Assembly: GCA_003058495.1 (NCBI GenBank)
Contig: QBVC01000033.1
Coordinates: 1 to 64,000 of the forward strand
DNA from: a gamma proteobacterium symbiont of Ctena orbiculata
Lineage (GTDB): Bacteria > Pseudomonadota > Gammaproteobacteria > Chromatiales > Chromatiaceae
Direction of reading: 5' to 3'
DNA length: 64,000 nt
Shown: positions 1 to 64,000 of the stretch, piece by piece
How the letters are laid out: every line of letters starts with the position of its first letter
Numbering within the stretch: the first letter of the stretch is position 1
The notes under the pieces: generated by a model
Told to the model about the DNA's origin: nothing
The model's input: only the letters and a program-made list of their open reading frames with translations
The model's database searches: none
Program-made: the position numbers and the translations under genes

Positions 1-1
1 C

Positions 2-775
2 ATCGATCTCTGCGCCCCGATCGGCAAGGGACAGCGAGGCCTCATCGTCTCGCCGCCGAAGGCGGGTAAGACGATGATGCTGCAGAACATCGCCCAGTCG
101 ATCACCCACAACCATCCGGAGTGCTACGTCATCGTGCTGCTGATCGACGAGCGTCCTGAAGAGGTCACCGAGATGGCGCGTTCGGTCAGGGGCGAAGTGA
201 TTTCCAGTACCTTCGACGAGCCGGCTACCCGGCATGTGCAGGTCGCGGAGATGGTGATCGAGAAGGCGAAGCGCCTGGTGGAACACAAGCGCGATGTGGT
301 GATCCTGCTCGATTCGATCACCCGCCTCGCCCGGGCCTACAATACCGTGGTGCCCTCCTCGGGCAAGGTCTTGACCGGTGGTGTCGACGCCAATGCGCTG
401 CACAGGCCGAAGCGCTTCTTCGGTGCGGCGCGCAATGTGGAGGAGGGCGGTTCCCTGACTATCCTCGCCACTGCCCTGGTGGATACGGGATCGAGAATGG
501 ATGACGTGATCTACGAAGAGTTCAAGGGGACGGGCAACATGGAGGTCCATCTGGACCGGCGCATCGCCGAGAAACGCATTTTCCCCGCCATCAATATCAA
601 CCGTTCCGGCACCCGTCGCGAGGAGCTGCTGATGAAGCCGGATGAGCTGCAGAAGATGTGGATATTGCGAAAGATCCTCCATCCCATGGATGAGCTTGCC
701 GCGATGGAGTTTCTCTACGACAAGCTGAAGGTCAGCAAGACCAATGATGAGTTTTTCGAGGCGATGAAGGGCTAA
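2..775 (+). CDS. rho: Transcription termination factor Rho, C-terminal part
   Basis: Rho is the hexameric RNA-dependent ATPase that ends transcription of untranslated RNA. The reading frame is open from the left edge, so the N-terminal RNA-binding domain lies outside the window. What remains is the ATPase core: a Walker A loop reading PPKAGKT shortly after the edge, the Walker B region VVILLDSIT, the Q/R-loop segment ending in SGKVLTGG, and the conserved end [12 protein letters not shown]. It matches Enterobacteria Rho almost residue for residue as I remember it. The gene ends normally and is followed by a 407-bp spacer with inverted repeats. Identity is near certain; only the 5' part is missing because of the window edge. 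Confidence 0.97.
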
Positions 776-869
776 GCCCGTCTACAGTCAGGTTACAGGA
801 TGGATGCCCGATGGTCTCTGCAAGCTTGACGCCGTCCATCTTAAACTCCTTTCAACCAGCCTAATCAAA

Positions 870-1060
870 CAGTGTAGGGTGCGGCTTGCCGCACCATTCA
901 ATGTACTCCTATCGGACAATTGCCCTGTAGGGTGGGGCCCAGCCCCACCAATCAATCCAATGACAATTCCATTTGGTGGGGCAGGGCTCTACCCTGCGCA
1001 TTGTTCCCAGGCCTCTGTGTGGCAACGAATAAATGGTGCGGCAAGCCGCACCCTACTGAT
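870..1060. repeat. Nested inverted repeat (REP/BIME-like) in the rho-murU spacer
   Basis: The 407-bp spacer after rho holds a nested palindromic structure. The outer arms, 874-898 and 1032-1056, are exact 25-base reverse complements, and each arm is itself a hairpin built on GGTGCGGCTTGCCGCACC. The inner arms, 928-952 and 973-997, are imperfect reverse complements built on a related GGTGGGGC...GCCCCACC hairpin. This is the architecture of a bacterial interspersed mosaic element. It could stop or stabilise rho mRNA ends, but no T-tract follows. A similar hairpin lies at 15279-15302. The rest of the spacer (776-869 and 1061-1182) shows nothing I recognise. Confidence 0.7.
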
Positions 1061-1182
1061 CTATTTTTTAATAGAGGTTGTGATCGGGATCTGAGACTAC
1101 TCACGACCATCTCAGCCTCAATGATGCGTTTGACTGAAGAACCGGTTACATTGTCATTTAGGTAATCAGCCTCAAATAAACA

Positions 1183-1947
1183 ATGAAAGCCATGATATTG
1201 GCCGCGGGCCGCGGCGAGCGGATGCGGCCCTTCACCGACAAGCTGCCCAAACCGCTGCTGCCGGTCGCCGGCAAGCCCCTGATCGTTCACCATATCGAAC
1301 GGCTAGCGCAGGCGGGTTTTCGCGAGCTGGTGATCAATCATGCCCACCTGGGTGAGATGATCGAGTCCACCCTCGGAGACGGCGGCGCCTGGGGGGTGGA
1401 GATACGCTATTCAGCGGAGAGGGTGGCGCTGGAGACAGGCGGGGGTATCTACCATGCGCTACCCCTGCTGGGGGAGGCGCCCTTTCTGGTGGTCAACGGA
1501 GATATCTGGTGCGATATCGACTTCGGCCGCCTGTCGCTGCGACGGGGTGATATGGCGCATCTGGTATTGGTGCCCAATCCGCAGCACAATCAGAGAGGAG
1601 ACTTCCGGCTGCAGCAGGGGCGGGTGATCCGGGGAGAGGAGGAGCGTCTGACCTTCAGCGGGATCGGTATCTATGATCCCGCTATGTTCGCATCCTGCCG
1701 ACCGACGGCTTTCCCATTGGCGCCACTGCTGAGATCCGTGATCGAGAAGGGGCTGGTTTCGGGTGAGTGCTTCCCGGGCCGCTGGATGGATATCGGCACC
1801 CCCCAGAGGCTGGCGGAGTTGGAGCGACTGGTGATGGAGGAAGATCACGGCGTTACAAGCCTTGCCCCTGGCAGCGCTTGTCACGGCGGGGATCTCTCTG
1901 CGCCAGAGGCGTTCGAATCGAGGGAGAAGCCATGGGACAAGAAATAG
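1183..1947 (+). CDS. murU: MurU-type sugar-phosphate nucleotidyltransferase
   Basis: A 254-residue nucleotidyltransferase. The N-terminus has the signature LAAGRGERMRP followed by KPLLPVAGKPLI, then VINHAHLG, LETGGGI and the metal-binding VNGDIW, ending with GRWMDIGTPQRL. The order and wording match Pseudomonas MurU, which makes UDP-MurNAc from MurNAc-alpha-1-phosphate in cell-wall recycling. Mannose-1-phosphate guanylyltransferases are the close alternative. The usual partner, the kinase AmgK, is not next to it. The last 30 or so residues extend beyond the family core. It overlaps the next gene by 16 bp, so the two are probably cotranscribed. Function at family level is sure; the MurU assignment is likely. 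Confidence 0.8.
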   Translation: MKAMILAAGRGERMRPFTDKLPKPLLPVAGKPLIVHHIERLAQAGFRELVINHAHLGEMIESTLGDGGAWGVEIRYSAERVALETGGGIYHALPLLGEAPFLVVNGDIWCDIDFGRLSLRRGDMAHLVLVPNPQHNQRGDFRLQQGRVIRGEEERLTFSGIGIYDPAMFASCRPTAFPLAPLLRSVIEKGLVSGECFPGRWMDIGTPQRLAELERLVMEEDHGVTSLAPGSACHGGDLSAPEAFESREKPWDKK

Positions 1948-3350
1948 AAACATGTGAATTCTCCGCGCACGATTTTGCCGAGTTTCAGCGCCGCCTTGGG
2001 AGGGAGACCCAACTCCTCGCCGAGTGGTTCGAGGAGGGGGTGTTTGCCTCGGATGGGGCTATCGGGGGGTATGAGCTCGAGGCCTGTCTGCTCGACCGGG
2101 ACGCGAATCCCGCGCCCCTCAATCAACCCCTGCTGGAGAGGCTTGACGAGTCCCTCGTGGTACCCGAGCTCGCGACCTTCAACGTGGAGATCAACAGCAC
2201 GGCCAGACCGCTGCATGGCGACGTGTTCGAACGCATGGCCGAAGAGCTGCAGTCGCTATGGGACAGGAGCAATCGCGCAGCACAGCCGCTGGGCGCCAGA
2301 ATGGGGATGATCGGAATCATGCCGAGCCTGCGGCAGCAGGCGCTGACGCTGCACAATATGTCCCCGCTGAATCGTTACCAGGCCCTCAACGATCAGGTTT
2401 TCAAGCTAAGGCACGGCAAGCCGCTCTCGATACAGATCGAGGGTAGGGAGACCCTGAATCTTGAACACGATGACGTCATGCTGGAATCGGCGGCGACCTC
2501 GTTTCAGATCCATCTGCAGGCCGATGCAAAACGCGCGGCTCTCCTCTATAACCTGTCAAAGATCGCATCCGCACCGATGGTGGCGGTGAGTGCCAATTCA
2601 CCCTACCTGTTCGGCCACGATCTCTGGGATGAGACGCGAATACCCCTGTTTGAACAGTCGATATCGGTGGGCGCATCGGATTTGACCAAGCGCGTCAGTT
2701 TCGGCATCCGCTATCTCTATGCGTCGATGATGGAGAATTTCGAGGCCAATTTCCAACGCTATCCGGTACTCTTGCCGCTGCTGATGGATGAACCGGTGGA
2801 GAGGCTGGCCCACCTTCGACTGCACAATGGGACCATCTGGCGGTGGAATCGCCCGCTGATCGGTTTTGACGGCAACGGCAGGCCCCATCTGCGCATCGAG
2901 CATCGGGTGGTGCCGGCCGGGCCGAGTGTCATCGATGCCATCGCCAACGCCGCCTTCTATTTCGGTCTTGTGACCGGATTGGCGGAACGCTATGAATCGC
3001 CGGAAGCGGAGATGGGATTTATCCGTGCCCGCAGCAACTTCTACAACGCGGCGCGGAAGGGGCTGAAGGCGGAGCTCTTCTGGTTTGACTGGAGTACTTG
3101 TCCCGCCGAAACCCTGATCAGGGAACAGTTGCTGGGGGTGGCGAGGGATGGATTGCGGCATCTCGGTATCGATGCAGCCTCCATCGACTATTGGCTGGGT
3201 ATCATTGAACAGCGCGTGGTACGGGGTATCAACGGCGCCACCTGGCAGCGTCAATGGGTGGCCCGGCACGGCCCGCATTTTCAGCAGCTGATGGAGGCCT
3301 ATCTCGAACAGCAGGAGAGCGGCAAACCGGTGCATGAGTGGACGCTCTAG
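1932..3350 (+). CDS. Glutamate-cysteine ligase homologue, GCS2 family
   Basis: A 472-residue protein beginning MGQEIETCEFSAHDF. I chose the ATG at 1932, preceded by a GAGGGAG ribosome site, rather than upstream in-frame codons inside murU. The GCS2-type ATP-dependent carboxylate-amine ligase fold is suggested by the early GGYELEACLLDRD segment (the E-x-E metal/ATP strand), VPELATFNVEINSTARPL, and the later HNGTIWRWNRP and RIEHRVVPAGPSVIDAIANAAF, where conserved Arg and Glu residues normally bind substrate and metal. Family members ligate glutamate or related acids to an amine, but the true substrate here is unknown. It overlaps murU and lies 114 bp before an AstE-like hydrolase, a possible ligase/hydrolase pair. 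Confidence 0.72.
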   Translation: MGQEIETCEFSAHDFAEFQRRLGRETQLLAEWFEEGVFASDGAIGGYELEACLLDRDANPAPLNQPLLERLDESLVVPELATFNVEINSTARPLHGDVFERMAEELQSLWDRSNRAAQPLGARMGMIGIMPSLRQQALTLHNMSPLNRYQALNDQVFKLRHGKPLSIQIEGRETLNLEHDDVMLESAATSFQIHLQADAKRAALLYNLSKIASAPMVAVSANSPYLFGHDLWDETRIPLFEQSISVGASDLTKRVSFGIRYLYASMMENFEANFQRYPVLLPLLMDEPVERLAHLRLHNGTIWRWNRPLIGFDGNGRPHLRIEHRVVPAGPSVIDAIANAAFYFGLVTGLAERYESPEAEMGFIRARSNFYNAARKGLKAELFWFDWSTCPAETLIREQLLGVARDGLRHLGIDAASIDYWLGIIEQRVVRGINGATWQRQWVARHGPHFQQLMEAYLEQQESGKPVHEWTL

Positions 3351-3464
3351 TCTGCTCGGCGAGGCTTGGTCTCGCCCTCGGCCGGGCAGGCGCCTGGAAT
3401 CCCCTCGTTATCCAAGGGTCCGGGGATTAGGGGTTAGTATGATCAATTCGGGTAAACTATAGGC

Positions 3465-4508
3465 ATGCTGCAGGAATTCGATTATTTGCCAGAGAATCTG
3501 TTGACGCTGGAGGCAAGACAGCTCGCCGATCACCTGAATGGCCCCACCCTGATCCACCTTCCCGGGAGAAGAGAGGAGCCGCTCTTTGTCTCCGTCTTGA
3601 TGCATGGCAATGAAACTGTCGGCTGGGAGGCGATACGCGCCCTCTTGGCCGTCTATCGAAACCGGGAGCTGCCACGGGCGCTGAGCCTGTTCATCGGCAA
3701 CGTGGATGCGGCGGCTGAAGGCCTGCGCCTGCTCCCAGGACAGCCCGACTACAACCGGATATGGTGTGGCAGCGAACTCGAGCTGACCCCCGAGCACCGG
3801 GTTATGGAGCAGGTGGTCGAGCGCATGCGCTCGCGCAAGCCGTTTGCCAGTGTCGACATCCACAACAACACCGGTCTCAATCCCCACTACGCCTGCATCA
3901 ACCGCATGGATACCGAGTTTCTTCACCTCGCCCTGCTCTTCTCCCGCACCGTGGTCTATTTTCTGCGTCCCAGGGGGGTGCAGTCGATGGCCTTTGCGGA
4001 GCTCTGTCCCGCGGTGACCCTGGAGTGCGGCAAGGTCGGCAGCGCCCACGGCATAGAGCATGCCCGGGACTACCTCGAGGCCTGCCTGCACCTGGCTGAA
4101 CACCCCCGGCACAGGGTGAGCCACCTCGATATCGACCTGTTTCACACCGTGGCCCAGGTCAAGATATCCCCCGATGTCAGTTTCGGCTTTACGCCCGGGG
4201 AGAGCGCTATCGTGCTCGACCCCCACATCGACCACCTCAACTTCCGCGAGTTGCCCAGCGGAACCCTTTTCGGCTGGTTAAACGGCGCCGGCCTCGATGC
4301 CCTGGATGTCAGGGATGAGCAGGGCCGCGAGGTGAGCGATGACTATTTCACCATCGAGGACGGGCAGCTCTGCCTCCATCGTTCGGTCATGCCATCCATG
4401 TTGACCAAGGATCTGAACGTGATTCGACAGGACTGTCTCTGTTATCTGATGGAGCGCTATGAGTCCCATCTGACGAATTCGGCGACGAGCGCGCCCCAAG
4501 GCGGATGA
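3465..4508 (+). CDS. AstE/aspartoacylase-type M14 zinc hydrolase
   Basis: A 347-residue predicted zinc-dependent hydrolase of the succinylglutamate desuccinylase/aspartoacylase branch of M14. The zinc ligands are visible as the H-x-x-E motif in LMHGNETVGWEA (about residue 46) and the later His in VDIHNNTG (about 131). CGKVGS and a conserved Glu context follow. Members remove acyl groups from amino acids or trim small peptides. The ATG at 3465 is 114 bp after the GCS2-family ligase, and the two may act on the same gamma-glutamyl or N-acyl compound (inference). The gene converges on lipA with only 15 bp between stop codons. Confidence 0.75.
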   Translation: MLQEFDYLPENLLTLEARQLADHLNGPTLIHLPGRREEPLFVSVLMHGNETVGWEAIRALLAVYRNRELPRALSLFIGNVDAAAEGLRLLPGQPDYNRIWCGSELELTPEHRVMEQVVERMRSRKPFASVDIHNNTGLNPHYACINRMDTEFLHLALLFSRTVVYFLRPRGVQSMAFAELCPAVTLECGKVGSAHGIEHARDYLEACLHLAEHPRHRVSHLDIDLFHTVAQVKISPDVSFGFTPGESAIVLDPHIDHLNFRELPSGTLFGWLNGAGLDALDVRDEQGREVSDDYFTIEDGQLCLHRSVMPSMLTKDLNVIRQDCLCYLMERYESHLTNSATSAPQGG

Positions 4509-4523
4509 CCGGATAGTGGCCGC

Positions 4524-5498
4524 TCACTTCTCGAAAAGAGGATTGGCCTGTAGGTCCGCGTGATAGGAGGAACGTACCATGGGGCCGCTGGCAACACGGG
4601 TAAATCCCATCTCCCTGGCGATCTCTCCAAGCTGATCAAACTCTTCCGGGGGGACGAACCGGATCACGGGGAGATGGTCCCTGCTCGGTTGCAGGTATTG
4701 CCCCAGGGTAAGCATCTCGCAGCCGTGACGGCGCAGCGCCTGGACCACCTCGAGCACCTCATCTCTCTCCTCTCCCAGGCCCAGCATCAGGCCCGACTTG
4801 GCGGGTACCTCGGGATGTAGCTGCTTGAATCTTTGCAGCAGTTCCAGCGAGCCCTGGTAATCCGCACCGGGACGGGCCTGTCTGTAGAGTCGGGGCACCG
4901 TTTCCAGGTTATGGTTGAAGACGTCGGGGGGATAGGCAGAGAAGGCGCTCAGCGCCGACTCAACGCGGCCGCGAAAGTCGGGCACCAGGATCTCGATCTT
5001 GGTCTGCGGTCGCTGGCCGCGAATGGCGGAGATGCATTGTGCGAAATGTCCGCCGCCGCCGTCGCGCAGATCGTCCCGGTCGACGGAGGTGATGACCACA
5101 TAGTTGAGCGCCATCGCGGCCACCGCCTCGGCGAGTTGCACGGGCTCTTCGGGATCGAGGGGCTTGGGCGTGCCATGGGCGACGTCGCAGAAGGGGCAGC
5201 GGCGGGTACAGATATCCCCCATGACCATGAAGGTGGCGGTGCCATGATGGAAACACTCCCCCAGGTTGGGGCAGGCCGCCTCTTCGCAGACCGAGCTCAA
5301 GCCCCTGTCGCGCAGGATGCGGCGGATACGGCTCACCTGCTTGCCCAGCGGCGCCTTGGCGCGGATCCACTCGGGTTTGCGCAGGACCGTCTCCCGGGGT
5401 TCCACCTTCACCGGTATGCGGGACAGTTTGGATTTGCCCCGCTGGTGGCTCTCCGGGGTTGAACGCGAGGGTGGAAGGATCTCTTTGTCGAGACTCAT
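4524..5498 (-). CDS. lipA: Lipoyl synthase
   Basis: A radical-SAM enzyme that inserts two sulfurs into protein-bound octanoyl groups to form lipoyl cofactors. At 324 residues it has normal length. The N-terminal auxiliary-cluster cysteines appear as [12 protein letters not shown], the radical-SAM motif as CTRRCPFC, and the C-terminal RSSYHA carries the conserved serine that ligates the auxiliary cluster. It overlaps the end of lipB by four bases (ATGA), so translation is coupled. It is the last gene of the long minus-strand run that begins with mreB, as in the enterobacterial dacA-ybeD-lipB-lipA order, although lipB and lipA are adjacent here. Confidence 0.97.
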
Positions 5499-6142
5499 GG
5501 CGCTATCTCTCTATCGACGAAGCTGAGAGTGTAGCCCAAAGCGGCGGCCAGGTGGGCGGAGAATTGCCGGCCCAGGCCGGCGATGTCGGTATCGATATGC
5601 TGATCGGCCAACTGGGTGATCCTGAGTCCCGGATAGCCGCAGGGGTCGATGCGTTTAAAGGGTGAGAGATCCATGTTCACATTCAGGCTGAGCCCGTGAA
5701 AGCTGCAACCCCGCCGTACCCGCAGGCCGAGGGAGGCGACCTTGCTGCCGTCGATATAGACCCCGGGGGCATCCCTGCGGGCGGCCGCCGCCACACCCTG
5801 TTCCGCCAGCAGGGCGATGACCGCCCCTTCCAGATGGCTCACCAGGGTGCGCACGCCGAGACGGGCGCGGCGCAGATCGAGCAGGAGATAGGCGATGAGC
5901 TGTCCGGGGCCGTGATAGGTGACCTGGCCGCCCCGGTCTGTCTCGATCACCGGGATCTCCCCGGGATCGATGAGATGCTCGCGTTTTCCCGCCTGTCCCA
6001 GGGTGAACACGGGCGGGTGCTCGAGCAGCCAGAGCTGATCGGGACTGCGGTCGCTGCGCGCATCGGTATAGGCCTGCATCGCCTGCCAGGCATCGGGGTA
6101 GGGCTGCATCCCAAGCTGTCGGACCAGGAGTCGGGCGGACAC
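5495..6142 (-). CDS. lipB: Octanoyltransferase LipB
   Basis: LipB moves the octanoyl group from acyl carrier protein to lipoyl domains. Motifs seen: [33 protein letters not shown] (catalytic Cys with the nearby Lys in GSKVASLG) and [11 protein letters not shown] place the start at the GTG at 6142, giving 216 residues. From this start, [18 protein letters not shown] lines up with the E. coli N-terminus, and the codon lies two bases after the ybeD stop. The longer reading frame upstream overlaps ybeD and looks unlike LipB. Confidence 0.95.
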
Positions 6143-6144
6143 CT

Positions 6145-6414
6145 TCAGAGGGCCATCACCACTTTTTCGTGGGCACTGAGGTCGAGGTAGATGGCGTCGA
6201 GCTGGGCCTTGCTCTGGGCGCGCAGGGTGATGGTTACCGAGACCCACTTTCCCCCCTTGCTGAGGCGGCTGTTGACGGCGGTTTCGTGGAGCTCCTCGGT
6301 ATGGCGGCCCACCAGCTCCACCACCATCGCCTCGAAACCGGGCTCGGCCTTGCCCATCACCTTGATCGGGAAATCACAGGGAAATTCCAGCAGTGTCTCT
6401 TCGTTCTGATCCAC
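6145..6414 (-). CDS. ybeD: DUF493/YbeD family small protein
   Basis: An 89-residue protein of the YbeD (DUF493) family, an ACT-like alpha/beta fold of unknown biochemical role that sits between dacA and lipB in many gammaproteobacteria. The family pattern is visible in [15 protein letters not shown] at the N-terminus, [17 protein letters not shown] in the middle and [18 protein letters not shown] at the end. It starts 12 bp after dacA and ends two bases before lipB, so it belongs to the same transcript. The context is conserved with E. coli, but I cannot assign a function beyond the family. Confidence 0.92.
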
Positions 6415-6426
6415 GATGATCCGCCC

Positions 6427-7605
6427 TCACTCCAGCCACAGCAGCGCGCTGTCCTTGATCTGCTGCCAGATATTGCCGTCCGCGATGCTCTTCAGCGCGA
6501 TCAGGGGCGCTTCGGTAACCGGTTCGCCATTGAGGGTGACGCTGACATGACCGAGCACCTTGCCCTCTTTGATCGGCGCCATGATCCTCGGTTCTATCTC
6601 CATGCTGGCATTGAGATTCTTGTACTGGTGTCGGGGGATGGTGACATTCAGGTCCTGGTTGAGGCCGATGGGCAGCTTCTCCTTTTCACCCTTCCAGATG
6701 CGGGCCCGATTGAGCACCTCCCCGGCGCTGTAGAGTTGATGGGTCTCATAGAAGCGAAAGCCGTAGTTCAGCAGACTTTGGCTTGCCTGGGCCCTGGCCT
6801 CCTCGCCCTTGGTCCCCATCACCACGGTGATGAGGCGCATGTTCTCCCGCTGGGCCGACGCGACCAGGCAGTAACCCGCGGCCTCGGTATGGCCGGTTTT
6901 GATGCCGTCCACGCTCTCGTCGCGCCACAGCAGCTTGTTCCGGTTGTGTTGCTCTATATCATTGAATACAAATGATTTATCACGATACCAAGGATAGTAC
7001 TCCGGATAATCCCGAATCGTGGCCGCGGCCACCTTGGCGATATCCGCCGGCGTGGTGTAGTGGTCGTCGTCGGGGAGCCCTGTGCTGTTGACGAAGTGGG
7101 TGTCCGCCATGCCGAGACGCCTGGCATGGTTGTTCATCAGCTCGGCGAAGGTGGCCTCGCTGCCGGCGATATGCTCGGCGAGGGCGACACAGGCGTCGTT
7201 GCCCGACTGGATGATCATGCCCTTGACCAGGTCGATGACCTTGACCTTTTTCCCAACCTCGATGAACATCCGCGAGCCTGGTGTGCGCCAGGCCTTTTCG
7301 CTGATCAGCACCTTGTCTTCCAGGTTGATATTGCCCTGTTTCAATTCATTGAAGACCGCGTAGGCAGTCATGATCTTGGTCAGGCTGGCGGGTTCGAGCC
7401 GATTGTCGGCGCCCTTTGTGGCGAGAATCCTGCCGCTGTGGAAGTCGACCAGCAGATAACCCGAGGCCGAGACCTCCGGTGGGGCGGGGGTGGGGCTGAC
7501 CGCATGGGCCGAGAAGACGGCCAGGCAAAGCAGCCACAACACGGCGCTGTTCAGACGGGCATGGGGTGGGCGCGGACAGATGGGTATGGCTTGTGTGGCT
7601 GGCAT
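6427..7605 (-). CDS. dacA: D-alanyl-D-alanine carboxypeptidase (PBP5/6 type)
   Basis: A 392-residue low-molecular-weight penicillin-binding protein that trims the terminal D-Ala from peptidoglycan pentapeptides in the periplasm. A signal peptide is visible (SAVLWLLCLAVFSAHA, about residues 19-35). The catalytic motifs are SLTKIMTAY (SxxK), SGNDACVALAE (SxN) and DGIKTGHTEAAGYC (KTG). A beta-rich C-terminal PBP5 domain ends with an amphipathic helix (DSALLWLE) for membrane attachment. It lies between rlpA (25 bp upstream) and ybeD, the standard order. The gene is called dacC in pseudomonads. Confidence 0.95.
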   Translation of the reverse strand: MPATQAIPICPRPPHARLNSAVLWLLCLAVFSAHAVSPTPAPPEVSASGYLLVDFHSGRILATKGADNRLEPASLTKIMTAYAVFNELKQGNINLEDKVLISEKAWRTPGSRMFIEVGKKVKVIDLVKGMIIQSGNDACVALAEHIAGSEATFAELMNNHARRLGMADTHFVNSTGLPDDDHYTTPADIAKVAAATIRDYPEYYPWYRDKSFVFNDIEQHNRNKLLWRDESVDGIKTGHTEAAGYCLVASAQRENMRLITVVMGTKGEEARAQASQSLLNYGFRFYETHQLYSAGEVLNRARIWKGEKEKLPIGLNQDLNVTIPRHQYKNLNASMEIEPRIMAPIKEGKVLGHVSVTLNGEPVTEAPLIALKSIADGNIWQQIKDSALLWLE

Positions 7606-7630
7606 AGTGATGCGCTATTTTATTGATTCG

Positions 7631-8491
7631 TTAACGAATGACAACATGGGGATCGGCAATGCCGAGTTTGCCCAGCCGTTGACTGAGATGATCAGCCAGC
7701 TCCACGCTGGCAATCGGGCCCACCTGTACCCGATAGACCGGACGCTCGGGGTTATCGCTGTCTTCTATGAGTACACGGGTCTTTAATTGTTCCTCGAGTC
7801 TCCTTTTCAGGCGTTGTGCATTCTCGGCGCTGCCGAAGGCGCCGACCTGGAGGAAAAGTTCCGGCAGCATGTTTCCCTTTCTCAGTTTCACCGGTTTCGC
7901 CGCGACAGCCTTTTTCGCGCTGTTCGGGTCGAGACTCACCACCTCGACCAGGCCCGTGCCCTCGCCGGTGATACCCAGCTTCCAGGCCGCGGTATAGGAG
8001 AGATCGATCAGGCGGTTGTCGTGAAACGGACCGCGATCGTTGACCTTCACCACCACACTGCGATTGTTTTTCAGGTTGGTAACGCGGACATAGCTTGGCA
8101 GCGGCAGACTCTTGTGCGCCGCGGTCATGGCATACATATCGTAGGTCTCCCCGCTGCTGGTGCGCTGACCGTGAAACTTGCTGCCATACCAGGAGGCGAT
8201 ACCGCGGGCGCTGTAGCCCCGGTAGTCGTCAAGGGTGTAGTAGCGTTTGCCGAACACCACGTAGCTCTCCGGGTTGCCGTAGCGGCTTGGCGGTTCCTGC
8301 TTGGGCACCGCGTCGGGAATCGCTTCGATATTGGCGGGGGGCGGGTGGCGATGGCTGACGCCATCCCGTTTTTCGATGCGCGCAACCCTGTCCGTGCTGC
8401 AGGCGGTGATCAGCGCCGTGCAGATGATCGCGACGATCACTGCCTGCAATGAAATCCCGGCCCTCATTCCTATGCTGTTGCGATATATCAT
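7631..8491 (-). CDS. rlpA: Septal-ring lytic transglycosylase RlpA
   Basis: A 286-residue lipoprotein with a lipobox (ALITAC, about residue 31) for outer-membrane anchoring. Next comes a double-psi beta-barrel lytic domain (ARGIASWYGSKFHGQRTSSGE, with the catalytic Asp in VKVNDRGPF). A C-terminal SPOR domain (FLQVGAFGSAENAQRLKRRLEE) binds denuded glycan at division sites. RlpA cleaves peptidoglycan lacking stem peptides. The start codon directly abuts the mltB stop, and dacA follows, so it is part of the wall-remodelling operon. The Met at residue 9 is a possible alternative start. Confidence 0.94.
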   Translation of the reverse strand: MIYRNSIGMRAGISLQAVIVAIICTALITACSTDRVARIEKRDGVSHRHPPPANIEAIPDAVPKQEPPSRYGNPESYVVFGKRYYTLDDYRGYSARGIASWYGSKFHGQRTSSGETYDMYAMTAAHKSLPLPSYVRVTNLKNNRSVVVKVNDRGPFHDNRLIDLSYTAAWKLGITGEGTGLVEVVSLDPNSAKKAVAAKPVKLRKGNMLPELFLQVGAFGSAENAQRLKRRLEEQLKTRVLIEDSDNPERPVYRVQVGPIASVELADHLSQRLGKLGIADPHVVIR

Positions 8492-9490
8492 CTACCTGGC
8501 TGTTTCAGCGGCCATCTTGGCGGCAAGGATCTCCCGGCTCAGTTGATAGACCGCCATGGCGTAGAGGTTGCTGTGATTGTAGCGTGTTATGACATAGAAA
8601 TTGTGCAGTCCCAACCAAAACTCATCTTTGTCACCGGCATCGAGCTTGACCAGGCTGGTCAGGGAGTCGGCGGCGGGGGGTTCACCCTGCAGCGGACGAA
8701 TTCCCCTGGCCAGCAGCGTGCCCAGTTTGATGCTGGGTTTCATTCCTGCGTCGACGAAGGCCTGAAGGCCCTCTCCGCCATTGGTCAGCAAGGTGATGGG
8801 CTGGTTGGGCTTCCAGCCGTGGGTCTTGAAGTAGCTTGCGACGCTGGCGATGATATCGGCATTGCTGTTCCACAGGTCGCGTCTGCCGTCGCCGTCATGG
8901 TCCACGGCGTAGCGGCGGTAGCTGCTGGAGATGAACTGGGGCATCCCCATCGCCCCGGCGTAGGAACCCATTGCGCTTTCACGGTCTACCCCCTCCTCCC
9001 GGGTTAGCAGCAGGAACTGCTCCAATTCCCGGCGAAAGAAATCGCTCCGCTTGGGGTAGCCGAAGGCGAGAGTGGTGAGGGCGTCGAGTACCCGGTATCG
9101 CCCGATGTGCTTGCCGTAGCGGGTCTCAACGCCGATGATGGCGACGATGATTTCGGCGGGCACCCCGTACTGCTCGCTCACCGACACCAGCAAGGCCTCG
9201 TTCTGGCGCCAAAACTCGACCCCGCCGGCCACCCGGTCGGGTTTCAGGAAGATGGGGCGGTACTCATGCCAGGCCTTAGACTCCGCGGGACGGGTGATCG
9301 CTTCGATGATGTCGTCCCTGAAGGTTGTGCCGATCAGCAGGCGTTCCACTTGATCCGCATTGAAGTCGTGTTTTTCAGCCATCTCCCGGGCAAACTTCTT
9401 GAACGCGGTTGTCTGCTGTTGGGTATGGGCGCAAGCCGCCGTGGACAGGGCGAGGCTGGATAGAAGCAGAAGTTGAATAATAAGTCGCAT
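8492..9490 (-). CDS. mltB: Membrane-bound lytic murein transglycosylase B
   Basis: A 332-residue lipoprotein transglycosylase of the MltB/SltB1 family. The N-terminus LLLLSSLALSTAAC is a signal with a lipobox. The catalytic Glu lies in IIGVETRYGKHIGRY, and YAGAMGMPQFISSSYRRYAVDHDGDGRRDLW contains the family's conserved Gly-Met-Pro-Gln-Phe segment and an EF-hand-like Asp cluster. It cleaves MurNAc-GlcNAc bonds with anhydro-MurNAc formation. Six bases separate it from rodA and none from rlpA. The rodA-mltB-rlpA-dacA order resembles Pseudomonas more than E. coli. Confidence 0.94.
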   Translation of the reverse strand: MRLIIQLLLLSSLALSTAACAHTQQQTTAFKKFAREMAEKHDFNADQVERLLIGTTFRDDIIEAITRPAESKAWHEYRPIFLKPDRVAGGVEFWRQNEALLVSVSEQYGVPAEIIVAIIGVETRYGKHIGRYRVLDALTTLAFGYPKRSDFFRRELEQFLLLTREEGVDRESAMGSYAGAMGMPQFISSSYRRYAVDHDGDGRRDLWNSNADIIASVASYFKTHGWKPNQPITLLTNGGEGLQAFVDAGMKPSIKLGTLLARGIRPLQGEPPAADSLTSLVKLDAGDKDEFWLGLHNFYVITRYNHSNLYAMAVYQLSREILAAKMAAETAR

Positions 9491-9496
9491 GATCGT

Positions 9497-10630
9497 TTAG
9501 GTCGGCAGTAGTTTTTTGTGGGTATGGATGGACATCAGCATACCGAAGCTGGCAAGGATGGTCACCAGGGAGGTGCCGCCGTAGCTGATCAGCGGCAAGG
9601 GTACACCGACAACCGGCAGCAGTCCGGTGACCATCCCGGCATTGACGAAAAGATAGACGAAAAATACCAGCGACAGTGATCCGGCAAGGATCCTGCCGAA
9701 GGTATCCTGGGCCTGGGTGGCGATATAGAGGCCGCGCATGATTATGAAGAGATAGAGCGAGAGCAGGGCGAGCACGCCGACCAGGCCGAACTCCTCGGAG
9801 ATGACGGCGAAAATGAAATCGGTGTGTCGTTCCGGGAGAAACTCCAGGTGGGACTGGGTGCCGTTGAGCCAGCCCTTGCCGCTGATGCCCCCGGAGCCGA
9901 TGGCGATCTTGGACTGGATGATATGGTAGCCGGTGCCCAACGGATCGCTTTCCGGGTTGAGGAAGGTGAGCACGCGCTGGCGCTGGTACTCATGCATGAA
10001 GTACCAGGCGACCGGGCCGAGGGCCGCCATCAGCATGCCGATGGCGCTGATGACGCGCCAGCTGATGCCGGCCAGAAACAGGGCGAAGGCGCCGGCGGTG
10101 GCCACCAGCAGCGCTGTGCCAAGATCGGGTTGTTTCGCGATCAGCAGTACCGGGAGCAGGGTGAACAGGCCCGCCATCACCAGTCTTGACGGATTGGGCG
10201 GCAGTCGATGCTCCGCCAGATACCAGGCGATCAGCATCGGCAGGGTGAGTTTGAACATCTCCGAAGGCTGAAAGCGGATAAACCCCAGGTCGAGCCAGCG
10301 CTGCGCCCCCTTGCCCTCCTCGCCGAATATGATCACCGAGATCAGCATCAGGATGCCGATCAGGTAGAGTACCGGGGCCCAGCGGCGGATATTGGTCGGG
10401 TGGATCTGGGCCAGGGCGAACATCGCGGCAAAGCCGAAACCGAGACGGAAAAGCTGTTTGTGCAGCAGCACCAGCTCCCCGTCACCGGCGCTGTAGAGGA
10501 CGGTCAAGCCGACACCCGAGAGCAGGATCAGGCCGGTCAGAAGCGGCAGGTCGATATGCAGCCAGGCCAGCAGCCCGCTGGCCTGGGCCGGCTGCGATTC
10601 ATAGAAGGTGACCTGGCTCCTACCCAGCAT
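9497..10630 (-). CDS. rodA: Peptidoglycan polymerase RodA (SEDS)
   Basis: A 377-residue integral membrane glycosyltransferase that polymerises lipid II during cell elongation, working with PBP2. About ten hydrophobic segments are visible. SEDS hallmarks include GFIRFQPSEMFKL, KQPDLGTALLV with the catalytic Asp, GSGGISGKGWLNGTQSHLEFLPERHTDFIFAV, and VPLPLISYGGTSLV near the C-terminus. The gene overlaps the 3' end of mrdA by 11 bp and is followed six bases later by mltB. Length and motifs are complete. Confidence 0.96.
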   Translation of the reverse strand: MLGRSQVTFYESQPAQASGLLAWLHIDLPLLTGLILLSGVGLTVLYSAGDGELVLLHKQLFRLGFGFAAMFALAQIHPTNIRRWAPVLYLIGILMLISVIIFGEEGKGAQRWLDLGFIRFQPSEMFKLTLPMLIAWYLAEHRLPPNPSRLVMAGLFTLLPVLLIAKQPDLGTALLVATAGAFALFLAGISWRVISAIGMLMAALGPVAWYFMHEYQRQRVLTFLNPESDPLGTGYHIIQSKIAIGSGGISGKGWLNGTQSHLEFLPERHTDFIFAVISEEFGLVGVLALLSLYLFIIMRGLYIATQAQDTFGRILAGSLSLVFFVYLFVNAGMVTGLLPVVGVPLPLISYGGTSLVTILASFGMLMSIHTHKKLLPT

Positions 10631-12464
10631 CGCGCCCTCCCAGCAGATAGCGATCCATGACCTTGCGCGCTATGGGGGCGGCGACGGAACCGCCATGGCC
10701 CCCGTTCTCCACCACCACGGCGATGGCGATGCGCGGCGCTTCGACGGGTGCGAAGGCGATGAACAGCGCATGATCGCGCTTGCGCTTGGCCACCGTCTCT
10801 TCATCATACTCCTCGTCCTGCTTCACGCTGAAGACCTGGGCGGTACCTGTCTTCCCGGCAATCCGGTAGGCATCGGTGTAGATCGATCGGGCGGTGCCGC
10901 GGAGACCTTCGACGACCTGGGACATGGCATCGATGACCTGTTCCCAGTGCACAGGATCGAGTTGATGCAGATCGTCGATGATCTTGGGGCTCTTCACCTC
11001 CGTACCGTCGGGATGTTCGATGGTGTGGACCACTCTGGGGCGGATATGGTGGCCCTTGTTCGCCAGGGTCGCGGTGGCGGAGGCGAGCTGCAGCGGCGTG
11101 GCCAGAAAATAGCCCTGACCGATGCCGACGATCAGGGTCTCGCCGGGGTACCAGGGTTCCCGCCGCCGCTGCTGTTTCCACTCCCGGCTCGGCATCAGAC
11201 CCGAGAGTTCACCGTCCAGGTCGACCTTGGTCGGTTCGCCGAAGCCGAATCCCGAGAGAAACTCGTAGAGCCGGTCGATGCCCAGGGTGCGGGCGAGCTC
11301 GTAGTAGTAGACATCGCAGGATTCGACGATTGCGCGTTCGAGATCGACTTTTCCGTGCCCCCATTTTTTCCAGTCGCGATATTTGTGGTCCTTGCCGGGG
11401 AGCTGGTAGTAACCGGGACAGTAGTTCTCCTGGTGGTAGCCGACCACGTTGTATTCCAGGCCGGCGAGCCCGATGAAAGGCTTTACCGTGGAGCCCGGCG
11501 GATACTGGCCGCGAATGGCGCGGTTGAACAGGGGGTTGTCGAGGGAGGATTCCAGCGCTTGATAGGCCTTGGCGCTGATCCCCTCGACAAACAGATTGGG
11601 GTCATAGCCCGGTTTACTGACCAGGGTGAGCACACCGCCCGTCTCTATATCGATGGCGGCGACGGCGCCGTTGTAGTCGCCCAGGGCCTCCAGCGCGGTG
11701 GACTGCAGTTCCATATCCAGGAACAGGTGCAGGTTGTCGCCGGGTTGGGGAGATCGACTCTCGAGCACCCGCAGCACCCTGCCCTTGGCGTTGACCTCCA
11801 CCTGCTGCAGGCCGACCTGGCCATGCAACATGCCCTCATAGCTCTTTTCGACACCGTTCTTGCCGATGAAATTGGTGCCCCGGTAGTTGGATGTGTCGAT
11901 GATCTGCAGCTCTTGCTCGTTGATGCGACCCACGTATCCCAGCAGGTGGGCGGTCTGCAGGCCTTGCGGGTAGTCGCGCAGCAGGCTTGCCTTGACATCG
12001 ACGCCGGAGAAGCGGTGGCGGTTGACGGCGATGCGGGCAACCTCCTCGTCCTCCAGCCTCACCCGAATCGGGATACTGTCGAAGCGCCTGCGCTGCTTGC
12101 GCAACTGATGGAACCTGCTGATGTCTTCTTCGTCGATAGCGATGATTTCACTGAGCGCCTGGATGGTCTGGTCGAGGTTTTCCGTCTTCTCCGGGGTGAT
12201 CTCCAGGCTGTAGGCAGGCAGGTTCTGCGCCAGAATGGTGCCGTTGCGGTCATAGATCAAACCCCTTGTGGGCGGCAGGGGTTCGAGTTTTACCCGGTTG
12301 TCCTGGGAGAGGGTGGTGTAGTGGTCGTGACTCTCCACCTGGAGGTAGAACAGACGCCCGACCAGGATCGCCAGGATTATCAGAACTAGGGTTCCGGAGA
12401 CAAGGGCGCGCCCCAGAAACAACTGGCTCTCATGCAGATAGTCCTTGATCGAGGATTGGGGCAC
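10620..12464 (-). CDS. mrdA: Penicillin-binding protein 2
   Basis: The elongation-specific transpeptidase, 614 residues. One N-terminal membrane anchor (LVSGTLVLIILAILVGRLFYL) is followed by the pedestal domain (PPTRGLIYDRNGTILAQN) and the transpeptidase domain with YPPGSTVKPFIG (active-site Ser in SxxK), ESCDVYYYELA (SxD-type second motif) and AGKTGTAQVF (KTG). It cross-links glycan made by RodA, whose gene overlaps its end. A 42-bp gap separates it from mreD, so it is probably on the same transcript as mreBCD. Confidence 0.97.
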   Translation of the reverse strand: MPQSSIKDYLHESQLFLGRALVSGTLVLIILAILVGRLFYLQVESHDHYTTLSQDNRVKLEPLPPTRGLIYDRNGTILAQNLPAYSLEITPEKTENLDQTIQALSEIIAIDEEDISRFHQLRKQRRRFDSIPIRVRLEDEEVARIAVNRHRFSGVDVKASLLRDYPQGLQTAHLLGYVGRINEQELQIIDTSNYRGTNFIGKNGVEKSYEGMLHGQVGLQQVEVNAKGRVLRVLESRSPQPGDNLHLFLDMELQSTALEALGDYNGAVAAIDIETGGVLTLVSKPGYDPNLFVEGISAKAYQALESSLDNPLFNRAIRGQYPPGSTVKPFIGLAGLEYNVVGYHQENYCPGYYQLPGKDHKYRDWKKWGHGKVDLERAIVESCDVYYYELARTLGIDRLYEFLSGFGFGEPTKVDLDGELSGLMPSREWKQQRRREPWYPGETLIVGIGQGYFLATPLQLASATATLANKGHHIRPRVVHTIEHPDGTEVKSPKIIDDLHQLDPVHWEQVIDAMSQVVEGLRGTARSIYTDAYRIAGKTGTAQVFSVKQDEEYDEETVAKRKRDHALFIAFAPVEAPRIAIAVVVENGGHGGSVAAPIARKVMDRYLLGGRDAG

Positions 12465-12506
12465 CCGGTTCTCCTATGGTTGGTGTTCAGTGTAAACAGG
12501 CCCTGC

Positions 12507-12995
12507 CTAGCTAAGATTAAAGCGGCGTCGCAGATCCCTCAGAATAACGTAGACCCAGGGCCAGAGCAGGGTGCTCACCAGGGGTGTGATCCAATACCAG
12601 AGCGAGGGCGTCGGGTAGCCTGCCGCCCCGGTGGACCAGAGCGCCAGCAGGCGTTCCACGAGCAGCAGGATGAAGATGGTAAAGACCTGCTGGCGCAACG
12701 GCATGACCCTGACCCGAAGATGGAGTCTCAACATAATATAGGCGATAACCGAGAATCCCAGGGCATGCTGGCCGAGCAGGGTGCCGGTGAGGACATCGAG
12801 CAACAGCCCGGTGGTCCAGCTGACGCCGACTCCGATACGCTCGGGCATGGCCATGCACCAGTAGATCAGGATCAGGGCGACCCATTGCGGCCGATAGGTG
12901 GCGGCCCACTCCGGAAGCGGCATGATGGTGAGGATAAAGCCGGCCAGCAGGGTCAGCGCGATCACGTAACGGCGGGATTGGGGTTGGCTGATCAT
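12507..12995 (-). CDS. mreD: Rod shape-determining protein MreD
   Basis: A 162-residue inner-membrane protein with about five hydrophobic helices (VIALTLLAGFILTIMPLP, WVALILIYWCMAMP, GLLLDVLTGTLLGQHALGFS, VIAYIMLRLHLR, VFTIFILLLVERLLAL). The G-x-x-x-D-x-x-x-G segment is typical of MreD, which bridges MreC to RodA/PBP2. It overlaps mreC by four bases (ATGA), indicating coupled translation. Confidence 0.95.
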   Translation of the reverse strand: MISQPQSRRYVIALTLLAGFILTIMPLPEWAATYRPQWVALILIYWCMAMPERIGVGVSWTTGLLLDVLTGTLLGQHALGFSVIAYIMLRLHLRVRVMPLRQQVFTIFILLLVERLLALWSTGAAGYPTPSLWYWITPLVSTLLWPWVYVILRDLRRRFNLS

Positions 12996-13897
12996 TCACC
13001 GCCCCCGCTGACCGCCCCGGTTTCAGTCGCCGCATCTGCAGTTTCCTCCGCGGGCAGGGTTTCCGCGCCCATATCGGGATCGAGGGTCCATACCAGCAGC
13101 ACTTCGCGAATGCGATCGAGGTGGGCGGTGGTCTGGGCGATAACCGAGGCAAAGGGCTGACCGGGTTCGCGCTTCACATCGATCACCTCGGCCACGGGAT
13201 AGCCGGGTGGAAAACTGCCTCCCAGGCCTGAAGTGGTCAGCAGGTCCCCCACCTTGATATCGGCATTGTTCGGCAGATGCGGCAGTTCGAGGCGGTTGAT
13301 CAGGCCGGTACCCAGGGCGATGGTTCGAAGACCGTTGCGATTGACCTGTACAGGAAGCGCGTGGGTGGCGTCGGTGATCAGCAGCACGCTTGCGCTCAGC
13401 GGGTTGATATGGGTTACCTGGCCGACCACGGCATTTGCATCGACCACCGGCTGACCGACGAAGAGTTCGGATGTCGATCCCTTGTTTATCAAGACCTGTT
13501 GACGAAAAGGGTCCTGTTCCACGGCAATCAATTCGGCGATCAATACCCGGTCGCCGACCTTGAATGAGGAGTCCAAAAGGCCCCTGAGGCGCATGTTCTC
13601 GGCTTCAAGGGCCTCGAATTTCTGCTGTCTCGCGCGCAGTGTCAGGTTCTCCGCGTGCAGTTTCTCCCGTGCCGTCTCCAGCTCGCTGCGGCTGGTAATG
13701 GCGTCGCTGGCGGATTCGCTCAGGATCACCGGCAGGGAGGCGAGGTATTGCACCGGGAAGAGCAGTACCGAGAGTCCTGAACGCAGGGATTCCAGGTGGT
13801 TGTAGCGATGGTCGAGGACCATGATGACGATGGAGAGCAGCACCGCCGTCACCAGTCTGGTGGTGATTGAGGGGCCCTGTGTGAAGATGAGTTTAAT
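12992..13897 (-). CDS. mreC: Rod shape-determining protein MreC, probable ATT start
   Basis: MreC is a bitopic periplasmic scaffold with one N-terminal transmembrane helix, a coiled coil (about residues 70-105) and two beta domains; motifs include NKGSTSELFVGQPVVDANAVVGQV and DATHALPVQVNRNGLRTIALG. The frame has no ATG near its beginning. A GTG at 13852 would remove the cytoplasmic tail. Upstream in-frame codons read IKLIFTQGPSITTRL, which aligns with the E. coli N-terminus KPIFSRGPSLQIRL. The family Met then falls on an ATT codon at 13897, with a GCGGAG-type ribosome site about ten bases upstream, and an in-frame stop lies just beyond. I therefore extend the gene to 13897 (301 residues). The gene is certain; the start is likely. 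Confidence 0.9.
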   Translation of the reverse strand: MKLIFTQGPSITTRLVTAVLLSIVIMVLDHRYNHLESLRSGLSVLLFPVQYLASLPVILSESASDAITSRSELETAREKLHAENLTLRARQQKFEALEAENMRLRGLLDSSFKVGDRVLIAELIAVEQDPFRQQVLINKGSTSELFVGQPVVDANAVVGQVTHINPLSASVLLITDATHALPVQVNRNGLRTIALGTGLINRLELPHLPNNADIKVGDLLTTSGLGGSFPPGYPVAEVIDVKREPGQPFASVIAQTTAHLDRIREVLLVWTLDPDMGAETLPAEETADAATETGAVSGGGE

Positions 13898-13997
13898 GGC
13901 TGAATGACTCCGCTTTCAATTCGCCGGCTCCCTGTATCGCTCTGGCGGTGCTGTTATCCGGTGATTGATCTCCGTCCAGCTGCAGGGAGACAAACAC

Positions 13998-15053
<1,056 letters not shown>

Positions 15054-15278
15054 TTATCTTTATCTCTGTTGTTGATGGTTTCAGGGTCCCGAGCTGCTAG
15101 CCGGTGTGCGGTTATTTCATGGCACGGACTCTCACCGAACCCAAAGTTGGTTAATCTATCAATGGTACAGGAGTTGGGCAAGAATGGGGATGGGGAAATG
15201 CGCAGATCGGCTAAAATTTTGTGTCCTGTTCAGGCGCTGTTTCAGGGTGAACCTGGATCGGTGTGATAGGGATTGCGG

Positions 15279-15302
15279 CGGGGTGCGGTTGGCCGCACCC
15301 CG
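15279..15302. repeat. GGTGCGG-type hairpin downstream of the DUF5666 gene
   Basis: A perfect 10-base stem (CGGGGTGCGG with CCGCACCCCG) around a TTGG loop. It resembles the hairpin unit in the repeat after rho. It lies 12 bp past the stop codon of the DUF5666 gene on the minus strand and could protect or end that transcript. No T-run follows, so a REP-type repeat is as likely as an intrinsic terminator. Confidence 0.5.
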
Positions 15303-15313
15303 TCGTGTACAGC

Positions 15314-16699
15314 TCAGTCATCCTCTTCAATCCTGGTGGCGACAAGTACCCCATTGCCAAAGTTGCCTCTCACCTCGATGAGCTGCTCACTGAAGCTGTA
15401 GCCAGACACGCCAGAGGTGTCGATGGTGATGCCGAAGATCTCGATGGTCGATGCATTCACCAGGGTGGGAATCCCCTCGACCTCCGCATCGTGGTTCGAT
15501 GGCGCTTGATCGAGCTCCAGTTTGCTTGCCACGAGCATGCCGTTGTCGATAAAGACACTCGCCTCCAGGTAATCGCCCGGGCTCAGCTGGTTCAAAGTGA
15601 AGCTGTTGTTGTCACCTTCATCGCCCTCCATGATGGTGGAGTTGTCGACCTTGATGGTCTGGCCGAGAAGGGTCAGGGTGCCGCCATCGACATCCACATC
15701 GCCTACGCCGAGAACACCGCTGATTTCACCACGTTCCGAGGCGACGGCCTTAAGTTTGATCCTTTCTGCAAGCAGGATTTCACCGTCCATCACACCCTCG
15801 ACCTCGGCGACGCGCCCTGTCGTGAGTTGACCGCTGGCGCCGCTCAGGGAGGTGGCGGAGGCATCCACAACCTGTCCGTTGAGCGAAAAGAGATCATTGG
15901 CGTCGAGGGATTGGGTTATCTGGCCTTCGATCTTGACCTCATCCCCATCCTCGGCCACTACCCTGTCACCGTCCCCCTCGATCTCGAGGGAGTCGGCGAT
16001 AAACAGGTTGCCGGAGAAGCTGTTGCCCTCGACTTCGACAAATGTGCCTGCCGCCGGAATCGACTGGATGTTCGAGGCATCGACGGTGAGGCCGCCGATC
16101 TGGAACTGATTGCCGGAGATCGAGCTGATGACCCCCGAGACCTCCAGTTCACCCCCCGACCATGCGAGTGATATGACCTCGATGCGGGTGGCCAGGATAC
16201 TGCCGCTGCCATCGGTGAAGCCGCTGACCTCCAGCTCGCTGTTGACCGGCAGATTCTCGAGGGAGGTGTCATCGATGCTGTTTTCGAAGACCGTATCGCC
16301 ATCCACGCTAACTGTCTGATCCATGACCCTGAGGCTGTGGTCGGTGGCGATGTCATTGCTGTAGACCAGCCCCTCGATCAGGCTGTCGTAGGTCACCGAC
16401 TCCGCGCTGCCCGTGGCGTTTGTTGCGTCACTGCTGCCGCTGATGCGGACCACCATGCCGATCGCCAGATCGTTCTGGGTTCCATCAAGACTGTTGACGG
16501 TAAAGCTGGCAGTGTCGGTATTGAATTCGATGCCGTTGACGAAGATGGAGCCGAAGCTGGTCACCCTGCCCTGGGTGATGCCGGTGCCGCCGATACCGCC
16601 ATCGGCAACCTGGCCGCCACCGGGACCGCAGCTGTAGAGTCCGACGACAGATGCCCCCATCGTCAACGAAACCAGGATCTTGAGAAGCAGTCTATTCAT
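15314..16699 (-). CDS. DUF5666 repeat lipoprotein
   Basis: A 461-residue predicted lipoprotein: LTMGASVVGLYSC forms a signal and lipobox. The mature part is a chain of similar beta-rich modules of about 60-70 residues of the DUF5666 type, each pairing a strand such as VEVEGNSFSGNLFIADSLEIE or AEVEGVMDGEILLAERIKL with a following hydrophobic turn. The protein is acidic and low in Cys and Trp. DUF5666 proteins are exported and have no established function. It overlaps the DUF6502-type gene upstream by 8 bp, a pairing I recall from other gammaproteobacteria. Confidence 0.8.
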   Translation of the reverse strand: MNRLLLKILVSLTMGASVVGLYSCGPGGGQVADGGIGGTGITQGRVTSFGSIFVNGIEFNTDTASFTVNSLDGTQNDLAIGMVVRISGSSDATNATGSAESVTYDSLIEGLVYSNDIATDHSLRVMDQTVSVDGDTVFENSIDDTSLENLPVNSELEVSGFTDGSGSILATRIEVISLAWSGGELEVSGVISSISGNQFQIGGLTVDASNIQSIPAAGTFVEVEGNSFSGNLFIADSLEIEGDGDRVVAEDGDEVKIEGQITQSLDANDLFSLNGQVVDASATSLSGASGQLTTGRVAEVEGVMDGEILLAERIKLKAVASERGEISGVLGVGDVDVDGGTLTLLGQTIKVDNSTIMEGDEGDNNSFTLNQLSPGDYLEASVFIDNGMLVASKLELDQAPSNHDAEVEGIPTLVNASTIEIFGITIDTSGVSGYSFSEQLIEVRGNFGNGVLVATRIEEDD

Positions 16700-17513
16700 C
16701 CGGTGTCACATCCTGTTCGAAATAGTAGATGCCGATGCCGGCATGCTTGCGTCCTGTACCGCCGGAATCCGGGTTCACGTCCCGATCGTGACTTGACAGA
16801 TATTTGTCGCACTCCACCAGCAGGGCCTGGGACTTTTCTGCGCTCATGTTGCGAAAGTCGTGTAGCGCCTCCAGGGGGAGGTTGTCGTATGAGACCTTGC
16901 GCTGAAAGTAGGGTGTCTGCGCGCCCTGCTGAAGGTTATGATCGATGGTGTTGAGCAAAAGTTGCACATCGGTGCCGAGAATATGCAGCTTGCCCGTTTC
17001 GCCGGTTCGCGGCACATAGCCGTCGCTGAGGAGGGTGATCTTGCCGCTCTCGTCTTTGGCGATGGTGCCGACCCGCATCAGTTCATCATAGATCGCACGG
17101 GGGGGCACATCACCGCTGTGTTCCTTGACCAGTACGCTGAAGCTGGCGTCCCCCTTGTCGAAATAGAGCGCGGCGGGGGCGCCCTTCTTGGTCTGAAACC
17201 GTCGGTCTCGCAGCCAACCTGAAATCACCCTGGCGGCGCGGTTGTACTGGTGGGCGATGGCGCTGTCGTCGGGGGTGTCTATCTTCTGCAGGCGGCTCAC
17301 CTCTTTACGGGTCAACCCCGTGATCACGGAGACCCTGGAGACCGTCTGTTTACGACCCGGGATGCCAAACTCCTTGGATGCCACATCCATGAAGGTCCAT
17401 TTGCTCAAGTCGGCAAAATCGCCATAGGTGAAGCCATTGCGCAACATCAGCCTGACCAGGGGTCTGAGCAGTTTCAGGATAGATGCAGTGAGTGTCTTAC
17501 GAATCTCGTCCAT
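16692..17513 (-). CDS. DUF6502-type hypothetical protein
   Basis: A 273-residue soluble protein without a signal peptide. The N-terminal half (LLRPLVRLMLRNGFTYGDFADLSKWTFMDVA, then RVSVITGLTRKEVSRL) resembles a winged-helix or helix-turn-helix domain. RVISGWLRDRRFQTKKGAPAALYF looks like a second helical module, and the C-terminus is charged and contains SAEKSQALLVECDKYLSSHDRD. I recognise it as DUF6502-like from its beginning and its position next to a DUF5666 gene. A regulatory role is inference from the helix-turn-helix-like segment only. Confidence 0.65.
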   Translation of the reverse strand: MDEIRKTLTASILKLLRPLVRLMLRNGFTYGDFADLSKWTFMDVASKEFGIPGRKQTVSRVSVITGLTRKEVSRLQKIDTPDDSAIAHQYNRAARVISGWLRDRRFQTKKGAPAALYFDKGDASFSVLVKEHSGDVPPRAIYDELMRVGTIAKDESGKITLLSDGYVPRTGETGKLHILGTDVQLLLNTIDHNLQQGAQTPYFQRKVSYDNLPLEALHDFRNMSAEKSQALLVECDKYLSSHDRDVNPDSGGTGRKHAGIGIYYFEQDVTPDE

Positions 17514-18032
17514 GGGCTTTCTACTAACCAGGTGACTCTCTAAATTTATCGGATTGGCTTGACTACTCTATATCCCAGCCTTGACTGGATGTCGTTGATA
17601 TTTATCGCTTATCAGGCTGGTTTTTTGGGAAACCCGGCAACCGCCCATCTCATTTCGCTGTTCGCCCACTCTTAATATTGATTAAGATCGGCAAAACATC
17701 ACTTTATGTTGGGAATTATATCCCAAGATCCCCCTGAAATAAATTATAGACCCACTTTTTTGTTACCAGAAGTTTAAATTTGATCACACTTTAGTTTGAG
17801 AGACTAACTTATTGTTTGAAAAAGCTATTCACTCTTTCTTTAGGCGCCGCCCCCGCACCGTCTCCAATTTGGTTGCCGGGGGGAGGAATCGAGCGCACCT
17901 GGAGTGTATCGGCGATCCTCCCGCCAGGTGTAGCTAAGAAACCAGGATGGATCGTCATCATCGATCTGTAACATGTATCCCTAGTAGAGATTATGGTAGA
18001 TTTGCCCCTTTTGCAGAGCAGGTTGCAGGCGG
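17514..18032. other. 519-bp divergent spacer between the DUF6502 gene and gatC
   Basis: A relatively A+T-rich divergent promoter region with no credible gene. The only clear structure is a dyad, TTGGGA-N6-TCCCAA at 17709-17726, which could be an operator. Short reading frames here overlap gatC in the wrong strand or lack ribosome sites. No terminator or RNA gene was recognised. Confidence 0.5.
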
Positions 18033-18320
18033 ATGTCTCTTGATAAGTCCGATGTCGAAAAAATAGCCCATCTTGCGCGAATGGCCCTGGATGAGTCCCA
18101 TATCGAGGCCTATGTCGTGGATCTCGGCAATATCCTGAATCTGGTTGAGCAGCTGGAGGCGGCGGATACCGATGCGATTGAGCCGATGTTCCATCCCCTC
18201 CACATGGCGCAGCGGTTACGTGGCGATGAAGTGAGCGAAGCCGATTGCCGTGAAGCCAATCAGCAGGTGGCGCCAAAAGTGGAAAACGGCCTCTATCTGG
18301 TACCCAAGGTCATCGAATAG
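18033..18320 (+). CDS. gatC: Asp/Glu-tRNA(Asn/Gln) amidotransferase subunit C
   Basis: The 95-residue small subunit that stabilises the GatCAB complex, beginning MSLDKSDVEKIAHLARMALDES. The conserved region LGNILNLVEQLEAADTDAIEPMFHPL is followed by LRGDEV and the end PKVENGLYLVPKVIE. It is first in a gatC-gatA-gatB operon. Together the subunits turn misacylated Glu-tRNA(Gln) (and Asp-tRNA(Asn) where needed) into the amide form. Confidence 0.97.
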   Translation: MSLDKSDVEKIAHLARMALDESHIEAYVVDLGNILNLVEQLEAADTDAIEPMFHPLHMAQRLRGDEVSEADCREANQQVAPKVENGLYLVPKVIE

Positions 18321-18391
18321 GGACGCGACCCGCCGGATCGGGGCTGAACTGAAAGCAATCTGACAGATACCCATTGGACAGAAGCCATACC

Positions 18392-19846
18392 ATGCACAGT
18401 AAATCCATTGCTGAACTGGGTGCCGCCATGCGGGCCGGTGAATTCACCAGTGTTGAGCTGACCCGCCATTTCATCGATCGTATCGATCGCTTGAACGGTG
18501 AACTCAATGCCCTGATCACCGCCACCCCCGAGCAGGCGCTGGCCGAGGCAGAGGCAGCGGACCGCGCGATTCAATCCGGGAAGGCCGGCCCGTTGGCCGG
18601 GATTCCACTGGTGCAGAAGGATATCTTCTGCACCCGGGGGGTGAAGACCAGCTGCGGTTCCAGGATGCTGGACAATTTCATCTCCCCCTACGATGCAACG
18701 GTGGTGGAGCGGCTGAAGCAGGCGGGCGCGGTCTCCCTGGGCAAGGCCAACATGGATGAGTTCGCCATGGGCTCTTCCAATGAGACCAGCTATTACGGGC
18801 CCGTGCGCAATCCCTGGGACAGGGATCGGGTGCCGGGGGGCTCCTCCGGTGGATCGGCCGCGGCGGTAGCCGCGAGGCTGGCGGCGGCCGCCACCGGCAC
18901 CGATACCGGCGGGTCGATACGCCAGCCGGCGGCGCTGTGCGGTATCACCGGCCTCAAGCCGACCTACGGCCGGGTCTCCCGCTACGGCATGATCGCCTTC
19001 GCCTCCAGTCTCGACCAGGCCGGGCCGATGACCCGCAGCGCCGAGGATGCCGCCCTGATGCTGCAGGCAATGGCGGGATTCGACGCCAGGGATTCGACCT
19101 GCGCCGATCAGGCCGTTGACGACTATACGGCGACCCTGAACGACTCCCTGCAGGGGGTGAAGATAGGCCTTCCCCGGGAGTATTTCGGTGAAGGGCTGGA
19201 GAGCGGCGTGGCGGCATCCATCGAAGAGGCGATCGATCTCTACAGGCAGCTGGGTGCGGAGGTGGTCGAGATCAGCCTGCCCAATACCGGTTTGGCGGTC
19301 CCCACCTACTATGTGGTGGCGCCGGCGGAGTGTTCATCCAACCTCTCTCGCTTCGACGGTGTGCGTTTCGGTTATCGCTGCGAAGACCCCAAGGATCTGG
19401 AGGACCTCTATAAGCGAACCCGGGGAGAGGGCTTCGGTGCCGAGGTCAAGCGCCGGATCCTGATCGGCACCTATGCGCTCTCTGCCGGCTATTACGACGC
19501 CTACTACCTGAAGGCGCAGAAGACCAGGCACCTGATATCAGACGACTTCAAGCGCGCCTTCGAGACCGTGGATGTGGTCATGGGCCCAACCTCGCCGACA
19601 ACCGCCTTCGCCCTCGGCGAGAAGGTGGATGACCCGGTGACCATGTACCTGAATGACATCTACACCATCGCCACCAATCTCGCGGGGCTGCCCGGTATCT
19701 CGATTCCGGTGCGCGCGGTGGATGGGCTGCCGGTCGGATTGCAGATCATCGGCAACTATTTCAACGAGGGTAAGCTGCTGAATCTGGCGCACCGGTATCA
19801 GTCGGAGACGGATTGGCATCGGCAAACACCGCAAGGTTTTGCTTAA
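18392..19846 (+). CDS. gatA: Asp/Glu-tRNA(Asn/Gln) amidotransferase subunit A
   Basis: The glutaminase subunit, 484 residues, of the amidase-signature family. The catalytic Lys lies in LVQKDIF, the serine-rich [17 protein letters not shown] and the nucleophile region [15 protein letters not shown] complete the Ser-cisSer-Lys triad, and [13 protein letters not shown] ends the domain. I take the ATG at 18392 rather than the TTG at 18374 because [18 protein letters not shown] matches GatA N-termini. The gap from gatC is 71 bp. Confidence 0.97.
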
Positions 19847-19847
19847 C

Positions 19848-19974
19848 GATTTTGAATTTTTAATTATGAATTTTGAATTTTATGTGTTCGCAATGCTCAC
19901 ATCATTATTCAGACAAGCCGTGCGCGAAGCGCACACCTCAATTCATAATTCAAAATTCATAATTCAAAATTAGA
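19848..19974. repeat. A+T-rich inverted and tandem repeat between gatA and gatB
   Basis: The gatA-gatB spacer is filled by two A+T-rich arms. The left arm (19848-19881) and right arm (19938-19972) are built from the repeated unit AATTTTGAATTATG and its complement, so they can pair as a long imperfect stem. The central part carries a small G+C hairpin, GTGCG-N5-CGCAC. Its composition is quite unlike the flanking genes. It resembles a short dispersed repeat inserted in the operon rather than a promoter. Confidence 0.6.
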
Positions 19975-19982
19975 GAACAGCT

Positions 19983-21416
19983 ATGCAGTGGGAAACCGTT
20001 ATCGGTCTCGAGATTCACACCCAACTGGCGACAAGGTCGAAGATCTTCTCCGGCGCCTCCACCGCCTATGGCGCCGATGCGAATACCCAGGCCTGTATCA
20101 TCGATCTGGGTTTCCCCGGTGTGCTGCCGGTGCTCAACGAGACGGCGGTGGATATGGCGCTGAAGTTCGGCATCGCGGTGGATGCCGAGATTGCGTCCCG
20201 TTCGGTGTTTGCCAGGAAGAACTACTTCTACCCCGATCTGCCCAAGGGCTATCAGATAAGCCAGTTCGAGTTGCCGATCGTCGGCAAGGGCTCGATCGGC
20301 ATCGACCTCGAGGATGGCAGTCAAAAGGTGATCGGCATCACCCGCGCCCACCTCGAAGAGGATGCGGGAAAATCGCTGCACGAGGATTTCCACGGTATGA
20401 GCGGTATCGATCTCAACCGCACCGGGACGCCGCTGCTGGAGATCGTCTCAGAGCCCGATATGCGCTCCATCAAGGAGGCCGTGGCCTATGCCCGCAAGAT
20501 CCATCAACTGGTGGTCTATCTCGGGATCTGCGACGGCAACATGCAGGAGGGTTCGTTCAGGGTCGACGCCAATATCTCCATCCGCCCCCTTGGCCAGGAG
20601 GCCTTCGGTACCCGAACCGAGTTGAAGAATATCAACTCCTTCCGTTTCATGGAGCGCGCCCTGAACTATGAACTCGAGCGTCAGATCGACCTGCTCGAGG
20701 GCGGCGGCGAAGTGGTTCAGGAGACCCGCCTCTACGACGCCGACCGGGACGAGACCCGCTCCATGCGCAGCAAGGAGGAGGCCAACGACTACCGTTACTT
20801 TCCCGATCCCGATCTGCTCCCGGTGGAGATCAGCGAGGAGCGGTTGCAGCGGGCCAGGCAGGCCATGCCTGAACTGCCCGATCAGAAACGGCGGCGCTTC
20901 GAGGCGGACTACAGCCTGAGCCCGGCGGATGCGCTGACGATGACCCAGAGCCGGGCCCTGGCCGATTACTTTGAGCAGGTGGTGGCAAGCGGTGCCGACG
21001 CCAAGATGACGGCCAATTGGGTCACCGTAGAATTGGCGGGTGCGTTGAACAAGGCGGGGCTCGATCTGTCTCAATCACCAGTCAGTCCCGAACAGCTGGG
21101 CGGCCTGCTGCAGCGTATCGCGGACAACACCATCTCCGGAAAGCTCGCAAAGCAGGTATTCGAGGCGATCTGGAATGGCGAGGGCGATGCGGACAGCGTG
21201 ATCGAGGCGAAGGGATTGAAGCAGATCACCGACAGCGGAGAGATCGAGAAGATCATCGACGAGGTCATCGCCGCGAATCCGAAACAGGTGGAGCAGTTCA
21301 GGGCCGGCAAGGACAAACTGCTCGGTTTCTTCGTCGGCCAGGTGATGAAGCAGACCCAGGGCAAGGCCAACCCCGGGCAGGTCAACAAGATCCTGGTGGC
21401 CAAGCTTAAAGGGTGA
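19983..21416 (+). CDS. gatB: Asp/Glu-tRNA(Asn/Gln) amidotransferase subunit B
   Basis: The kinase and tRNA-binding subunit, 477 residues. Features are the start [30 protein letters not shown]-type catalytic segments such as [32 protein letters not shown], and the helical YqeY-like tail domain ending [20 protein letters not shown]. One oddity: the common first cluster of cysteines of GatB (CPVCLG) is replaced by [16 protein letters not shown], implying the zinc-free form of the subunit. It is separated from gatA by the repeat. Confidence 0.97.
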
Positions 21417-21484
21417 GTGTCGAGAGGCGCTCCCGACAGCGATGATCGACAATACCTTTATATTACTATGATGTGGGTGCGGTG

Positions 21485-23683
21485 ATGCGCGGAGCAACGG
21501 CTGCCTGTTTACGATGGATTCTGCCTGCCCTTGCATTGACCCTGCCCGCCCTCGCGACGGCATCCCTCTGGCGTGACCTCCCGGCACCGGCGGCGAAAGG
21601 CATGGACCCTGGGTCCGTCTACTATCGGCGTCTCCAGGCAGACAAGCCTGCATTGCGGCAAAGGCTCCTCATGGCGCCCCTGGAGGATACCGCTTCATCG
21701 GCGCTCGAGTTGGTTCTGCCGCTACCCTATGGTTCGATGCAGCGCTTCAGGGTCGAAGAGTCCCCGGTTATGGCGGAGTCACTGGCGAGGCGATACCCGG
21801 AGATCCGCACCTACCGGGTCAAGGGCGTTGACGAACCCGCCAGCAGTGGGCGTTTGGACCTCACCCCCCGGGGTTTTCATGCCATGCTCACTACGCCCTC
21901 AGGCACGGTATTCATCGACCCGGAGGGTGATGGCGGCTATCGCAGCTACTACAAGCGGGATTACGCCGCCCAGAAGAGCGGGGTCTCCCCCCTTCTCTGT
22001 CTGCACGGAGAGGCCGACCATTCGATCCCCCGAGCACTCCCGGGATATTCCCAAAGGCTTGCGGCAAGGACCATCAGCGGCGCACACCGCCGGGTCTATC
22101 GACTCGCCGTGGCGGCAACAGGTGAATACAGCGCCTATTTCGGCGCTACCGTGGACGCCGCCCTGGCGCAGATCGTGACCACCATCAACCGGGTCAATCA
22201 GATCTACGGACGGGATCTGGCGGTGCAGTTTCAATTGGTGGGCAACAACGATCGCATCATCTATACCGACCCCGATAACGATCCCTATACCCAGACCTCC
22301 AGTACAATCGCGAGGATGCTGATCGAGAATCAACAGCAGCTCGATTTCGTGCTGGGCGCGGATAATTACGATGTCGGTATTCTGTTCGGTACCATCGGTG
22401 GAGGTCTCGCCAGTGTGGGTTCCGCATGTACCGTTTTCAAGGCCCAGGCCTACACAGGTTCGCCGACACCCGATAGCGACAGCTTCTATATCGACTTTGT
22501 CGCCCATGAACTGGGCCATCAGCTGAGCGCCTCCCACTCCTTCAACGGGACAACGGCCAACTGCAGCGGGGTTAACAGGGTTGCAGAGTCCGCGGTGGAG
22601 CCGGGGAGCGGATCCACCATCATGGGTTATGCCGGCATCTGTGCCGACGAGGATCTGCAGGCGAACTCCGACGCTACCTTTCATGCGCTCAGCATTCAGC
22701 AGATAAATGAATTTATCACCCTGGACGAAGGCAGCCAGTGCGGCCAATTGACGGTCACCAACAATAACGCGCCCAGCGTGGATGCCGGTCAGGCAGGGGG
22801 GGGTGTCGCGGCTGGCATCCCTGCCGGGACGCCGTTCATGTTGCGTGGAGCGGCTAGCGATGTGGATGGAGATACCCTCTCCTTCCAGTGGGACGAGATG
22901 GATCCGGGAGGCGTCAGCGGGGCTACGGACGCGACTACCATCGGCACCGATCTCCCCGATGGCAGCAATCCTCTGTTCAGGTCGTTTCTGCCGAAACGGA
23001 CACCGGTGCGCTACTTTCCCAGACTGAGCCGACTGCTCACCGGGCAAAGTGATATTGGTGAGACCCTGCCGCAAACCTCGCGAACGCTCAATTTCAGATT
23101 GACAGTAAGAGATGGCGAGAGTGGTGTCGCCAGCGATGATGTTGCGCTGCAGGTTGATGGCAGCCAGGGGCCCTTCCGTGTCACCGGCGGTGATTTGAAT
23201 CTGCCCGCCAGCTACAGGGGTGGCGAGGTACATACCATTGAGTGGGACAGCGCGGGTACCCAATCGGGTTGTGCTACGGTAGAGGTTTCACTGCTCAGCC
23301 TGAGTCCCGGAAATCCTCCCGCAACATTTTGCGATCGGAACGATGACGGATTCGAGCTGTTGTCGTTGGGTACCTTTTCCAACAGCGGTAGCGCCAATGT
23401 TCTGCTGCCCGATGTCGATATCGTTCACGCCCGTGTGATGGTTAGCTGTTCGAATAATCTCTTCTTTGCACTGGCGGATGCCACGATCAGCATTCAGGGT
23501 GCGGGCGTAACCATTGATGACAGTTGCAAGCCATTGGATGGAGAGGACCTCGAGCATGGAGAGGTCTTCAATGATGCCGATGCTTCGGACAAGTTCGACA
23601 GCCCCGGTGGCGGCGGGCAGTTAACCTGGCTGCTGTTGCTGCTCGGCATGGTTGCCTGCCTGCGCAAACGCGCACACAGATGA
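21485..23683 (+). CDS. Secreted reprolysin-like zinc metallopeptidase with GlyGly-CTERM-like tail
   Basis: About 732 residues. The N-terminus MRGATAACLRWILPALALTLPALATA is a signal peptide; GTG codons at 21473 and 21482 are alternative starts. A propeptide-like region precedes the M12B/reprolysin-type catalytic domain with HELGHQLSASHSF (HExxHxxxxxH zinc site) and, further on, a Met-turn at IMGYAG. Beta-sandwich segments follow (VDAGQAGG...DVDGDTLSFQWDEMDPGG, then RVTGGDLNLPASYRGGEVHTIEWDSAGT). The end, GGGGQLTWLLLLLGMVACLRKRAHR, has a Gly-rich, hydrophobic and basic pattern typical of GlyGly-CTERM proteins processed by rhombosortase. The Cys-containing domain between residues 330 and 420 probably forms disulfides. 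Confidence 0.85.
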   Translation: MRGATAACLRWILPALALTLPALATASLWRDLPAPAAKGMDPGSVYYRRLQADKPALRQRLLMAPLEDTASSALELVLPLPYGSMQRFRVEESPVMAESLARRYPEIRTYRVKGVDEPASSGRLDLTPRGFHAMLTTPSGTVFIDPEGDGGYRSYYKRDYAAQKSGVSPLLCLHGEADHSIPRALPGYSQRLAARTISGAHRRVYRLAVAATGEYSAYFGATVDAALAQIVTTINRVNQIYGRDLAVQFQLVGNNDRIIYTDPDNDPYTQTSSTIARMLIENQQQLDFVLGADNYDVGILFGTIGGGLASVGSACTVFKAQAYTGSPTPDSDSFYIDFVAHELGHQLSASHSFNGTTANCSGVNRVAESAVEPGSGSTIMGYAGICADEDLQANSDATFHALSIQQINEFITLDEGSQCGQLTVTNNNAPSVDAGQAGGGVAAGIPAGTPFMLRGAASDVDGDTLSFQWDEMDPGGVSGATDATTIGTDLPDGSNPLFRSFLPKRTPVRYFPRLSRLLTGQSDIGETLPQTSRTLNFRLTVRDGESGVASDDVALQVDGSQGPFRVTGGDLNLPASYRGGEVHTIEWDSAGTQSGCATVEVSLLSLSPGNPPATFCDRNDDGFELLSLGTFSNSGSANVLLPDVDIVHARVMVSCSNNLFFALADATISIQGAGVTIDDSCKPLDGEDLEHGEVFNDADASDKFDSPGGGGQLTWLLLLLGMVACLRKRAHR

Positions 23684-23910
23684 TAAAGCAATTATCAATA
23701 TTCTAATCAAGGCGTATAGCAGTGTGGGTGATTCCGCCCATCCGCCATGGGCTGAACTCCACTGACAGGGCAAACTGCGTACGGCAGATATGCGCCAGAT
23801 CGGCCTAGCATTTGCCATTCCCCGTGCCGGCATCGCAATCGCTTATTTCTGTTATGATTTTCCAGTGCGATCTCAATGCATACAGTAACTTGCCTGATTT
23901 TGATTCTACC

Positions 23911-23987
23911 TATAGCCAACTCCTATAGAGTTAATCAGAATTAGGTCTTGGACAAATAGAGTTGCCTGGTAAATAGTTTCCCTTAAC
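23911..23987 (+). promoter_or_regulatory. LysR-box promoter element, copy A (before the CbiM-like gene)
   Basis: First of three related 77-bp elements. The LysR-type dyad ATAG-N7-CTAT (23912-23926; T-N11-A spacing) is followed by TTGGAC (23948-23953) and TAAATA (23970-23975) with 16 bp between. If TAAATA is the -10 box, the dyad is centred near -63, the classic position of a LysR recognition site. About 65 of 77 positions match the copy at 28524. A leader of about 190 nt precedes the CbiM-like gene. The rest of the 485-bp spacer has only weak dyads, such as GCCAACCC/GGGTTGGC. Confidence 0.7.
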
Positions 23988-24168
23988 GGTGGCCAACCCG
24001 GTTTTTTTGAGTGGCGGCGTCACAACATAGCGATAACCTGTGAATAGAATCAATTGGGTTGGCAGGCTAAAGTCGGTTTTCACGAAATGTGTGTTACAAC
24101 GAAAGACTCAAACGATGGCGATTTCGTTTGACCAGATGAACCACTAAGTGAGAGGAGAGGGGGTACAG

Positions 24169-24849
24169 ATGCATATTGAACCAGGCGTCGTAGAAGGCGC
24201 AAAAATAGCACTTAGCGTTTTAACGGCAGCAGGTGCGGTGGCATATGCCGCAAAGGCTTCGCTGAGTACAGTCAAACATGATGGCGTCAGTCAGCTTGCG
24301 ACTCGCAGTCTAATAACGACATTCCTGGTATTCTGCTTTTTCCAGGTACTGCCCCACTATCCGGTCGGGGTGTCCGAAGTTCACTTCATTCTCGGCGCGA
24401 CGCTGTTCCTGATCTTTGGTGCCGGACCGGCTGCAATCGGCTTGGCGATGGGTCTGCTGATGCAGGGAGTGCTGTTCGCACCGGCTGACCTGCCTCAGTA
24501 CGGTATCAACGTAACAACCTTATTGGTGCCATTGCTGCTGGTTGATACGATCGCACGTCGCCTGATACCGGCCAAGACCGCGTATAAGGATGTCAAGTAC
24601 AGACAGGCTTTGGCTTTGTCGACTGCCTATCAGGGTGGTGTCGTGGCATGGGTAGCGTTCTGGGCCTTTTACGGACAAGGATTCGGAGCGGAAAACATCG
24701 CCGCAGTAAGCTCGTTCAGTGTGGCGTATATGCTCGTTATTGTTGTCGAACCTTTGCTGGATATAGCGATCCTCGCTGTTGCCAAGTCACTGCATCAACT
24801 CAAAGAGAGCAAGCTGTTCCACTCGCGACTCTATCATTCAGCCGTGTAG
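24169..24849 (+). CDS. Solitary CbiM-like energy-coupling-factor membrane protein
   Basis: A membrane protein of 226 residues with about six helices. Its mature start MHIEPG places His at residue 2, and a second His occurs at about 72 in EVHFILGATLFLIFGAGP. In CbiM/NikM proteins the N-terminal amine, His2 and a His near 67 bind the metal, so cobalt or nickel recognition is likely. I chose the ATG at 24169, preceded by GGAGAGGGGG, because it gives the family start. CbiN, CbiQ and CbiO are absent nearby. It lies behind promoter copy A, shared with the cobalt-dependent thiocyanate hydrolase operon, so a dedicated cobalt supply role is inferred. Confidence 0.72.
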   Translation: MHIEPGVVEGAKIALSVLTAAGAVAYAAKASLSTVKHDGVSQLATRSLITTFLVFCFFQVLPHYPVGVSEVHFILGATLFLIFGAGPAAIGLAMGLLMQGVLFAPADLPQYGINVTTLLVPLLLVDTIARRLIPAKTAYKDVKYRQALALSTAYQGGVVAWVAFWAFYGQGFGAENIAAVSSFSVAYMLVIVVEPLLDIAILAVAKSLHQLKESKLFHSRLYHSAV

Positions 24850-24869
24850 AGGTAGCTGAAAAATACAGG

Positions 24870-24903
24870 GGTCTCCGAATATCGGAGACCTCTTGTTTTT
24901 TAT
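24870..24903 (+). terminator. Intrinsic terminator after the CbiM-like gene
   Basis: A 9-bp perfect stem (GGTCTCCGA with TCGGAGACC) with a three-base loop, followed by TCTTGTTTTTTT. It begins 21 bp past the stop codon and is the clearest rho-independent terminator seen in the window. It separates the CbiM-like gene from the methyltransferase. Confidence 0.88.
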
Positions 24904-24976
24904 AGCTTTCAAATCGACGCCAGGCATGCTGTGTATATCTGCAATGATTCGTGCCGGCTGATTGGAGGTAGTAGCC

Positions 24977-25798
24977 ATGGCTGCGCGGGATCCTCATCGA
25001 TTTGTTAATGAACTTGATGAAACCGCGATAAAACGCCTTATCGACAGGTTGGAGAGTCGCGCCAAAGACAGCGTATTTACCCGGCTTATTGACAAGTATG
25101 CGGAACAACTGGCACTGACCAGGCCTGCCAGGGTGTTGGAGGTCGGTTGCGGCACGGGCGCGATGATTCGCGCTTTTGTTCGACGTAAAGAGTTTACCGG
25201 TCAAGCGATAGGCGTAGACCAGAGCCAACCATTCATCGACGCTGCCAGATACTACGCACAACAAGAACATCTTGGCGAGCGGTTAGAATTTCAATTGGGT
25301 GACGCGCATAATCTGGAGTTTCCCGGCGCATGCTTCGATGTGGTTATTGCCAATACACTTATAAGTCATGTTACCGAGCCGGCGCACGTGCTTGTGGAGA
25401 TGGCCCGTGTGGTAAAGCCGGGCGGCACTCTGGCTATCTTCGATGGCGACTATGCGTCGCTGACATATGCCTACCCCGACCATAAGTTCGGCCAAAAGAT
25501 GGACCAGGCCCTGGCGGCCGCCTCCTTCAATAATCCCCACATAATGCGTGATTTGCCAAAACTGATCGGCGACTACGGGCTTGAACTCGATTCTGCATGG
25601 GGTGATGCAGTGGTGGAAATCGGCAACGGAAGCTACTTTAAATCCTTTGCCGAAACCTATGCACCCTATGTCGCCAACGCCGGACTGTTAAACCATGATG
25701 AGGTTGATAGTTGGTTATCGGTACAAAATGATGCAATGAACCTGGGTACGTTCTTTGCATCCTGTAACTACTACACCTATATGTTGCGTTGTCCTTAA
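24977..25798 (+). CDS. Class I SAM-dependent methyltransferase
   Basis: A 273-residue soluble protein. The SAM-binding motif I is VLEVGCGTGAMIRAF (about residue 53), with the acidic end of strand 2 in IGVDQSQPFID, motif II QLGDAHNLEFP and motif III VVIANTLISHVTEPAHVLVEMARVVKPGG. The start at 24977 follows a GGAGGT site; an in-frame TTG at 24962 is less likely. It sits between the CbiM terminator and the GlcF-like gene and has no copy of the LysR-box element. Substrate is unknown. A thiol or thiocyanate methyl acceptor would fit the neighbourhood but is speculation. Confidence 0.75.
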   Translation: MAARDPHRFVNELDETAIKRLIDRLESRAKDSVFTRLIDKYAEQLALTRPARVLEVGCGTGAMIRAFVRRKEFTGQAIGVDQSQPFIDAARYYAQQEHLGERLEFQLGDAHNLEFPGACFDVVIANTLISHVTEPAHVLVEMARVVKPGGTLAIFDGDYASLTYAYPDHKFGQKMDQALAAASFNNPHIMRDLPKLIGDYGLELDSAWGDAVVEIGNGSYFKSFAETYAPYVANAGLLNHDEVDSWLSVQNDAMNLGTFFASCNYYTYMLRCP

Positions 25799-25865
25799 CT
25801 ATTGCTCTATCCACAGCCCCCATTGCCGTATTGACTCGGCCTGGGCCTGGCGGGCGCATGTTTAG

Positions 25866-25941
25866 CTATAGGTAAATATTATAGAAATGATACAAATAAG
25901 GTCTTTGACAAATAGTGCTGGCCGGTAAATAGTTAAATAAC
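25866..25941 (+). promoter_or_regulatory. LysR-box promoter element, copy B (before the GlcF-like gene)
   Basis: The most divergent of the three copies. The dyad CTATAG-N7-TTATAG (25866-25884) keeps T-N11-A; TTTGAC (25904-25909) and TAAATA (25926-25931) are 16 bp apart. The -10-like box is only about 30 bp before the ATG of the GlcF-like gene, which supports these hexamers as a real promoter. Confidence 0.65.
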
Positions 25942-25960
25942 ATGTGCATATAAAAATCCG

Positions 25961-27262
25961 ATGCAAACCAGTTTTTCAACACAGCAATTGTCAATACCGG
26001 CGATCGCCAGCTCCGATGTCGAGTTGCGGGCATGTCTGCAATGCGACTACTGCACGCCCAACTGCCCAACCTTTCAACTTTTGGGCGACGAATACGACAG
26101 TTCGCGCGGTCGCGTCTATCTGATCAAAGAGCTGCTGGAAAGTGGCGGCAGTCCCGATCAGAAGACGGTGGAATACATAGATCGTTGTCTCTCCTGTCTT
26201 GCCTGTATGTCAACCTGTCCATCGAGTGTGCACTATCAGCATCTGTTGGATCATGCCAGAGATGTCATTGAACAGCGGCATCGGCGAAAACCGATGGACA
26301 GGATATCGCGTTGGATGTTGGCCAAGTTGCTGCCTCATCCGAAGCGATTTCGCCTGGCAATGCATGCGGCGCGTATGCTGAAGCCGGCGGCTTCCAGCTT
26401 GCCCGATCCGATTCGTGGCATGGTGGAGTATACGCCTGACAGTCTGCCGCCTCCGAGCCCAAACGATATACCTCAGGTGTTTCCCGCCCAGGGCGAGAGA
26501 AAGCGGCGGGTGGTGCTGCTGACCGGGTGTGCACAGCAGGCTTTGAATACGGATATCAATGACGCAACTATTCGCATCCTTCGTCGGCACGGCTGTGAGG
26601 TTGTAGTCCCTGCCGGCGCAGGCTGCTGTGGCGCGGTAACACACCATATGGGCAAGGCCAAGGAGAGCCTTGCGGCGGCGGCCAGGAATATACGGGTATG
26701 GATGAAGGAGATCGACGGCGAAGGACTGGATGCGATCGTAATCAATACCAGTGGCTGCGGGACAGTGGTGAAGGATTACGGTTATATGTTCCGCAACGAT
26801 CCCTTGGCGCGGCAGGCGTCGATGATTGCGGCTATGGCGAAGGATATTACAGAGCTGCTTTCGGATATGGATTTGGACTTCAGGGTCAAAGGGGGACTAC
26901 GGATATCCTATCACGCCACCTGCTCGCTGCAATTTGGTCAGCGGGTCAGGTTCACGCCAAAAAAGCTGTTGAAGTCAGCGGGTTTTACCCTGCTTGAACC
27001 AAGGGATTCGCACACCTGCTGCGGTGCCGCCGGAACCTACAACCTGCTCCAGCCGGAGATCTCGAACCGATTGAAGGCGAGTAAGTTGAAAGAGCTTGAG
27101 GCAGGATCACCGGCGGCGATCGCCGCCGGCAATATCGGCTGCATGATGCACCTGGCATCGGCATCCAGGATTCCCGTCGTGCACACTGTCGAGCTGCTGG
27201 ATTGGGTGACGGGTGGGCCGGTACCAAGATCGTTGAACGGCGTCTGCAGCGAAGCTGGTTGA
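25961..27262 (+). CDS. GlcF-like 4Fe-4S/CCG-domain oxidoreductase subunit
   Basis: A 433-residue protein with two N-terminal [4Fe-4S] motifs (CLQCDYCTPNCP and CLSCLACMSTCP) and two CCG domains (AGAGCCGAVTHHMG and HTCCGAAGTYNLLQPE). The arrangement and the phrase TCCGAAGTYNLLQPE match glycolate oxidase iron-sulfur subunit GlcF. The flavin subunits GlcD and GlcE are not present nearby. It is preceded by promoter copy B and followed by a convergent LysR gene. It may serve a glycolate oxidase encoded elsewhere, or act as an electron carrier in the thiocyanate locus; the sequence does not decide. Confidence 0.78.
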   Translation: MQTSFSTQQLSIPAIASSDVELRACLQCDYCTPNCPTFQLLGDEYDSSRGRVYLIKELLESGGSPDQKTVEYIDRCLSCLACMSTCPSSVHYQHLLDHARDVIEQRHRRKPMDRISRWMLAKLLPHPKRFRLAMHAARMLKPAASSLPDPIRGMVEYTPDSLPPPSPNDIPQVFPAQGERKRRVVLLTGCAQQALNTDINDATIRILRRHGCEVVVPAGAGCCGAVTHHMGKAKESLAAAARNIRVWMKEIDGEGLDAIVINTSGCGTVVKDYGYMFRNDPLARQASMIAAMAKDITELLSDMDLDFRVKGGLRISYHATCSLQFGQRVRFTPKKLLKSAGFTLLEPRDSHTCCGAAGTYNLLQPEISNRLKASKLKELEAGSPAAIAAGNIGCMMHLASASRIPVVHTVELLDWVTGGPVPRSLNGVCSEAG

Positions 27263-27370
27263 TACAGCCCGGTTAAGCACTCTCGAATCTCCCCGGCAGT
27301 CTAATGACCGCCCATTTGCAATTAACCCGGGCTATAGAAGCTTATAATGATTTAATTGTTTTTTTCACCG

Positions 27371-28360
27371 CTAATTGTGGTTGTTTGGCGTGCAAACCTC
27401 GGACATGGGGCAAGGACCGGTTCGCTTCACCGGCGTATCGTGACAGCCTTCCACGCCCCAGGCTGCGGCCAACTCCTTGAAGGCTAGAGAGGCGGGGCTC
27501 TTGTAGGAGTCTTTGCGGCAGATGAGCGTGATCGTATGGTGAGGGAGTTCCGGTATCAGCATCACCGGATGGATTTCGTTCTGTTGGCAGGCGATGGTGT
27601 TGGGGAGTATGGTGGCCAGGCGGCCTAGGCGCAGCACTTCTATGATGGTGCTCAGGGAGTTCGTCTCAATGGCGATCGTCGGCTTGATGTCGTGTTCCAG
27701 ACAATAGAGGTCGATATGCCTGCGTAGGGCGAAATCGCTATTCAGAAGAGCCAGGGGCTCCTGTTCGAAGGAGTGCTGATTCAGCGGTGTCTCCATCCCG
27801 GCGTACTGATGGGTTGAACCAACAGCCATATTGAGCGGTTCGATGAACAGATGTTGAGTCTCAATGTATTCATAGTTGGCTGCCACGGTCAGGGTGTTGG
27901 TGAATGCAATGCCGATGTCGATGTTGCCAGCCAGTACCCCGCTCTCGATGTCATCCTGCGGCATCTCGTAGGTACCCACGGATATGCCCGGATAACGCTT
28001 GTTGAAGCGGTCTATCAGTGGGGCCGCTAGATAATCCGTAATCGGCGTCATACCGAGACTCAGGGATCCCCGGCTGAGGTCCTGAAGTTCCTGTATGGCG
28101 CGCTTGCCCGCATCCAGTTCACCAAGGGCTCTTCTTGCATAGCTGATATAGACCTCCCCCGCATCCGTGAGATGGACGTTGCGCCCGGAACGATCCAACA
28201 GTTGGGTTTCAAGAGACTCTTCCAACTGTTTGATTTGTTGCGAGAGTGTGGGTTGAGAAACATACAGGGTTTCTGCCGCGCGGGTAAAGCTGTGATGTTC
28301 GGCGACTGCCAACAGATAGCGCAGCGAGCGGGGGCAGAGGATATTTCGGTCCATAGTCAT
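27371..28360 (-). CDS. CynR-like LysR-family transcription regulator
   Basis: A 329-residue LTTR. The N-terminal helix-turn-helix reads FTRAAETLYVSQPTLSQQIKQLEESL, with a linker helix LGELDAGKRAIQELQDL and a periplasmic-binding-protein-like effector domain. Its start and LTDAGEV, RGSLSLGMTPI and SLSTIIEVLRLGRLATILP closely resemble E. coli CynR, which senses cyanate. The gene is divergent from scnB, whose promoter carries the LysR box at 28525-28539. Effector could therefore be thiocyanate or cyanate (inference). Beginning MTMDRN, the second Met is also possible as a start. Confidence 0.85.
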   Translation of the reverse strand: MTMDRNILCPRSLRYLLAVAEHHSFTRAAETLYVSQPTLSQQIKQLEESLETQLLDRSGRNVHLTDAGEVYISYARRALGELDAGKRAIQELQDLSRGSLSLGMTPITDYLAAPLIDRFNKRYPGISVGTYEMPQDDIESGVLAGNIDIGIAFTNTLTVAANYEYIETQHLFIEPLNMAVGSTHQYAGMETPLNQHSFEQEPLALLNSDFALRRHIDLYCLEHDIKPTIAIETNSLSTIIEVLRLGRLATILPNTIACQQNEIHPVMLIPELPHHTITLICRKDSYKSPASLAFKELAAAWGVEGCHDTPVKRTGPCPMSEVCTPNNHN

Positions 28361-28523
28361 TTCCTATGGAAGTTATAAAAAAAGCGAATTTTACCAATTC
28401 AACAGGAGTGAGTCTTAGTGTAGACCAATATTTAAATTTGTCGTCGGATTGCGGCTAAAAAAGTTCTTTGCCTGGAACTGCCGTTTCCATTCTATGTGGA
28501 TCGCCGGGCCAAGGCCTTATGGC

Positions 28524-28600
28524 CATAGTCATCGCCTATAGAGCTAATCAGATTTTGGTCTTGGACAAATATAGTGGGCTGGTAAATAGTTTGACTTAAC
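28524..28600 (+). promoter_or_regulatory. LysR-box promoter element, copy C (scn operon)
   Basis: A 77-bp element in the 424-bp divergent spacer between the CynR-like gene and scnB. The dyad ATAG-N7-CTAT (28525-28539) is followed by TTGGAC (28561-28566) and TAAATA (28583-28588) with 16 bp between. It matches copy A at about 65 of 77 positions without gaps. A leader of about 190 nt separates it from scnB; part of the leader (around 28729-28764) can pair as ATTAGGT/ACCTAAT. No riboswitch was recognised. Confidence 0.72.
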
Positions 28601-28784
28601 ACGATAGAGAACCGTTCGTTTCGTGATTTATTAAGAAAAGCTTAAGTAAAGCGATCTTCCACATAAAGACGCCACATATCATCGATTGCTTAAGTATCAA
28701 ATCACTATATGCGAAATAGATAAAAGGCATTAGGTAAAAGCGACAGACTTGTTAATAACCTAATCGTAAGGAGGTCACGCGACC

Positions 28785-29216
28785 ATGTCATCAAGCGTCA
28801 GATACAAAGTGATGAAACACCTGGAGATCGTCAAACAGCTCCAACCGTCTCTGCACTATGAAACCCATGCGCCGGCTCCCGATCAGATCGACAACGAACA
28901 CTACCGGGCCTATACGCGGATGTCCCACGACGTGGGGGGTGAACCGGACGTGCCAATCACCTGGGAAGAGAAGGAAGAGGAGGTGTGGGAACACAACACC
29001 TTCGTCACTTGCGAGGTGCTGGCCTGGCGCGGTGTTTGGAATGCCGAGGAGAGGCGTCGCAGGCAGAACGTGGATGTGGGGCAGACCCAATACTTAGGTT
29101 TACCCTACTACGGCCGGTGGTTGCTGACTGCCGCGAGGATACTGGTGGATAAGCAGTACATAACAGTCACCGAATTGTCCGACAAGATTGATGAGGTCAG
29201 AAAACGCTATGAGTAA
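28785..29216 (+). CDS. scnB: Thiocyanate hydrolase beta subunit (NHase beta N-terminal half)
   Basis: A 143-residue protein equivalent to the N-terminal half of a nitrile hydratase beta subunit. Recognisable parts are WEEKEEEVWEHNTFVTCEVLAWRGVWNAEERRR and YLGLPYYGRWLLTAARILVDKQYITVTELSDK. A strong ribosome site (AAGGAGGT) precedes the ATG. In Thiobacillus thioparus the subunit order scnB-scnA-scnC is the same, with the NHase beta chain split into two genes; that split, seen here, distinguishes thiocyanate hydrolase from ordinary nitrile hydratase. The enzyme converts thiocyanate and water to carbonyl sulfide and ammonia. Confidence 0.85.
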   Translation: MSSSVRYKVMKHLEIVKQLQPSLHYETHAPAPDQIDNEHYRAYTRMSHDVGGEPDVPITWEEKEEEVWEHNTFVTCEVLAWRGVWNAEERRRRQNVDVGQTQYLGLPYYGRWLLTAARILVDKQYITVTELSDKIDEVRKRYE

Positions 29217-29577
29217 ACCACATTACGATCGAGAGCATCATGTAAAGAAGGCTACTGGTATCGGTGATCCGCAATGCTTCAAGGGCGAGGCAGGGCCGCC
29301 GAAGTTCAAGGTCGGCGACAAGGTAAGGGTCCGGGACCTCCCCGATATTTTCTACTCCCGCACCCAGGTCTATACCCGCGGTGCAGAGGCAACCGTGGCC
29401 GAGCTGGTCTACGAGAGTCCCGCTCCGGAGGATGAGGCCTGGGACAATACGGAAAAGGTGGTTTGGTTCTACAGTCTGATCTTCAAACAGAAAGATCTAT
29501 GGCCGGACTATCCGGATGCATTTGCAAATGACACCCTGGAGACCGAGCTGCCTGAACGATGGCTTGAGCCCCTATAG
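29209..29577 (+). CDS. scnA: Thiocyanate hydrolase alpha subunit (NHase beta C-terminal half)
   Basis: A 122-residue chain equivalent to the C-terminal half of nitrile hydratase beta: FKVGDKVRVRDLPDIFYSRTQVYTRG is the SH3-like beginning and WFYSLIFKQKDLWPDYPDAFANDTLETELPERWLEPL the typical end. I start at 29209 (MSKPHYDRE), overlapping scnB by eight bases. The reading frame extends further upstream within scnB but lacks family similarity there. It pairs with ScnB in the heterotrimer. Confidence 0.86.
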   Translation: MSKPHYDREHHVKKATGIGDPQCFKGEAGPPKFKVGDKVRVRDLPDIFYSRTQVYTRGAEATVAELVYESPAPEDEAWDNTEKVVWFYSLIFKQKDLWPDYPDAFANDTLETELPERWLEPL

Positions 29578-29637
29578 CAACGGCTGTCACAAAAACCTGC
29601 GCAGTGTATTGGATCAAGAATTAGAGAGGGTAGAGAA

Positions 29638-30333
29638 ATGGCGGAGAAACACAAACCCGCACCAATGGTTGAAGAAGTCAGCGAATTCGAGGTACTCGAA
29701 ATCGCAGTTCGCGAACTTGCGATCGAAAAGGGCCTTTTCACAGCGGAAGATCACCAGCGCTGGACCGAGTATATGCATACCCTGGGTCCGCTGCCCGCGG
29801 CGCGTTTGGTGGCCAAGGCCTGGTTGGATCCTGAATTTAAGAAACTGGCGGTTGAGGATGGCGTGAAGGCGAGTCTGGAGGTTGGCATCGACTGGGTGAA
29901 CAGCATGCCAACCCAGTTCGGCACGCCCAGTGACTACTGCAACCTCCGCGTTTTGGAGGATACGCCGAAGTTGAAACATGTCGTTGTATGCACACTCTGC
30001 TCATGCTACCCGCGTCCCATCCTCGGACAGTCCCCCGAATGGTATCGCACCCCCAACTATCGGCGCCGGTTGGTGCGCTGGCCGCGCCAGGTGCTTGCGG
30101 AGTTCGGACTGCAACTGCCGGATGACGTCGAGGTGAGGGTGGAGGACTCGAACCAGAAATCCCGCTTTATCGTGTTGCCTGTCCGTCCCGAAGGGACCGA
30201 GGGCTGGAGCGAAGACCAGTTGGCCGAGATTGTAACCCGGGACTGCCTGATCGGTGTGGCCATGCCGAAACCGGGGCAGACCGCAAATGATCCGCGTCCC
30301 GTGCGTCCCGCTGTCAATCCCTATCACCACTAG
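29638..30333 (+). CDS. scnC: Thiocyanate hydrolase gamma subunit, cobalt-type
   Basis: The 231-residue catalytic subunit, homologous to nitrile hydratase alpha. The metal site VCTLCSC places Cys118, Cys121 and Cys123; the Thr in C-T-L-C-S-C is the mark of cobalt-type centres. By analogy with T. thioparus, Cys121 and Cys123 would be oxidised to sulfinic and sulfenic acids. Other landmarks are LAIEKGLFTAEDH at the N-terminus, VKASLEVGIDW, YPRPILGQSPEWY and VRVEDSNQKSRFIVLPVRPEGTEGW. Sixty bases separate it from scnA and eight from the activator gene. Confidence 0.92.
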   Translation: MAEKHKPAPMVEEVSEFEVLEIAVRELAIEKGLFTAEDHQRWTEYMHTLGPLPAARLVAKAWLDPEFKKLAVEDGVKASLEVGIDWVNSMPTQFGTPSDYCNLRVLEDTPKLKHVVVCTLCSCYPRPILGQSPEWYRTPNYRRRLVRWPRQVLAEFGLQLPDDVEVRVEDSNQKSRFIVLPVRPEGTEGWSEDQLAEIVTRDCLIGVAMPKPGQTANDPRPVRPAVNPYHH

Positions 30334-30341
30334 GAAGTCCC

Positions 30342-30797
30342 ATGGCAGAGATCAATCCGAAATATCTCGAACTCGACAAAGAGATGCGCGAGCGCAATCT
30401 GGATGAGTCGAAACCGGTTTCACTGCTGGAGGATGTCAAGCAGAAAGGGCGGGTCTGGGACGATCTGTGTGAAGAGTATGGCGTCGACAATCCCGATCCA
30501 CCCTGGCGCATCACCCTCGAGGCGACCTGCGACATGCTCGCCGGCGGTTATTGGGAAACCTTCAATGTCTGTAAGCCCAAGGAGGAGCGCAATCCGGAAG
30601 AGGAAGAGAAAAAGCTGGACGCCGTGGAGCGGCGCTGGGAAGAGGACAAGCTGGTGGAAAAATATTACGAACAGATCCCGTTCCCGGAGAGGCAGTTGCT
30701 TGCCCTGGCCCATACTATGATCCGGCGCGGTTTGTTTGACGAGGAGGAATTAGCACGCCGCATGGAAGAGGTCGATCAGCGTCTGAACAGCGCATGA
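30342..30797 (+). CDS. P15K-like cobalt/oxidation activator of thiocyanate hydrolase
   Basis: A 151-residue acidic protein directly after scnC. The C-terminal part FPERQLLALAHTMIRRGLFDEEELARRMEEV resembles the N-terminal helical region of NHase beta chains, as do the known activators (NhlE, P14K and T. thioparus P15K) that deliver cobalt and help oxidise the active-site cysteines. There is one Cys in TLEATCDMLAGGYW and another in ETFNVCKP. Position and size support the activator role, but the similarity is by motif only. The following 230 bp contain no gene. Confidence 0.72.
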   Translation: MAEINPKYLELDKEMRERNLDESKPVSLLEDVKQKGRVWDDLCEEYGVDNPDPPWRITLEATCDMLAGGYWETFNVCKPKEERNPEEEEKKLDAVERRWEEDKLVEKYYEQIPFPERQLLALAHTMIRRGLFDEEELARRMEEVDQRLNSA

Positions 30798-31027
30798 TCG
30801 TGAAACTGTTTGCTGCTGTCGGTCAGCTGTATCGATCGACGGCGGCTCCACCCGGTTGCCGATGGGCTAATGCGGATGGAGAGTAGAGAGTAATCAACTG
30901 TACGCAGCAGTCATTTAAAACCATCGGGGTGGCGAGAGATCGATGCAGATCCGCTTGCTGACTGGAAAGTGCCTGGCCCCGCTGCAGTAGCAGCAACTAT
31001 CGACACTTTACACAGAGGGTAGATTTA

Positions 31028-31855
31028 ATGTCTATACGCGGAGTCCGCATCAAGATCGAAGAACTTAGCCACCGCTATACATCGAAAAGCCCGATCACTT
31101 TCGACAAGGTCAATCTGGAAGCGAGGCAGGGCGAGATCATCGCCATTATCGGGCGCTCTGGATGCGGTAAATCGACCCTGTTGCATATTCTTGCGGGTCT
31201 GTTGAAACCGACCGACGGTAGCGTGCGTCTTGATGACGTACTGGTAAACGCGCCGTCCCCGCAATGGGTCATGATGTTCCAGGCGCCCCACCTCTTTCCC
31301 TGGATGAAGGTGTCGCAAAATGTCGGCATCGGACTTCACTTCGCCGGCTGGGACGAGTCGAAGATGCGTGACCGGGTGAATGATGCGCTTGATCTTGTCG
31401 ATCTTCAGGACTATGCCGACAACAATGTCCAGGATCTCTCCGGCGGTCAGCAGCAACGTGTGGCGCTTGCCCGCTCCCTGGTTATGGAGCCTGAGCTGCT
31501 GCTCCTGGATGAACCCTTCTCCGCGCTCGACGCCTTCACCCGCGCCTCGCTGCAGCGCGATGTAAGATCGATCGCCAAACGCCTCGGCTTCAACGTGGTG
31601 ATCGTGACCCACGATATCGACGAGGCGGTGTTGATGGCGGATCGTGCCCTGATCATGGCGGGCTCTCCCGGCAAAATCTATGACGAACTCGAAGTCAATC
31701 TCCCCGATCCGCGGGAGCGGCATGACACGGAGGTCCAGGCGATGCGTACACGCCTGATGGAGGCCTTCAAGACAGCCGCCAATGAACACCCGAGCACCTC
31801 CAGCAAGGATGCTAGTGATGAATCCAGTCCACACAATGTCACGCAACATGCCTGA
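31028..31855 (+). CDS. NitT/TauT-type ABC transporter ATP-binding protein
   Basis: A 275-residue ATPase of the TauB/SsuB/NrtD group. Walker A is GRSGCGKST (42-50), the signature LSGGQQQRVALARSL (137-151), Walker B LLLLDEPFSALD (157-168), and THDIDEAV carries the switch His. It would energise import together with the two permeases and the binding protein that follow. The substrate is most likely an anion used by the scn operon, such as thiocyanate or cyanate, but this is inferred from context. Confidence 0.9.
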   Translation: MSIRGVRIKIEELSHRYTSKSPITFDKVNLEARQGEIIAIIGRSGCGKSTLLHILAGLLKPTDGSVRLDDVLVNAPSPQWVMMFQAPHLFPWMKVSQNVGIGLHFAGWDESKMRDRVNDALDLVDLQDYADNNVQDLSGGQQQRVALARSLVMEPELLLLDEPFSALDAFTRASLQRDVRSIAKRLGFNVVIVTHDIDEAVLMADRALIMAGSPGKIYDELEVNLPDPRERHDTEVQAMRTRLMEAFKTAANEHPSTSSKDASDESSPHNVTQHA

Positions 31856-31902
31856 CCCTGCATAAATCGGAACATCCGATTAGCCAACGGAGGATACCGA
31901 AG

Positions 31903-33195
31903 ATGAAAGAGCAGAAGCATCTGATAGACAAGTACGGTGATGGAATCGACGATCCTGAACTTGTCTTGGAATACGATCCGCTATTCAAGAATGTACTGGG
32001 TAGCGGCGTCGACCGGCGCGATTTCCTGAAAATGGGAAGTCTTGCGGCGATGAGCAGCCTGATCCCTTCGGCCGCAACCTTCGCCCAGGAGAAGAAGTGG
32101 GATCCCGTGGTCAAAATCGGCTATATCCCGATCACCGATGCTGCTGCTCTGCTGGTGGCCCATGAACTGGGCTTTTTCAAGAAAGAGGGTATAGAGTCGG
32201 TTCGTCCGACCCTGATCCGCGGTTGGTCGCCCCTGGTCGAGGCCTTCGCTTCGCACCGCTTCAACCTGACCCACATGCTGATTCCGATTCCCATCTGGAT
32301 GCGCTACAACAACAAGTATCCGCTGAAGATCACCGCGTGGGATCACACCAACGGCTCTGCCATCATCGTTCATAAGGACAGCGGCATCAACACGCCCAAG
32401 GACTTCGGCGGCAAACAGTTCGCTGTGCCCTACTGGTACTCGATTCACAACATCGTTTCGCAGAAGATCATGAAAGAGGCCGGCATCAAGCCGGTGATCA
32501 GGCCGCAGAGCGCGAAGCTGGCACCCGATGAGTGCAACTTCCTGGTACTCAACCCACCCGAGATGCCGCCGGCCCTGGCCGCCAAATCGATCGATGGCTA
32601 TTGTGTTGCAGAGCCCTTCAATGCCCTGGGCGAGATCAAGGCGGGTGGCAAGGTGCTGCGATTTACCGGCGACGTCTGGAAGGGGCATCCGTGCTGTGTC
32701 GTGGTGATGCACGAGGCCGATGCCATGGATCCGGATCGCGCGGCCTGGGCCCAGGGCGTGCATAACGCCATCATCGCCGCACAGATCCATCTCGGTGAGA
32801 ACCGGGAGGAGATGGCGCAGCTGCTCTCCCGCGACGGCAAGAAATATCTGCCCTTCCCGAAAAAGGTGATCGAACGGGCCATGCTCTTCTACGACCCCGC
32901 CTACTACAGCAATCCGATTGCGATCAAACATCCCGAGTGGGGGATGAACCGGATCAATTTCCAGAGTTGGCCCTACCGCTCCGCCACCGAACTGGTGGTC
33001 TCGGATCTGAAGTCTACCGTGCTCACCGGCGATGCCAGTTTCCTCGACGGACTCTCGCCGCAGCATGTGGCTGACGACCTGGTCAACTACAAGTTCGTGA
33101 AGAATGCCCTCGAGGCCAATCCGAAATGGAAAAACGACCCGAGCGTGCCCAAGTCCGGCGACCCCTACACCCGGGTAGAGGTGGTTAAACTGTGA
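31903..33195 (+). CDS. NitT/TauT-type substrate-binding protein with Tat signal
   Basis: A 430-residue protein. The twin-arginine signal RRDFLKMGSLAAMSSLIPSAATFAQ begins only at residue 38, so there is an unusually long charged n-region. The mature part has the NrtA/CmpA/TauA-type beginning VVKIGYIPITDAAALLVAHELGFFKKEGIE, then IVHKDSGINTPKDFGGKQFAVPYWYSIHNI. Tat export suggests folding before export or a bound cofactor. It overlaps the first permease by four bases. Ligand unknown; thiocyanate is a reasonable guess. Confidence 0.88.
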   Translation: MKEQKHLIDKYGDGIDDPELVLEYDPLFKNVLGSGVDRRDFLKMGSLAAMSSLIPSAATFAQEKKWDPVVKIGYIPITDAAALLVAHELGFFKKEGIESVRPTLIRGWSPLVEAFASHRFNLTHMLIPIPIWMRYNNKYPLKITAWDHTNGSAIIVHKDSGINTPKDFGGKQFAVPYWYSIHNIVSQKIMKEAGIKPVIRPQSAKLAPDECNFLVLNPPEMPPALAAKSIDGYCVAEPFNALGEIKAGGKVLRFTGDVWKGHPCCVVVMHEADAMDPDRAAWAQGVHNAIIAAQIHLGENREEMAQLLSRDGKKYLPFPKKVIERAMLFYDPAYYSNPIAIKHPEWGMNRINFQSWPYRSATELVVSDLKSTVLTGDASFLDGLSPQHVADDLVNYKFVKNALEANPKWKNDPSVPKSGDPYTRVEVVKL

Positions 33196-34022
33196 GTGAT
33201 GGGGTCGCCTCGTTCAAGGTCGGCGATTCAAAGTCGTACCGCGTCCTGAAATCGTCAGGACGCGGTCTCTATAATTTCTTCGGCGGCCTGGCGATCCTGT
33301 TCGTGTTCTGGTGGATTGGCGGCTATTTCATATCCATCAATCCATCGACGGAGCACTTCGCGGCGTTCGGGCCCATCCCGACGCTCAAGGCCTTTCCTGA
33401 ATTGTGGTCCGCCGGGACCATCCAGAACGCGGTTGCCGCCAGCGGTTACCGGCTTGGTATGGGACTGCTGATAGCGGTCGTCATCGGTGTGCCGATCGGT
33501 ATCCTGATGGGGCGCAGCAAGCGTTTTCGTGAGATCAGTAATTCACCGTTCCAGCTGTTGCGCATGATCAGCCCACTATCGTGGATGCCGCTTGCTGTAG
33601 TTGTTTTCGCGACATGGAATCAGTCGATCATCTTCCTGATTGCCATTGCTTCGGTGTGGCCGGTGGCGTTTGCAACGGCGGCGGGATTGGCAAAAATCGA
33701 TCCGGCCTGGTTCAAGGTGGCGCGTAATCTGGGCGCTACACCCATACATATGATGACAAAGATCATCCTGCCGGCGATCAGTTTCGATGTATTTACCGGT
33801 ATACGGCTTGCGCTGGGCGTGGCATGGATCGTACTTGTACCGGCGGAATTTCTCGGTGTGACTTCAGGTCTCGGATATTCAATTGAAGACGCCAGAGAGA
33901 CATTGTCATACCACCACCTTACCGCCATCGTGTTGGTTATCGGCGCCCTCGGCTACATCCTTGACAGTACCTGCGTCCTGCTGATCAAACACTTCAGCTG
34001 GCACCGTGGAGATTCAGCGTGA
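33192..34022 (+). CDS. ABC transporter permease, first copy
   Basis: A 276-residue membrane protein of the NitT/TauT (BPD_transp_1) type with about six helices and the EAA-like cytoplasmic loop ARNLGATPIHMMTKIILPAISFDVFTGIRLALGVAW. It starts at a GTG that overlaps the stop of the binding-protein gene. Its sequence from GDFG/AAFG onward is near 80 % identical, by eye, to the next gene, so this is a tandem duplication that could give a heterodimeric channel. Confidence 0.9.
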   Translation: MSDGVASFKVGDSKSYRVLKSSGRGLYNFFGGLAILFVFWWIGGYFISINPSTEHFAAFGPIPTLKAFPELWSAGTIQNAVAASGYRLGMGLLIAVVIGVPIGILMGRSKRFREISNSPFQLLRMISPLSWMPLAVVVFATWNQSIIFLIAIASVWPVAFATAAGLAKIDPAWFKVARNLGATPIHMMTKIILPAISFDVFTGIRLALGVAWIVLVPAEFLGVTSGLGYSIEDARETLSYHHLTAIVLVIGALGYILDSTCVLLIKHFSWHRGDSA

Positions 34023-34079
34023 GCATAGAGCAAGCAGAGTATGCAGGGGGTGTTTGCCCGTTGCAGAGGTTGGCTGGCG

Positions 34080-34928
34080 ATGAGTAACAATACCGCGCCT
34101 GCCGGGCTAAACAACCTCAGCAACATGTTGGGTGACAAGGCATCACAGAGATTCTTGAAATCATCCTGGCGTGGCGTGTCGAATTTCGTCATTGGACTGG
34201 CGATCCTGTTCGTGATCTGGTGGTTCGGTATCTATCTGATCTCGTCGAACCCCTCCACCGAGCACTTTGGTGATTTTGGTCCGATTCCGGCATTCAAGGC
34301 AATTCCGGTATTGTGGGATGAGGGGACGATACAGAGTGCGATAACCTCCAGCGGTTACCGTCTGGGCAGCGGTTTGCTGATCGCTATCTGCATCGGTGTA
34401 CCGATCGGTATCCTGATGGGGCGCAGCAGGCGCTTTCGCGAGTTGAGCAACTCGCCGTTTCAGCTGCTGCGCATGATCAGCCCGCTCTCTTGGGAGCCGA
34501 TTGCGGTTATCGTGTTTGTGACCTGGAATCAGGCGATTATCTTCCTGATAGCCATAGCATCGGTTTGGCCGGTCGCCTTTGCAACCGCGGCAGGTCTTGC
34601 CAAGGTGGACCCCGCCTGGTTCAAGGTGGCGCGGAATCTGGGTGCCAAGCCCTGGCATCTCGTAACCCGGATAATCGTGCCGGCAATCTCATTCGATGTG
34701 CTGACGGGAATTCGACTTGCACTCGGCGTCGCCTGGATCGTCCTGGTTCCCGCGGAATTTCTCGGTGTGAGTTCCGGTCTTGGTTACTCGATTCAGGATG
34801 CCCGTGAGGGTCTCTCGTACGACCATCTCATGGCATGGGTGCTTATCATTGGTGCTATCGGCTACGTCCTCGATAGCTCCTGTGTGTGGCTTATAAAACG
34901 TTTCAGTTGGCATCGAGGAGATCAGTGA
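34080..34928 (+). CDS. ABC transporter permease, second copy
   Basis: A 282-residue paralogue of the preceding permease, sharing NPSTEHF, SGYRLG, GVPIGILMGRS, SNSPFQLLRMISPLSW, FLIAIASVWPVAFATAAGLAK and VPAEFLGV. I start at 34080 (MSNNTAPAG), where length agrees with the first copy; an in-frame ATG at 34041 is possible. Differences concentrate in the N-terminus and the last two helices, which may tune ligand passage. It ends the ABC importer genes; no promoter signature is seen before it. Confidence 0.88.
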   Translation: MSNNTAPAGLNNLSNMLGDKASQRFLKSSWRGVSNFVIGLAILFVIWWFGIYLISSNPSTEHFGDFGPIPAFKAIPVLWDEGTIQSAITSSGYRLGSGLLIAICIGVPIGILMGRSRRFRELSNSPFQLLRMISPLSWEPIAVIVFVTWNQAIIFLIAIASVWPVAFATAAGLAKVDPAWFKVARNLGAKPWHLVTRIIVPAISFDVLTGIRLALGVAWIVLVPAEFLGVSSGLGYSIQDAREGLSYDHLMAWVLIIGAIGYVLDSSCVWLIKRFSWHRGDQ

Positions 34929-35016
34929 TATCCAGCGGTTTGCGAAGTGCAGACAGTGACCTGATACGCTTGGTGTCGAGCATATGTTGTGTGCTGTTGG
35001 ACGTGAGGTGTTAGTC

Positions 35017-35286
35017 ATGAGCAGATCACGATTCACTGAAGAACAGATCCTCGCCGTGTTGAAGGAGGCTGAGGAATCCAATGAGAGAATCGCTGAAATT
35101 TGCAATAGACATGGAATCAGCGACGCCACTTTCTACAAGTGGCGGACGAAATATGGCGATCAGTCAGCCAATGATTCGAGGCGTGTGAAGCAATTGGAGG
35201 AGGAGAACAAGCGCCTGCGAGCGCTGGTCGCCGATCTCGCCTTGCGAAATCAGGCGCTGAAGCGCGTGGTGTCGAAGAAGTGGTGA
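35017..35286 (+). mobile_element. Orphan IS3-family OrfA-like protein
   Basis: An 89-residue protein starting MSRSRFTEEQILAVLKEAEE, with a helix-turn-helix (IAEICNRHGISDATFYKWRTKYGD), a leucine-zipper-like stretch (RVKQLEEENKRLRALVADLALRNQALKRV) and the typical end SKKW of IS3 OrfA. The DDE-containing OrfB is missing: only 108 bp lie before the DsrE-like gene, and I saw no inverted terminal repeats. It is either a relic of an insertion or a domesticated DNA-binding protein between the importer and the sulfur genes. Confidence 0.75.
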
Positions 35287-35394
35287 CTGTCTTCCAAGCC
35301 CTGTGCCGCCTCGATTTTCAATGGACGCGGGCCGTGGCATCCATGTTGAACCAGGTTGCAGTGAGAATGAAGCAGAGAGTGAGGCGATAACGAC

Positions 35395-35787
35395 ATGTCC
35401 CAGAATTACCACATCGTTTGCTTGAGCGGAACGCGGGAAAAGTTACAGATGGCTGCGATGTTTGCATCGGTGGCGGCTGCCACCGGCGATCAGGTTACGG
35501 TGTTCTTTTCAATGAATGCCCTGCCCTTTTTTATCAAGGATTCAGACCAGGTTCCAACGGTGGAGGGTCAATTTGGCGAGCTGATGGAAAGCGAAGCGGG
35601 TGTGCCGCCTTTCAAACAACTGTTTAAAAGCGCGGCTGAACTGGGCGATGCCAAGCTGTTGCCCTGTTCAATGGCCCTTGATCTATTGCAGATCGATGGA
35701 GATGCCCTCGATCCCGAGTTGGGTCCGCCTACCGGACTGACTCGGTTCCTCAACGATGCGGAGGGAGGGCAGTTGCTCACCTTTTGA
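35395..35787 (+). CDS. DsrE/F-type sulfur-relay protein
   Basis: A 130-residue protein of the DsrE superfamily: [46 protein letters not shown] is the Rossmann-like start, and the conserved Cys in [12 protein letters not shown] lies at the expected place (about residue 99). The N-terminal Cys at about 9 is a second candidate for sulfur carriage. DsrE-like proteins pass persulfide sulfur between TusA and sulfur-oxidising enzymes. It is followed 41 bp later by a TusA gene. Confidence 0.82.
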
Positions 35788-35828
35788 TTCAATGGCGGCT
35801 CACGCCAATCAGCAAGAGGATTCAATGA

Positions 35829-36059
35829 ATGAGTGAATTTAAAACCATCGATGCACGAAACACGTTTTGCCCGGGGCCGCTTATGGAACTCATTACCTAT
35901 ATGAAGCAGGCGGAAGTCGGCGACATGCTCGAACTGCTGTCGACGGACAGCGGCACGGCATCGGATGTTCCGGAGTGGATCGACAAGGTCGGACACGAAA
36001 TGATCAGCAGCGAAAAGATCGATGATGTCTGGCACTTGAAGGTTCGCAAGCTCAAGTAG
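35829..36059 (+). CDS. tusA: TusA-family sulfur carrier
   Basis: A 76-residue TusA/SirA protein, MSEFKTIDARNTFCPGPLMELITYMKQ. The CPGP motif (C14) carries persulfide. The rest, VGDMLELLSTDSGTASDVPEWIDKVGHEMI, is the usual alpha/beta fold. It could receive sulfur from the flavoprotein encoded 33 bp downstream. In sulfur oxidisers TusA-DsrE pairs feed sDsr or sHdr routes, neither of which lies in this window. Confidence 0.88.
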   Translation: MSEFKTIDARNTFCPGPLMELITYMKQAEVGDMLELLSTDSGTASDVPEWIDKVGHEMISSEKIDDVWHLKVRKLK

Positions 36060-36092
36060 CATACATAAACATCAGTGGATTAGGAGGGTGCA

Positions 36093-37226
36093 ATGAGAAT
36101 CTTAGTCGTCGGTGGTGGCTGCGGTGGCACCATTCTGGCCAATAACCTTGCACGGCGGCTGGCCGGCGAAATCCGCAGCCGCAAGGTCAGGCTCACCATG
36201 TTGTCGGCCTCGGATAAGCATATGTACCAGCCGGGTCTGCTGTATGTGGCGTTTGGCCAGATGATGCCCGATGAGTTGTATCGCGATCAGCAGAGTCTGC
36301 TCGAACCCAGCATCGAATTTCATGTCGATCCGGTCGAGGCCTTCCATCTCGATCAAAACAGGGTTACCACCAAAAGCGGCAGGAGCCACGAGTATGACGT
36401 ACTGGTCATCGCCACCGGCTCGCGAATCGTGCCCGAGGAGGTGCCGGGTCTGGTCGAGGGTTCGGAAACCTTCTACTCCGAGGCCGCCGCGGTTAAGATG
36501 TTCAAGCGGCTGCGGGAGTTCGAGGGGGGCAAGGTCGCGATCGTCGTCGGCGTGCCGCACAAGTGCCCGATCGCCCCGGTCGAGGTGACATTCTCCCTGC
36601 ACGACTATTTCAAGACCCGCGGCATTCGCGACAAGGTGCATATCAAGTACCACTATCCGATCGGTCGAATCCATACCATTGAGAACGTGGCGAAGTGGGC
36701 AAAGCCGGAATTCGACCGCATCGGCGTCGAGTACGAAACCCTGTTCAACGTCAGGGAGGTGGATGTGGAGAATCAGGTGGTGAAGAGCGAGGAGGGCACA
36801 GAGACCGAGTACGATCTGCTGATCTCCATACCCCCTCATCGCGGGATGCCGGTAATCGAACGGGATCAGCTGGGCGATGGGGGTTGGATACCCACGGATC
36901 GGTATAAACTCACCATGGAGGGCCATGACAATGTCTATGTCCTGGGGGACACGACCAATCTGCCGGTCAGCAAGACCGGCTCGGCGGCACACTTCGAGGC
37001 GGAGGTCGTGGCCGAGAATATCTCCTCGATCATAAAGATAGGCACGCCGGTGCGCGACTATGACGGCAAGGTCTACTGCTTTATCGAGGCGGGGCACGAT
37101 CGGGCAACCTATGCGATGTTCAATTACGAAAATCCGCCCGACCTGAAGGCGCCGAATAAATCGATGCACTGGTTTAAGATGAGCTATAACAAAATGTACT
37201 GGACCAGCGTCCGCGGTCTACTTTGA
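36093..37226 (+). CDS. SQR-like FAD-dependent sulfide/persulfide oxidoreductase
   Basis: A 377-residue pyridine-nucleotide-disulfide-type flavoprotein. The FAD motif is VVGGGCGG (6-12), ATGSRI lies at 107-112, a candidate redox pair is Cys158 (VPHKCPIAP) and Cys329 (KVYCFIE), and the second FAD motif is VYVLGDTTN. Cys positions resemble sulfide:quinone reductase and FccB, but the third Cys near residue 128 of classical SQR is missing. It ends YNKMYWTSVRGLL, membrane-peripheral in style. A DUF1641 protein follows 12 bp downstream, as in many SQR operons. It may oxidise sulfide derived from COS. Confidence 0.8.
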   Translation: MRILVVGGGCGGTILANNLARRLAGEIRSRKVRLTMLSASDKHMYQPGLLYVAFGQMMPDELYRDQQSLLEPSIEFHVDPVEAFHLDQNRVTTKSGRSHEYDVLVIATGSRIVPEEVPGLVEGSETFYSEAAAVKMFKRLREFEGGKVAIVVGVPHKCPIAPVEVTFSLHDYFKTRGIRDKVHIKYHYPIGRIHTIENVAKWAKPEFDRIGVEYETLFNVREVDVENQVVKSEEGTETEYDLLISIPPHRGMPVIERDQLGDGGWIPTDRYKLTMEGHDNVYVLGDTTNLPVSKTGSAAHFEAEVVAENISSIIKIGTPVRDYDGKVYCFIEAGHDRATYAMFNYENPPDLKAPNKSMHWFKMSYNKMYWTSVRGLL

Positions 37227-37238
37227 GGAGAGAGGGTC

Positions 37239-37682
37239 ATGACTGCTCAAACTGAATCACCTCAGACTGCAACTGCCGTCGATCCTAATGAACTCGCCCA
37301 TGAATTGGAGCAGCTTTCCGAGCTCGCAACCCTGGTGCTGTCGGCCCGGGACGCGCTGTCGGACGATATCGTCTCCCGTGTCGCCCAGGCATTGAGTGAA
37401 GGGATCACCCTGCTCGATCGTCTGACCCGCAACGAGGGGCTGATGCGCCTGTTGCAGGTCCTCGACACCCCGGAGAGTCAGCATCTGCTGCTTGGCCTCT
37501 CCACGGCCCTCAGTAAGATGAGTCGTGATATCGCCATCTCTCCCCCCTCCAAGGGGGGGCTTGCCGGCGTCGTCAAGCTGGCCATGGAGCCGGGTACCCA
37601 GGAGGGATTGAGATCGCTCTCCCTGCTGGGCAAGTATTGGAGCGACAGCATGCGCGAGCTTCACCGTACCGGCGGTAACTAG
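37239..37682 (+). CDS. DUF1641 protein
   Basis: A 147-residue mostly helical protein (SELATLVLSARDALSDDIVSRVAQALSEGITLLDRLTRNEGLMRLLQVLDTPES, then GGLAGVVKLAMEPGTQEGLRSLSLLGKYWSDSMRELH). DUF1641 proteins accompany SQR and formate-dehydrogenase-like flavoproteins and are thought to be partner or membrane-recruitment subunits, though their biochemistry is not established. Genes end here; the next gene is on the minus strand. Confidence 0.8.
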   Translation: MTAQTESPQTATAVDPNELAHELEQLSELATLVLSARDALSDDIVSRVAQALSEGITLLDRLTRNEGLMRLLQVLDTPESQHLLLGLSTALSKMSRDIAISPPSKGGLAGVVKLAMEPGTQEGLRSLSLLGKYWSDSMRELHRTGGN

Positions 37683-37728
37683 CCCGACGGCGGGCGCGGC
37701 GCCGCTTGTTCGGGGAACGCAGGTTGGA

Positions 37729-38172
37729 TTAATCGATAACCAGCTTCAGCGGCTGCATCTCTTTATACATGATGATCAGCGGCTTCTTCGTGGCGAAGGT
37801 GAGGATGCGGGTGTGCGACGGATAGAAGAGGTGGCTGCAGAGAAACATATGCAGCTCCTCCCCGCCCAGCATAAACGCCTTCAGGCGCTGGATGTTCCTC
37901 GTGTCGATTTCATCATGCAGAGGGTGTTTGTATTGGTTAAACCCGAGGCTGTCGCCGGTTAGCAGGAGTTGCGGGATCTCGTCGTGGTGGCCGAGCAGTT
38001 CATGCTGGGCCTGTTTGCGCAGGGTGGAGGAGAGGATCATGCCGATTCGGTCCTCGCCGAACAGCCAGCTGATCTCACGGGTTTCATCGTAGTCGGCGGT
38101 GTGTTCGCCGAAGGCAAGGCACCAGCCCCTGTAGTAGGCGTTGTATCGTTTGACAATCCGCGAATCAGTCAT
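37729..38172 (-). CDS. Hypothetical protein, 147 residues
   Basis: Not recognised. I start at MTDSRIVKRYNAYYRGWCLAFGEH (38172); the frame is open 18 residues further upstream. Seen in the protein: an N-terminal basic/aromatic stretch, no signal peptide or membrane helix, a His-rich central part (AQHELLGHHDEIPQLLL), FMLGGEELHMFLCSHLFYPSH and a KKPLIIMYKEMQPLKLVID end. It converges on the DUF1641 gene with 46 bp between and sits 214 bp after the minus-strand SLC13 permease gene. No function is suggested. Confidence 0.6.
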   Translation of the reverse strand: MTDSRIVKRYNAYYRGWCLAFGEHTADYDETREISWLFGEDRIGMILSSTLRKQAQHELLGHHDEIPQLLLTGDSLGFNQYKHPLHDEIDTRNIQRLKAFMLGGEELHMFLCSHLFYPSHTRILTFATKKPLIIMYKEMQPLKLVID

Positions 38173-38386
38173 CGTGCGAATAGGGTGGTTGCTAAGTCCT
38201 GCATTGCCGGATGGGCGGGAATGCAAAGAGGAACAAACAACAGCAAGCTGTCTTTAGCCGGTGGTTATGCTGGTGTTCTGGTGCCGGCTCTGCGCTCGTA
38301 TCATGGCTGCTCTCCATACTACTTAAAACAGCCTATCCATACAAACCTGTCACCGCCCGCCAGGGTGGATATTTGTTGAACGGTAG

Positions 38387-40372
38387 TCAAAACAACAGGT
38401 TCATCACCAGCGTCATCACCACCAGAAAAATCAGTGTCATGATTCCCCCCGCACGCATGAAGTCGCTGACCCGGTAGCCGGCGGGACCCATGATCAGCGC
38501 GTTGACCTGGTGGGTGGGGATGAGGAAGGAGTTGGAGGTGGCGATGGCCACGGTGAGGGCGAAAACGGCCGGGTTCGCCCCGGCGCCGATGGCGATGTTG
38601 ACGGCGAGGGGGACCAGCAGCACCGTCGCCCCCACATTAGACATCACCAGGGTAAAGAAGGTGGCGAGCAGGGCGACCGCCAGCTGGATGACCCAGATCG
38701 GCATATCACCCACGACCCAGAGTACCTGTTCGGCGATCCATTTCGCGGTGCCGGTGGTCTCCACCGCCAGACCCAGGGGGATCAGCGAGGCGAGCAGAAA
38801 CACCGTCTTCCAGCTCACCGCCTCATAGGCCTCCTCTATATTGAGTACCCCGGACAGCACCATGCCCATGGCGCCGGTGAGCAGGGCGACCGAGAGACGG
38901 ATGTCGCTGAACAGCACCATGGCGAGGGCGATGGCGAAAAACAGCACTGCCCAGCCCACCTTGTGCGGGCGCAGCTCCTCATGGGGATACTCCGTGGTCA
39001 CGACGACGAAGTTCTTGTCCTTTTCAATCCTCGGCAGCACATCCCAGGGGGTGTGCACCACCAGGGTGTCACCGGCGATGAAGGGCATGTTGCGGATATC
39101 CTCCCCTTCCCGCATGGTCTCGCCGTTGCGGTGCAGGCCGATCATGGCGAGGCCGTAGGTCTTGCGCATCCACACATCCCGGGCGCTCTTGCCGATAAGC
39201 GATGAACCCGGCGGTATGACCACCTCGGCAATACCCGCCTTGCTGGTGGCGAGATCATTTGCGAAGGTGCGCAGCCTGGGACGACCCTTCAGCTTGAAGA
39301 CCTCGATGAAATGGGTCAGTGAATCGGGATCGGCGACCACCCCCAGCACCATCCCCGCCTCCAGGTCCACATCCCGGGCCAAGGCCCCCGGACCGATGCG
39401 GTTCGCCTCGCCGGATAGCTTGGTCGCGATCACCCGCACCCGGTAGGCGGTCTCGATATCATCCAGCTGTTTGCCGATCAGGCCGCTCTCATCGGTGATG
39501 ACCACCTCCGAGAGCTTATAGCGCAGCCCGTAGACATCCTGAAAATACTGCATCGGATCGGTGCCGCTGGTGCTGCTTTCGCTCTTGGTCTTGGGCAGCA
39601 CGAAGCGTCCGGCGAGGACGAAGTAGATGATCCCGGCGGCGATCAGGGCGATGCCGATGGGGGTGACGGAAAAGAGTCCCCAGGTCGCCATCTGCTGATC
39701 CGCCGGCAGGGCGCGGTTGGAGGTGAGAATCAGGTCGTTGAGCAGGATCAGCGGACTCGAGCCGACCATGGTCATGGTGCCGCCGAGGATGGCGGTAAAG
39801 CCCATCGGCATCAACAGGCGCGACATGGGGAGGCCGGCGCGGGCGGAGATCCGCGACACCACCGGCAGGAACAGCGCGGCGGCGCCGACGTTCTGCATGA
39901 ACGAGGAGATAAAGCCCACGGTGGCGGAGATGATCGGAATGATCCTGCCTTCCGTGGTGCCGCCGACCTTGAGGATGAAGGAGGCGACGCTGTTCATGAT
40001 CCCGGTCCTGTCTAGGCCGGCGCCGATGATCATCACGGCGATGATGGAGATGACGGCGTTAGATGAAAATCCATCGAACAGATGCCGGTTGTCGACCAGC
40101 CCCTGCTCCAGTCCCATGAAGGGTGCGAGCAGGGACGAGAGCCCCAGCAGCACCATGATACTGGCGGCCGCCACGTCGACAGCGACGACCTCGAAGGCAA
40201 ACAGGTAGATGGTCAGCATCAGGATGGCCCCCACCCAGGCGATCTCGATGGTCGGGGAAAGGGCGGCCAGGAGGAGCGCGCCGAGTAAAAAAAGTGCGCC
40301 TGCGGCAAGTTGTCCGGTTACAGGGGATTTACTGCTGCTGATCGTTGGCTGGGGGTCGTTTAACGGGGTCAT
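38387..40372 (-). CDS. SLC13/DASS-type anion transporter with RCK-C domains
   Basis: A 661-residue permease. Two sets of hydrophobic helices surround a central soluble part (residues about 265-460) with two TrkA-C-like domains, as in YfbS-type and sulfur-related SLC13 members. Transport motifs include SSFMQNVGAAALFLPVV and TSNSFLIPTHQVNALIMGPAGY. Such proteins move sulfate, di- or tricarboxylates, or other anions. It is divergent from a LysR gene, with an ATTCC-N5-GGAAT box 97 bp upstream of its start. Sulfate or an organic acid are possible substrates; nothing here decides. Confidence 0.88.
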   Translation of the reverse strand: MTPLNDPQPTISSSKSPVTGQLAAGALFLLGALLLAALSPTIEIAWVGAILMLTIYLFAFEVVAVDVAAASIMVLLGLSSLLAPFMGLEQGLVDNRHLFDGFSSNAVISIIAVMIIGAGLDRTGIMNSVASFILKVGGTTEGRIIPIISATVGFISSFMQNVGAAALFLPVVSRISARAGLPMSRLLMPMGFTAILGGTMTMVGSSPLILLNDLILTSNRALPADQQMATWGLFSVTPIGIALIAAGIIYFVLAGRFVLPKTKSESSTSGTDPMQYFQDVYGLRYKLSEVVITDESGLIGKQLDDIETAYRVRVIATKLSGEANRIGPGALARDVDLEAGMVLGVVADPDSLTHFIEVFKLKGRPRLRTFANDLATSKAGIAEVVIPPGSSLIGKSARDVWMRKTYGLAMIGLHRNGETMREGEDIRNMPFIAGDTLVVHTPWDVLPRIEKDKNFVVVTTEYPHEELRPHKVGWAVLFFAIALAMVLFSDIRLSVALLTGAMGMVLSGVLNIEEAYEAVSWKTVFLLASLIPLGLAVETTGTAKWIAEQVLWVVGDMPIWVIQLAVALLATFFTLVMSNVGATVLLVPLAVNIAIGAGANPAVFALTVAIATSNSFLIPTHQVNALIMGPAGYRVSDFMRAGGIMTLIFLVVMTLVMNLLF

Positions 40373-40468
40373 GCTGTTACTGCCTGTCTATCCTGCTCTA
40401 GGTCGATTCAGGGTTCTGCCGGGAGCCCCTTGCGGGGTGGAATCCGCATTGGGGATGCAATAACCAAC

Positions 40469-40483
40469 ATTCCGATATGGAAT
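40469..40483. promoter_or_regulatory. LysR box 1, ATTCC-N5-GGAAT
   Basis: A perfect 15-bp dyad with T-N11-A spacing, ATTCC GATAT GGAAT, in the 233-bp divergent spacer between the SLC13 gene and the LysR gene. Its identity with the second dyad at 40598-40612 suggests binding by the product of the adjacent LysR gene. Confidence 0.65.
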
Positions 40484-40594
40484 TATATTCGGATATCAAA
40501 GTGCGGCATACTGCGATTGTGGCCGGTAGATGGCCTGGAAAGCGGTGCATTCTGAATGGCCTTGGGGGTATTTTCAAATAAATAATAATGTCTT

Positions 40595-40615
40595 AATATT
40601 CCTTTATGGAATATT
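40595..40615. promoter_or_regulatory. LysR box 2 over the LysR start codon
   Basis: A 21-bp perfect inverted repeat, AATATTCC-N5-GGAATATT, whose core (40598-40612) equals box 1. The ATG of the LysR gene (40606-40608) lies inside it. Binding here would block transcription or act as a roadblock for the regulator's own gene, consistent with autorepression. Confidence 0.65.
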
Positions 40616-41505
40616 CAAATCTACCTGACCTGAAGCATCTGGCAACCCTGAGGGCGGTTGTCGAGCAGGGGGGCGTGTCGGAGGCCGCGCGCCTGCTGCA
40701 TATCGGCCAGCCGGCGGTGACCAAGCGCTTGCGGGCCCTGGATGGCTGCTACGCGGCAGGCCTGATGCAGCGACAGGGACGCACCCTGGAGCTCACGCCG
40801 GCGGGGGAGCGGGTCTACGCCTTCGCGCGCCTGGTGCTCGACCACCAGGCATCCCTGCTGGATGATCTGGATTCGCTGCGGTCGGGGCGAAACAGACTGC
40901 GCCTCGAGGTCACCTTCGCCATCGGTGAGCATCTGTTGCCGAGCCAGCTGCTGCGTTTCTCCGAATCCTATCCTGAGTACAGGATAGAGAGTCGCATGGG
41001 ATACAGCCGGCGTATTCAGCGCCGTCTCGCCACCGGACTCTCCGATCTTGCGTTGCTGGAGCAGGCGCCCGACCATCCTGAGATATTGGTGCAGAAGTGG
41101 CTGGATGACGAACTGGTGCTGGTTTGCGGCCAGGGACATGCGCTCTGGGGCAGCGGCCTGCTGCCGGTAACCGAGTTGGGCAATCTGCGCTATGTGTTGC
41201 GCGAGTCCCAGTCGTCGATGCGAATCACCCTGGACAAGGCGCTCAAGGATATAGGCATCGACCAACTGTCTGTAGCCATGGAAGTGGGATCCACCGACAC
41301 CATCGTGGAGATGCTGCAGCATGGCGGACATGTCAGTTTCCTGCCCCGCTTCGCCGTCGACGACGCACTGAGCACAGGCGCTCTCTACCACATCAAGATA
41401 CAGGGGCTGCGAATCAATCGCACCCTGTGGATTGCGAGAACCCGGTCGAACTTGAAAAACAGCGTGGCCGAAGCCTTCATCCAACTGCTGCGCGAGGGTC
41501 CATGA
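40606..41505 (+). CDS. LysR-family regulator upstream of the aor operon
   Basis: A 299-residue LTTR: DLKHLATLRAVVEQGGVSEAARLLHIGQPAVTKRLRALDG is the helix-turn-helix, LELTPAGERVYAFARLVLDHQASLLDDL the linker helix, and the rest the effector domain (EVGSTDTIVEMLQHGGHVSFLP). It is divergent from the SLC13 permease gene and lies 416 bp before aorA on the same strand. Two ATTCC-N5-GGAAT dyads in the divergent spacer probably serve it. Effector unknown. Confidence 0.9.
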   Translation: MEYSNLPDLKHLATLRAVVEQGGVSEAARLLHIGQPAVTKRLRALDGCYAAGLMQRQGRTLELTPAGERVYAFARLVLDHQASLLDDLDSLRSGRNRLRLEVTFAIGEHLLPSQLLRFSESYPEYRIESRMGYSRRIQRRLATGLSDLALLEQAPDHPEILVQKWLDDELVLVCGQGHALWGSGLLPVTELGNLRYVLRESQSSMRITLDKALKDIGIDQLSVAMEVGSTDTIVEMLQHGGHVSFLPRFAVDDALSTGALYHIKIQGLRINRTLWIARTRSNLKNSVAEAFIQLLREGP

Positions 41506-41573
41506 ATCGGGTTGGGCCTGGAAAGCCGGTCTCGGACAAGCGGGAAGGCTGAAAGCCCGACAGGGGTGCGACG

Positions 41574-41599
41574 TGTCATTTTGTCATTTCACTATGACA
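41574..41599. promoter_or_regulatory. TGTCAT repeat operator candidate before aorA
   Basis: TGTCAT occurs at 41574-41579 and again at 41582-41587, where it pairs with ATGACA at 41594-41599 over a six-base spacer. A further TGACATTTTGTTA lies next to it. This direct-plus-inverted arrangement looks like the binding site of a dimeric regulator in the 416-bp region before aorA. The regulator is not identified; it differs from the ATTCC-N5-GGAAT boxes. Confidence 0.5.
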
Positions 41600-41821
41600 T
41601 TTTGTTATTTTTTGTCCCTATTTTCCCGCTCTGATCAATGATCGATTTTTTTCAGCAAAATATTTGATCTCTAAAAATTTCCCAACTAACCTTCCATTGT
41701 GCATTCACCCTATTCCGCCGCAAATAACGGGATCGAAGCTGGGTGGTCACAGCATCTTCTACGCCAATTCGACACACCCAAAATGCCTTGGTAGCTGTTT
41801 TTACTGAGGAGGTAACCAGCT

Positions 41822-41899
41822 GTGCGGACAATCATCCAAGGTCTGTGTTACCGGGTTTGTGGTCAGATCAAGTTAACCAATAATACCTCTAAGCCTTAA
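41822..41899 (+). CDS. Candidate 25-residue leader peptide before aorA
   Basis: A short GTG-started frame (MRTIIQGLCYRVCGQIKLTN...) preceded by a strong GAGGAGGT ribosome site at about eight bases, ending 22 bp before the aorA start. Two Cys residues and no known family. GGTAAC and GTTACC in the same stretch could pair around part of it. It may be a leader peptide or an upstream ORF controlling aor expression, or chance. Weakly supported. Confidence 0.25.
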   Translation: MRTIIQGLCYRVCGQIKLTNNTSKP

Positions 41900-41921
41900 C
41901 TAAGTTGGGAAGGAGAATAAT

Positions 41922-42401
41922 ATGCTCAGGTCCCTTTTGATAGATGCGGAAAAATGTACCGGATGCGTACAATGCGAGTTGGCGTGTTCCTATGAAAACG
42001 AGGGATTGTTCAACCCTGCCAAATCGCGAATCAGGGTTTTCACATTCCACCATGAGGGACGTTTCGTTCCCTACACATGCACTCAATGCGCCGAGGCCTG
42101 GTGTATGCAGGCCTGTCCTGTCGATGCCATCACCCTGGATGGGGACACCGGCGCGAAGGTGGTCAACGCGGCCGTCTGCGTCGGCTGCAAGGTCTGCACC
42201 ATCGCCTGTCCCTTTGGCACCGTCAACTACAGCAGCGATAGCGGCAAGGTCGTCAAGTGCGATCTCTGCGCCGGCGATCCGGCCTGCGCCAAGGCCTGTC
42301 CGACGGGCGCGATCACCTATGTGGACGCGGATCAGACAGGATTTGAAAAGATGCGCGCCTGGGCGGGTAAAACCGACGCCGGCAGTGCTGCAAGTGCATA
42401 A
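41922..42401 (+). CDS. aorA: AOR electron-transfer subunit, four-cluster ferredoxin
   Basis: A 159-residue HycB/NrfC-like ferredoxin with four [4Fe-4S] motif groups: CTGCVQCELAC at 12-22, CTQCAEAWCMQACP, CVGCKVCTIACP and CDLCAGDPACAKACP. In Aromatoleum AOR the small FeS subunit AorA forms filaments linking AorB to the FAD subunit AorC. The gene is followed 17 bp later by the AOR large subunit. The ribosome site GGAAGGAG precedes the ATG. Confidence 0.87.
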   Translation: MLRSLLIDAEKCTGCVQCELACSYENEGLFNPAKSRIRVFTFHHEGRFVPYTCTQCAEAWCMQACPVDAITLDGDTGAKVVNAAVCVGCKVCTIACPFGTVNYSSDSGKVVKCDLCAGDPACAKACPTGAITYVDADQTGFEKMRAWAGKTDAGSAASA

Positions 42402-42418
42402 TCTGGAGGTAACACACT

Positions 42419-44272
42419 ATGTCATGGGCTGGAAAAATTCTTCGCGTCAATCTCACACAGGGTAGCTGCACCACCGAGGCGCTGAACCGACAATGGGCTC
42501 AGGAGTACCTCGGCCAGCGGGGACTGGCGACCAAATACCTGGTCGAAGAGATCGATCCCAAGGTCGATCCGCTGAGTCCGGAAAACAAGATGATCATGAC
42601 CACCGGACCCTTGACCGGGACCATGGCTGCGACCAGCGGCCGCTACTCGGTTGTGACCAAGGGGCCGCTCACCAACTGCGTGGCCTGTTCCAACTCCGGT
42701 GGCTTCATCGGCGCGGAGATGCGCTTCGCCGGATGGGACATGATCATCTTCGAGGGCAAATCACCCAAGCCGGTCTATCTCTACATCGTCAACGACAAGG
42801 CGGAGCTGCTCTCCGCCGAAGAGATCTGGGGAACCAGTGTCTGGCACACCGATGAGTGGCTGCATGCCAAGCACCAGGACCCGATGCTGCGTATCGCCGC
42901 CGTGGGCCGTTCGGCCGAGGCGGGCTGCCTCTATGCGGCGGTGGTCAATGATCTGCACCGGGCGGCGGGCAGGTCCGGTGTCGGCACCGTGATGGCCTCC
43001 AAGAATCTCAAGGCCGTGGCGATCCGCGGCACCAACGGGGTCGCCAACGTCAAGGATTTCGGCAAATTCATGCAGGCGGTCAATGACGGCAAAAAGGTGC
43101 TTGCAGACAATGCGGTAACCGGTCAGGGGCTGCCCACCTACGGCACCCAGGTGTTGATGAACGTGATCAACGAGATGGGCGCCCTGCCCACGCGCAACAT
43201 GCGCGAGGTGCAGTTCGAGGGGGCGAACAAGGTCTCCGGCGAGGCGATGCACGAGAGCCGTCCCTCCGATGGCAAACCCAACCTGACCACCAATGCGGGC
43301 TGCTTCGGTTGCACCATCGCCTGTGGGCGCATCTCCACCATCGACAGGGGGCACTTCTCCATCGAGAACAAACCCGAGTACTGGGGAAGTTCCGGCGGCC
43401 TGGAGTATGAGGCGGCCTGGGCCTTGGGACCGGATACCGGCGTCGATGACCTCGACGCGCTGACCTATGTGAACTTCCTCTGCAACGAGGACGGATTCGA
43501 CCCGATCTCATTCGGCGCCACCCTGGCGGCGGCCATCGAACTCTTCAAGGAGGGGGCCATCACCACCGAGCATACCGGCGGCCACGAGTTGGCGTTCGGC
43601 TCCGCGGAGAGCCTGGTCTGGGGTGCGGAGACCCTGGTCAGCGGCGAGGGCTTCGGCAAGGACCTGGGCCTGGGATCGAAGCGCCTGTGCGAGAAGTATG
43701 GCCGCCCCGAACTCTCGATGACGGTCAAGGGACAGGAGTTCCCCGCCTACGATCCGCGGGGCATCCAGGGCATGGGACTGGCCTACGCCACCTCGAATCG
43801 CGGCGCCTGCCATCTCAGGGGCTACACCGTGGCCTCCGAGATCCTCGGCATACCGGAAAAGACCGATCCCCTGGAGACGACGGGCAAGGCCGGCCTGGTG
43901 AAGGCGTTTCAGGATGCCACCGCGGCGGTGGACTCCAGCGGTCTCTGCCTCTTCACCACCTTCGCCTGGTCGCTGGAGGATATCGCGCCCCAGGTCGACG
44001 GCGCCTGCGAAGGCGACTGGAGCGCGGAGCGCCTGGCGGAACTGGGCGAACGCATATGGAACATGGAACGGGACTTCAATCTCCGCGCCGGCCTCACCGC
44101 CGCGGACGACACCCTGCCCAAGCGCCTGCTCAAGGAGGCCGCGAAGACCGGCCCCGCCGAGGGTCGTGTCAACGACCTCGACAAGATGCTGCCGGAGTAT
44201 TACGAACTGCGCGGCTGGTCGGCGGAGGGTGTGCCCACCGATGAGACCCGCCAACGCCTCGGTCTGAGCTGA
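42419..44272 (+). CDS. aorB: Tungsten/molybdenum aldehyde:ferredoxin oxidoreductase, large subunit
   Basis: A 617-residue AOR-family protein. The N-terminal domain begins MSWAGKILRVNLTQGS, with GQRGLATKYLVEE and TGPLTGTMAATSGRYSVVTKGPLT contacting the pterins. The proximal-cluster cysteines are CFGCTIAC (295, 298, 302) and the later Cys in NRGACHLRGY. It would oxidise aldehydes to acids, or the reverse reaction at low potential, with a bis-pyranopterin metal. Its aorA-aorB-aorC neighbours match the heterotrimeric AOR of Aromatoleum. Substrate not evident. Confidence 0.9.
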   Translation: MSWAGKILRVNLTQGSCTTEALNRQWAQEYLGQRGLATKYLVEEIDPKVDPLSPENKMIMTTGPLTGTMAATSGRYSVVTKGPLTNCVACSNSGGFIGAEMRFAGWDMIIFEGKSPKPVYLYIVNDKAELLSAEEIWGTSVWHTDEWLHAKHQDPMLRIAAVGRSAEAGCLYAAVVNDLHRAAGRSGVGTVMASKNLKAVAIRGTNGVANVKDFGKFMQAVNDGKKVLADNAVTGQGLPTYGTQVLMNVINEMGALPTRNMREVQFEGANKVSGEAMHESRPSDGKPNLTTNAGCFGCTIACGRISTIDRGHFSIENKPEYWGSSGGLEYEAAWALGPDTGVDDLDALTYVNFLCNEDGFDPISFGATLAAAIELFKEGAITTEHTGGHELAFGSAESLVWGAETLVSGEGFGKDLGLGSKRLCEKYGRPELSMTVKGQEFPAYDPRGIQGMGLAYATSNRGACHLRGYTVASEILGIPEKTDPLETTGKAGLVKAFQDATAAVDSSGLCLFTTFAWSLEDIAPQVDGACEGDWSAERLAELGERIWNMERDFNLRAGLTAADDTLPKRLLKEAAKTGPAEGRVNDLDKMLPEYYELRGWSAEGVPTDETRQRLGLS

Positions 44273-44291
44273 CACGGCAGGGAGATGGCAG

Positions 44292-45539
44292 ATGCACTAC
44301 ATCGTAATCGGCGCCGGCCCCGCCGGCGTAACGGCCTGTGAGACCCTGCGTGACCTGGACCCCGCCGCTCAAATCACTTTGATCGGCGGGGAGCCGGAGC
44401 CGCCCTATTCACGGATGGCGATCCCCTACCTGCTGGTGGAGCAGATCGACGAAAGCGGCACCTACCTGCGAAAGCGCACGGGACACTATGAAGACAAGGG
44501 CATTGAGCATATCAGGATGCAGGTGACCCGGGTGGATCCTGAGCAGCGCAGCGTCACCCTGGCCGACGGCAACAGCCTCAACTACGATCGACTCCTGATC
44601 GCCTCCGGCGCGACGCCGTTGAAGCCGCCGATTCCGGGCATCGATCTGGACGGCATCCACAACTGCTGGACCCTGGAGGACGCACGGGCCATCGTGGAGC
44701 GGGCCAAGCCGGGATCTCCCGTGGTGCTGATCGGCGCGGGATTCATCGGCTGTATCATTCTCGAGTCGCTGGTCGAGCGTGATGTGAAGCTTACCGTGGT
44801 GGAGAAGGGGGACAGGATGGTTCCCCGCATGATGGATAACATCGCCGGCAACCTGCTGAAGAGCTGGTGCGAGAACAGGGGCGTGCGCATCCTCACCAGC
44901 AGCGGGGTCGTCGGCTTCACCGAGCTGGGCAGCGGCCTGAGCGTCAACCTGGACAGCGGCGAGAGCCTCACCGCCGATCTGGTGATCACCGCGATGGGTG
45001 TCCGCGCCAATATCGACTTTCTCGCAGGATCGGGAATCGACACCGATCAGGGTGTCCTGGTCAACGACTACCTGGAGACCAATCGGGAGGATATCTTTGC
45101 CGCCGGGGACGTTGCCCAGGGACGCGATTTCTCCAGCGGCATGGACATGGTGCAGGCGATTCAGCCCACCTCGGTGGAACATGGCCGGATCGCCGCATTC
45201 AATATGGTCAGGGACGGGTCGATTCGCCACCAGGGCAGTCTGAACATGAATGTCCTCGATACCCTGGGGCTGATCTCGAGCTCCTTCGGCCTGTGGATGG
45301 GTGTCGACGGCGGTGATCAGGCGACCCTGCTGGACGAGGATGAATTCCGCTACCTGCAGCTGCAGTTCGACGGCGACTACCTGATCGGCGCCAGCAGTCT
45401 CGGGCATACCCAGCATATCGGTGTGCTCCGGGGTCTGATCCGGAGTCGTGTCCCCCTGGGCGAGTGGAAGGAGCGGTTGATGAGGGACCCGACGCGTTTG
45501 ATGGAGGCCTATCTCGGTTCCGTGCAAGGTGCAAGTTAA
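44292..45539 (+). CDS. aorC: AOR FAD/NAD-binding subunit
   Basis: A 415-residue flavoprotein of the rubredoxin/ferredoxin-NAD(P)H reductase class. FAD motif VIGAGPAGVTACETLR (4-19), ASGATPLKPPIPG, NAD motif VVLIGAGFIGCIILESL (about 149-165) and IFAAGDVAQGRD. As in Aromatoleum AorC, it would pass electrons to NAD+. It lies 19 bp after aorB and overlaps the next gene by 11 bp. Some relatives in this family are nitrite-reductase-like or CoA-disulfide reductases, but the operon fits AOR. Confidence 0.86.
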   Translation: MHYIVIGAGPAGVTACETLRDLDPAAQITLIGGEPEPPYSRMAIPYLLVEQIDESGTYLRKRTGHYEDKGIEHIRMQVTRVDPEQRSVTLADGNSLNYDRLLIASGATPLKPPIPGIDLDGIHNCWTLEDARAIVERAKPGSPVVLIGAGFIGCIILESLVERDVKLTVVEKGDRMVPRMMDNIAGNLLKSWCENRGVRILTSSGVVGFTELGSGLSVNLDSGESLTADLVITAMGVRANIDFLAGSGIDTDQGVLVNDYLETNREDIFAAGDVAQGRDFSSGMDMVQAIQPTSVEHGRIAAFNMVRDGSIRHQGSLNMNVLDTLGLISSSFGLWMGVDGGDQATLLDEDEFRYLQLQFDGDYLIGASSLGHTQHIGVLRGLIRSRVPLGEWKERLMRDPTRLMEAYLGSVQGAS

Positions 45540-45780
45540 ATTCAAACTCTATGCGAGCCTGATGGCCTACCTTCCCCCTGGCGCCAGCGACAACGCGGTC
45601 AGCGTCAGGCTGGACGAAGGTGCGACCATCTTTGACCTGATGGATAGCCACCAGGTACCAAGGGAACAGGCCCACCTGGTTGTCTGCAACGGCCTCTTCG
45701 TTCCGCCCTCCCAGCGAGAGGGCTACCGGTTGCAGGACGGGGATGTGGTCGCGCTCTGGCCGCCAGTCGCTGGCGGCTAG
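45529..45780 (+). CDS. MoaD/ThiS-like sulfur carrier of the aor operon
   Basis: An 83-residue ubiquitin-like protein ending in the diglycine needed for thiocarboxylation (PPVAGG). The start is a GTG inside aorC (MQVKFKLYASLMAYLPPG). The central DGDVVALWPPVAGG is typical of MoaD. In the operon it likely supplies sulfur for assembly of the tungsto- or molybdopterin of this AOR rather than serving general Moco synthesis, as for AorD in other species. Confidence 0.85.
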   Translation: MQVKFKLYASLMAYLPPGASDNAVSVRLDEGATIFDLMDSHQVPREQAHLVVCNGLFVPPSQREGYRLQDGDVVALWPPVAGG

Positions 45781-45805
45781 GGCCGCAGGCCAGAGGTGAC
45801 TGTTT

Positions 45806-46099
45806 GTGCAGGCGCATCTCAGTCGCACCATGACCATTTCCCGGACGGAGTTTCTGCGCAGCCTGTCGCCACTCAGACACCACTACCGGATCGAAATCGA
45901 TGAAGCCAAAGGAGAGGTCGAGATCGCGGCTCAGGGGTTGAGCGTAGTAATAAACCTGCTGGAGGACAGGCCGTTCAAGTTGGGTTCGCTCAGCATGCCC
46001 TCATTGAAGGTCAATTTTAGTTTCAGGGACGCCGACGCGGATGGGATTGCACGGTTTTGGTCGCGTTTTGATCTCTGTTTCAGACGGGGAGGAGGTTGA
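45806..46099 (+). CDS. Hypothetical protein at the end of the aor operon
   Basis: A 97-residue protein starting at a GTG seven bases after AGAGGTGA, 25 bp behind the MoaD-like gene; an in-frame ATG at 45830 lacks a ribosome site. The protein mixes charged and hydrophobic strands (RHHYRIEIDEAKGEVEIAAQGLSVVINLLEDRPFKLGSLSMPSLKVNFSF) and ends RFWSRFDLCFRRGGG. Possibly an AOR accessory protein; I do not recognise a family. Confidence 0.6.
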   Translation: MQAHLSRTMTISRTEFLRSLSPLRHHYRIEIDEAKGEVEIAAQGLSVVINLLEDRPFKLGSLSMPSLKVNFSFRDADADGIARFWSRFDLCFRRGGG

Positions 46100-46156
46100 C
46101 AACCCATACAACTTGAAGTGATAGACTTGCGCTATCTTTCATGAGGAGGAGAAGAG

Positions 46157-46408
46157 GTGAAAAGAGAACGACAACGCAACGGTTTGACCGCTCTCTCGAT
46201 GGCCCTGTTGCTGATCCCCTGCCTCGCCCTCGCCAAGCAGAAGCCCTATGGGGCCGTGATGCTGTCCGGGGACAGTCTCTCCGATCCGGGAAACGCGTTC
46301 ATCCTTTCCGCTATCCATCCGAAGCCGCCCTGTGACACCCCGGATGAGACATTGATGCCCAATGCACCCTATGCAAGGGGCGGCAATCAATCTGGCCTAG
46401 GAAAATAA
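46157..46408 (+). pseudogene. Truncated SGNH/GDSL hydrolase remnant
   Basis: An 83-residue frame with a signal peptide (LTALSMALLLIPCLALA) and the first catalytic block of SGNH hydrolases, MLSGDSLSDPGNAF, with the following NAPYARGG that normally leads to the substrate-binding loop. It stops there; a full enzyme would be over 250 residues and contain further blocks. I saw no remaining C-terminal part before the next gene at 46416. The frame is likely a decayed relic. Confidence 0.7.
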
Positions 46409-46415
46409 CATCAAG

Positions 46416-46928
46416 GTGCTGAAGATCGTATCGGGAGCGCAGACGGGCGTGGACAGGGCGGCGCTGGATGGGGCGATGGCCTGCGGCCTCGAGGTCGGCG
46501 GCTGGTGCCCCCAGGACCGCATGGCGGAAGATGGCGCCATTCCCGATCGCTATCCGGTAAAGGCGTTGAATAATGGGGGATACAGGGAGCGAACCCTGCA
46601 GAATGTGGTCGATAGCGATGCCACGCTGATCGTCTATTTCGGCTTCCTGTCAGGCGGCACGGAGCAGACCGTTGCTTTCTGCATCGCGGAGAGGAGGCCC
46701 TATCTGTTGATCGATGCCGGGGAGCTGAGCGGAGCGCGGGCGACAGAGCGGGTGGTCGATTTCATTGAGAGCCGGGGGATCGAGGTGTTGAATGTGGCGG
46801 GGCCGCGCGCCAGCGGAGAGGCGCGTGGCTACGGCTATACGAGGGCGCTCATTGAGTCTGTCTCCCGCAGGGTCTCAAGTGCAGCCATGGCAAAGCGCGG
46901 CCGGATCAAGGATGATGAGGCGTCATGA
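46416..46928 (+). CDS. Putative molybdenum carrier protein (LOG/YpsA-like)
   Basis: A 170-residue Rossmann-type protein of the molybdenum-carrier family (MoCo carrier-like): MLKIVSGAQTGVDRAALDGAMACGLEVGGWCPQDRMAEDG, then LIVYFGFLSGGTEQTVAFCIAERRPYLLI. Proteins of this family bind Moco or nucleotides, the role not settled. The start is a GTG eight bases past the relic. It follows the aor genes, so storage or supply of the pterin cofactor is a plausible tie. It overlaps the SDR gene by four bases. Confidence 0.78.
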   Translation: MLKIVSGAQTGVDRAALDGAMACGLEVGGWCPQDRMAEDGAIPDRYPVKALNNGGYRERTLQNVVDSDATLIVYFGFLSGGTEQTVAFCIAERRPYLLIDAGELSGARATERVVDFIESRGIEVLNVAGPRASGEARGYGYTRALIESVSRRVSSAAMAKRGRIKDDEAS

Positions 46929-47680
46929 TCAGGAAAAATGCATTGATCACCGGCAACAGCAGTGGCCTCGGCCGGGGCTTGAGCGAAATATTGCTGGCCC
47001 ATGGCTACCGGGTCTTCGGCTGTAGCCGACGGGGCTGCGACCTGGCGGGGGATATCGTCGATCTCCGTTGCGATCTCAGCGATATGGACGGGATTGGGGC
47101 GAACCTGGGGCGCTTGCTGGATGGCATCGAGAGACTTAAGCTGGTGGTGCTCAATGCCGGCATGCTGGGTGAGATCAAGCACATCAGCCGGACCTCCCTG
47201 GATGAGTTGAGGCGGATCATGGATGTCAATCTCTGGCCGAACAAGGTGATCCTGGACTGGCTGCTCGAATCGCCGATCCGCATCGATCAGATTTTGCTGA
47301 TCTCATCCGGTGCCGCGGTGCTGGGCAACAAGGGGTGGGGTGGTTATGCCTTGTCCAAGTCTGCGCTGAACATGCTCGGGCGTCTCTACGCCCACGAGTT
47401 TCAGGGGACGCACATCGCTTCCATCGCCCCCGGCCTGATCGCATCGGAGATGATGGACTATCTCTGTACGGATGCCAACAGCGATGAGTACCCCGCACTG
47501 CAGCGGTTAAAGCGCGCAAGAAAGGAGGGGGCTGTGCTGTCGCCCATCGAGGGCGCCGAACGAATCCTGGCGGCGCTGCCCCGGCTGCGGGAGTTCGAGA
47601 GCGGCAGCTATGTCGATCTCAGGCAGATCCTGGCCCCGGATGAGTACCAGGCCCTGATCGAAGCCCGCAACAGGGCATGA
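46925..47680 (+). CDS. SDR-family oxidoreductase
   Basis: A 251-residue short-chain dehydrogenase. NAD(P) site TGNSSGLGRGL (9-19), LNAGMLG in place of the usual NAG motif, catalytic Ser in ISSGAAV and YALSK (Tyr-x-x-x-Lys). Overlaps by four bases with both neighbours (ATGA), so it is translated with the molybdenum-carrier-like and hydrolase genes. Substrate not known. Confidence 0.88.
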   Translation: MIRKNALITGNSSGLGRGLSEILLAHGYRVFGCSRRGCDLAGDIVDLRCDLSDMDGIGANLGRLLDGIERLKLVVLNAGMLGEIKHISRTSLDELRRIMDVNLWPNKVILDWLLESPIRIDQILLISSGAAVLGNKGWGGYALSKSALNMLGRLYAHEFQGTHIASIAPGLIASEMMDYLCTDANSDEYPALQRLKRARKEGAVLSPIEGAERILAALPRLREFESGSYVDLRQILAPDEYQALIEARNRA

Positions 47681-48531
47681 GCTTGCCGCCGTTGTTGAAA
47701 GAGATTCTGCTCCTGCTGCTGCTGGGTCTGCTGCTGCTCCTGCTATTCGCTCTCTATCTCTATCTCAACCAGACAAACCTGATCCATCTGCCCAATCTCC
47801 CCGGCAGGGAACTGGGGGCCACCCCGGAGCGGCTGGGACTCGGCTATGAAAATGTTACCCTGGTCACCGAGGACAGGGTAAAGCTCGATGGCTGGTATAT
47901 TCCCCATCAGGCGCCGCGCGCGACGCTGCTCTTTTTTCACGGCAACGCCGGCAACATCTCCCATCGCCTGGAATCCATCGTGCTCTTCAACAGCCTCGGG
48001 CTGTCGGTTTTGGCTATCGACTACCGGGGATATGGGAGAAGTGAAGGCAGGCCCTCGGAAAAGGGTATCTACCGGGATGCCGAGACTGCCTGGCGCTACT
48101 TGCGCGAGGAGAGGGGGATACCCGGGCATCAGATCCTTCTGTTCGGCCGCTCACTGGGCGGCGCGGTTGCTGCCTATCTTGCCGCCAAGCAGACCGCCCT
48201 GGGTGTAGTGCTCGAATCGACCTTTACATCGGTGCCCGATATGGCCGCCGAGCTCTATCCCTGGCTGCCGGTTCGCTGGCTGACGCGCTACCATTACGAT
48301 AGCGTGGAACGCATGGCGGCGATAAGGATCCCGGTAATGATTATCCATAGCCGCGATGACGAGATCATTCCCTTCGATCATGGACGCATGCTCTATGATC
48401 GAGCCGCCGAGCCGAAACGCTTCCTGGAGTTGAGCGGCGACCATAATTATGGCTTCATGCAGAACATTGATCGCTACCGGGATCACTGGGATGATTTCAT
48501 TCGATTGTGTCGACGGGAGGCGGTTGAGTGA
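47677..48531 (+). CDS. Membrane-anchored alpha/beta hydrolase
   Basis: A 284-residue hydrolase with one N-terminal membrane helix (LLKEILLLLLLGLLLLLLFALYLYL, about residues 4-28). The oxyanion region is FFHGNAGN (92-99), the nucleophile GRSLGG, the acid lies in VMIIHSRDDEIIPFDHG and the His in SGDHNYG. These are features of BEM46/ABHD13-like (COG1073) hydrolases. Overlaps the SDR gene by four bases and lies 42 bp before pyk. Substrate unknown. Confidence 0.85.
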   Translation: MSLPPLLKEILLLLLLGLLLLLLFALYLYLNQTNLIHLPNLPGRELGATPERLGLGYENVTLVTEDRVKLDGWYIPHQAPRATLLFFHGNAGNISHRLESIVLFNSLGLSVLAIDYRGYGRSEGRPSEKGIYRDAETAWRYLREERGIPGHQILLFGRSLGGAVAAYLAAKQTALGVVLESTFTSVPDMAAELYPWLPVRWLTRYHYDSVERMAAIRIPVMIIHSRDDEIIPFDHGRMLYDRAAEPKRFLELSGDHNYGFMQNIDRYRDHWDDFIRLCRREAVE

Positions 48532-48573
48532 GCGGATGAATGACGCATTAACTGGGCAGGTGGATTAAATCTG

Positions 48574-50013
48574 ATGACAGCAACACCAATTCGAAAAACC
48601 AAGATCGTGGCCACTATCGGCCCCGCGTCCGATGTGGTAGACACCCTGGAAGAGATGATCGTTGCCGGGATGAGCGTTGCCCGGCTCAATCTCTCCCATG
48701 GGAGCTATGAAGAGCACAGGCAACGTATCGAGCGTATCCGCCAGGCGTCCGAGAACCTGCAGATACCGGTTGCAATCATGATCGACACCCGGGGTGTCGA
48801 GATACGCACGGGGAGAATAAACCAGGGCGCCATCGAGTTGACCTCCGGTGATCTGTTTTCTCTCTTCACCGATGGTCGCAGCGGCGACCGGCAGGGGGTT
48901 GCGGTGACCTACCAGCGTCTGCACCAGGAGGTCAACCCGGGAGATGTCATCCTGCTCGACGACGGGGCGCTGGAACTCACGGTGCAATCGGTCCTCGACA
49001 GGGAGGTTCGCTGCAAGGTGGTGTTGGGCGGTGTGCTCAAGGAGAACAAGGGTGTGAACCTGCCGAACACCCAGCTCTCGATGGCGGCGGTGGAGCCGGA
49101 GCACCGGGATGACATTCTTCAGGAGCTGTCCTTCGCCGCGGAGAACGATGTCGACTATATCGCGGCTTCGTTCATTCAGGATGCCGATGAGGTCAACCGG
49201 ATGCGCGAGATCCTGATCGAGAAGGGGGTGGATATCCCGATTATCGCGAAGATCGAAAACCGCGCCGGCATCAACAACCTCGAAGCGATCGTCGCGGCGG
49301 CTGACGGGATCATGGTTGCCCGGGGCGATATGGGTGTGGAGCTGCCGATGGCCGATGTGCCGAGCATGCAGAAGAAGATCATCCGTATTACCGTGAGCAA
49401 CGGCAAGCCGGTAATCACCGCGACCCAGATGTTGGCATCCATGGAGCACAATCCGAAACCGACGCGGGCCGAGGCGAGCGACGTGGCGAATGCCATCCTC
49501 GACGGCTCATCGGCGGTTATGCTGTCGGGTGAATCGGCCATGGGCGGGTATCCGGTGGAAGCGGTCAAGACCATGGACATGCTGGCGATCCGCACCGAGG
49601 CGTCGCTGCGTGAGTATGGATATCTGCAGCATATCATTCCCCATCCCTCGAATGTGGTTACCGAGGCGGTCAGCCACTCTGCGGTGGACATGGCCGGCCA
49701 ACTCAAGGCGGCTGCTATCATCAGTCTTACCGAGACAGGTTTCACCTCGAGGCTGATCTCCAAGCATCGGCCGGAGTGCCCCATTCTCGCCATCACCCAA
49801 TCCGCCAGAGTGACCAGACGGTTGTGCATGAACTGGGGGGTGATACCCATTCTCCACGGCGAGGAGGGTAGCGACGAAGCGAAGATCGCATACGGCATCG
49901 AACGGGCGAGAAGACGTGGTTTGCTGCACAGCGGCGATATCACAATCGCCACCAGCGGCCATAGTCAGACTACCGGCGGTACAAACCTGATCCGCGTGAT
50001 GACCGTGGAGTAA
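48574..50013 (+). CDS. pyk: Pyruvate kinase
   Basis: A 479-residue pyruvate kinase (phosphoenolpyruvate + ADP to pyruvate + ATP). KIVATIGPAS, SVARLNLSHGSYEEH, IAKIENRAGINN with the catalytic Lys, VARGDMGVELP and TATQMLASM are intact. The segment usually reading DTKGPEIRTG is here DTRGVEIRTG, a small variation of the Mg/K-binding loop. The C-terminal regulatory domain is present. Convergent with the minus-strand YiiX-like gene, with a dyad CGATCGA-GG-TCGATCG between them (50023-50038). Confidence 0.97.
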   Translation: MTATPIRKTKIVATIGPASDVVDTLEEMIVAGMSVARLNLSHGSYEEHRQRIERIRQASENLQIPVAIMIDTRGVEIRTGRINQGAIELTSGDLFSLFTDGRSGDRQGVAVTYQRLHQEVNPGDVILLDDGALELTVQSVLDREVRCKVVLGGVLKENKGVNLPNTQLSMAAVEPEHRDDILQELSFAAENDVDYIAASFIQDADEVNRMREILIEKGVDIPIIAKIENRAGINNLEAIVAAADGIMVARGDMGVELPMADVPSMQKKIIRITVSNGKPVITATQMLASMEHNPKPTRAEASDVANAILDGSSAVMLSGESAMGGYPVEAVKTMDMLAIRTEASLREYGYLQHIIPHPSNVVTEAVSHSAVDMAGQLKAAAIISLTETGFTSRLISKHRPECPILAITQSARVTRRLCMNWGVIPILHGEEGSDEAKIAYGIERARRRGLLHSGDITIATSGHSQTTGGTNLIRVMTVE

Positions 50014-50046
50014 TCCGGTGATCGATCGAGGTCGATCGGGGCCGGG

Positions 50047-50646
50047 TCAAATGATTCGGAACTGCGCTTGAACCTGATCGTCCTGCCAGATATCGTCCGG
50101 GCTTACATACTCGTCGCGAAGATTGAAGGGTACGCCAACGCTGTCGAAACAGTCGTAGACCAGCTCTGAGCAGATATATTTCCGGTCCCGGGTGCGCCGG
50201 CTGATCTTGAAAAGAATACGGACTCCTATCCGCAGGATCTCGAAATTGTCATAGGGTTTGGTGAGTTCATCCATGCCGTAGCTGATGGCGTGGTTGAGCT
50301 TGTTTTCATCCACCGCCGGGTGCACCCTGGCAATCACGATATTACCCTTGTAGGGGCGGTTTCTGCCGTGGTAGTCGCGCAGATACTTGGAGAGTGGCGC
50401 CAGTCTCACGCCGATCAGCGTTTCACTCTCCAGGACAAAGACCCGCTCCAGGGTGGGATCCCTGTAGATCATGCCGACGTGACTCCAGACGGAGTTGGTG
50501 AATTTCTGTACGGCATGGGAAAAAAAATAGGAACCGGAACAGAAAACCAGGTCACCGGTCTGCAACTCCCGGCGCATGGCGTCATAGGGTTGCACAGGAA
50601 GTTGTTCGATCTCTTCTTTTGTCAACGGGGTTGCCATGGTACTCAC
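50047..50646 (-). CDS. YiiX/YebB-type permuted papain-like peptidase
   Basis: A 199-residue protein of the permuted NlpC/P60 family. The catalytic His is in WSHVGMIYRDP (about residue 55) and the Cys in KYICSELVYDCFDS (about 158), the reverse order of regular NlpC/P60 enzymes. The beginning LQTGDLVFCSGSYFFSHAVQKFT is typical of YiiX/YebB proteins. No signal peptide, so it may act in the cytoplasm on peptidoglycan fragments, lipids or amides. Function of the family is not fixed. Confidence 0.82.
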   Translation of the reverse strand: MSTMATPLTKEEIEQLPVQPYDAMRRELQTGDLVFCSGSYFFSHAVQKFTNSVWSHVGMIYRDPTLERVFVLESETLIGVRLAPLSKYLRDYHGRNRPYKGNIVIARVHPAVDENKLNHAISYGMDELTKPYDNFEILRIGVRILFKISRRTRDRKYICSELVYDCFDSVGVPFNLRDEYVSPDDIWQDDQVQAQFRII

Positions 50647-50792
50647 CTAAGTGCATGGCATCGATGATACCGTAGGCCGTTTCGTCACCACAAATGTTGG
50701 TTAGTGCTGCAGGCTCGATGGCATGCATGTGCGGCTCATCCAAGGAATAGGGCCGCTGCCTCATCCCTGAGGCAGGGGGGTGTGACAGGTTC

Positions 50793-52082
50793 CTACAACT
50801 CTTTACAGTTGGCGTAGTAGGTAACCGTCGCCGGCCAATCGGCAAAGATACCCTTGATGCCCACATCCTGAGCCAGGACGTCCAGCAGCACCATCATGTC
50901 GCCGTCGTTGTCGGTGATGTTGCCGATGGTCTGGTAGTACCAGCCGCCGCCGGACGCCAGCAGGCCGGACCGCTCGAGGGTCCATGTGATCAGGTTGAGG
51001 CCGTGGGCCCGGGCGGCCAAGGCATACTCCGAAGGCACGATCTCGCCGTTCTCCTCGCTTACCAGGGCCCACATCGCGGGCGCCAGGTAGTTGACGCCCT
51101 TGGCGCTGAGCTCGGCCATCATGTCGATGGTGTTTTCCGCTTCTTGCGGGTTGTCGCTGCCATCCAGATAGACTGCCTGTTTGCCGAATTTCGGCTCATG
51201 CTCAATCCAGTAGAGAACATCATCGAGATTGAAGGATTGAGCGAATACATGCCTTGGCTTGACCCCGGCAGCCTTATACTCATCGATCATCTGCTGCGCG
51301 TAATCCTGTTGCGTATAGTCACCCTCATAGGGCATATCGACGCTGGGTGATTTCAATTCGGGTGTCATCTTGGCGCCCAGCTCGAGGAACAGTTCGATAC
51401 TCTCGGCGTGGGTCATGAGGGTGCCGTTTCCCGTGTAGAGGTCGGTACGCCAGCCGGGTGTCCCATCCAGGTACTCCTCGACAGTTGTCGCTGCGGGATT
51501 GGATGCATCCATCTTACCCTTCAGCGTCCTGAACTCCTCCAGGGTGATATCGCTGGTACAGCACATGGCGCTTGCCCGGGTCACCACTTCGCCGGTGGAC
51601 TGATCGATAACCGCGGGTACGAAGGGTTGAGAACACTTGGCGGCAAGGGGTGTGGCAAGGATATTGGTGGTCGTATGCAGATCGCACTGGGAATGACGGC
51701 ATACCAGTTCACGATCCTTGGTGAAGGTCACGTCACATTCAAGGATGCCTGCGCCCATGCGCGCGGCGGCGACATAGGACTCCTTGGTATGTTCCGGAAA
51801 CTGCATCGGGGCACCGCGGTGACCGATGGAGAAGTCGCTCTTCTTGAATTTCTTTTTGTCGCAGGATAGGAGTTCCTCTTTCAACTCGCTATCCTCCATA
51901 TCGTTGATCAGATAGTAGGGACGAGGTCCGAGCTGAACACTCAGTCTGCTCTTGTTGCCCGATTCCCAGCGGTCGTCGTCATCCCGGTTATGCCGATCGC
52001 CGGCAAGACAGCTGGTTGATAGCAGAATCGCGATGCCGGCGGCGGTAAAGGCCAGGCATACTCTTTTCAAATTCATAGTCAT
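50793..52082 (-). CDS. Secreted glycerophosphodiester phosphodiesterase
   Basis: A 429-residue GDPD with a lipoprotein-like signal ([20 protein letters not shown]). Catalytic features are [50 protein letters not shown], which carry the two His and the Glu and Asp metal ligands of the TIM barrel. A long insert between CRHSQCD and EEFRTLKG resembles those in periplasmic GlpQ relatives; several Cys (CDKK, CSQP, MCCTSD) may form disulfides. Hydrolyses glycerophosphodiesters from phospholipid turnover. Confidence 0.9.
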
Positions 52083-52296
52083 ATCCTCGTTTAGTCTTAT
52101 GATTCGGAAGCAGGACCTGATAAATCCAACTTGCCAACATAGACTGACTTGGTTGCGTGACTATGCTTTTTTTATGTCGCTTTTGAGAAGATTTCTGGTA
52201 GGGGTGCTGACTCTGGCGTTACGGGTGTTTCAGCGGGCGGGTGGTGTGAACCGCGGGGATTGGCGGTGGGTCAGCCGCTGGGCAGCAGCGGACTGA

Positions 52297-52324
52297 CCCG
52301 CCAGTATGCGGCGATACTGGCGGG
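52297..52324 (-). terminator. Stem-loop after sodB
   Basis: A perfect 10-bp stem, CCCGCCAGTA with TACTGGCGGG, around an eight-base loop, starting 10 bp past the sodB stop on the minus strand. The T-run of a canonical intrinsic terminator is missing, so it may act in mRNA protection. A second smaller dyad (CCGCTG...CAGCGG) lies next to it. Confidence 0.45.
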
Positions 52325-52333
52325 TGCGCGGGT

Positions 52334-52915
52334 TTAGCCCATATTGCCGGCGACAAAGTCCCAGTTGATGACTTTCCAGAACGCCTCCAGATAGGCGGGC
52401 CTGGCATTGCGGTAGTCGATATAGTAGGCGTGTTCCCAGACATCGACGGTGAGCAGCGCCTTCTTGCCGGAGGTCATCGGCGTGCCTGCATTGGAGGTAT
52501 TGAAGATCTCCAGGCTGCCGTCGTCGTTCTGCACCAGCCAGGTCCAGCCGGAACCGAAGTTGGTTGCGCCCGAGCCGGCGAACTGTTTTTTAAACTCGTC
52601 GAAGGAACCGAAGGTCGAGTTGATGGCGTCCGCCAGGGCGCCGCCGGGTGCGTTGTCGTCGCTGGGGCTGCGCAGACAGTTCCAGTAGAAGCTGTGATTC
52701 CAGATCTGGGCTGCATTGTTGAACACACCGCCGGAGGATTTCATGATGATCTCTTCCAGGGATGCGTTCTCAAACTCGGTGCCCGGTATCAGGTTGTTGA
52801 GGTTGGTTACATAGGTGTTGTGATGTTTTCCGTGGTGAAACTCAAGGGTCTCTTTTGAAATAACAGGCTCCAATGCATCGATAGCGTAGGGCAGTGCGGG
52901 TAGTTCATGGGCCAT
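52334..52915 (-). CDS. sodB: Iron superoxide dismutase
   Basis: A 193-residue Fe/Mn-SOD. Metal ligands are seen in [13 protein letters not shown] (His 27), IWNHSFYW (His 74), and [14 protein letters not shown] (Asp 157, His 161); Gln at [12 protein letters not shown] and FGSGWTWL point to the iron form. Length and sequence are like E. coli SodB. It detoxifies superoxide in the cytoplasm. The upstream 497-bp spacer holds the MITE-like element but no visible Fur box. Confidence 0.96.
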
Positions 52916-53155
52916 GGAATGGTACTCCTTCGTTTGATATGAATTCTTATCGTGATCCTCGTAACAGAGAGATCGGCTCTATAACCTAGTAGAATGGTCA
53001 GCTATTCTAGCGGCGGTATTGCCGGGATGCAACAGGGGGTGTTGTAGGGAAAATAGTATCACTCTTGGTGGGTTTGTGTAGTCTGATTTGGTTTGACGCC
53101 GGGATTGTTTTTTGTTGCGGTAAGATAGCTGAAATTTAACGTGGTTTTCTTTAGA

Positions 53156-53173
53156 TTAACCCAATTGGGTTAA
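53156..53173. repeat. 18-bp perfect palindrome in the sodB-hyuB spacer
   Basis: TTAACCCAATTGGGTTAA reads the same on both strands. It lies 9 bp before the MITE-like element, in the 497-bp spacer between the divergent sodB and hyuB-like genes. It may be an operator. Apart from this and the next element I see nothing else in the spacer. Confidence 0.5.
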
Positions 53174-53181
53174 CCTAATCC

Positions 53182-53286
53182 GGCGTCTGACGGTTATCTT
53201 TCTCCGGCACCCCGACAGGGCTTTCTGTGCTGGCAGGGCTATCGCGGCATCCCTGCCGCTTCTACGAAAGATAACCGCCAGTCGCC
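53182..53286. mobile_element. 105-bp MITE-like element with 21-bp terminal inverted repeats
   Basis: The ends 53182-53202 and 53266-53286 are reverse complements at 19 of 21 positions (outer GGCG...CTTTC). An inner GGCAGGG/CCCTGCC hairpin lies between them. Short size, terminal repeats and absence of any reading frame fit a non-autonomous mobile element. No obvious duplicated target site was seen. Only one copy is in this window. Confidence 0.55.
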
Positions 53287-53412
53287 TATCCCATGGAGTG
53301 TGTTTCGAGTTGGGTTGGGGTTCGGCTTCACGGTTGGACCCTGCCGATTGTTTGAAACATATATCATCTATTCTGGTAACAGCCCTGAATTAAATGAGAT
53401 TGTTGGAGGTTT

Positions 53413-54963
53413 ATGGACGCGGTTGAATTGAGTATCTTCGCCTCCCGCCTTGAGGCGGTCTGCGACGAGATGGGTGCGGTGCTGCGCAACGCCGCCTTCT
53501 CCCCCAACATCCGCGACCGGCTCGATTTCTCCTGTGCGGTGTTCGATGCCAAGGGAGAGCTCTGTGCCCAGGCCGCCCATATCCCGGTCCATCTGGGCAG
53601 CATGGCCTATGCCATGGCGCAGATCGTCGCCAAGGTCGAGTGGCAGGAGGGGGACATGGTGGTGCTGAACGACCCCTTCATGGGGGGGACTCACCTCCCC
53701 GACGTCACCCTCATCGCCCCGCTGTTTCATACCGGCCGGCTGACCGCTTTTCTGGTCAATCGTGCCCACCATGCCGATATCGGCGCCAGCTCACCGGGTT
53801 CGATGCCGGTCTCTCACACCCTCGACCAGGAGGGGCGGGTGATACCGCCGGGCAGGCTGGTAAGAGGCGGGGCGGTCGATGGTGACTTCCTCGCCTCGAT
53901 CATCCGTGACAACCGCAATCCCGGGGAGTCGGAAGGTGACTTCGCCGCCCAGATCAGCGCCAACCGGAGCGGTCTCAAGCGGCTCGCGCGGTTGATCGAC
54001 GAATGGGGCAGGGATCCCTTCCTGGCCGGTCTGGATGCGCTCAACGCCTATGCCGAGCGCCTGGCGAGGGAGGCATTGAAACAGATCCCGCCAGGGGAGT
54101 ATCGATTCAAGGATCTCATGGATGATGACGGGCAGGGCAACAGCGATATCCCCATCCGGGTCAGGCTGGTGGTGGAGCCGGATCGTATCCTGGTCGACTT
54201 CAGCGGTACCGCCGATCAGGTCCCGGGCAATATCAACGCCCCCTTATCGGTGGCCGCGGCCGCGGTCTTCTATGTCTTCCGCTGTCTGATGCCACCCCAG
54301 ACGCCGGCCTGCGCCGGCAGTTTCAGATCCATCGAACTCCGTGTTCCCCCGGGCTGTCTGTTGAACGCCAGGCGTCCGGCGGCCGTCGCCGCAGGTAATG
54401 TGGAGACCAGCACCCGGGTTGTGGATGCGGTGCTGGGGGCGCTTGCCCGGGTATTGCCCGATGAGATTCCCGCCGCCAGCCACGGCAGTATGAACAACCT
54501 GGCGATGGGGAGTGTCAGCGGGGAGCTGCGCTGGGACTACTACGAAACCGTCGGCGGCGGAATGGGGGCGGGAAAGCGGGGCGGCGGATTGCACGGGGTG
54601 CAGACCCACATGACCAACACCCTGAATACGCCGATCGAGGTGATCGAGGCGCGCTTTCCCGTTCGGGTGGTCGATTACCGCCTGCGTCGGGGATCGGGTG
54701 GCGGGGGGATCAGGCCCGGAGGCGACGGCCTGGTCAGGCGCTTTAAATTTCTCGCGCCGACCCAGGTCACACTGCTCACCGAGCGGCGGCGGCATCGGCC
54801 CTGGGGATGCGCCGGTGGCGAGCCTGGCGCGGCAGGGAGCAACACCCATAACGGCAACAGTCTCCCGGCCAAGGTAACCCTGCAGGTCGAAACGGGTGAC
54901 GAGATCGCCATCGAGACCCCTGGAGGGGGTGGCTGGGGCGCGCCGTCGGACCGGCGCGCCTAG
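53413..54963 (+). CDS. Hydantoinase B/oxoprolinase family protein
   Basis: A 516-residue HyuB-type protein: [59 protein letters not shown]-like metal site as [32 protein letters not shown], and the C-terminal [20 protein letters not shown]. It hydrolyses ring amides such as hydantoins or 5-oxoproline in an ATP-dependent way together with a HyuA-like partner. HyuA is not adjacent in this window, so the partner must be elsewhere or the protein works alone. Confidence 0.88.
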
Positions 54964-55018
54964 CTGTGACGGCCAGAGGCGGCGGCCCTAGTATGTGGGA
55001 TCGAAACGAGGTGGTTTG

Positions 55019-55681
55019 ATGACCGGTTGCGACTGTGGTGGCGGGTTGAAGTTCGACGGCGTGTCGGCGGGCTACATGCGGATACTCTGGCTGGTCATCG
55101 CCATCAATGCCTCGATGTTTCTCTTCGAGACGGGCGCCAGCGTGGTATCGAACTCCATGGCCCTGCGCGCCGATGCCCTCGACTTCCTCGGCGATGCCCT
55201 GACGTATGGGATCACGCTCCTGGCCATCGGCCGTTCCCTGCACTGGCGGGCCTCCGCGGCGATCTTCAAGGGTGTGACCCTGATCTGCATGGGGCTATGG
55301 GTGTTGGGGTCCAGCATCCACCGGGTCTTCGTACTCGGTATTCCCAATGAACTTATCATGGGCACGGTGGCGCTGCTCGCCTTTGCCGCCAATATGGTCA
55401 GCGTACTGCTGCTGCTCAACTACCGTGACGGTGATGCCAATGTGCGTTCGGTATGGCTCTGCAGCCGTAACGATGCGATAGGGAACCTTGCGGTACTGGT
55501 CGCTGCCGGGGCCGTCTTCCTAAGCCAAAGCCACTGGCCGGATCTGCTGGTCGCGTTGCTGATGTCGATGCTGTTTCTGCATTCGGCTGCCCTGATCATT
55601 CGCCAGGCGCGCCATGAAATGAATCACCAGCATGAGATCCTGACCAGCGGGGCAGGCTGTTCAGTGGCTGAAAGGGATTGA
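55019..55681 (+). CDS. CDF-type cation transporter homologue
   Basis: A 220-residue membrane protein with about six helices. The CDF hallmark is the acidic pair in ALRADALDFLGDALTYG (helix II) and later in CSRNDAIGNLAVL (helix V). An N-terminal CDCGGG may bind metal. It lacks the C-terminal cytoplasmic domain typical of many CDF proteins, so it is the short form. Zinc, cobalt or cadmium efflux is plausible. I start at the ATG at 55019 rather than a GTG 24 bases upstream. Follows hyuB by 55 bp. Confidence 0.8.
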   Translation: MTGCDCGGGLKFDGVSAGYMRILWLVIAINASMFLFETGASVVSNSMALRADALDFLGDALTYGITLLAIGRSLHWRASAAIFKGVTLICMGLWVLGSSIHRVFVLGIPNELIMGTVALLAFAANMVSVLLLLNYRDGDANVRSVWLCSRNDAIGNLAVLVAAGAVFLSQSHWPDLLVALLMSMLFLHSAALIIRQARHEMNHQHEILTSGAGCSVAERD

Positions 55682-55714
55682 ATGCCAGGCGGGTGTCCGC
55701 CGATTGCCGTCTGC

Positions 55715-56308
55715 TTAACCCGGATAGTTGTCTCCCACAGCCTGGCGCGAGACCTCCTCCTGCCAGGGGCGCTTGGCCTCCATCTGCTTCATCTTCCCAC
55801 CCCGATTCCTGATCAATCTGTTCCAGGCCTCGAACGCCTCTTGCGGCGTGTTGTAGTGATGCATGTTCATCAGGATCGGCTGCAACAGATAGTGCCCGAG
55901 TCTGGCGTGGAAGTTGAGGTGGGACTGCATATAGTTGCCGCTCCAGCCGAGACGCAGGGAGGGCCCCAAGACCTGGTAATCGGTGCCGCAGCGCTCTTCG
56001 CCGCTCCACCCTTCAGGTATTACGATATGGGGATCGTGTTCCGGAAACAGCAGGCGTGACAGCATCCAGGGTGTCAGTATCAGCACCACCCGCCAGCCAC
56101 TGGTGCGGCGGTAGGCGTGAAGGTTAAAACCCAGGTTGCTGTTGATCAGCGGATCGTCGGAGAAGTATTGAGTGTAGATCTCCTGATGAACCTCGATCAG
56201 GACCTGCTTGAATCTATCATCATCGTCCAACTCGACCGGTAGACGCTGCCAGGTTGTGTCAGGCATCTGCAGCGCTGTCCGGAGCGGGAAATAGGCGGCC
56301 GGTTCCAC
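55715..56308 (-). CDS. Possible HybE-like hydrogenase chaperone
   Basis: A 197-residue protein. The pattern INSNLGFNLHAYRRTSGWRVVLILTPWMLSRLLFPEHDP recalls the HybE/HupJ family (NPALEVEAVGFRRW, WLGVLITPWFMNLMLLP) that helps assemble [NiFe] hydrogenases, and PEGWSGEERCGTDYQVLGPS may correspond to the following strand. The rest is less clear, so this is a tentative match and no other hydrogenase gene is in the window. A perfect FNR-type dyad lies about 200 bp upstream, consistent with anaerobic control. A different family is possible. Confidence 0.45.
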   Translation of the reverse strand: MEPAAYFPLRTALQMPDTTWQRLPVELDDDDRFKQVLIEVHQEIYTQYFSDDPLINSNLGFNLHAYRRTSGWRVVLILTPWMLSRLLFPEHDPHIVIPEGWSGEERCGTDYQVLGPSLRLGWSGNYMQSHLNFHARLGHYLLQPILMNMHHYNTPQEAFEAWNRLIRNRGGKMKQMEAKRPWQEEVSRQAVGDNYPG

Positions 56309-56508
56309 ACCCGGCAGCGTTTAAAAACCTGCGGCTGGACAGCCCTGGGTTACTCCAACCCATGATAATTCTCCTTTCTGAAATCTGGTGCGATCCGGTA
56401 GCGGGGCGACGATAGTCGATTTATTCGCCTTATGCCGGCATCAATAAACAGCGAGGATTGGAAATATCCGGCCTGAAGGGGTTTTCTGTCTACAGCTTTG
56501 TCTTGTGC

Positions 56509-56526
56509 CCTTGATTTAGATCAAGG
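56509..56526. promoter_or_regulatory. FNR/ANR-type box upstream of the HybE-like gene
   Basis: CCTTGAT-TTAG-ATCAAGG is a perfect dyad and contains TTGAT-N4-ATCAA, the FNR/ANR consensus. It lies about 200 bp before the minus-strand gene starting at 56308, in a 400-bp spacer with no credible gene. The distance is long for a direct promoter role, but the match is exact. Confidence 0.6.
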
Positions 56527-56708
56527 AATTTAAGTCAACAGAGAATGATTGAGAATTGTCAATGATCTGCGGCGGCAGTTTGGTTTGGGGCCTTTCCAGG
56601 CGCTCGGTGGCAGAGCGACGGGCTAGCCATTTCGCCGGGGCAGACCGGCGCTTACCTCCATTCCCGCGGTGGTGGGAGCGATCCCGGAGTCTGCGGGTTT
56701 CAGGGCGC

Positions 56709-57569
56709 TTAGGCGGATGCCTGCTTGTGGTGCGAAGTGATCATGCTCAACGCATCATGACTCTTACTGACCATCTCGTCGATCAGGGGCGTTACGATCT
56801 CCGGTGTCAGGCCTGTCATGGTCCAGGCGAAGGGGGTGATAGCCCATAACATCTCTTCGACGCTGAGGCCGACCATCTCCCCATTGGCGATGGCTTTGGC
56901 GATATGCACCAGGGACGTTTCCAGTTTATAGTCGCCTGCCTGCTGAGGGTTGTTATGACAGCCGGCTACGGCGATGAAACTCTCAGGCAGCTCCCAGGCG
57001 CGCATCAGCTCGGCTCCGACATCCAGGTGGGTGAATCCGAGGACATCGGCTTCCGTTTCCGCCAGAATCCAGTTGTCACCGCCAGTGATATAGAGGATAT
57101 CGGTGGCCTTTTCCGGCAGGGTGAGATAGATCACCAGCCTCCCCACGTCGTGCAGCAGCCCCATGACGAAGAGTCGTTCACTGTGCAGAATGTTGCTGCG
57201 CTTGGCCAGGGATTGCGCCATCACCCCGGTGGTTACCGAGTGTTGCCAGTACTCGGTCATGTCGACCAGCTGTTTTGGTATTCCGGTGAAGGTGCGCAAG
57301 GCGGTGGCGGCCATGACCAGGTTCCGCAGCTCGTCGGCACCGATGATGGTGACCGCCCGTGACAGGGTTTCAACCTTTGTCGGCAGACCGTAGAACGAGC
57401 TGTTGACCAGCCTGAGGAGTCGGGCCGAGATGTCCGTATCCTGAATGATGATGTCGGCGACCTGGGATGATGAGTAGTTCCCGGTTGCCATCAAGCGGTT
57501 TACCTTGATGCAGATATCGGGCAGGGAGACCAGGTGGTCAAGGTCTTTAACAAGGGTTTTGGGATCCAT
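56709..57569 (-). CDS. HDOD domain protein
   Basis: A 286-residue HDOD-domain protein: ICIKVNRLMATGNYSSSQVADIIIQDTDISARLLRLVNSSFYG is the helical start, and GLLHDVGRLVIYLTLPEKA and HLDVGAELMRAWELPESFIAVAGCHN correspond to the HD-like core that has lost catalytic residues in this family. HDOD proteins act as signalling scaffolds in stress, motility or chemotaxis. Single gene, followed by a 160-bp spacer from recQ. Confidence 0.9.
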   Translation of the reverse strand: MDPKTLVKDLDHLVSLPDICIKVNRLMATGNYSSSQVADIIIQDTDISARLLRLVNSSFYGLPTKVETLSRAVTIIGADELRNLVMAATALRTFTGIPKQLVDMTEYWQHSVTTGVMAQSLAKRSNILHSERLFVMGLLHDVGRLVIYLTLPEKATDILYITGGDNWILAETEADVLGFTHLDVGAELMRAWELPESFIAVAGCHNNPQQAGDYKLETSLVHIAKAIANGEMVGLSVEEMLWAITPFAWTMTGLTPEIVTPLIDEMVSKSHDALSMITSHHKQASA

Positions 57570-57729
57570 CGTGCATACACCTCGGATTATTGGTTTTTGC
57601 TATCTAATATCGGTTTTTTAATGGTTCCTTATTAAGCACATAGTATTTATGGTTATTGTCTGATTATCATTGGGGTTGTCTGAAAATGAGAACTGGTTGA
57701 CATTATAGTCGACCCGGGGAGAACAGATC

Positions 57730-59616
57730 CTAGTTTTCCGGCCGGTCCAAGCCATCCATGGGTGACCCCTGCCCCTCGTCCGGGATGTCTCTCAACACCC
57801 GCAGGAAGGCATCCCCGTAACGAGCCAGCTTGTGATCGCCCACGCCTGATATCATCGCCAGCTGCTGCCTGTCCCGGGGCCGTCTCTCCGCCATTTCCAT
57901 CAGGGTCGCGTCGTGGAAGACCACATAGGCCGGCACGCCTTGGGCCTGGGCAAGCTCGAGGCGAAGTGCCCTCAGTGCCTGCCAGAGGGCATGATCGGCA
58001 TCGCCGACTTCCGCCGCGTCTATCTGCTTTGCCCGTCTCTTCGGCTTCATTTTTCGTGTCTTGCGCAGCATGAGCGGGGTTTCACCCCGCAGCACGGGGC
58101 GACTCGCCTGGGTCAGGTGAAGGCCGCCGTAACCCTCCAGGTCGACGCTCAACAGCCCGTGGGCGATCAGCTGTCGGTAGACACTGCGCCATTCAGCGGC
58201 GCCGAGATCGCAGCCTATGCCGTAGGTGCTGACCCGATCGTGGCCGAACCCCTTTATGCGCTCGCTCTCTTTTCCAAGCAGGACATCGACCAGATAGTTG
58301 ACGCCGAAACGCTGGCCGGTGCGGTGGGCACAGGAGAGGGCCATTTGTGCGGCGACGGTGGCATCCCAGGTTTGCGGAGGCTGAAGGCAGACATCGCAGT
58401 TGCCGCAGGGCTGTTCCAGATGGTCGTCGAAATAGGCCAGGAGGGCCTGACGGCGGCAAGTGGTGATTTCGCAAAATGCCAGCATTGCGTCGAGTTTATG
58501 GCGTTCCATCCGCTTGTGGTCTTCGCCGGCTTCGGAAGCAGTCGTCATCTGTCGCAGGGTGATGACATCCTGCAGCCCATAGACCATCCAGGCATCGGCG
58601 GCCTCGCCATCGCGGCCGGCGCGCCCGGTCTCCTGGTAGTAGGCTTCGATGCTCTTGGGCAGATTGAGATGGGCGACGAAGCGGACATCGGGCTTGTCTA
58701 TCCCCATGCCGAAGGCGATGGTGGCGACGATCACGATACCTTCCTCTTGGCGGAAGCGGTTTTGGTGGCCTTGCCGGGTCTGATTGTCCATGCCGGCATG
58801 GTAGGGGAGGGCCTCGATCTCCCTGCTGCGCAGCCAGGCGGCGATCTCTTCGACCCGCTTGCGTGACAGGCAGTAGACGATACCCGATTCACCCGGGTGC
58901 TCTTCACGGATAAATCGCAGCAGGCGCTCCCTGGCATTGCCGTCGTTTTCGGTTATCTGGTAGCGGATATTGGGCCTGTCGAAGCTGGCGATGAACTCGG
59001 CCGCCTGCTGCAGCTTGAGGCGCTGCGTGATCTCTCTGCGCGTGGGCGCATCGGCGGTGGCGGTGAGGGCGATTCTCGGTGTCTCTGGAAAACGCTCATG
59101 GAGTTGTGAGAGCTGGATATACTCTGGACGGAAATCGTGCCCCCACTGGGAGACGCAGTGGGCCTCGTCGATGGCGAACAGGGCGATTCGCGACTGCCGG
59201 AGCAGATCGAGTGTTCTCGGCGTCAGCAGGCGCTCCGGTGCGATATAGAGGAGATCGAGCTCCCCCTGCAGGAGCTGCCGTTCCACCAGTGCGGCCTCCT
59301 CATGGCTCAGTGAGGAGTTGAGATAGGCGGCGCGCACGCCGTATTGAAGCAGGCTGTTGACCTGGTCCTGCATCAATGCGATCAGTGGCGAGATGACCAC
59401 GCCGGTTCCCTCTCTGACGATGGCCGGAATCTGATAACAGAGGGACTTCCCGCCGCCGGTGGGCATCAGCACCAGGGCGTCGCCGCCATCGATCAGATGG
59501 CTGATGATGCGTTCCTGGGAGGAGCGAAACCCGCTATAGCCGAAGGTGTGCCGCAGCACTTCGCGTGCATGGGCCATAGCGGGTTCTTGTGGCAAGGCTT
59601 CAGTCATCCGTGACAT
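57730..59616 (-). CDS. recQ: ATP-dependent DNA helicase RecQ
   Basis: A 628-residue 3'-5' helicase. Motif I is [11 protein letters not shown], motif [19 protein letters not shown], motif [12 protein letters not shown]. The zinc-binding region reads [24 protein letters not shown], followed by the winged-helix RQC domain. A C-terminal HRDC domain is seen in [26 protein letters not shown]. The start is set at [17 protein letters not shown], 13 residues later, is an alternative. Divergent from the amidotransferase gene. Confidence 0.97.
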
Positions 59617-59791
59617 TATCCAGTCCTTTGGGTGTCGTGTCAGTTGTCGGTTTGCTCAGTATATTGTGATTCCCGATGATGTAAATCTCGATTGGGCATG
59701 AATCACCCCTTTTTCAGGGATGATATCGGCATGACACAAAAAAGGGCATGGTGTAGGCTCAAAGGCAGGAACAGTATCTGGATTCAGGCAT

Positions 59792-61585
59792 ATGTGCGGA
59801 CTCTGCGGTGAGCTTCGTTTCGATGGCGCGCCAGCCGACCTGGCGGCAATCGAACGCATGAACGAAAGGTTGCGCCGGCGAGGCCCCGACCACGGCGGCA
59901 GTTACAGCGACGGCGCCCTGGGATTCGGTCACCGGCGCCTCTCCGTCATCGACCTGTCGGCGCATGCGCATCAGCCGATGCTGGATCAGAAACTCAACCT
60001 GGCGCTGGTATTCAACGGTGCCATCTACAACTACAAGGAGCTGAGGTCGACCCTCAAAGGCCTCGGCTACCAGTTTTTCTCCAGCGGCGATACCGAGGTG
60101 ATCCTCAAGGCCTACCACGCCTGGGGGGAGGATTGCGTCGACCGTCTTCACGGCATGTTCGCCTTTGCGATTTGGGATTGTGGGCAGCAGCGTCTGTTCC
60201 TGGCCAGGGATCGATTCGGTATCAAGCCCCTCTACTATACCCAGGACAGCCGGCGTCTGCGCTTCGCCTCCAATACCCAGGCGCTGCTGGCGGCCGGCGG
60301 TGTCGATACCGCAATCGATCCCGTTGCCCTGCACCACCAGTTCACCCTCCATGGCGTGGTGCCGGCCCCGTTGACCATCTTTCGCGGTATTCGCAAACTG
60401 GCGCCTGGTCACTGTATGGCGATCGAAGCGAATGGTACCGAGCGCATTCGCGCCTACTGGGACTACCCTGCCACCCGTCCCGAGATGCCGCGCTCCGACG
60501 GGGAGTGGCTGGAAGCGATACACGACAGCCTGCGCGAAGCGGTGCACAAGCGCAACGAGATCGCCGACGTGCCGGTTGGGGTGCTGCTCTCCGGTGGGCT
60601 CGATTCAAGCCTGCTGGTGGCGTTGCTGGCGGAGGCGGGGGTAGGCGATCTGAGGACCTTCTCGGTGGGCTTCGAGGATCAGCCCGAGGAGAAAGGCAAC
60701 GAATTCGAGTACTCCGATCCCGTGGTTGAGATGTACGACACCAGGCACCATAAGTTCCTGGTGCCCAACAGCGAGGTGCTCAATCGCCTGCCGGAGGCGG
60801 TGGAGAACATGGCCGAGCCGATGTTCGGCCAGGACGCGGTTGCCTTCTACCTTCTCGGTGAGCAGGTCTCGCGACAGATCAAGGTGGTGCAGTCGGGACA
60901 GGGGGCCGACGAGGTCTTCGGCGGCTATTTCTGGTATCCGCGGATCATGCAGGAGCAGGAGGGCGATGGGGTGGAACGCTTCGCCAGACACTATTTCGAC
61001 CGCGATCACGATGAATATCTGCGCATGGTCGGCGCGGACTACCAGGGTGCCGATTTCACCCGGGAGTTGATTGCCGAACGCCTCGCCCAATCGGAGTCGG
61101 AGAGTCTGATCGATGCGGTGCTGCACATGGACCAGACCATGCTGATTGTCGATGATCCGGTGAAGCGGGTGGACAATATGACCATGGCCTGGGGTCTGGA
61201 GGCGAGAGTGCCCTTTCTCGACCACCATCTGGTTGAACTGGCAGCCCGCTGTCCGCCGCAGCTGAAACTGCGGGAGGGGGGCAAATACCCGCTGAAGGCG
61301 ATGGCCAGGGGCATGCTTCCCGACCAGGTGATCGACCGGCCCAAGGGCTATTTTCCGATGCCGGCGCTGAAGTATGTCCGTGGCGAGTTCCTCGCGTTCA
61401 TGCGCGATATCCTCGATGCCCGGGTGGCGAGGGAGAGGGGTATCTTCCAACAGCACTATATCGACATGCTGATGTCGGCGCCGGAGATGCACCACACCCG
61501 GATCCGCGGCAGCAAGCTGTGGCATATTGCGTTGTTCGAGTTTTGGCTGCAGCGCAATCTTCAGCCAGTCGGGTGTACGGCATGA
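59792..61585 (+). CDS. N-acetylglutaminylglutamine amidotransferase-type asparagine synthase
   Basis: A 597-residue class II glutamine amidotransferase: Cys2 is the nucleophile (MCGLCGELRF), RRRGPDHGG and FNGAIYNYKELR complete the glutaminase, and LSGGLDSSLLVALLAEAG is the ATP-pyrophosphatase loop. VDNMTMAWGLEARVPFLDHHLVELAARCP and RPKGYFPMPALKYVRGEFL match the TIGR03104 type that makes N-acetylglutaminylglutamine amide, a compatible solute. The usual partner GNAT/ATP-grasp synthetase gene does not follow. Overlaps the next gene by four bases. Confidence 0.82.
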   Translation: MCGLCGELRFDGAPADLAAIERMNERLRRRGPDHGGSYSDGALGFGHRRLSVIDLSAHAHQPMLDQKLNLALVFNGAIYNYKELRSTLKGLGYQFFSSGDTEVILKAYHAWGEDCVDRLHGMFAFAIWDCGQQRLFLARDRFGIKPLYYTQDSRRLRFASNTQALLAAGGVDTAIDPVALHHQFTLHGVVPAPLTIFRGIRKLAPGHCMAIEANGTERIRAYWDYPATRPEMPRSDGEWLEAIHDSLREAVHKRNEIADVPVGVLLSGGLDSSLLVALLAEAGVGDLRTFSVGFEDQPEEKGNEFEYSDPVVEMYDTRHHKFLVPNSEVLNRLPEAVENMAEPMFGQDAVAFYLLGEQVSRQIKVVQSGQGADEVFGGYFWYPRIMQEQEGDGVERFARHYFDRDHDEYLRMVGADYQGADFTRELIAERLAQSESESLIDAVLHMDQTMLIVDDPVKRVDNMTMAWGLEARVPFLDHHLVELAARCPPQLKLREGGKYPLKAMARGMLPDQVIDRPKGYFPMPALKYVRGEFLAFMRDILDARVARERGIFQQHYIDMLMSAPEMHHTRIRGSKLWHIALFEFWLQRNLQPVGCTA

Positions 61586-61767
61586 AGCGGACCGTTCTGG
61601 CTCTTGCGTTTCTTGTCGCGGGTTGTTCGGAGTCGGTCGATGTTGAGTTCTTCAGCTACCAGGGGTGCCGCAGAGATATGACGGAGGCCTTCACCAATCA
61701 GGGAATGGATCCGGTGGCTGCCAATATGAAGGCCAAGGCCCATTGCGAGGAGCAGATGCAGAAGTAG
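61582..61767 (+). CDS. Small lipoprotein
   Basis: A 61-residue protein starting MKRTVLALAFLVAGC, a signal with a lipobox, then a short charged mature part (ESVDVEFFSYQGCRRDMTEAFTNQGMDPVAANMKAKAHCEEQMQK) with two further Cys that may form a disulfide. The ATG overlaps the amidotransferase stop as ATGA. No family recognised; it is likely cotranscribed. Confidence 0.65.
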   Translation: MKRTVLALAFLVAGCSESVDVEFFSYQGCRRDMTEAFTNQGMDPVAANMKAKAHCEEQMQK

Positions 61768-61789
61768 TTAAACCCGGATCTCGGGGGCA

Positions 61790-62458
61790 CTACTTCTGAC
61801 AGGGAAACTCGCCCGACCTGCAGATCTCGATCGCGACCTTCACCGCATTGGGACAAAACTGTTTTCCACTCTCCGATTCGATTATCTTCATTGCATCCTG
61901 TTTGCTGATCTGGCGCCTGTAACTACGGGTTGTGGTCATTGCGTCATAGGTGTCGACCACCGCAATGATGCGCGAAATGATCGGTATCCGCTCACCCTCG
62001 AGGCCTTCCGGATAACCCTTGCCGTTCCATTGTTCGTGATGATGGAGGACACACTCGGCGACTTCATCGAGAAGCGGGTTGCCGAGGGTGCGCAGCATAT
62101 TCGCACCGATGCTGGAGTGGGCCTTGATCCCTTCGTACTCCTCTTTGGAGAGGGTGCCGGGTTTGAGCAGGATATGGTCCGGGATGCCGATCTTTCCGAT
62201 GTCGTGGAAACTGGCGGCCAGCATGAGCACATCCATCTGGTGTTTGTCCAGGTTCAGATGGTTGCCGATCACCTCCGAAAATGAGACGACCCGGTTGGAG
62301 TGTTCCAGGGTATAACTGTCCCTGGCGCTGAGGGCGTAGTGGAGAATCGATTCCACCTTAAACCCGATGTGGTCCTCGAGCAGTGACACTCGTTTTTTGA
62401 ATATACTGTAATCTTCCGCTTCTATCACGATTCTCTGCCAGGTCGCGCTACCCCTCAT
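61790..62458 (-). CDS. HD-GYP domain phosphodiesterase
   Basis: A 222-residue HD-GYP protein. The metal-binding motifs are HSNRVVSFS, FHDIGKIGIPDHILLKPG, HSSIGANML and HHEQWNGKGYPEGLEGE (GYP). IIAVVDTYDAMTTTRSYR ends the domain. All His and Asp ligands are present, so cyclic di-GMP hydrolysis is likely. It is a short stand-alone type without a sensor domain, with a stop 22 bp from the lipoprotein gene on the other strand. Confidence 0.9.
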   Translation of the reverse strand: MRGSATWQRIVIEAEDYSIFKKRVSLLEDHIGFKVESILHYALSARDSYTLEHSNRVVSFSEVIGNHLNLDKHQMDVLMLAASFHDIGKIGIPDHILLKPGTLSKEEYEGIKAHSSIGANMLRTLGNPLLDEVAECVLHHHEQWNGKGYPEGLEGERIPIISRIIAVVDTYDAMTTTRSYRRQISKQDAMKIIESESGKQFCPNAVKVAIEICRSGEFPCQK

Positions 62459-62821
62459 TCGACAAGCTATAGTCTTACAGATTCTATGCCAATCTACCTG
62501 AAATCCAATCGTTTAATTCGTTTCCCATCACTCTCTGTGTGTGGTTGCCTGCCTGTTTGTGGGTACAGTCGGGCCGTCCGCCGCTGCCCTATCCGAGTTG
62601 CAACTGCAATTGTGGAATAGAGCCGGTTGGCGTCGACCAGGGTTGTTCTGAGCGGATCTGACAACTTCTCGGTTCAGCCCGGGTCAAAATAGGGTAAGCT
62701 TGGATTGTTGCGGGTTTTTTATCCAGCTGCAAATAGTTAGAATTCCCTTAAAACAACCCGGTTAGAAATTACTAGCGTACAACCCGATAGATACGACAAC
62801 CGTTTTTGTGAGGTCTAGACG
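62459..62821. other. 363-bp spacer between HD-GYP and grxD genes
   Basis: A divergent promoter region. It contains no frame with a ribosome site and no repeat of note. A+T-rich stretches near 62740-62780 could hold the grxD promoter but I cannot fix -35/-10 boxes. Confidence 0.5.
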
Positions 62822-63166
62822 ATGGATGTATTGGAACGAATAAAAGAGCAGGTCGAGGGCAACCCGATCGTCATCTACATGAAGGGAACGCCGCAGTTTC
62901 CCATGTGTGGCTTCTCCTCCCGCGCAGCCGCTGCGCTGCAGGATTGCGGGGTTCCGTTCGCCTATGTCAATGTGCTCGCGGATCCGGAGATCTTCGAGAA
63001 CCTTCCCCGCTACGCCGACTGGCCGACCTTTCCCCAGATCTACATCGACGGTGAGTTGATCGGCGGTTGCGATATCACCCTGGAGATGCACCAGAGCGGT
63101 GAATTGAAAACGATGATGGAGGAGGCGGCAGCCAAGGTCGCGCCGACCGGAGACGACCAAGCCTGA
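62822..63166 (+). CDS. grxD: Monothiol glutaredoxin Grx4
   Basis: A 114-residue monothiol glutaredoxin with the CGFS active site in PQFPMCGFSSRAA, the conserved lysine (IYMKGTPQ), TFPQIYIDGELIGGCDI and a typical length. It binds and transfers [2Fe-2S] clusters with glutathione and BolA-type partners. The stop overlaps the next start codon by one base (TGATG). Confidence 0.96.
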   Translation: MDVLERIKEQVEGNPIVIYMKGTPQFPMCGFSSRAAAALQDCGVPFAYVNVLADPEIFENLPRYADWPTFPQIYIDGELIGGCDITLEMHQSGELKTMMEEAAAKVAPTGDDQA

Positions 63167-63687
63167 TGACCAAGTGGGATACCCGCTTCCTCGGGCTGGC
63201 AGCCTACATCTCAGCCTGGAGCAAGGATCCCTCCTCCCAGGTCGGCGCCGTGATCACCGACGGCAATCGAATTGTCTCCTTGGGCTACAACGGATTTGCC
63301 GCGGGGGTGGAAGACAAACAGGAGCGTCTGGACGATCGCGACTGCAAGCTCAACCTGACCATCCATGCCGAAGAGAACGCGATGATCTTCGCCAAGCGCG
63401 GCCTCGCCGACTGCACCGTCTATGTGACCCATCCCCCCTGCCCCCGCTGCGCCTCGAAACTGATCCAGGAGGAGGTGGCGCGAATTGTCTACATCACGCC
63501 CAGTGAGGATTTTCTCTCCCGCTGGGCCGACGACATCAGGCTCTCCAACGAGATGTATCGTGAAGCCGGTGTGGAGATAACCGGCTATGCAATGGAAGAG
63601 ATCAACCACGACAATGCCCGGATAACCATTGCGCCAGGCGGCTATTTCAAGAAGGTGATGAATCTCTTTATGCAGAGTGATGATTGA
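63166..63687 (+). CDS. dCMP/CMP deaminase-type zinc enzyme
   Basis: A 173-residue deaminase: HAEENAMIF has the His and catalytic Glu, and HPPCPRCASKLIQ the two Cys zinc ligands. The N-terminal beginning SAWSKDPSSQVGAVITDGNRIVSLGYNGFA is typical of ComEB/dCMP deaminases. It likely converts dCMP to dUMP, but an RNA or other cytidine substrate is possible. The gene is translationally coupled to grxD and overlaps the next one by eight bases. Confidence 0.88.
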   Translation: MTKWDTRFLGLAAYISAWSKDPSSQVGAVITDGNRIVSLGYNGFAAGVEDKQERLDDRDCKLNLTIHAEENAMIFAKRGLADCTVYVTHPPCPRCASKLIQEEVARIVYITPSEDFLSRWADDIRLSNEMYREAGVEITGYAMEEINHDNARITIAPGGYFKKVMNLFMQSDD

Positions 63688-64000
63688 GCCTTGCCAAGCC
63701 GGGTCCGGCGCAATCGATACAATCCGTGCCTATCACGAACGCACCAAGCATCACCTCAACGGGTACGCCCGAGGCCCGGAGTATCTAGATTGGGATAGCC
63801 AACCCGATCCGTTTCGTCGCTTCTCCAGTGCCCCACTGATATCCCTGCCACTCAATCCCGACCCGGGCGGTGGAGTCGCGGCGTTTGACAAGGCGGGGAT
63901 CTCCAAACTCCTGGAACTCTCCATGGGGATCTCTGCATGGAAACAGTACGGACCGGATCGCTGGGCGCTGCGCTGCAATCCATCCAGCGGCAACCTGCAT
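63680..64000 (+). CDS. SagB/ThcOx-type nitroreductase, 5' part
   Basis: The first 107 residues of a gene that runs off the right edge. TIRAYHERTKHHLNGYARGPEYLDWDSQPDPFRRF is the usual beginning of SagB-type dehydrogenase/nitroreductase proteins, and SKLLELSMGISAWKQYGPDRWALRCNPSSGNLH fits the FMN-binding start with a conserved NPSSGNLH. Flavin-dependent oxidation of peptide-derived rings or nitro compounds is the family activity. The ATG at 63680 lies inside the deaminase gene. Confidence 0.72.
   Translation, partial: MIEPCQAGSGAIDTIRAYHERTKHHLNGYARGPEYLDWDSQPDPFRRFSSAPLISLPLNPDPGGGVAAFDKAGISKLLELSMGISAWKQYGPDRWALRCNPSSGNLH

Follow-up and report, generated by a model that had tools for sequence, protein, structure and literature searches.

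A predicted CynR-type LysR regulon of copied promoters tied to thiocyanate hydrolase in a clam symbiont

In a 64,000-nucleotide stretch of contig QBVC01000033.1 from a gammaproteobacterial symbiont of Ctena orbiculata (hereafter the window), three copies of one promoter element lie before a CbiM-like gene (cbiM), a GlcF-like gene (glcF) and the thiocyanate hydrolase genes scnBAC. A fourth copy of the operator dyad covers the start of a CynR-like LysR gene (cynR). Co-occurrence across genomes, conservation footprints and operator geometry strongly support a putative CynR-type LysR regulon that consists of copies of one promoter and is tied to thiocyanate hydrolase. A single switch protein, related to the cyanate sensor of E. 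coli, seems to govern the thiocyanate genes and a cobalt importer, joined in some relatives by outer-membrane pores. An earlier note on this DNA had proposed a small thiocyanate regulon; the three lines of evidence bear this out, with a weaker link to glcF.

Results

Three promoter copies in the window

A repeat finder returned a single family in the window, consisting of three 76-base copies (elements A, B and C; Table 1), with 67% identity between B and A. When A (23911-23987) and C (28524-28600) were compared without gaps, 65 of 77 positions were identical, as the earlier note had estimated. A core pattern, T[GT]GACAAATA-N5-GNCNGGTAAATAGTT with up to three mismatches, matched three times in the window and not once in 100 shuffled windows. 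In the whole genome (4,527,148 bases, 51 contigs) it found A, B and C only, and its reversed control found nothing. The three LysR-box promoters are thus confirmed where they had been placed. The note missed a fourth operator (R, below), and B proved to be a more divergent subtype.

Table 1 Coordinates of the cluster features in the window
Feature	Coordinates	Strand	Details
Element A	23911..23986	+	dyad 23912-23926, centre 23919 (about -65); TGGACA 23949-23954; AATAGT 23972-23977; predicted transcription start ~23984
CbiM-like cobalt-uptake membrane protein (cbiM)	24169..24849	+	lone subunit; starts MHIEPG; PF01891 64.7 bits (cut-off 23.1)
Intrinsic-terminator-like hairpin and T run, 3' of cbiM	24867..24900	+	terminator scan
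SAM-dependent methyltransferase (mtase)	24977..25798	+	PF08241; no element of its own
Element B	25867..25942	+	dyad 25868-25882; TTGACA 25905-25910; AATAGT 25928-25933; predicted transcription start ~25940
GlcF-like iron-sulfur protein (glcF)	25961..27262	+	NF008434 418 bits (cut-off 333)
CynR-like LysR regulator (cynR)	27371..28354	-	NF008416 (CynR) 368.9 bits (cut-off 277)
Operator R	28351..28370		CCATAGTCATTTCCTATGGA; fourth dyad, covers the cynR start
Element C	28524..28599	+	dyad 28525-28539; TGGACA 28562-28567; AATAGT 28585-28590; predicted transcription start ~28597
scnB, scnA, scnC (thiocyanate hydrolase subunits)	28785..30333	+	PF21006, PF02211, PF02979
Genes after scnC	30342..37682	+	order kept in relatives

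As had been described, each copy carries the dyad ATAG-N7-[CT]TAT, which lies 38 bp from the promoter and reads ATAG-N7-CTAT in A and C and ATAG-N7-TTAT in B. A consensus scan placed a promoter T[GT]GACA-17-AATAGT in all three. AATAGT, 17 bp from T[GT]GACA, is a better -10 box than the TAAATA at 16 bp suggested before. With AATAGT as the -10 box, the centre of the dyad moves from the earlier -63 to about -65 of the predicted transcription start, where this 15-bp T-N11-A dyad fits the position near -66 expected of a CynR site. The consensus scan as a whole returned 11 promoter-like sites against 9.9 in shuffles and is no proof alone; since this is near chance, the weight rests on the repetition and conservation of the promoter. 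The dyad was rejected as a search tool of its own: although its four exact matches in the genome (both strands) all fall within the window, allowing one mismatch yielded 15 sites, fewer than the 26 of the reversed control.

A second segment, TCTTGGAC, is conserved with T-N11-A spacing in most copies; by eye it contains no clear dyad, nor do the copies show clear counterparts of the inverted repeats that E. coli has at -44 and -34. The idea that the long leaders contain a cobalamin element or some other RNA element already known was rejected, as an Rfam gathering search of window positions 23000-39000 produced no matches.

Genes next to the elements

The scnC product (gamma) scores 394.7 bits with TIGR03887 (cut-off 291.45) and its gene stands beside two NHase-beta-like genes, which identifies thiocyanate hydrolase; scnB and scnA presumably encode its beta and alpha subunits. 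The genes after scnC likely sit downstream of element C. They encode a 151-aa protein, an ABC ATPase, an NMT1-like binding protein, two permeases, an IS3 OrfA-like HTH protein, a DsrE-like protein, and an oxidoreductase and a further protein that we take to be SQR-like and DUF1641-like, respectively. The 151-aa protein matched no family; we assume from its place and size that it fits the P15K activator.

The CbiM-like protein falls below the cut-offs of all four NCBIfam CbiM models that it matched, and no gene for CbiN, CbiQ or CbiO was found among the neighbours examined. Likewise, neither glcD nor glcE was present among the genes examined around glcF. The scan that found the terminator-like hairpin 3' of cbiM gave 19 sites overall against 11.4 in shuffles. 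Similar hairpins follow cbiM in three other loci (L047, L048 and L049), and none was seen on the plus strand at that place in L055, where cynS comes after cbiM. Because of this hairpin no site in the window ties in the methyltransferase gene, and we rejected it as a demonstrated regulon member here. This genome carries its cyanase gene (cynS) on contig C13, in the company of transporter genes, a second CbiM-like gene and genes for a CobW-like GTPase and a WD40 protein. The cyanase gene was also rejected as a member, as no element was found in the ~1.27 kb upstream and the element model had no match on its contig.

The regulator and operator R

The CynR-like protein has the two domains of a LysR-type regulator (PF00126, HTH_1, N-terminal, 87.9 bits; PF03466, LysR_substrate, C-terminal, 117.6 bits), passes the CynR equivalog model and is 46% identical to E. 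coli CynR. We corrected the start of its gene to 28354, the second ATG (MDRN...), since relatives start at the corresponding methionine. The helix-turn-helix stretches are nearly equal (VSQPTLSQQIKQLEE here, VSQPALSQQIRQLEE in E. coli CynR). The strand TPTFTSYF of the E. coli protein, which we assume lines the effector pocket, reads TP-ITDYL here, with one residue fewer. As claimed before, the gene is divergent from element C, lying on the minus strand with scnBAC on the plus strand. A CynR is expected to control a divergent cynTSX operon; here the divergent operon is scnBAC.

Operator R is placed on the start of the regulator gene. Read on the cynR strand, ATAGGA contains a Shine-Dalgarno-like run and CTATG contains the start codon. 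Such a position would be compatible with negative autoregulation.

Conservation within the genus

By the genus label shared with its relatives, we infer that the window genome belongs to Ca. Thiodiazotropha. Among 56 genomes searched, scnB occurred in 11, all of them among the 22 of this genus, and a CynR-like gene (E ≤ 1e-60) was found in an identical set of 11 of these 22. The core element with up to three mismatches was present in 10 of the 22, all of which have scn; the reversed control gave one match each in two (G004 and G009). The eleventh scn-containing genome, G012, has copy C with four mismatches. In G012 the CynR-like gene is split across two contigs, and the larger part shows a stop.

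We then used an element sequence model, built from 27 of 33 copies, which match by construction. At E < 1e-5 it detected the element in 11 of the 22 genomes, exactly the scn-containing set, and the best match in the other 11 had an E value of 0.0118. Element, cynR-like gene and scnB hence occupy the same 11 genomes. One element-like match was located outside the cluster (G010:C27), before two ORFs without Pfam families. The model search scored 150 first-look candidates per genome, so weak regulon members could be missed. Together with the three core-pattern matches in the window genome, it led us to reject the notion of an element scattered genome-wide.

Operator R and element C are each present in all 11 scn-containing genomes, and the dyad covers the cynR start in every one. 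Element A precedes cbiM in 10 of the 10 genomes where the region is present (the contig of G012 does not reach it), which upholds the earlier tie to cobalt transport. Element B is found in 7 of 11, being decayed in G010, and a further copy, D, in 7 of 11. The dyad-promoter distance is 38 bp in all 32 copies of A to D in which both parts were found; it is 39 in the partly decayed R copy of G007.

Conservation forms footprints at the elements. Element A scored 0.89-0.99, whereas the bins upstream of it gave 0.39-0.62 and those of the leader, up to the ribosome-binding region, 0.49-0.83. For C the range was 0.80-1.0, compared with 0.51-0.85 for the bins that separate it from R; a single leader bin 3' of C reaches 0.90. 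Pairwise identity was 57-72% for A-B pairs and 76-86% for A-C pairs, in keeping with B as the more divergent subtype. Across species, the mean identity was 0.89 for A-A and 0.91 for C-C pairs, against 0.81 for A-C. In this genus R and C stand in tandem, and in four genomes (G001, G003, G007 and G012) R is a near-full element (model hits 2-62). This arrangement fits duplication of an ancestral divergent unit.

Copies B and D, porins and cyanase in relatives

Copy B of G001 and G003 stands ahead of an OprD-type porin gene (PF03573, tested on G003), which ends ~20 bp short of glcF. The window lacks this porin gene, and B there directly adjoins glcF. The porin frame is broken in G020 and G004, and no significant porin remnant was found in G000, G006 or G010. 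In the four genomes without B (G021, G016, G007 and G012) glcF follows the methyltransferase gene. In G021 and G016 a terminator-like hairpin 3' of cbiM separates A from both genes, so that glcF is tied to no element there. The earlier inclusion of the GlcF-like protein is supported only in part: B is directly before glcF in the window, but the link is weakened by the intervening porin in G001 and G003 and the absence of B in 4 of 11 genomes.

Copy D occurs in relatives only, where it precedes a gene for an outer-membrane-like protein of 487-502 aa with a sub-threshold Alginate_exp match. This gene was found in six of the seven genomes with D (G006, G020, G003, G007, G004 and G012); in G001 the contig ends. 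Cyanase is encoded in 10 of the 22 genomes of the genus, all with scn (10 of 11, one a fragment), and in none of the other 11. In G001, G007 and G012 the gene lies 3' of cbiM, a position at which G003 has a fragment of it.

The regulator and its operator beyond the genus

A scan with ScnC yielded 28 loci, of which 8 belong to the genus and 20 lie outside it. In 13 of the 20 non-genus loci a CynR-like gene (identity 49% or higher) was encoded within ~5 kb of scnB; in the remaining seven none was near scnB (L121 is cut by a contig end). The element model matched in 10 of the 20 at E ≤ 5. In a class-wide sample of 369 genomes, for which up to five CynR candidates were scored per genome, CynR (E ≤ 1e-70) occurred in 10, and ScnC above its curated cut-off occurred in exactly the same 10. 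An eleventh ScnC match, in G247, lies below the cut-off, and this genome has no CynR at E ≤ 1e-70. With E. coli CynR as the query, the same 10 genomes were recovered, plus one weaker match at E ≤ 1e-50. No probability was attached to this overlap, because the thresholds were of our choosing and the genomes are related.

Pooling both sets gave 21 regulator loci outside the genus, or 19 distinct ones after removal of two duplicates. Of these 19, 16 have a dyad whose first base lies exactly 13 bases ahead of the A in the cynR ATG; in L127, L139 and L144 the dyad is absent at the regulator start. As the dyad occurs 51 times on both strands of 278,519 bases, true sites included, a chance match at a single set position is very unlikely. 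With the dyad so placed, ATAGG in the left half-site resembles a Shine-Dalgarno sequence and the right half-site extends into the start codon. In 14 of these 16 loci the divergent strand has TCTT (mostly TCTTGGA) exactly 34 bases past the start of the dyad; it comes two bases later in L120 and is absent in L124. Outside the genus, the R dyad is thus followed by a TCTTGGAC-like box at a fixed distance, in most loci facing scnB. The exceptions are L119, where the next cluster gene found was that for the methyltransferase, and L126 and L141, where it was cynS. This fixed layout makes the ancestral unit look like one divergent promoter.

Discussion

We consider it quite probable that the system as a whole works as follows. 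The CynR-like protein would be a LysR-type regulator dedicated to the use of thiocyanate and possibly cyanate, and would bind the ATAG-N7-CTAT dyads. Bound at R, on its own Shine-Dalgarno sequence and start codon, it would repress the gene that encodes it. The dyads of A, B and C, centred at about -65, would bring it to T[GT]GACA-17-AATAGT, a weak promoter, from which the inducer-bound form would activate transcription. The predicted targets here are cbiM, supplying cobalt for a cobalt enzyme, the GlcF-like gene, and scnBAC together with the genes for the transporter and for sulfide oxidation. Duplication of an ancestral divergent cynR promoter probably enlarged the regulon, A, B, C and, in relatives, D being copies of the unit of R dyad and TCTTGGAC-like box. 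This account draws on sequence, position, conservation and co-occurrence. Less in its favour are the three distinct non-genus loci that lack the dyad at the regulator start, the seven scn loci with no CynR near scnB, the loss or decay of B in part of the genus, the stray match in G010, the two genomes matched by the reversed control, the position of cynS in this genome apart from any element found, and the lack of clear repeats at -44 and -34.

That A, B and C are merely a small dispersed repeat, or a recent duplication devoid of regulatory role, is very improbable. The 65 of 77 identical positions shared by A and C are what recent copies would show, and there is one stray copy in G010. Against this, A and C keep their own subtypes across species, so these copies are old. 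Their flanks have diverged, each copy lies upstream of the next cluster gene and is oriented toward it, and distant loci retain both the dyad and the TCTTGGAC-like box. Another reading concerns copy B, which could be the leftover of a porin operon that came to stand before glcF by the accident of porin loss, glcF itself not being specifically controlled. The order B-porin-glcF in G001 and G003, the broken porin frames in G020 and G004, the decay of B in G010 and its absence where glcF directly follows the methyltransferase gene, and the hairpin between cbiM and that gene in G021 and G016 all speak for such a history. Yet the B core in the window genome has no mismatches, and in G001 and G003 glcF, ~20 bp after the porin gene, would be co-transcribed from B. 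In G007 and G012, moreover, glcF follows cbiM, cynS and the methyltransferase gene, and A, which in G012 would lie beyond the contig, could serve as its promoter. On balance we view the leftover reading as possible but rather doubtful.

The inducer could be cyanate, as for E. coli CynR, with the thiocyanate genes being switched on only indirectly; this has appreciable weight but falls somewhat short of probable. It agrees with a regulator scoring above the CynR equivalog cut-off and with cynS in 10 of 11 scn-containing genomes of the genus (one a fragment) and none of the others, 3' of cbiM in four. However, the regulator tracks scn in both the genus and the class sample, G010 has the regulator and lacks cynS, and the strand that we take to be part of the pocket differs from that of E. 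coli CynR. Because the products of thiocyanate hydrolase, carbonyl sulfide and ammonia (PMC6504805, available part), do not include cyanate, sensing of the substrate is attractive. We offer, tentatively and with less than even confidence, a more specific model in which the regulators form a distinct CynR branch ('ScnR'), of which the literature searched gave no description, serving as dedicated thiocyanate sensors. Their operator would be fused with their own translation start, the left half-site acting as Shine-Dalgarno sequence and the right one holding the ATG. The divergent unit would have been copied whole into a multi-promoter regulon that added cobalt uptake, outer-membrane pores and, in some lineages, cyanase.

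The cobalt enzyme thiocyanate hydrolase, which clears away a toxic pollutant, hereby gains a candidate regulator and exact, testable predicted operator sequences. The system may illustrate how a LysR regulon can grow through copying of a whole divergent promoter, and suggests that in uncultured clam symbionts the use of thiocyanate likely involves porins and a lone subunit of a cobalt transporter.

Comparison with known systems

For E. coli CynR, the available part of PMC5002191 gives three predicted 15-bp repeats, ATAA-n7-TTAT, at -66, -44 and -34, activation with cyanate, and repression of its own gene independent of cyanate. Both systems share a CynR equivalog, a divergent gene pair and a dyad close to the regulator start, and the dyads are alike in their 15-bp length, N7 spacer and centre (-65 here, -66 in that account). 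The half-sites differ, ATAG/CTAT here against ATAA/TTAT there, by one base pair per half-site; in element B the left half only is changed. The dyad starts at -13 of the regulator ATG here, with the start codon inside, whereas E. coli has a dyad-like stretch at -24. In addition to the exchange of cynTSX for scnBAC, several promoter copies (for cbiM and the GlcF-like gene, and for porins in relatives) set the present system apart from that of E. coli. The CynR-like proteins lack one residue of TPTFTSYF and most aligned members have a longer C-terminus.

The scn gene cluster itself is known. In the accessible text of PMC5328954, the Thiobacillus thioparus cluster is preceded by genes for cyanase, a methylase and one lone subunit of a cobalt transporter. 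Those of T. thioparus DSM 505 and Thioalkalivibrio thiocyanodenitrificans resemble ours in scnABC, a hypothetical protein, a NitT/TauT-type transporter, a DsrE/F-like protein and SQR. The term 'LysR' is absent from the main text of that article, and its available part describes no operator and mentions neither element copies nor porins. According to the available parts of the respective articles, CynF regulation of cyanate use (PMC6627978) and the thiocyanate dehydrogenase clusters (PMC6504805) involve the same substrates but are sigma-54 dependent, with another regulator class and promoter type. In titles and abstract openings on thiocyanate hydrolase, CynR and Thiodiazotropha we found no LysR operator of scn genes. 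Within that literature the operator, its overlap with the regulator start codon and the promoter copies did not come up. Expression of both thiocyanate hydrolase and cyanate hydratase has been reported for a Thiodiazotropha (PMC11171427, available part).

Genes and sites in and around the thiocyanate cluster

A single IS3 OrfA-like helix-turn-helix protein (PF01527) is encoded between the second permease gene and a DsrE-like gene. The gene occupies the same position in nine genus relatives, with 68–87% identity; in a tenth, the contig stops short of this position. It is also found there in two scn loci outside the genus, L120 and L126 (60–64% identity). This retention of position across relatives suggests that the protein is a domesticated part of a transposase.

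Immediately upstream of the cluster lies a gene for a reprolysin-like M12B metalloprotease. Relatives occur on the same side of the cluster in nine genus relatives, and none was found within the stretch covered in genus genome G007.

If element B is the glcF promoter, the glcF leader would comprise ∼21 bases, in which no clear Shine-Dalgarno sequence was seen on inspection by eye.

The sequence-model search also returned a solitary element-like site in Ca. T. endolucinida (38 bits, E = 4.9e-9). Two open reading frames of 213 and 176 amino acids lie downstream, neither matching a Pfam family. On contig C13 of the symbiont's own genome, genes of cobalt type are grouped with cyanase: a second CbiM-like gene shares this neighbourhood with genes for a CobW-like GTPase, transporters and a WD40 protein.

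Coordinates of the features described
Feature	Location	Position
M12B metalloprotease gene	Window	21473-23683
Putative glcF leader	Window	25940-25961
IS3 OrfA-like gene	Window	34984-35286
Solitary element-like site	L108 (G010:C27)	∼2449-2521
Cyanase neighbourhood	L077 (C13)	7910-15014
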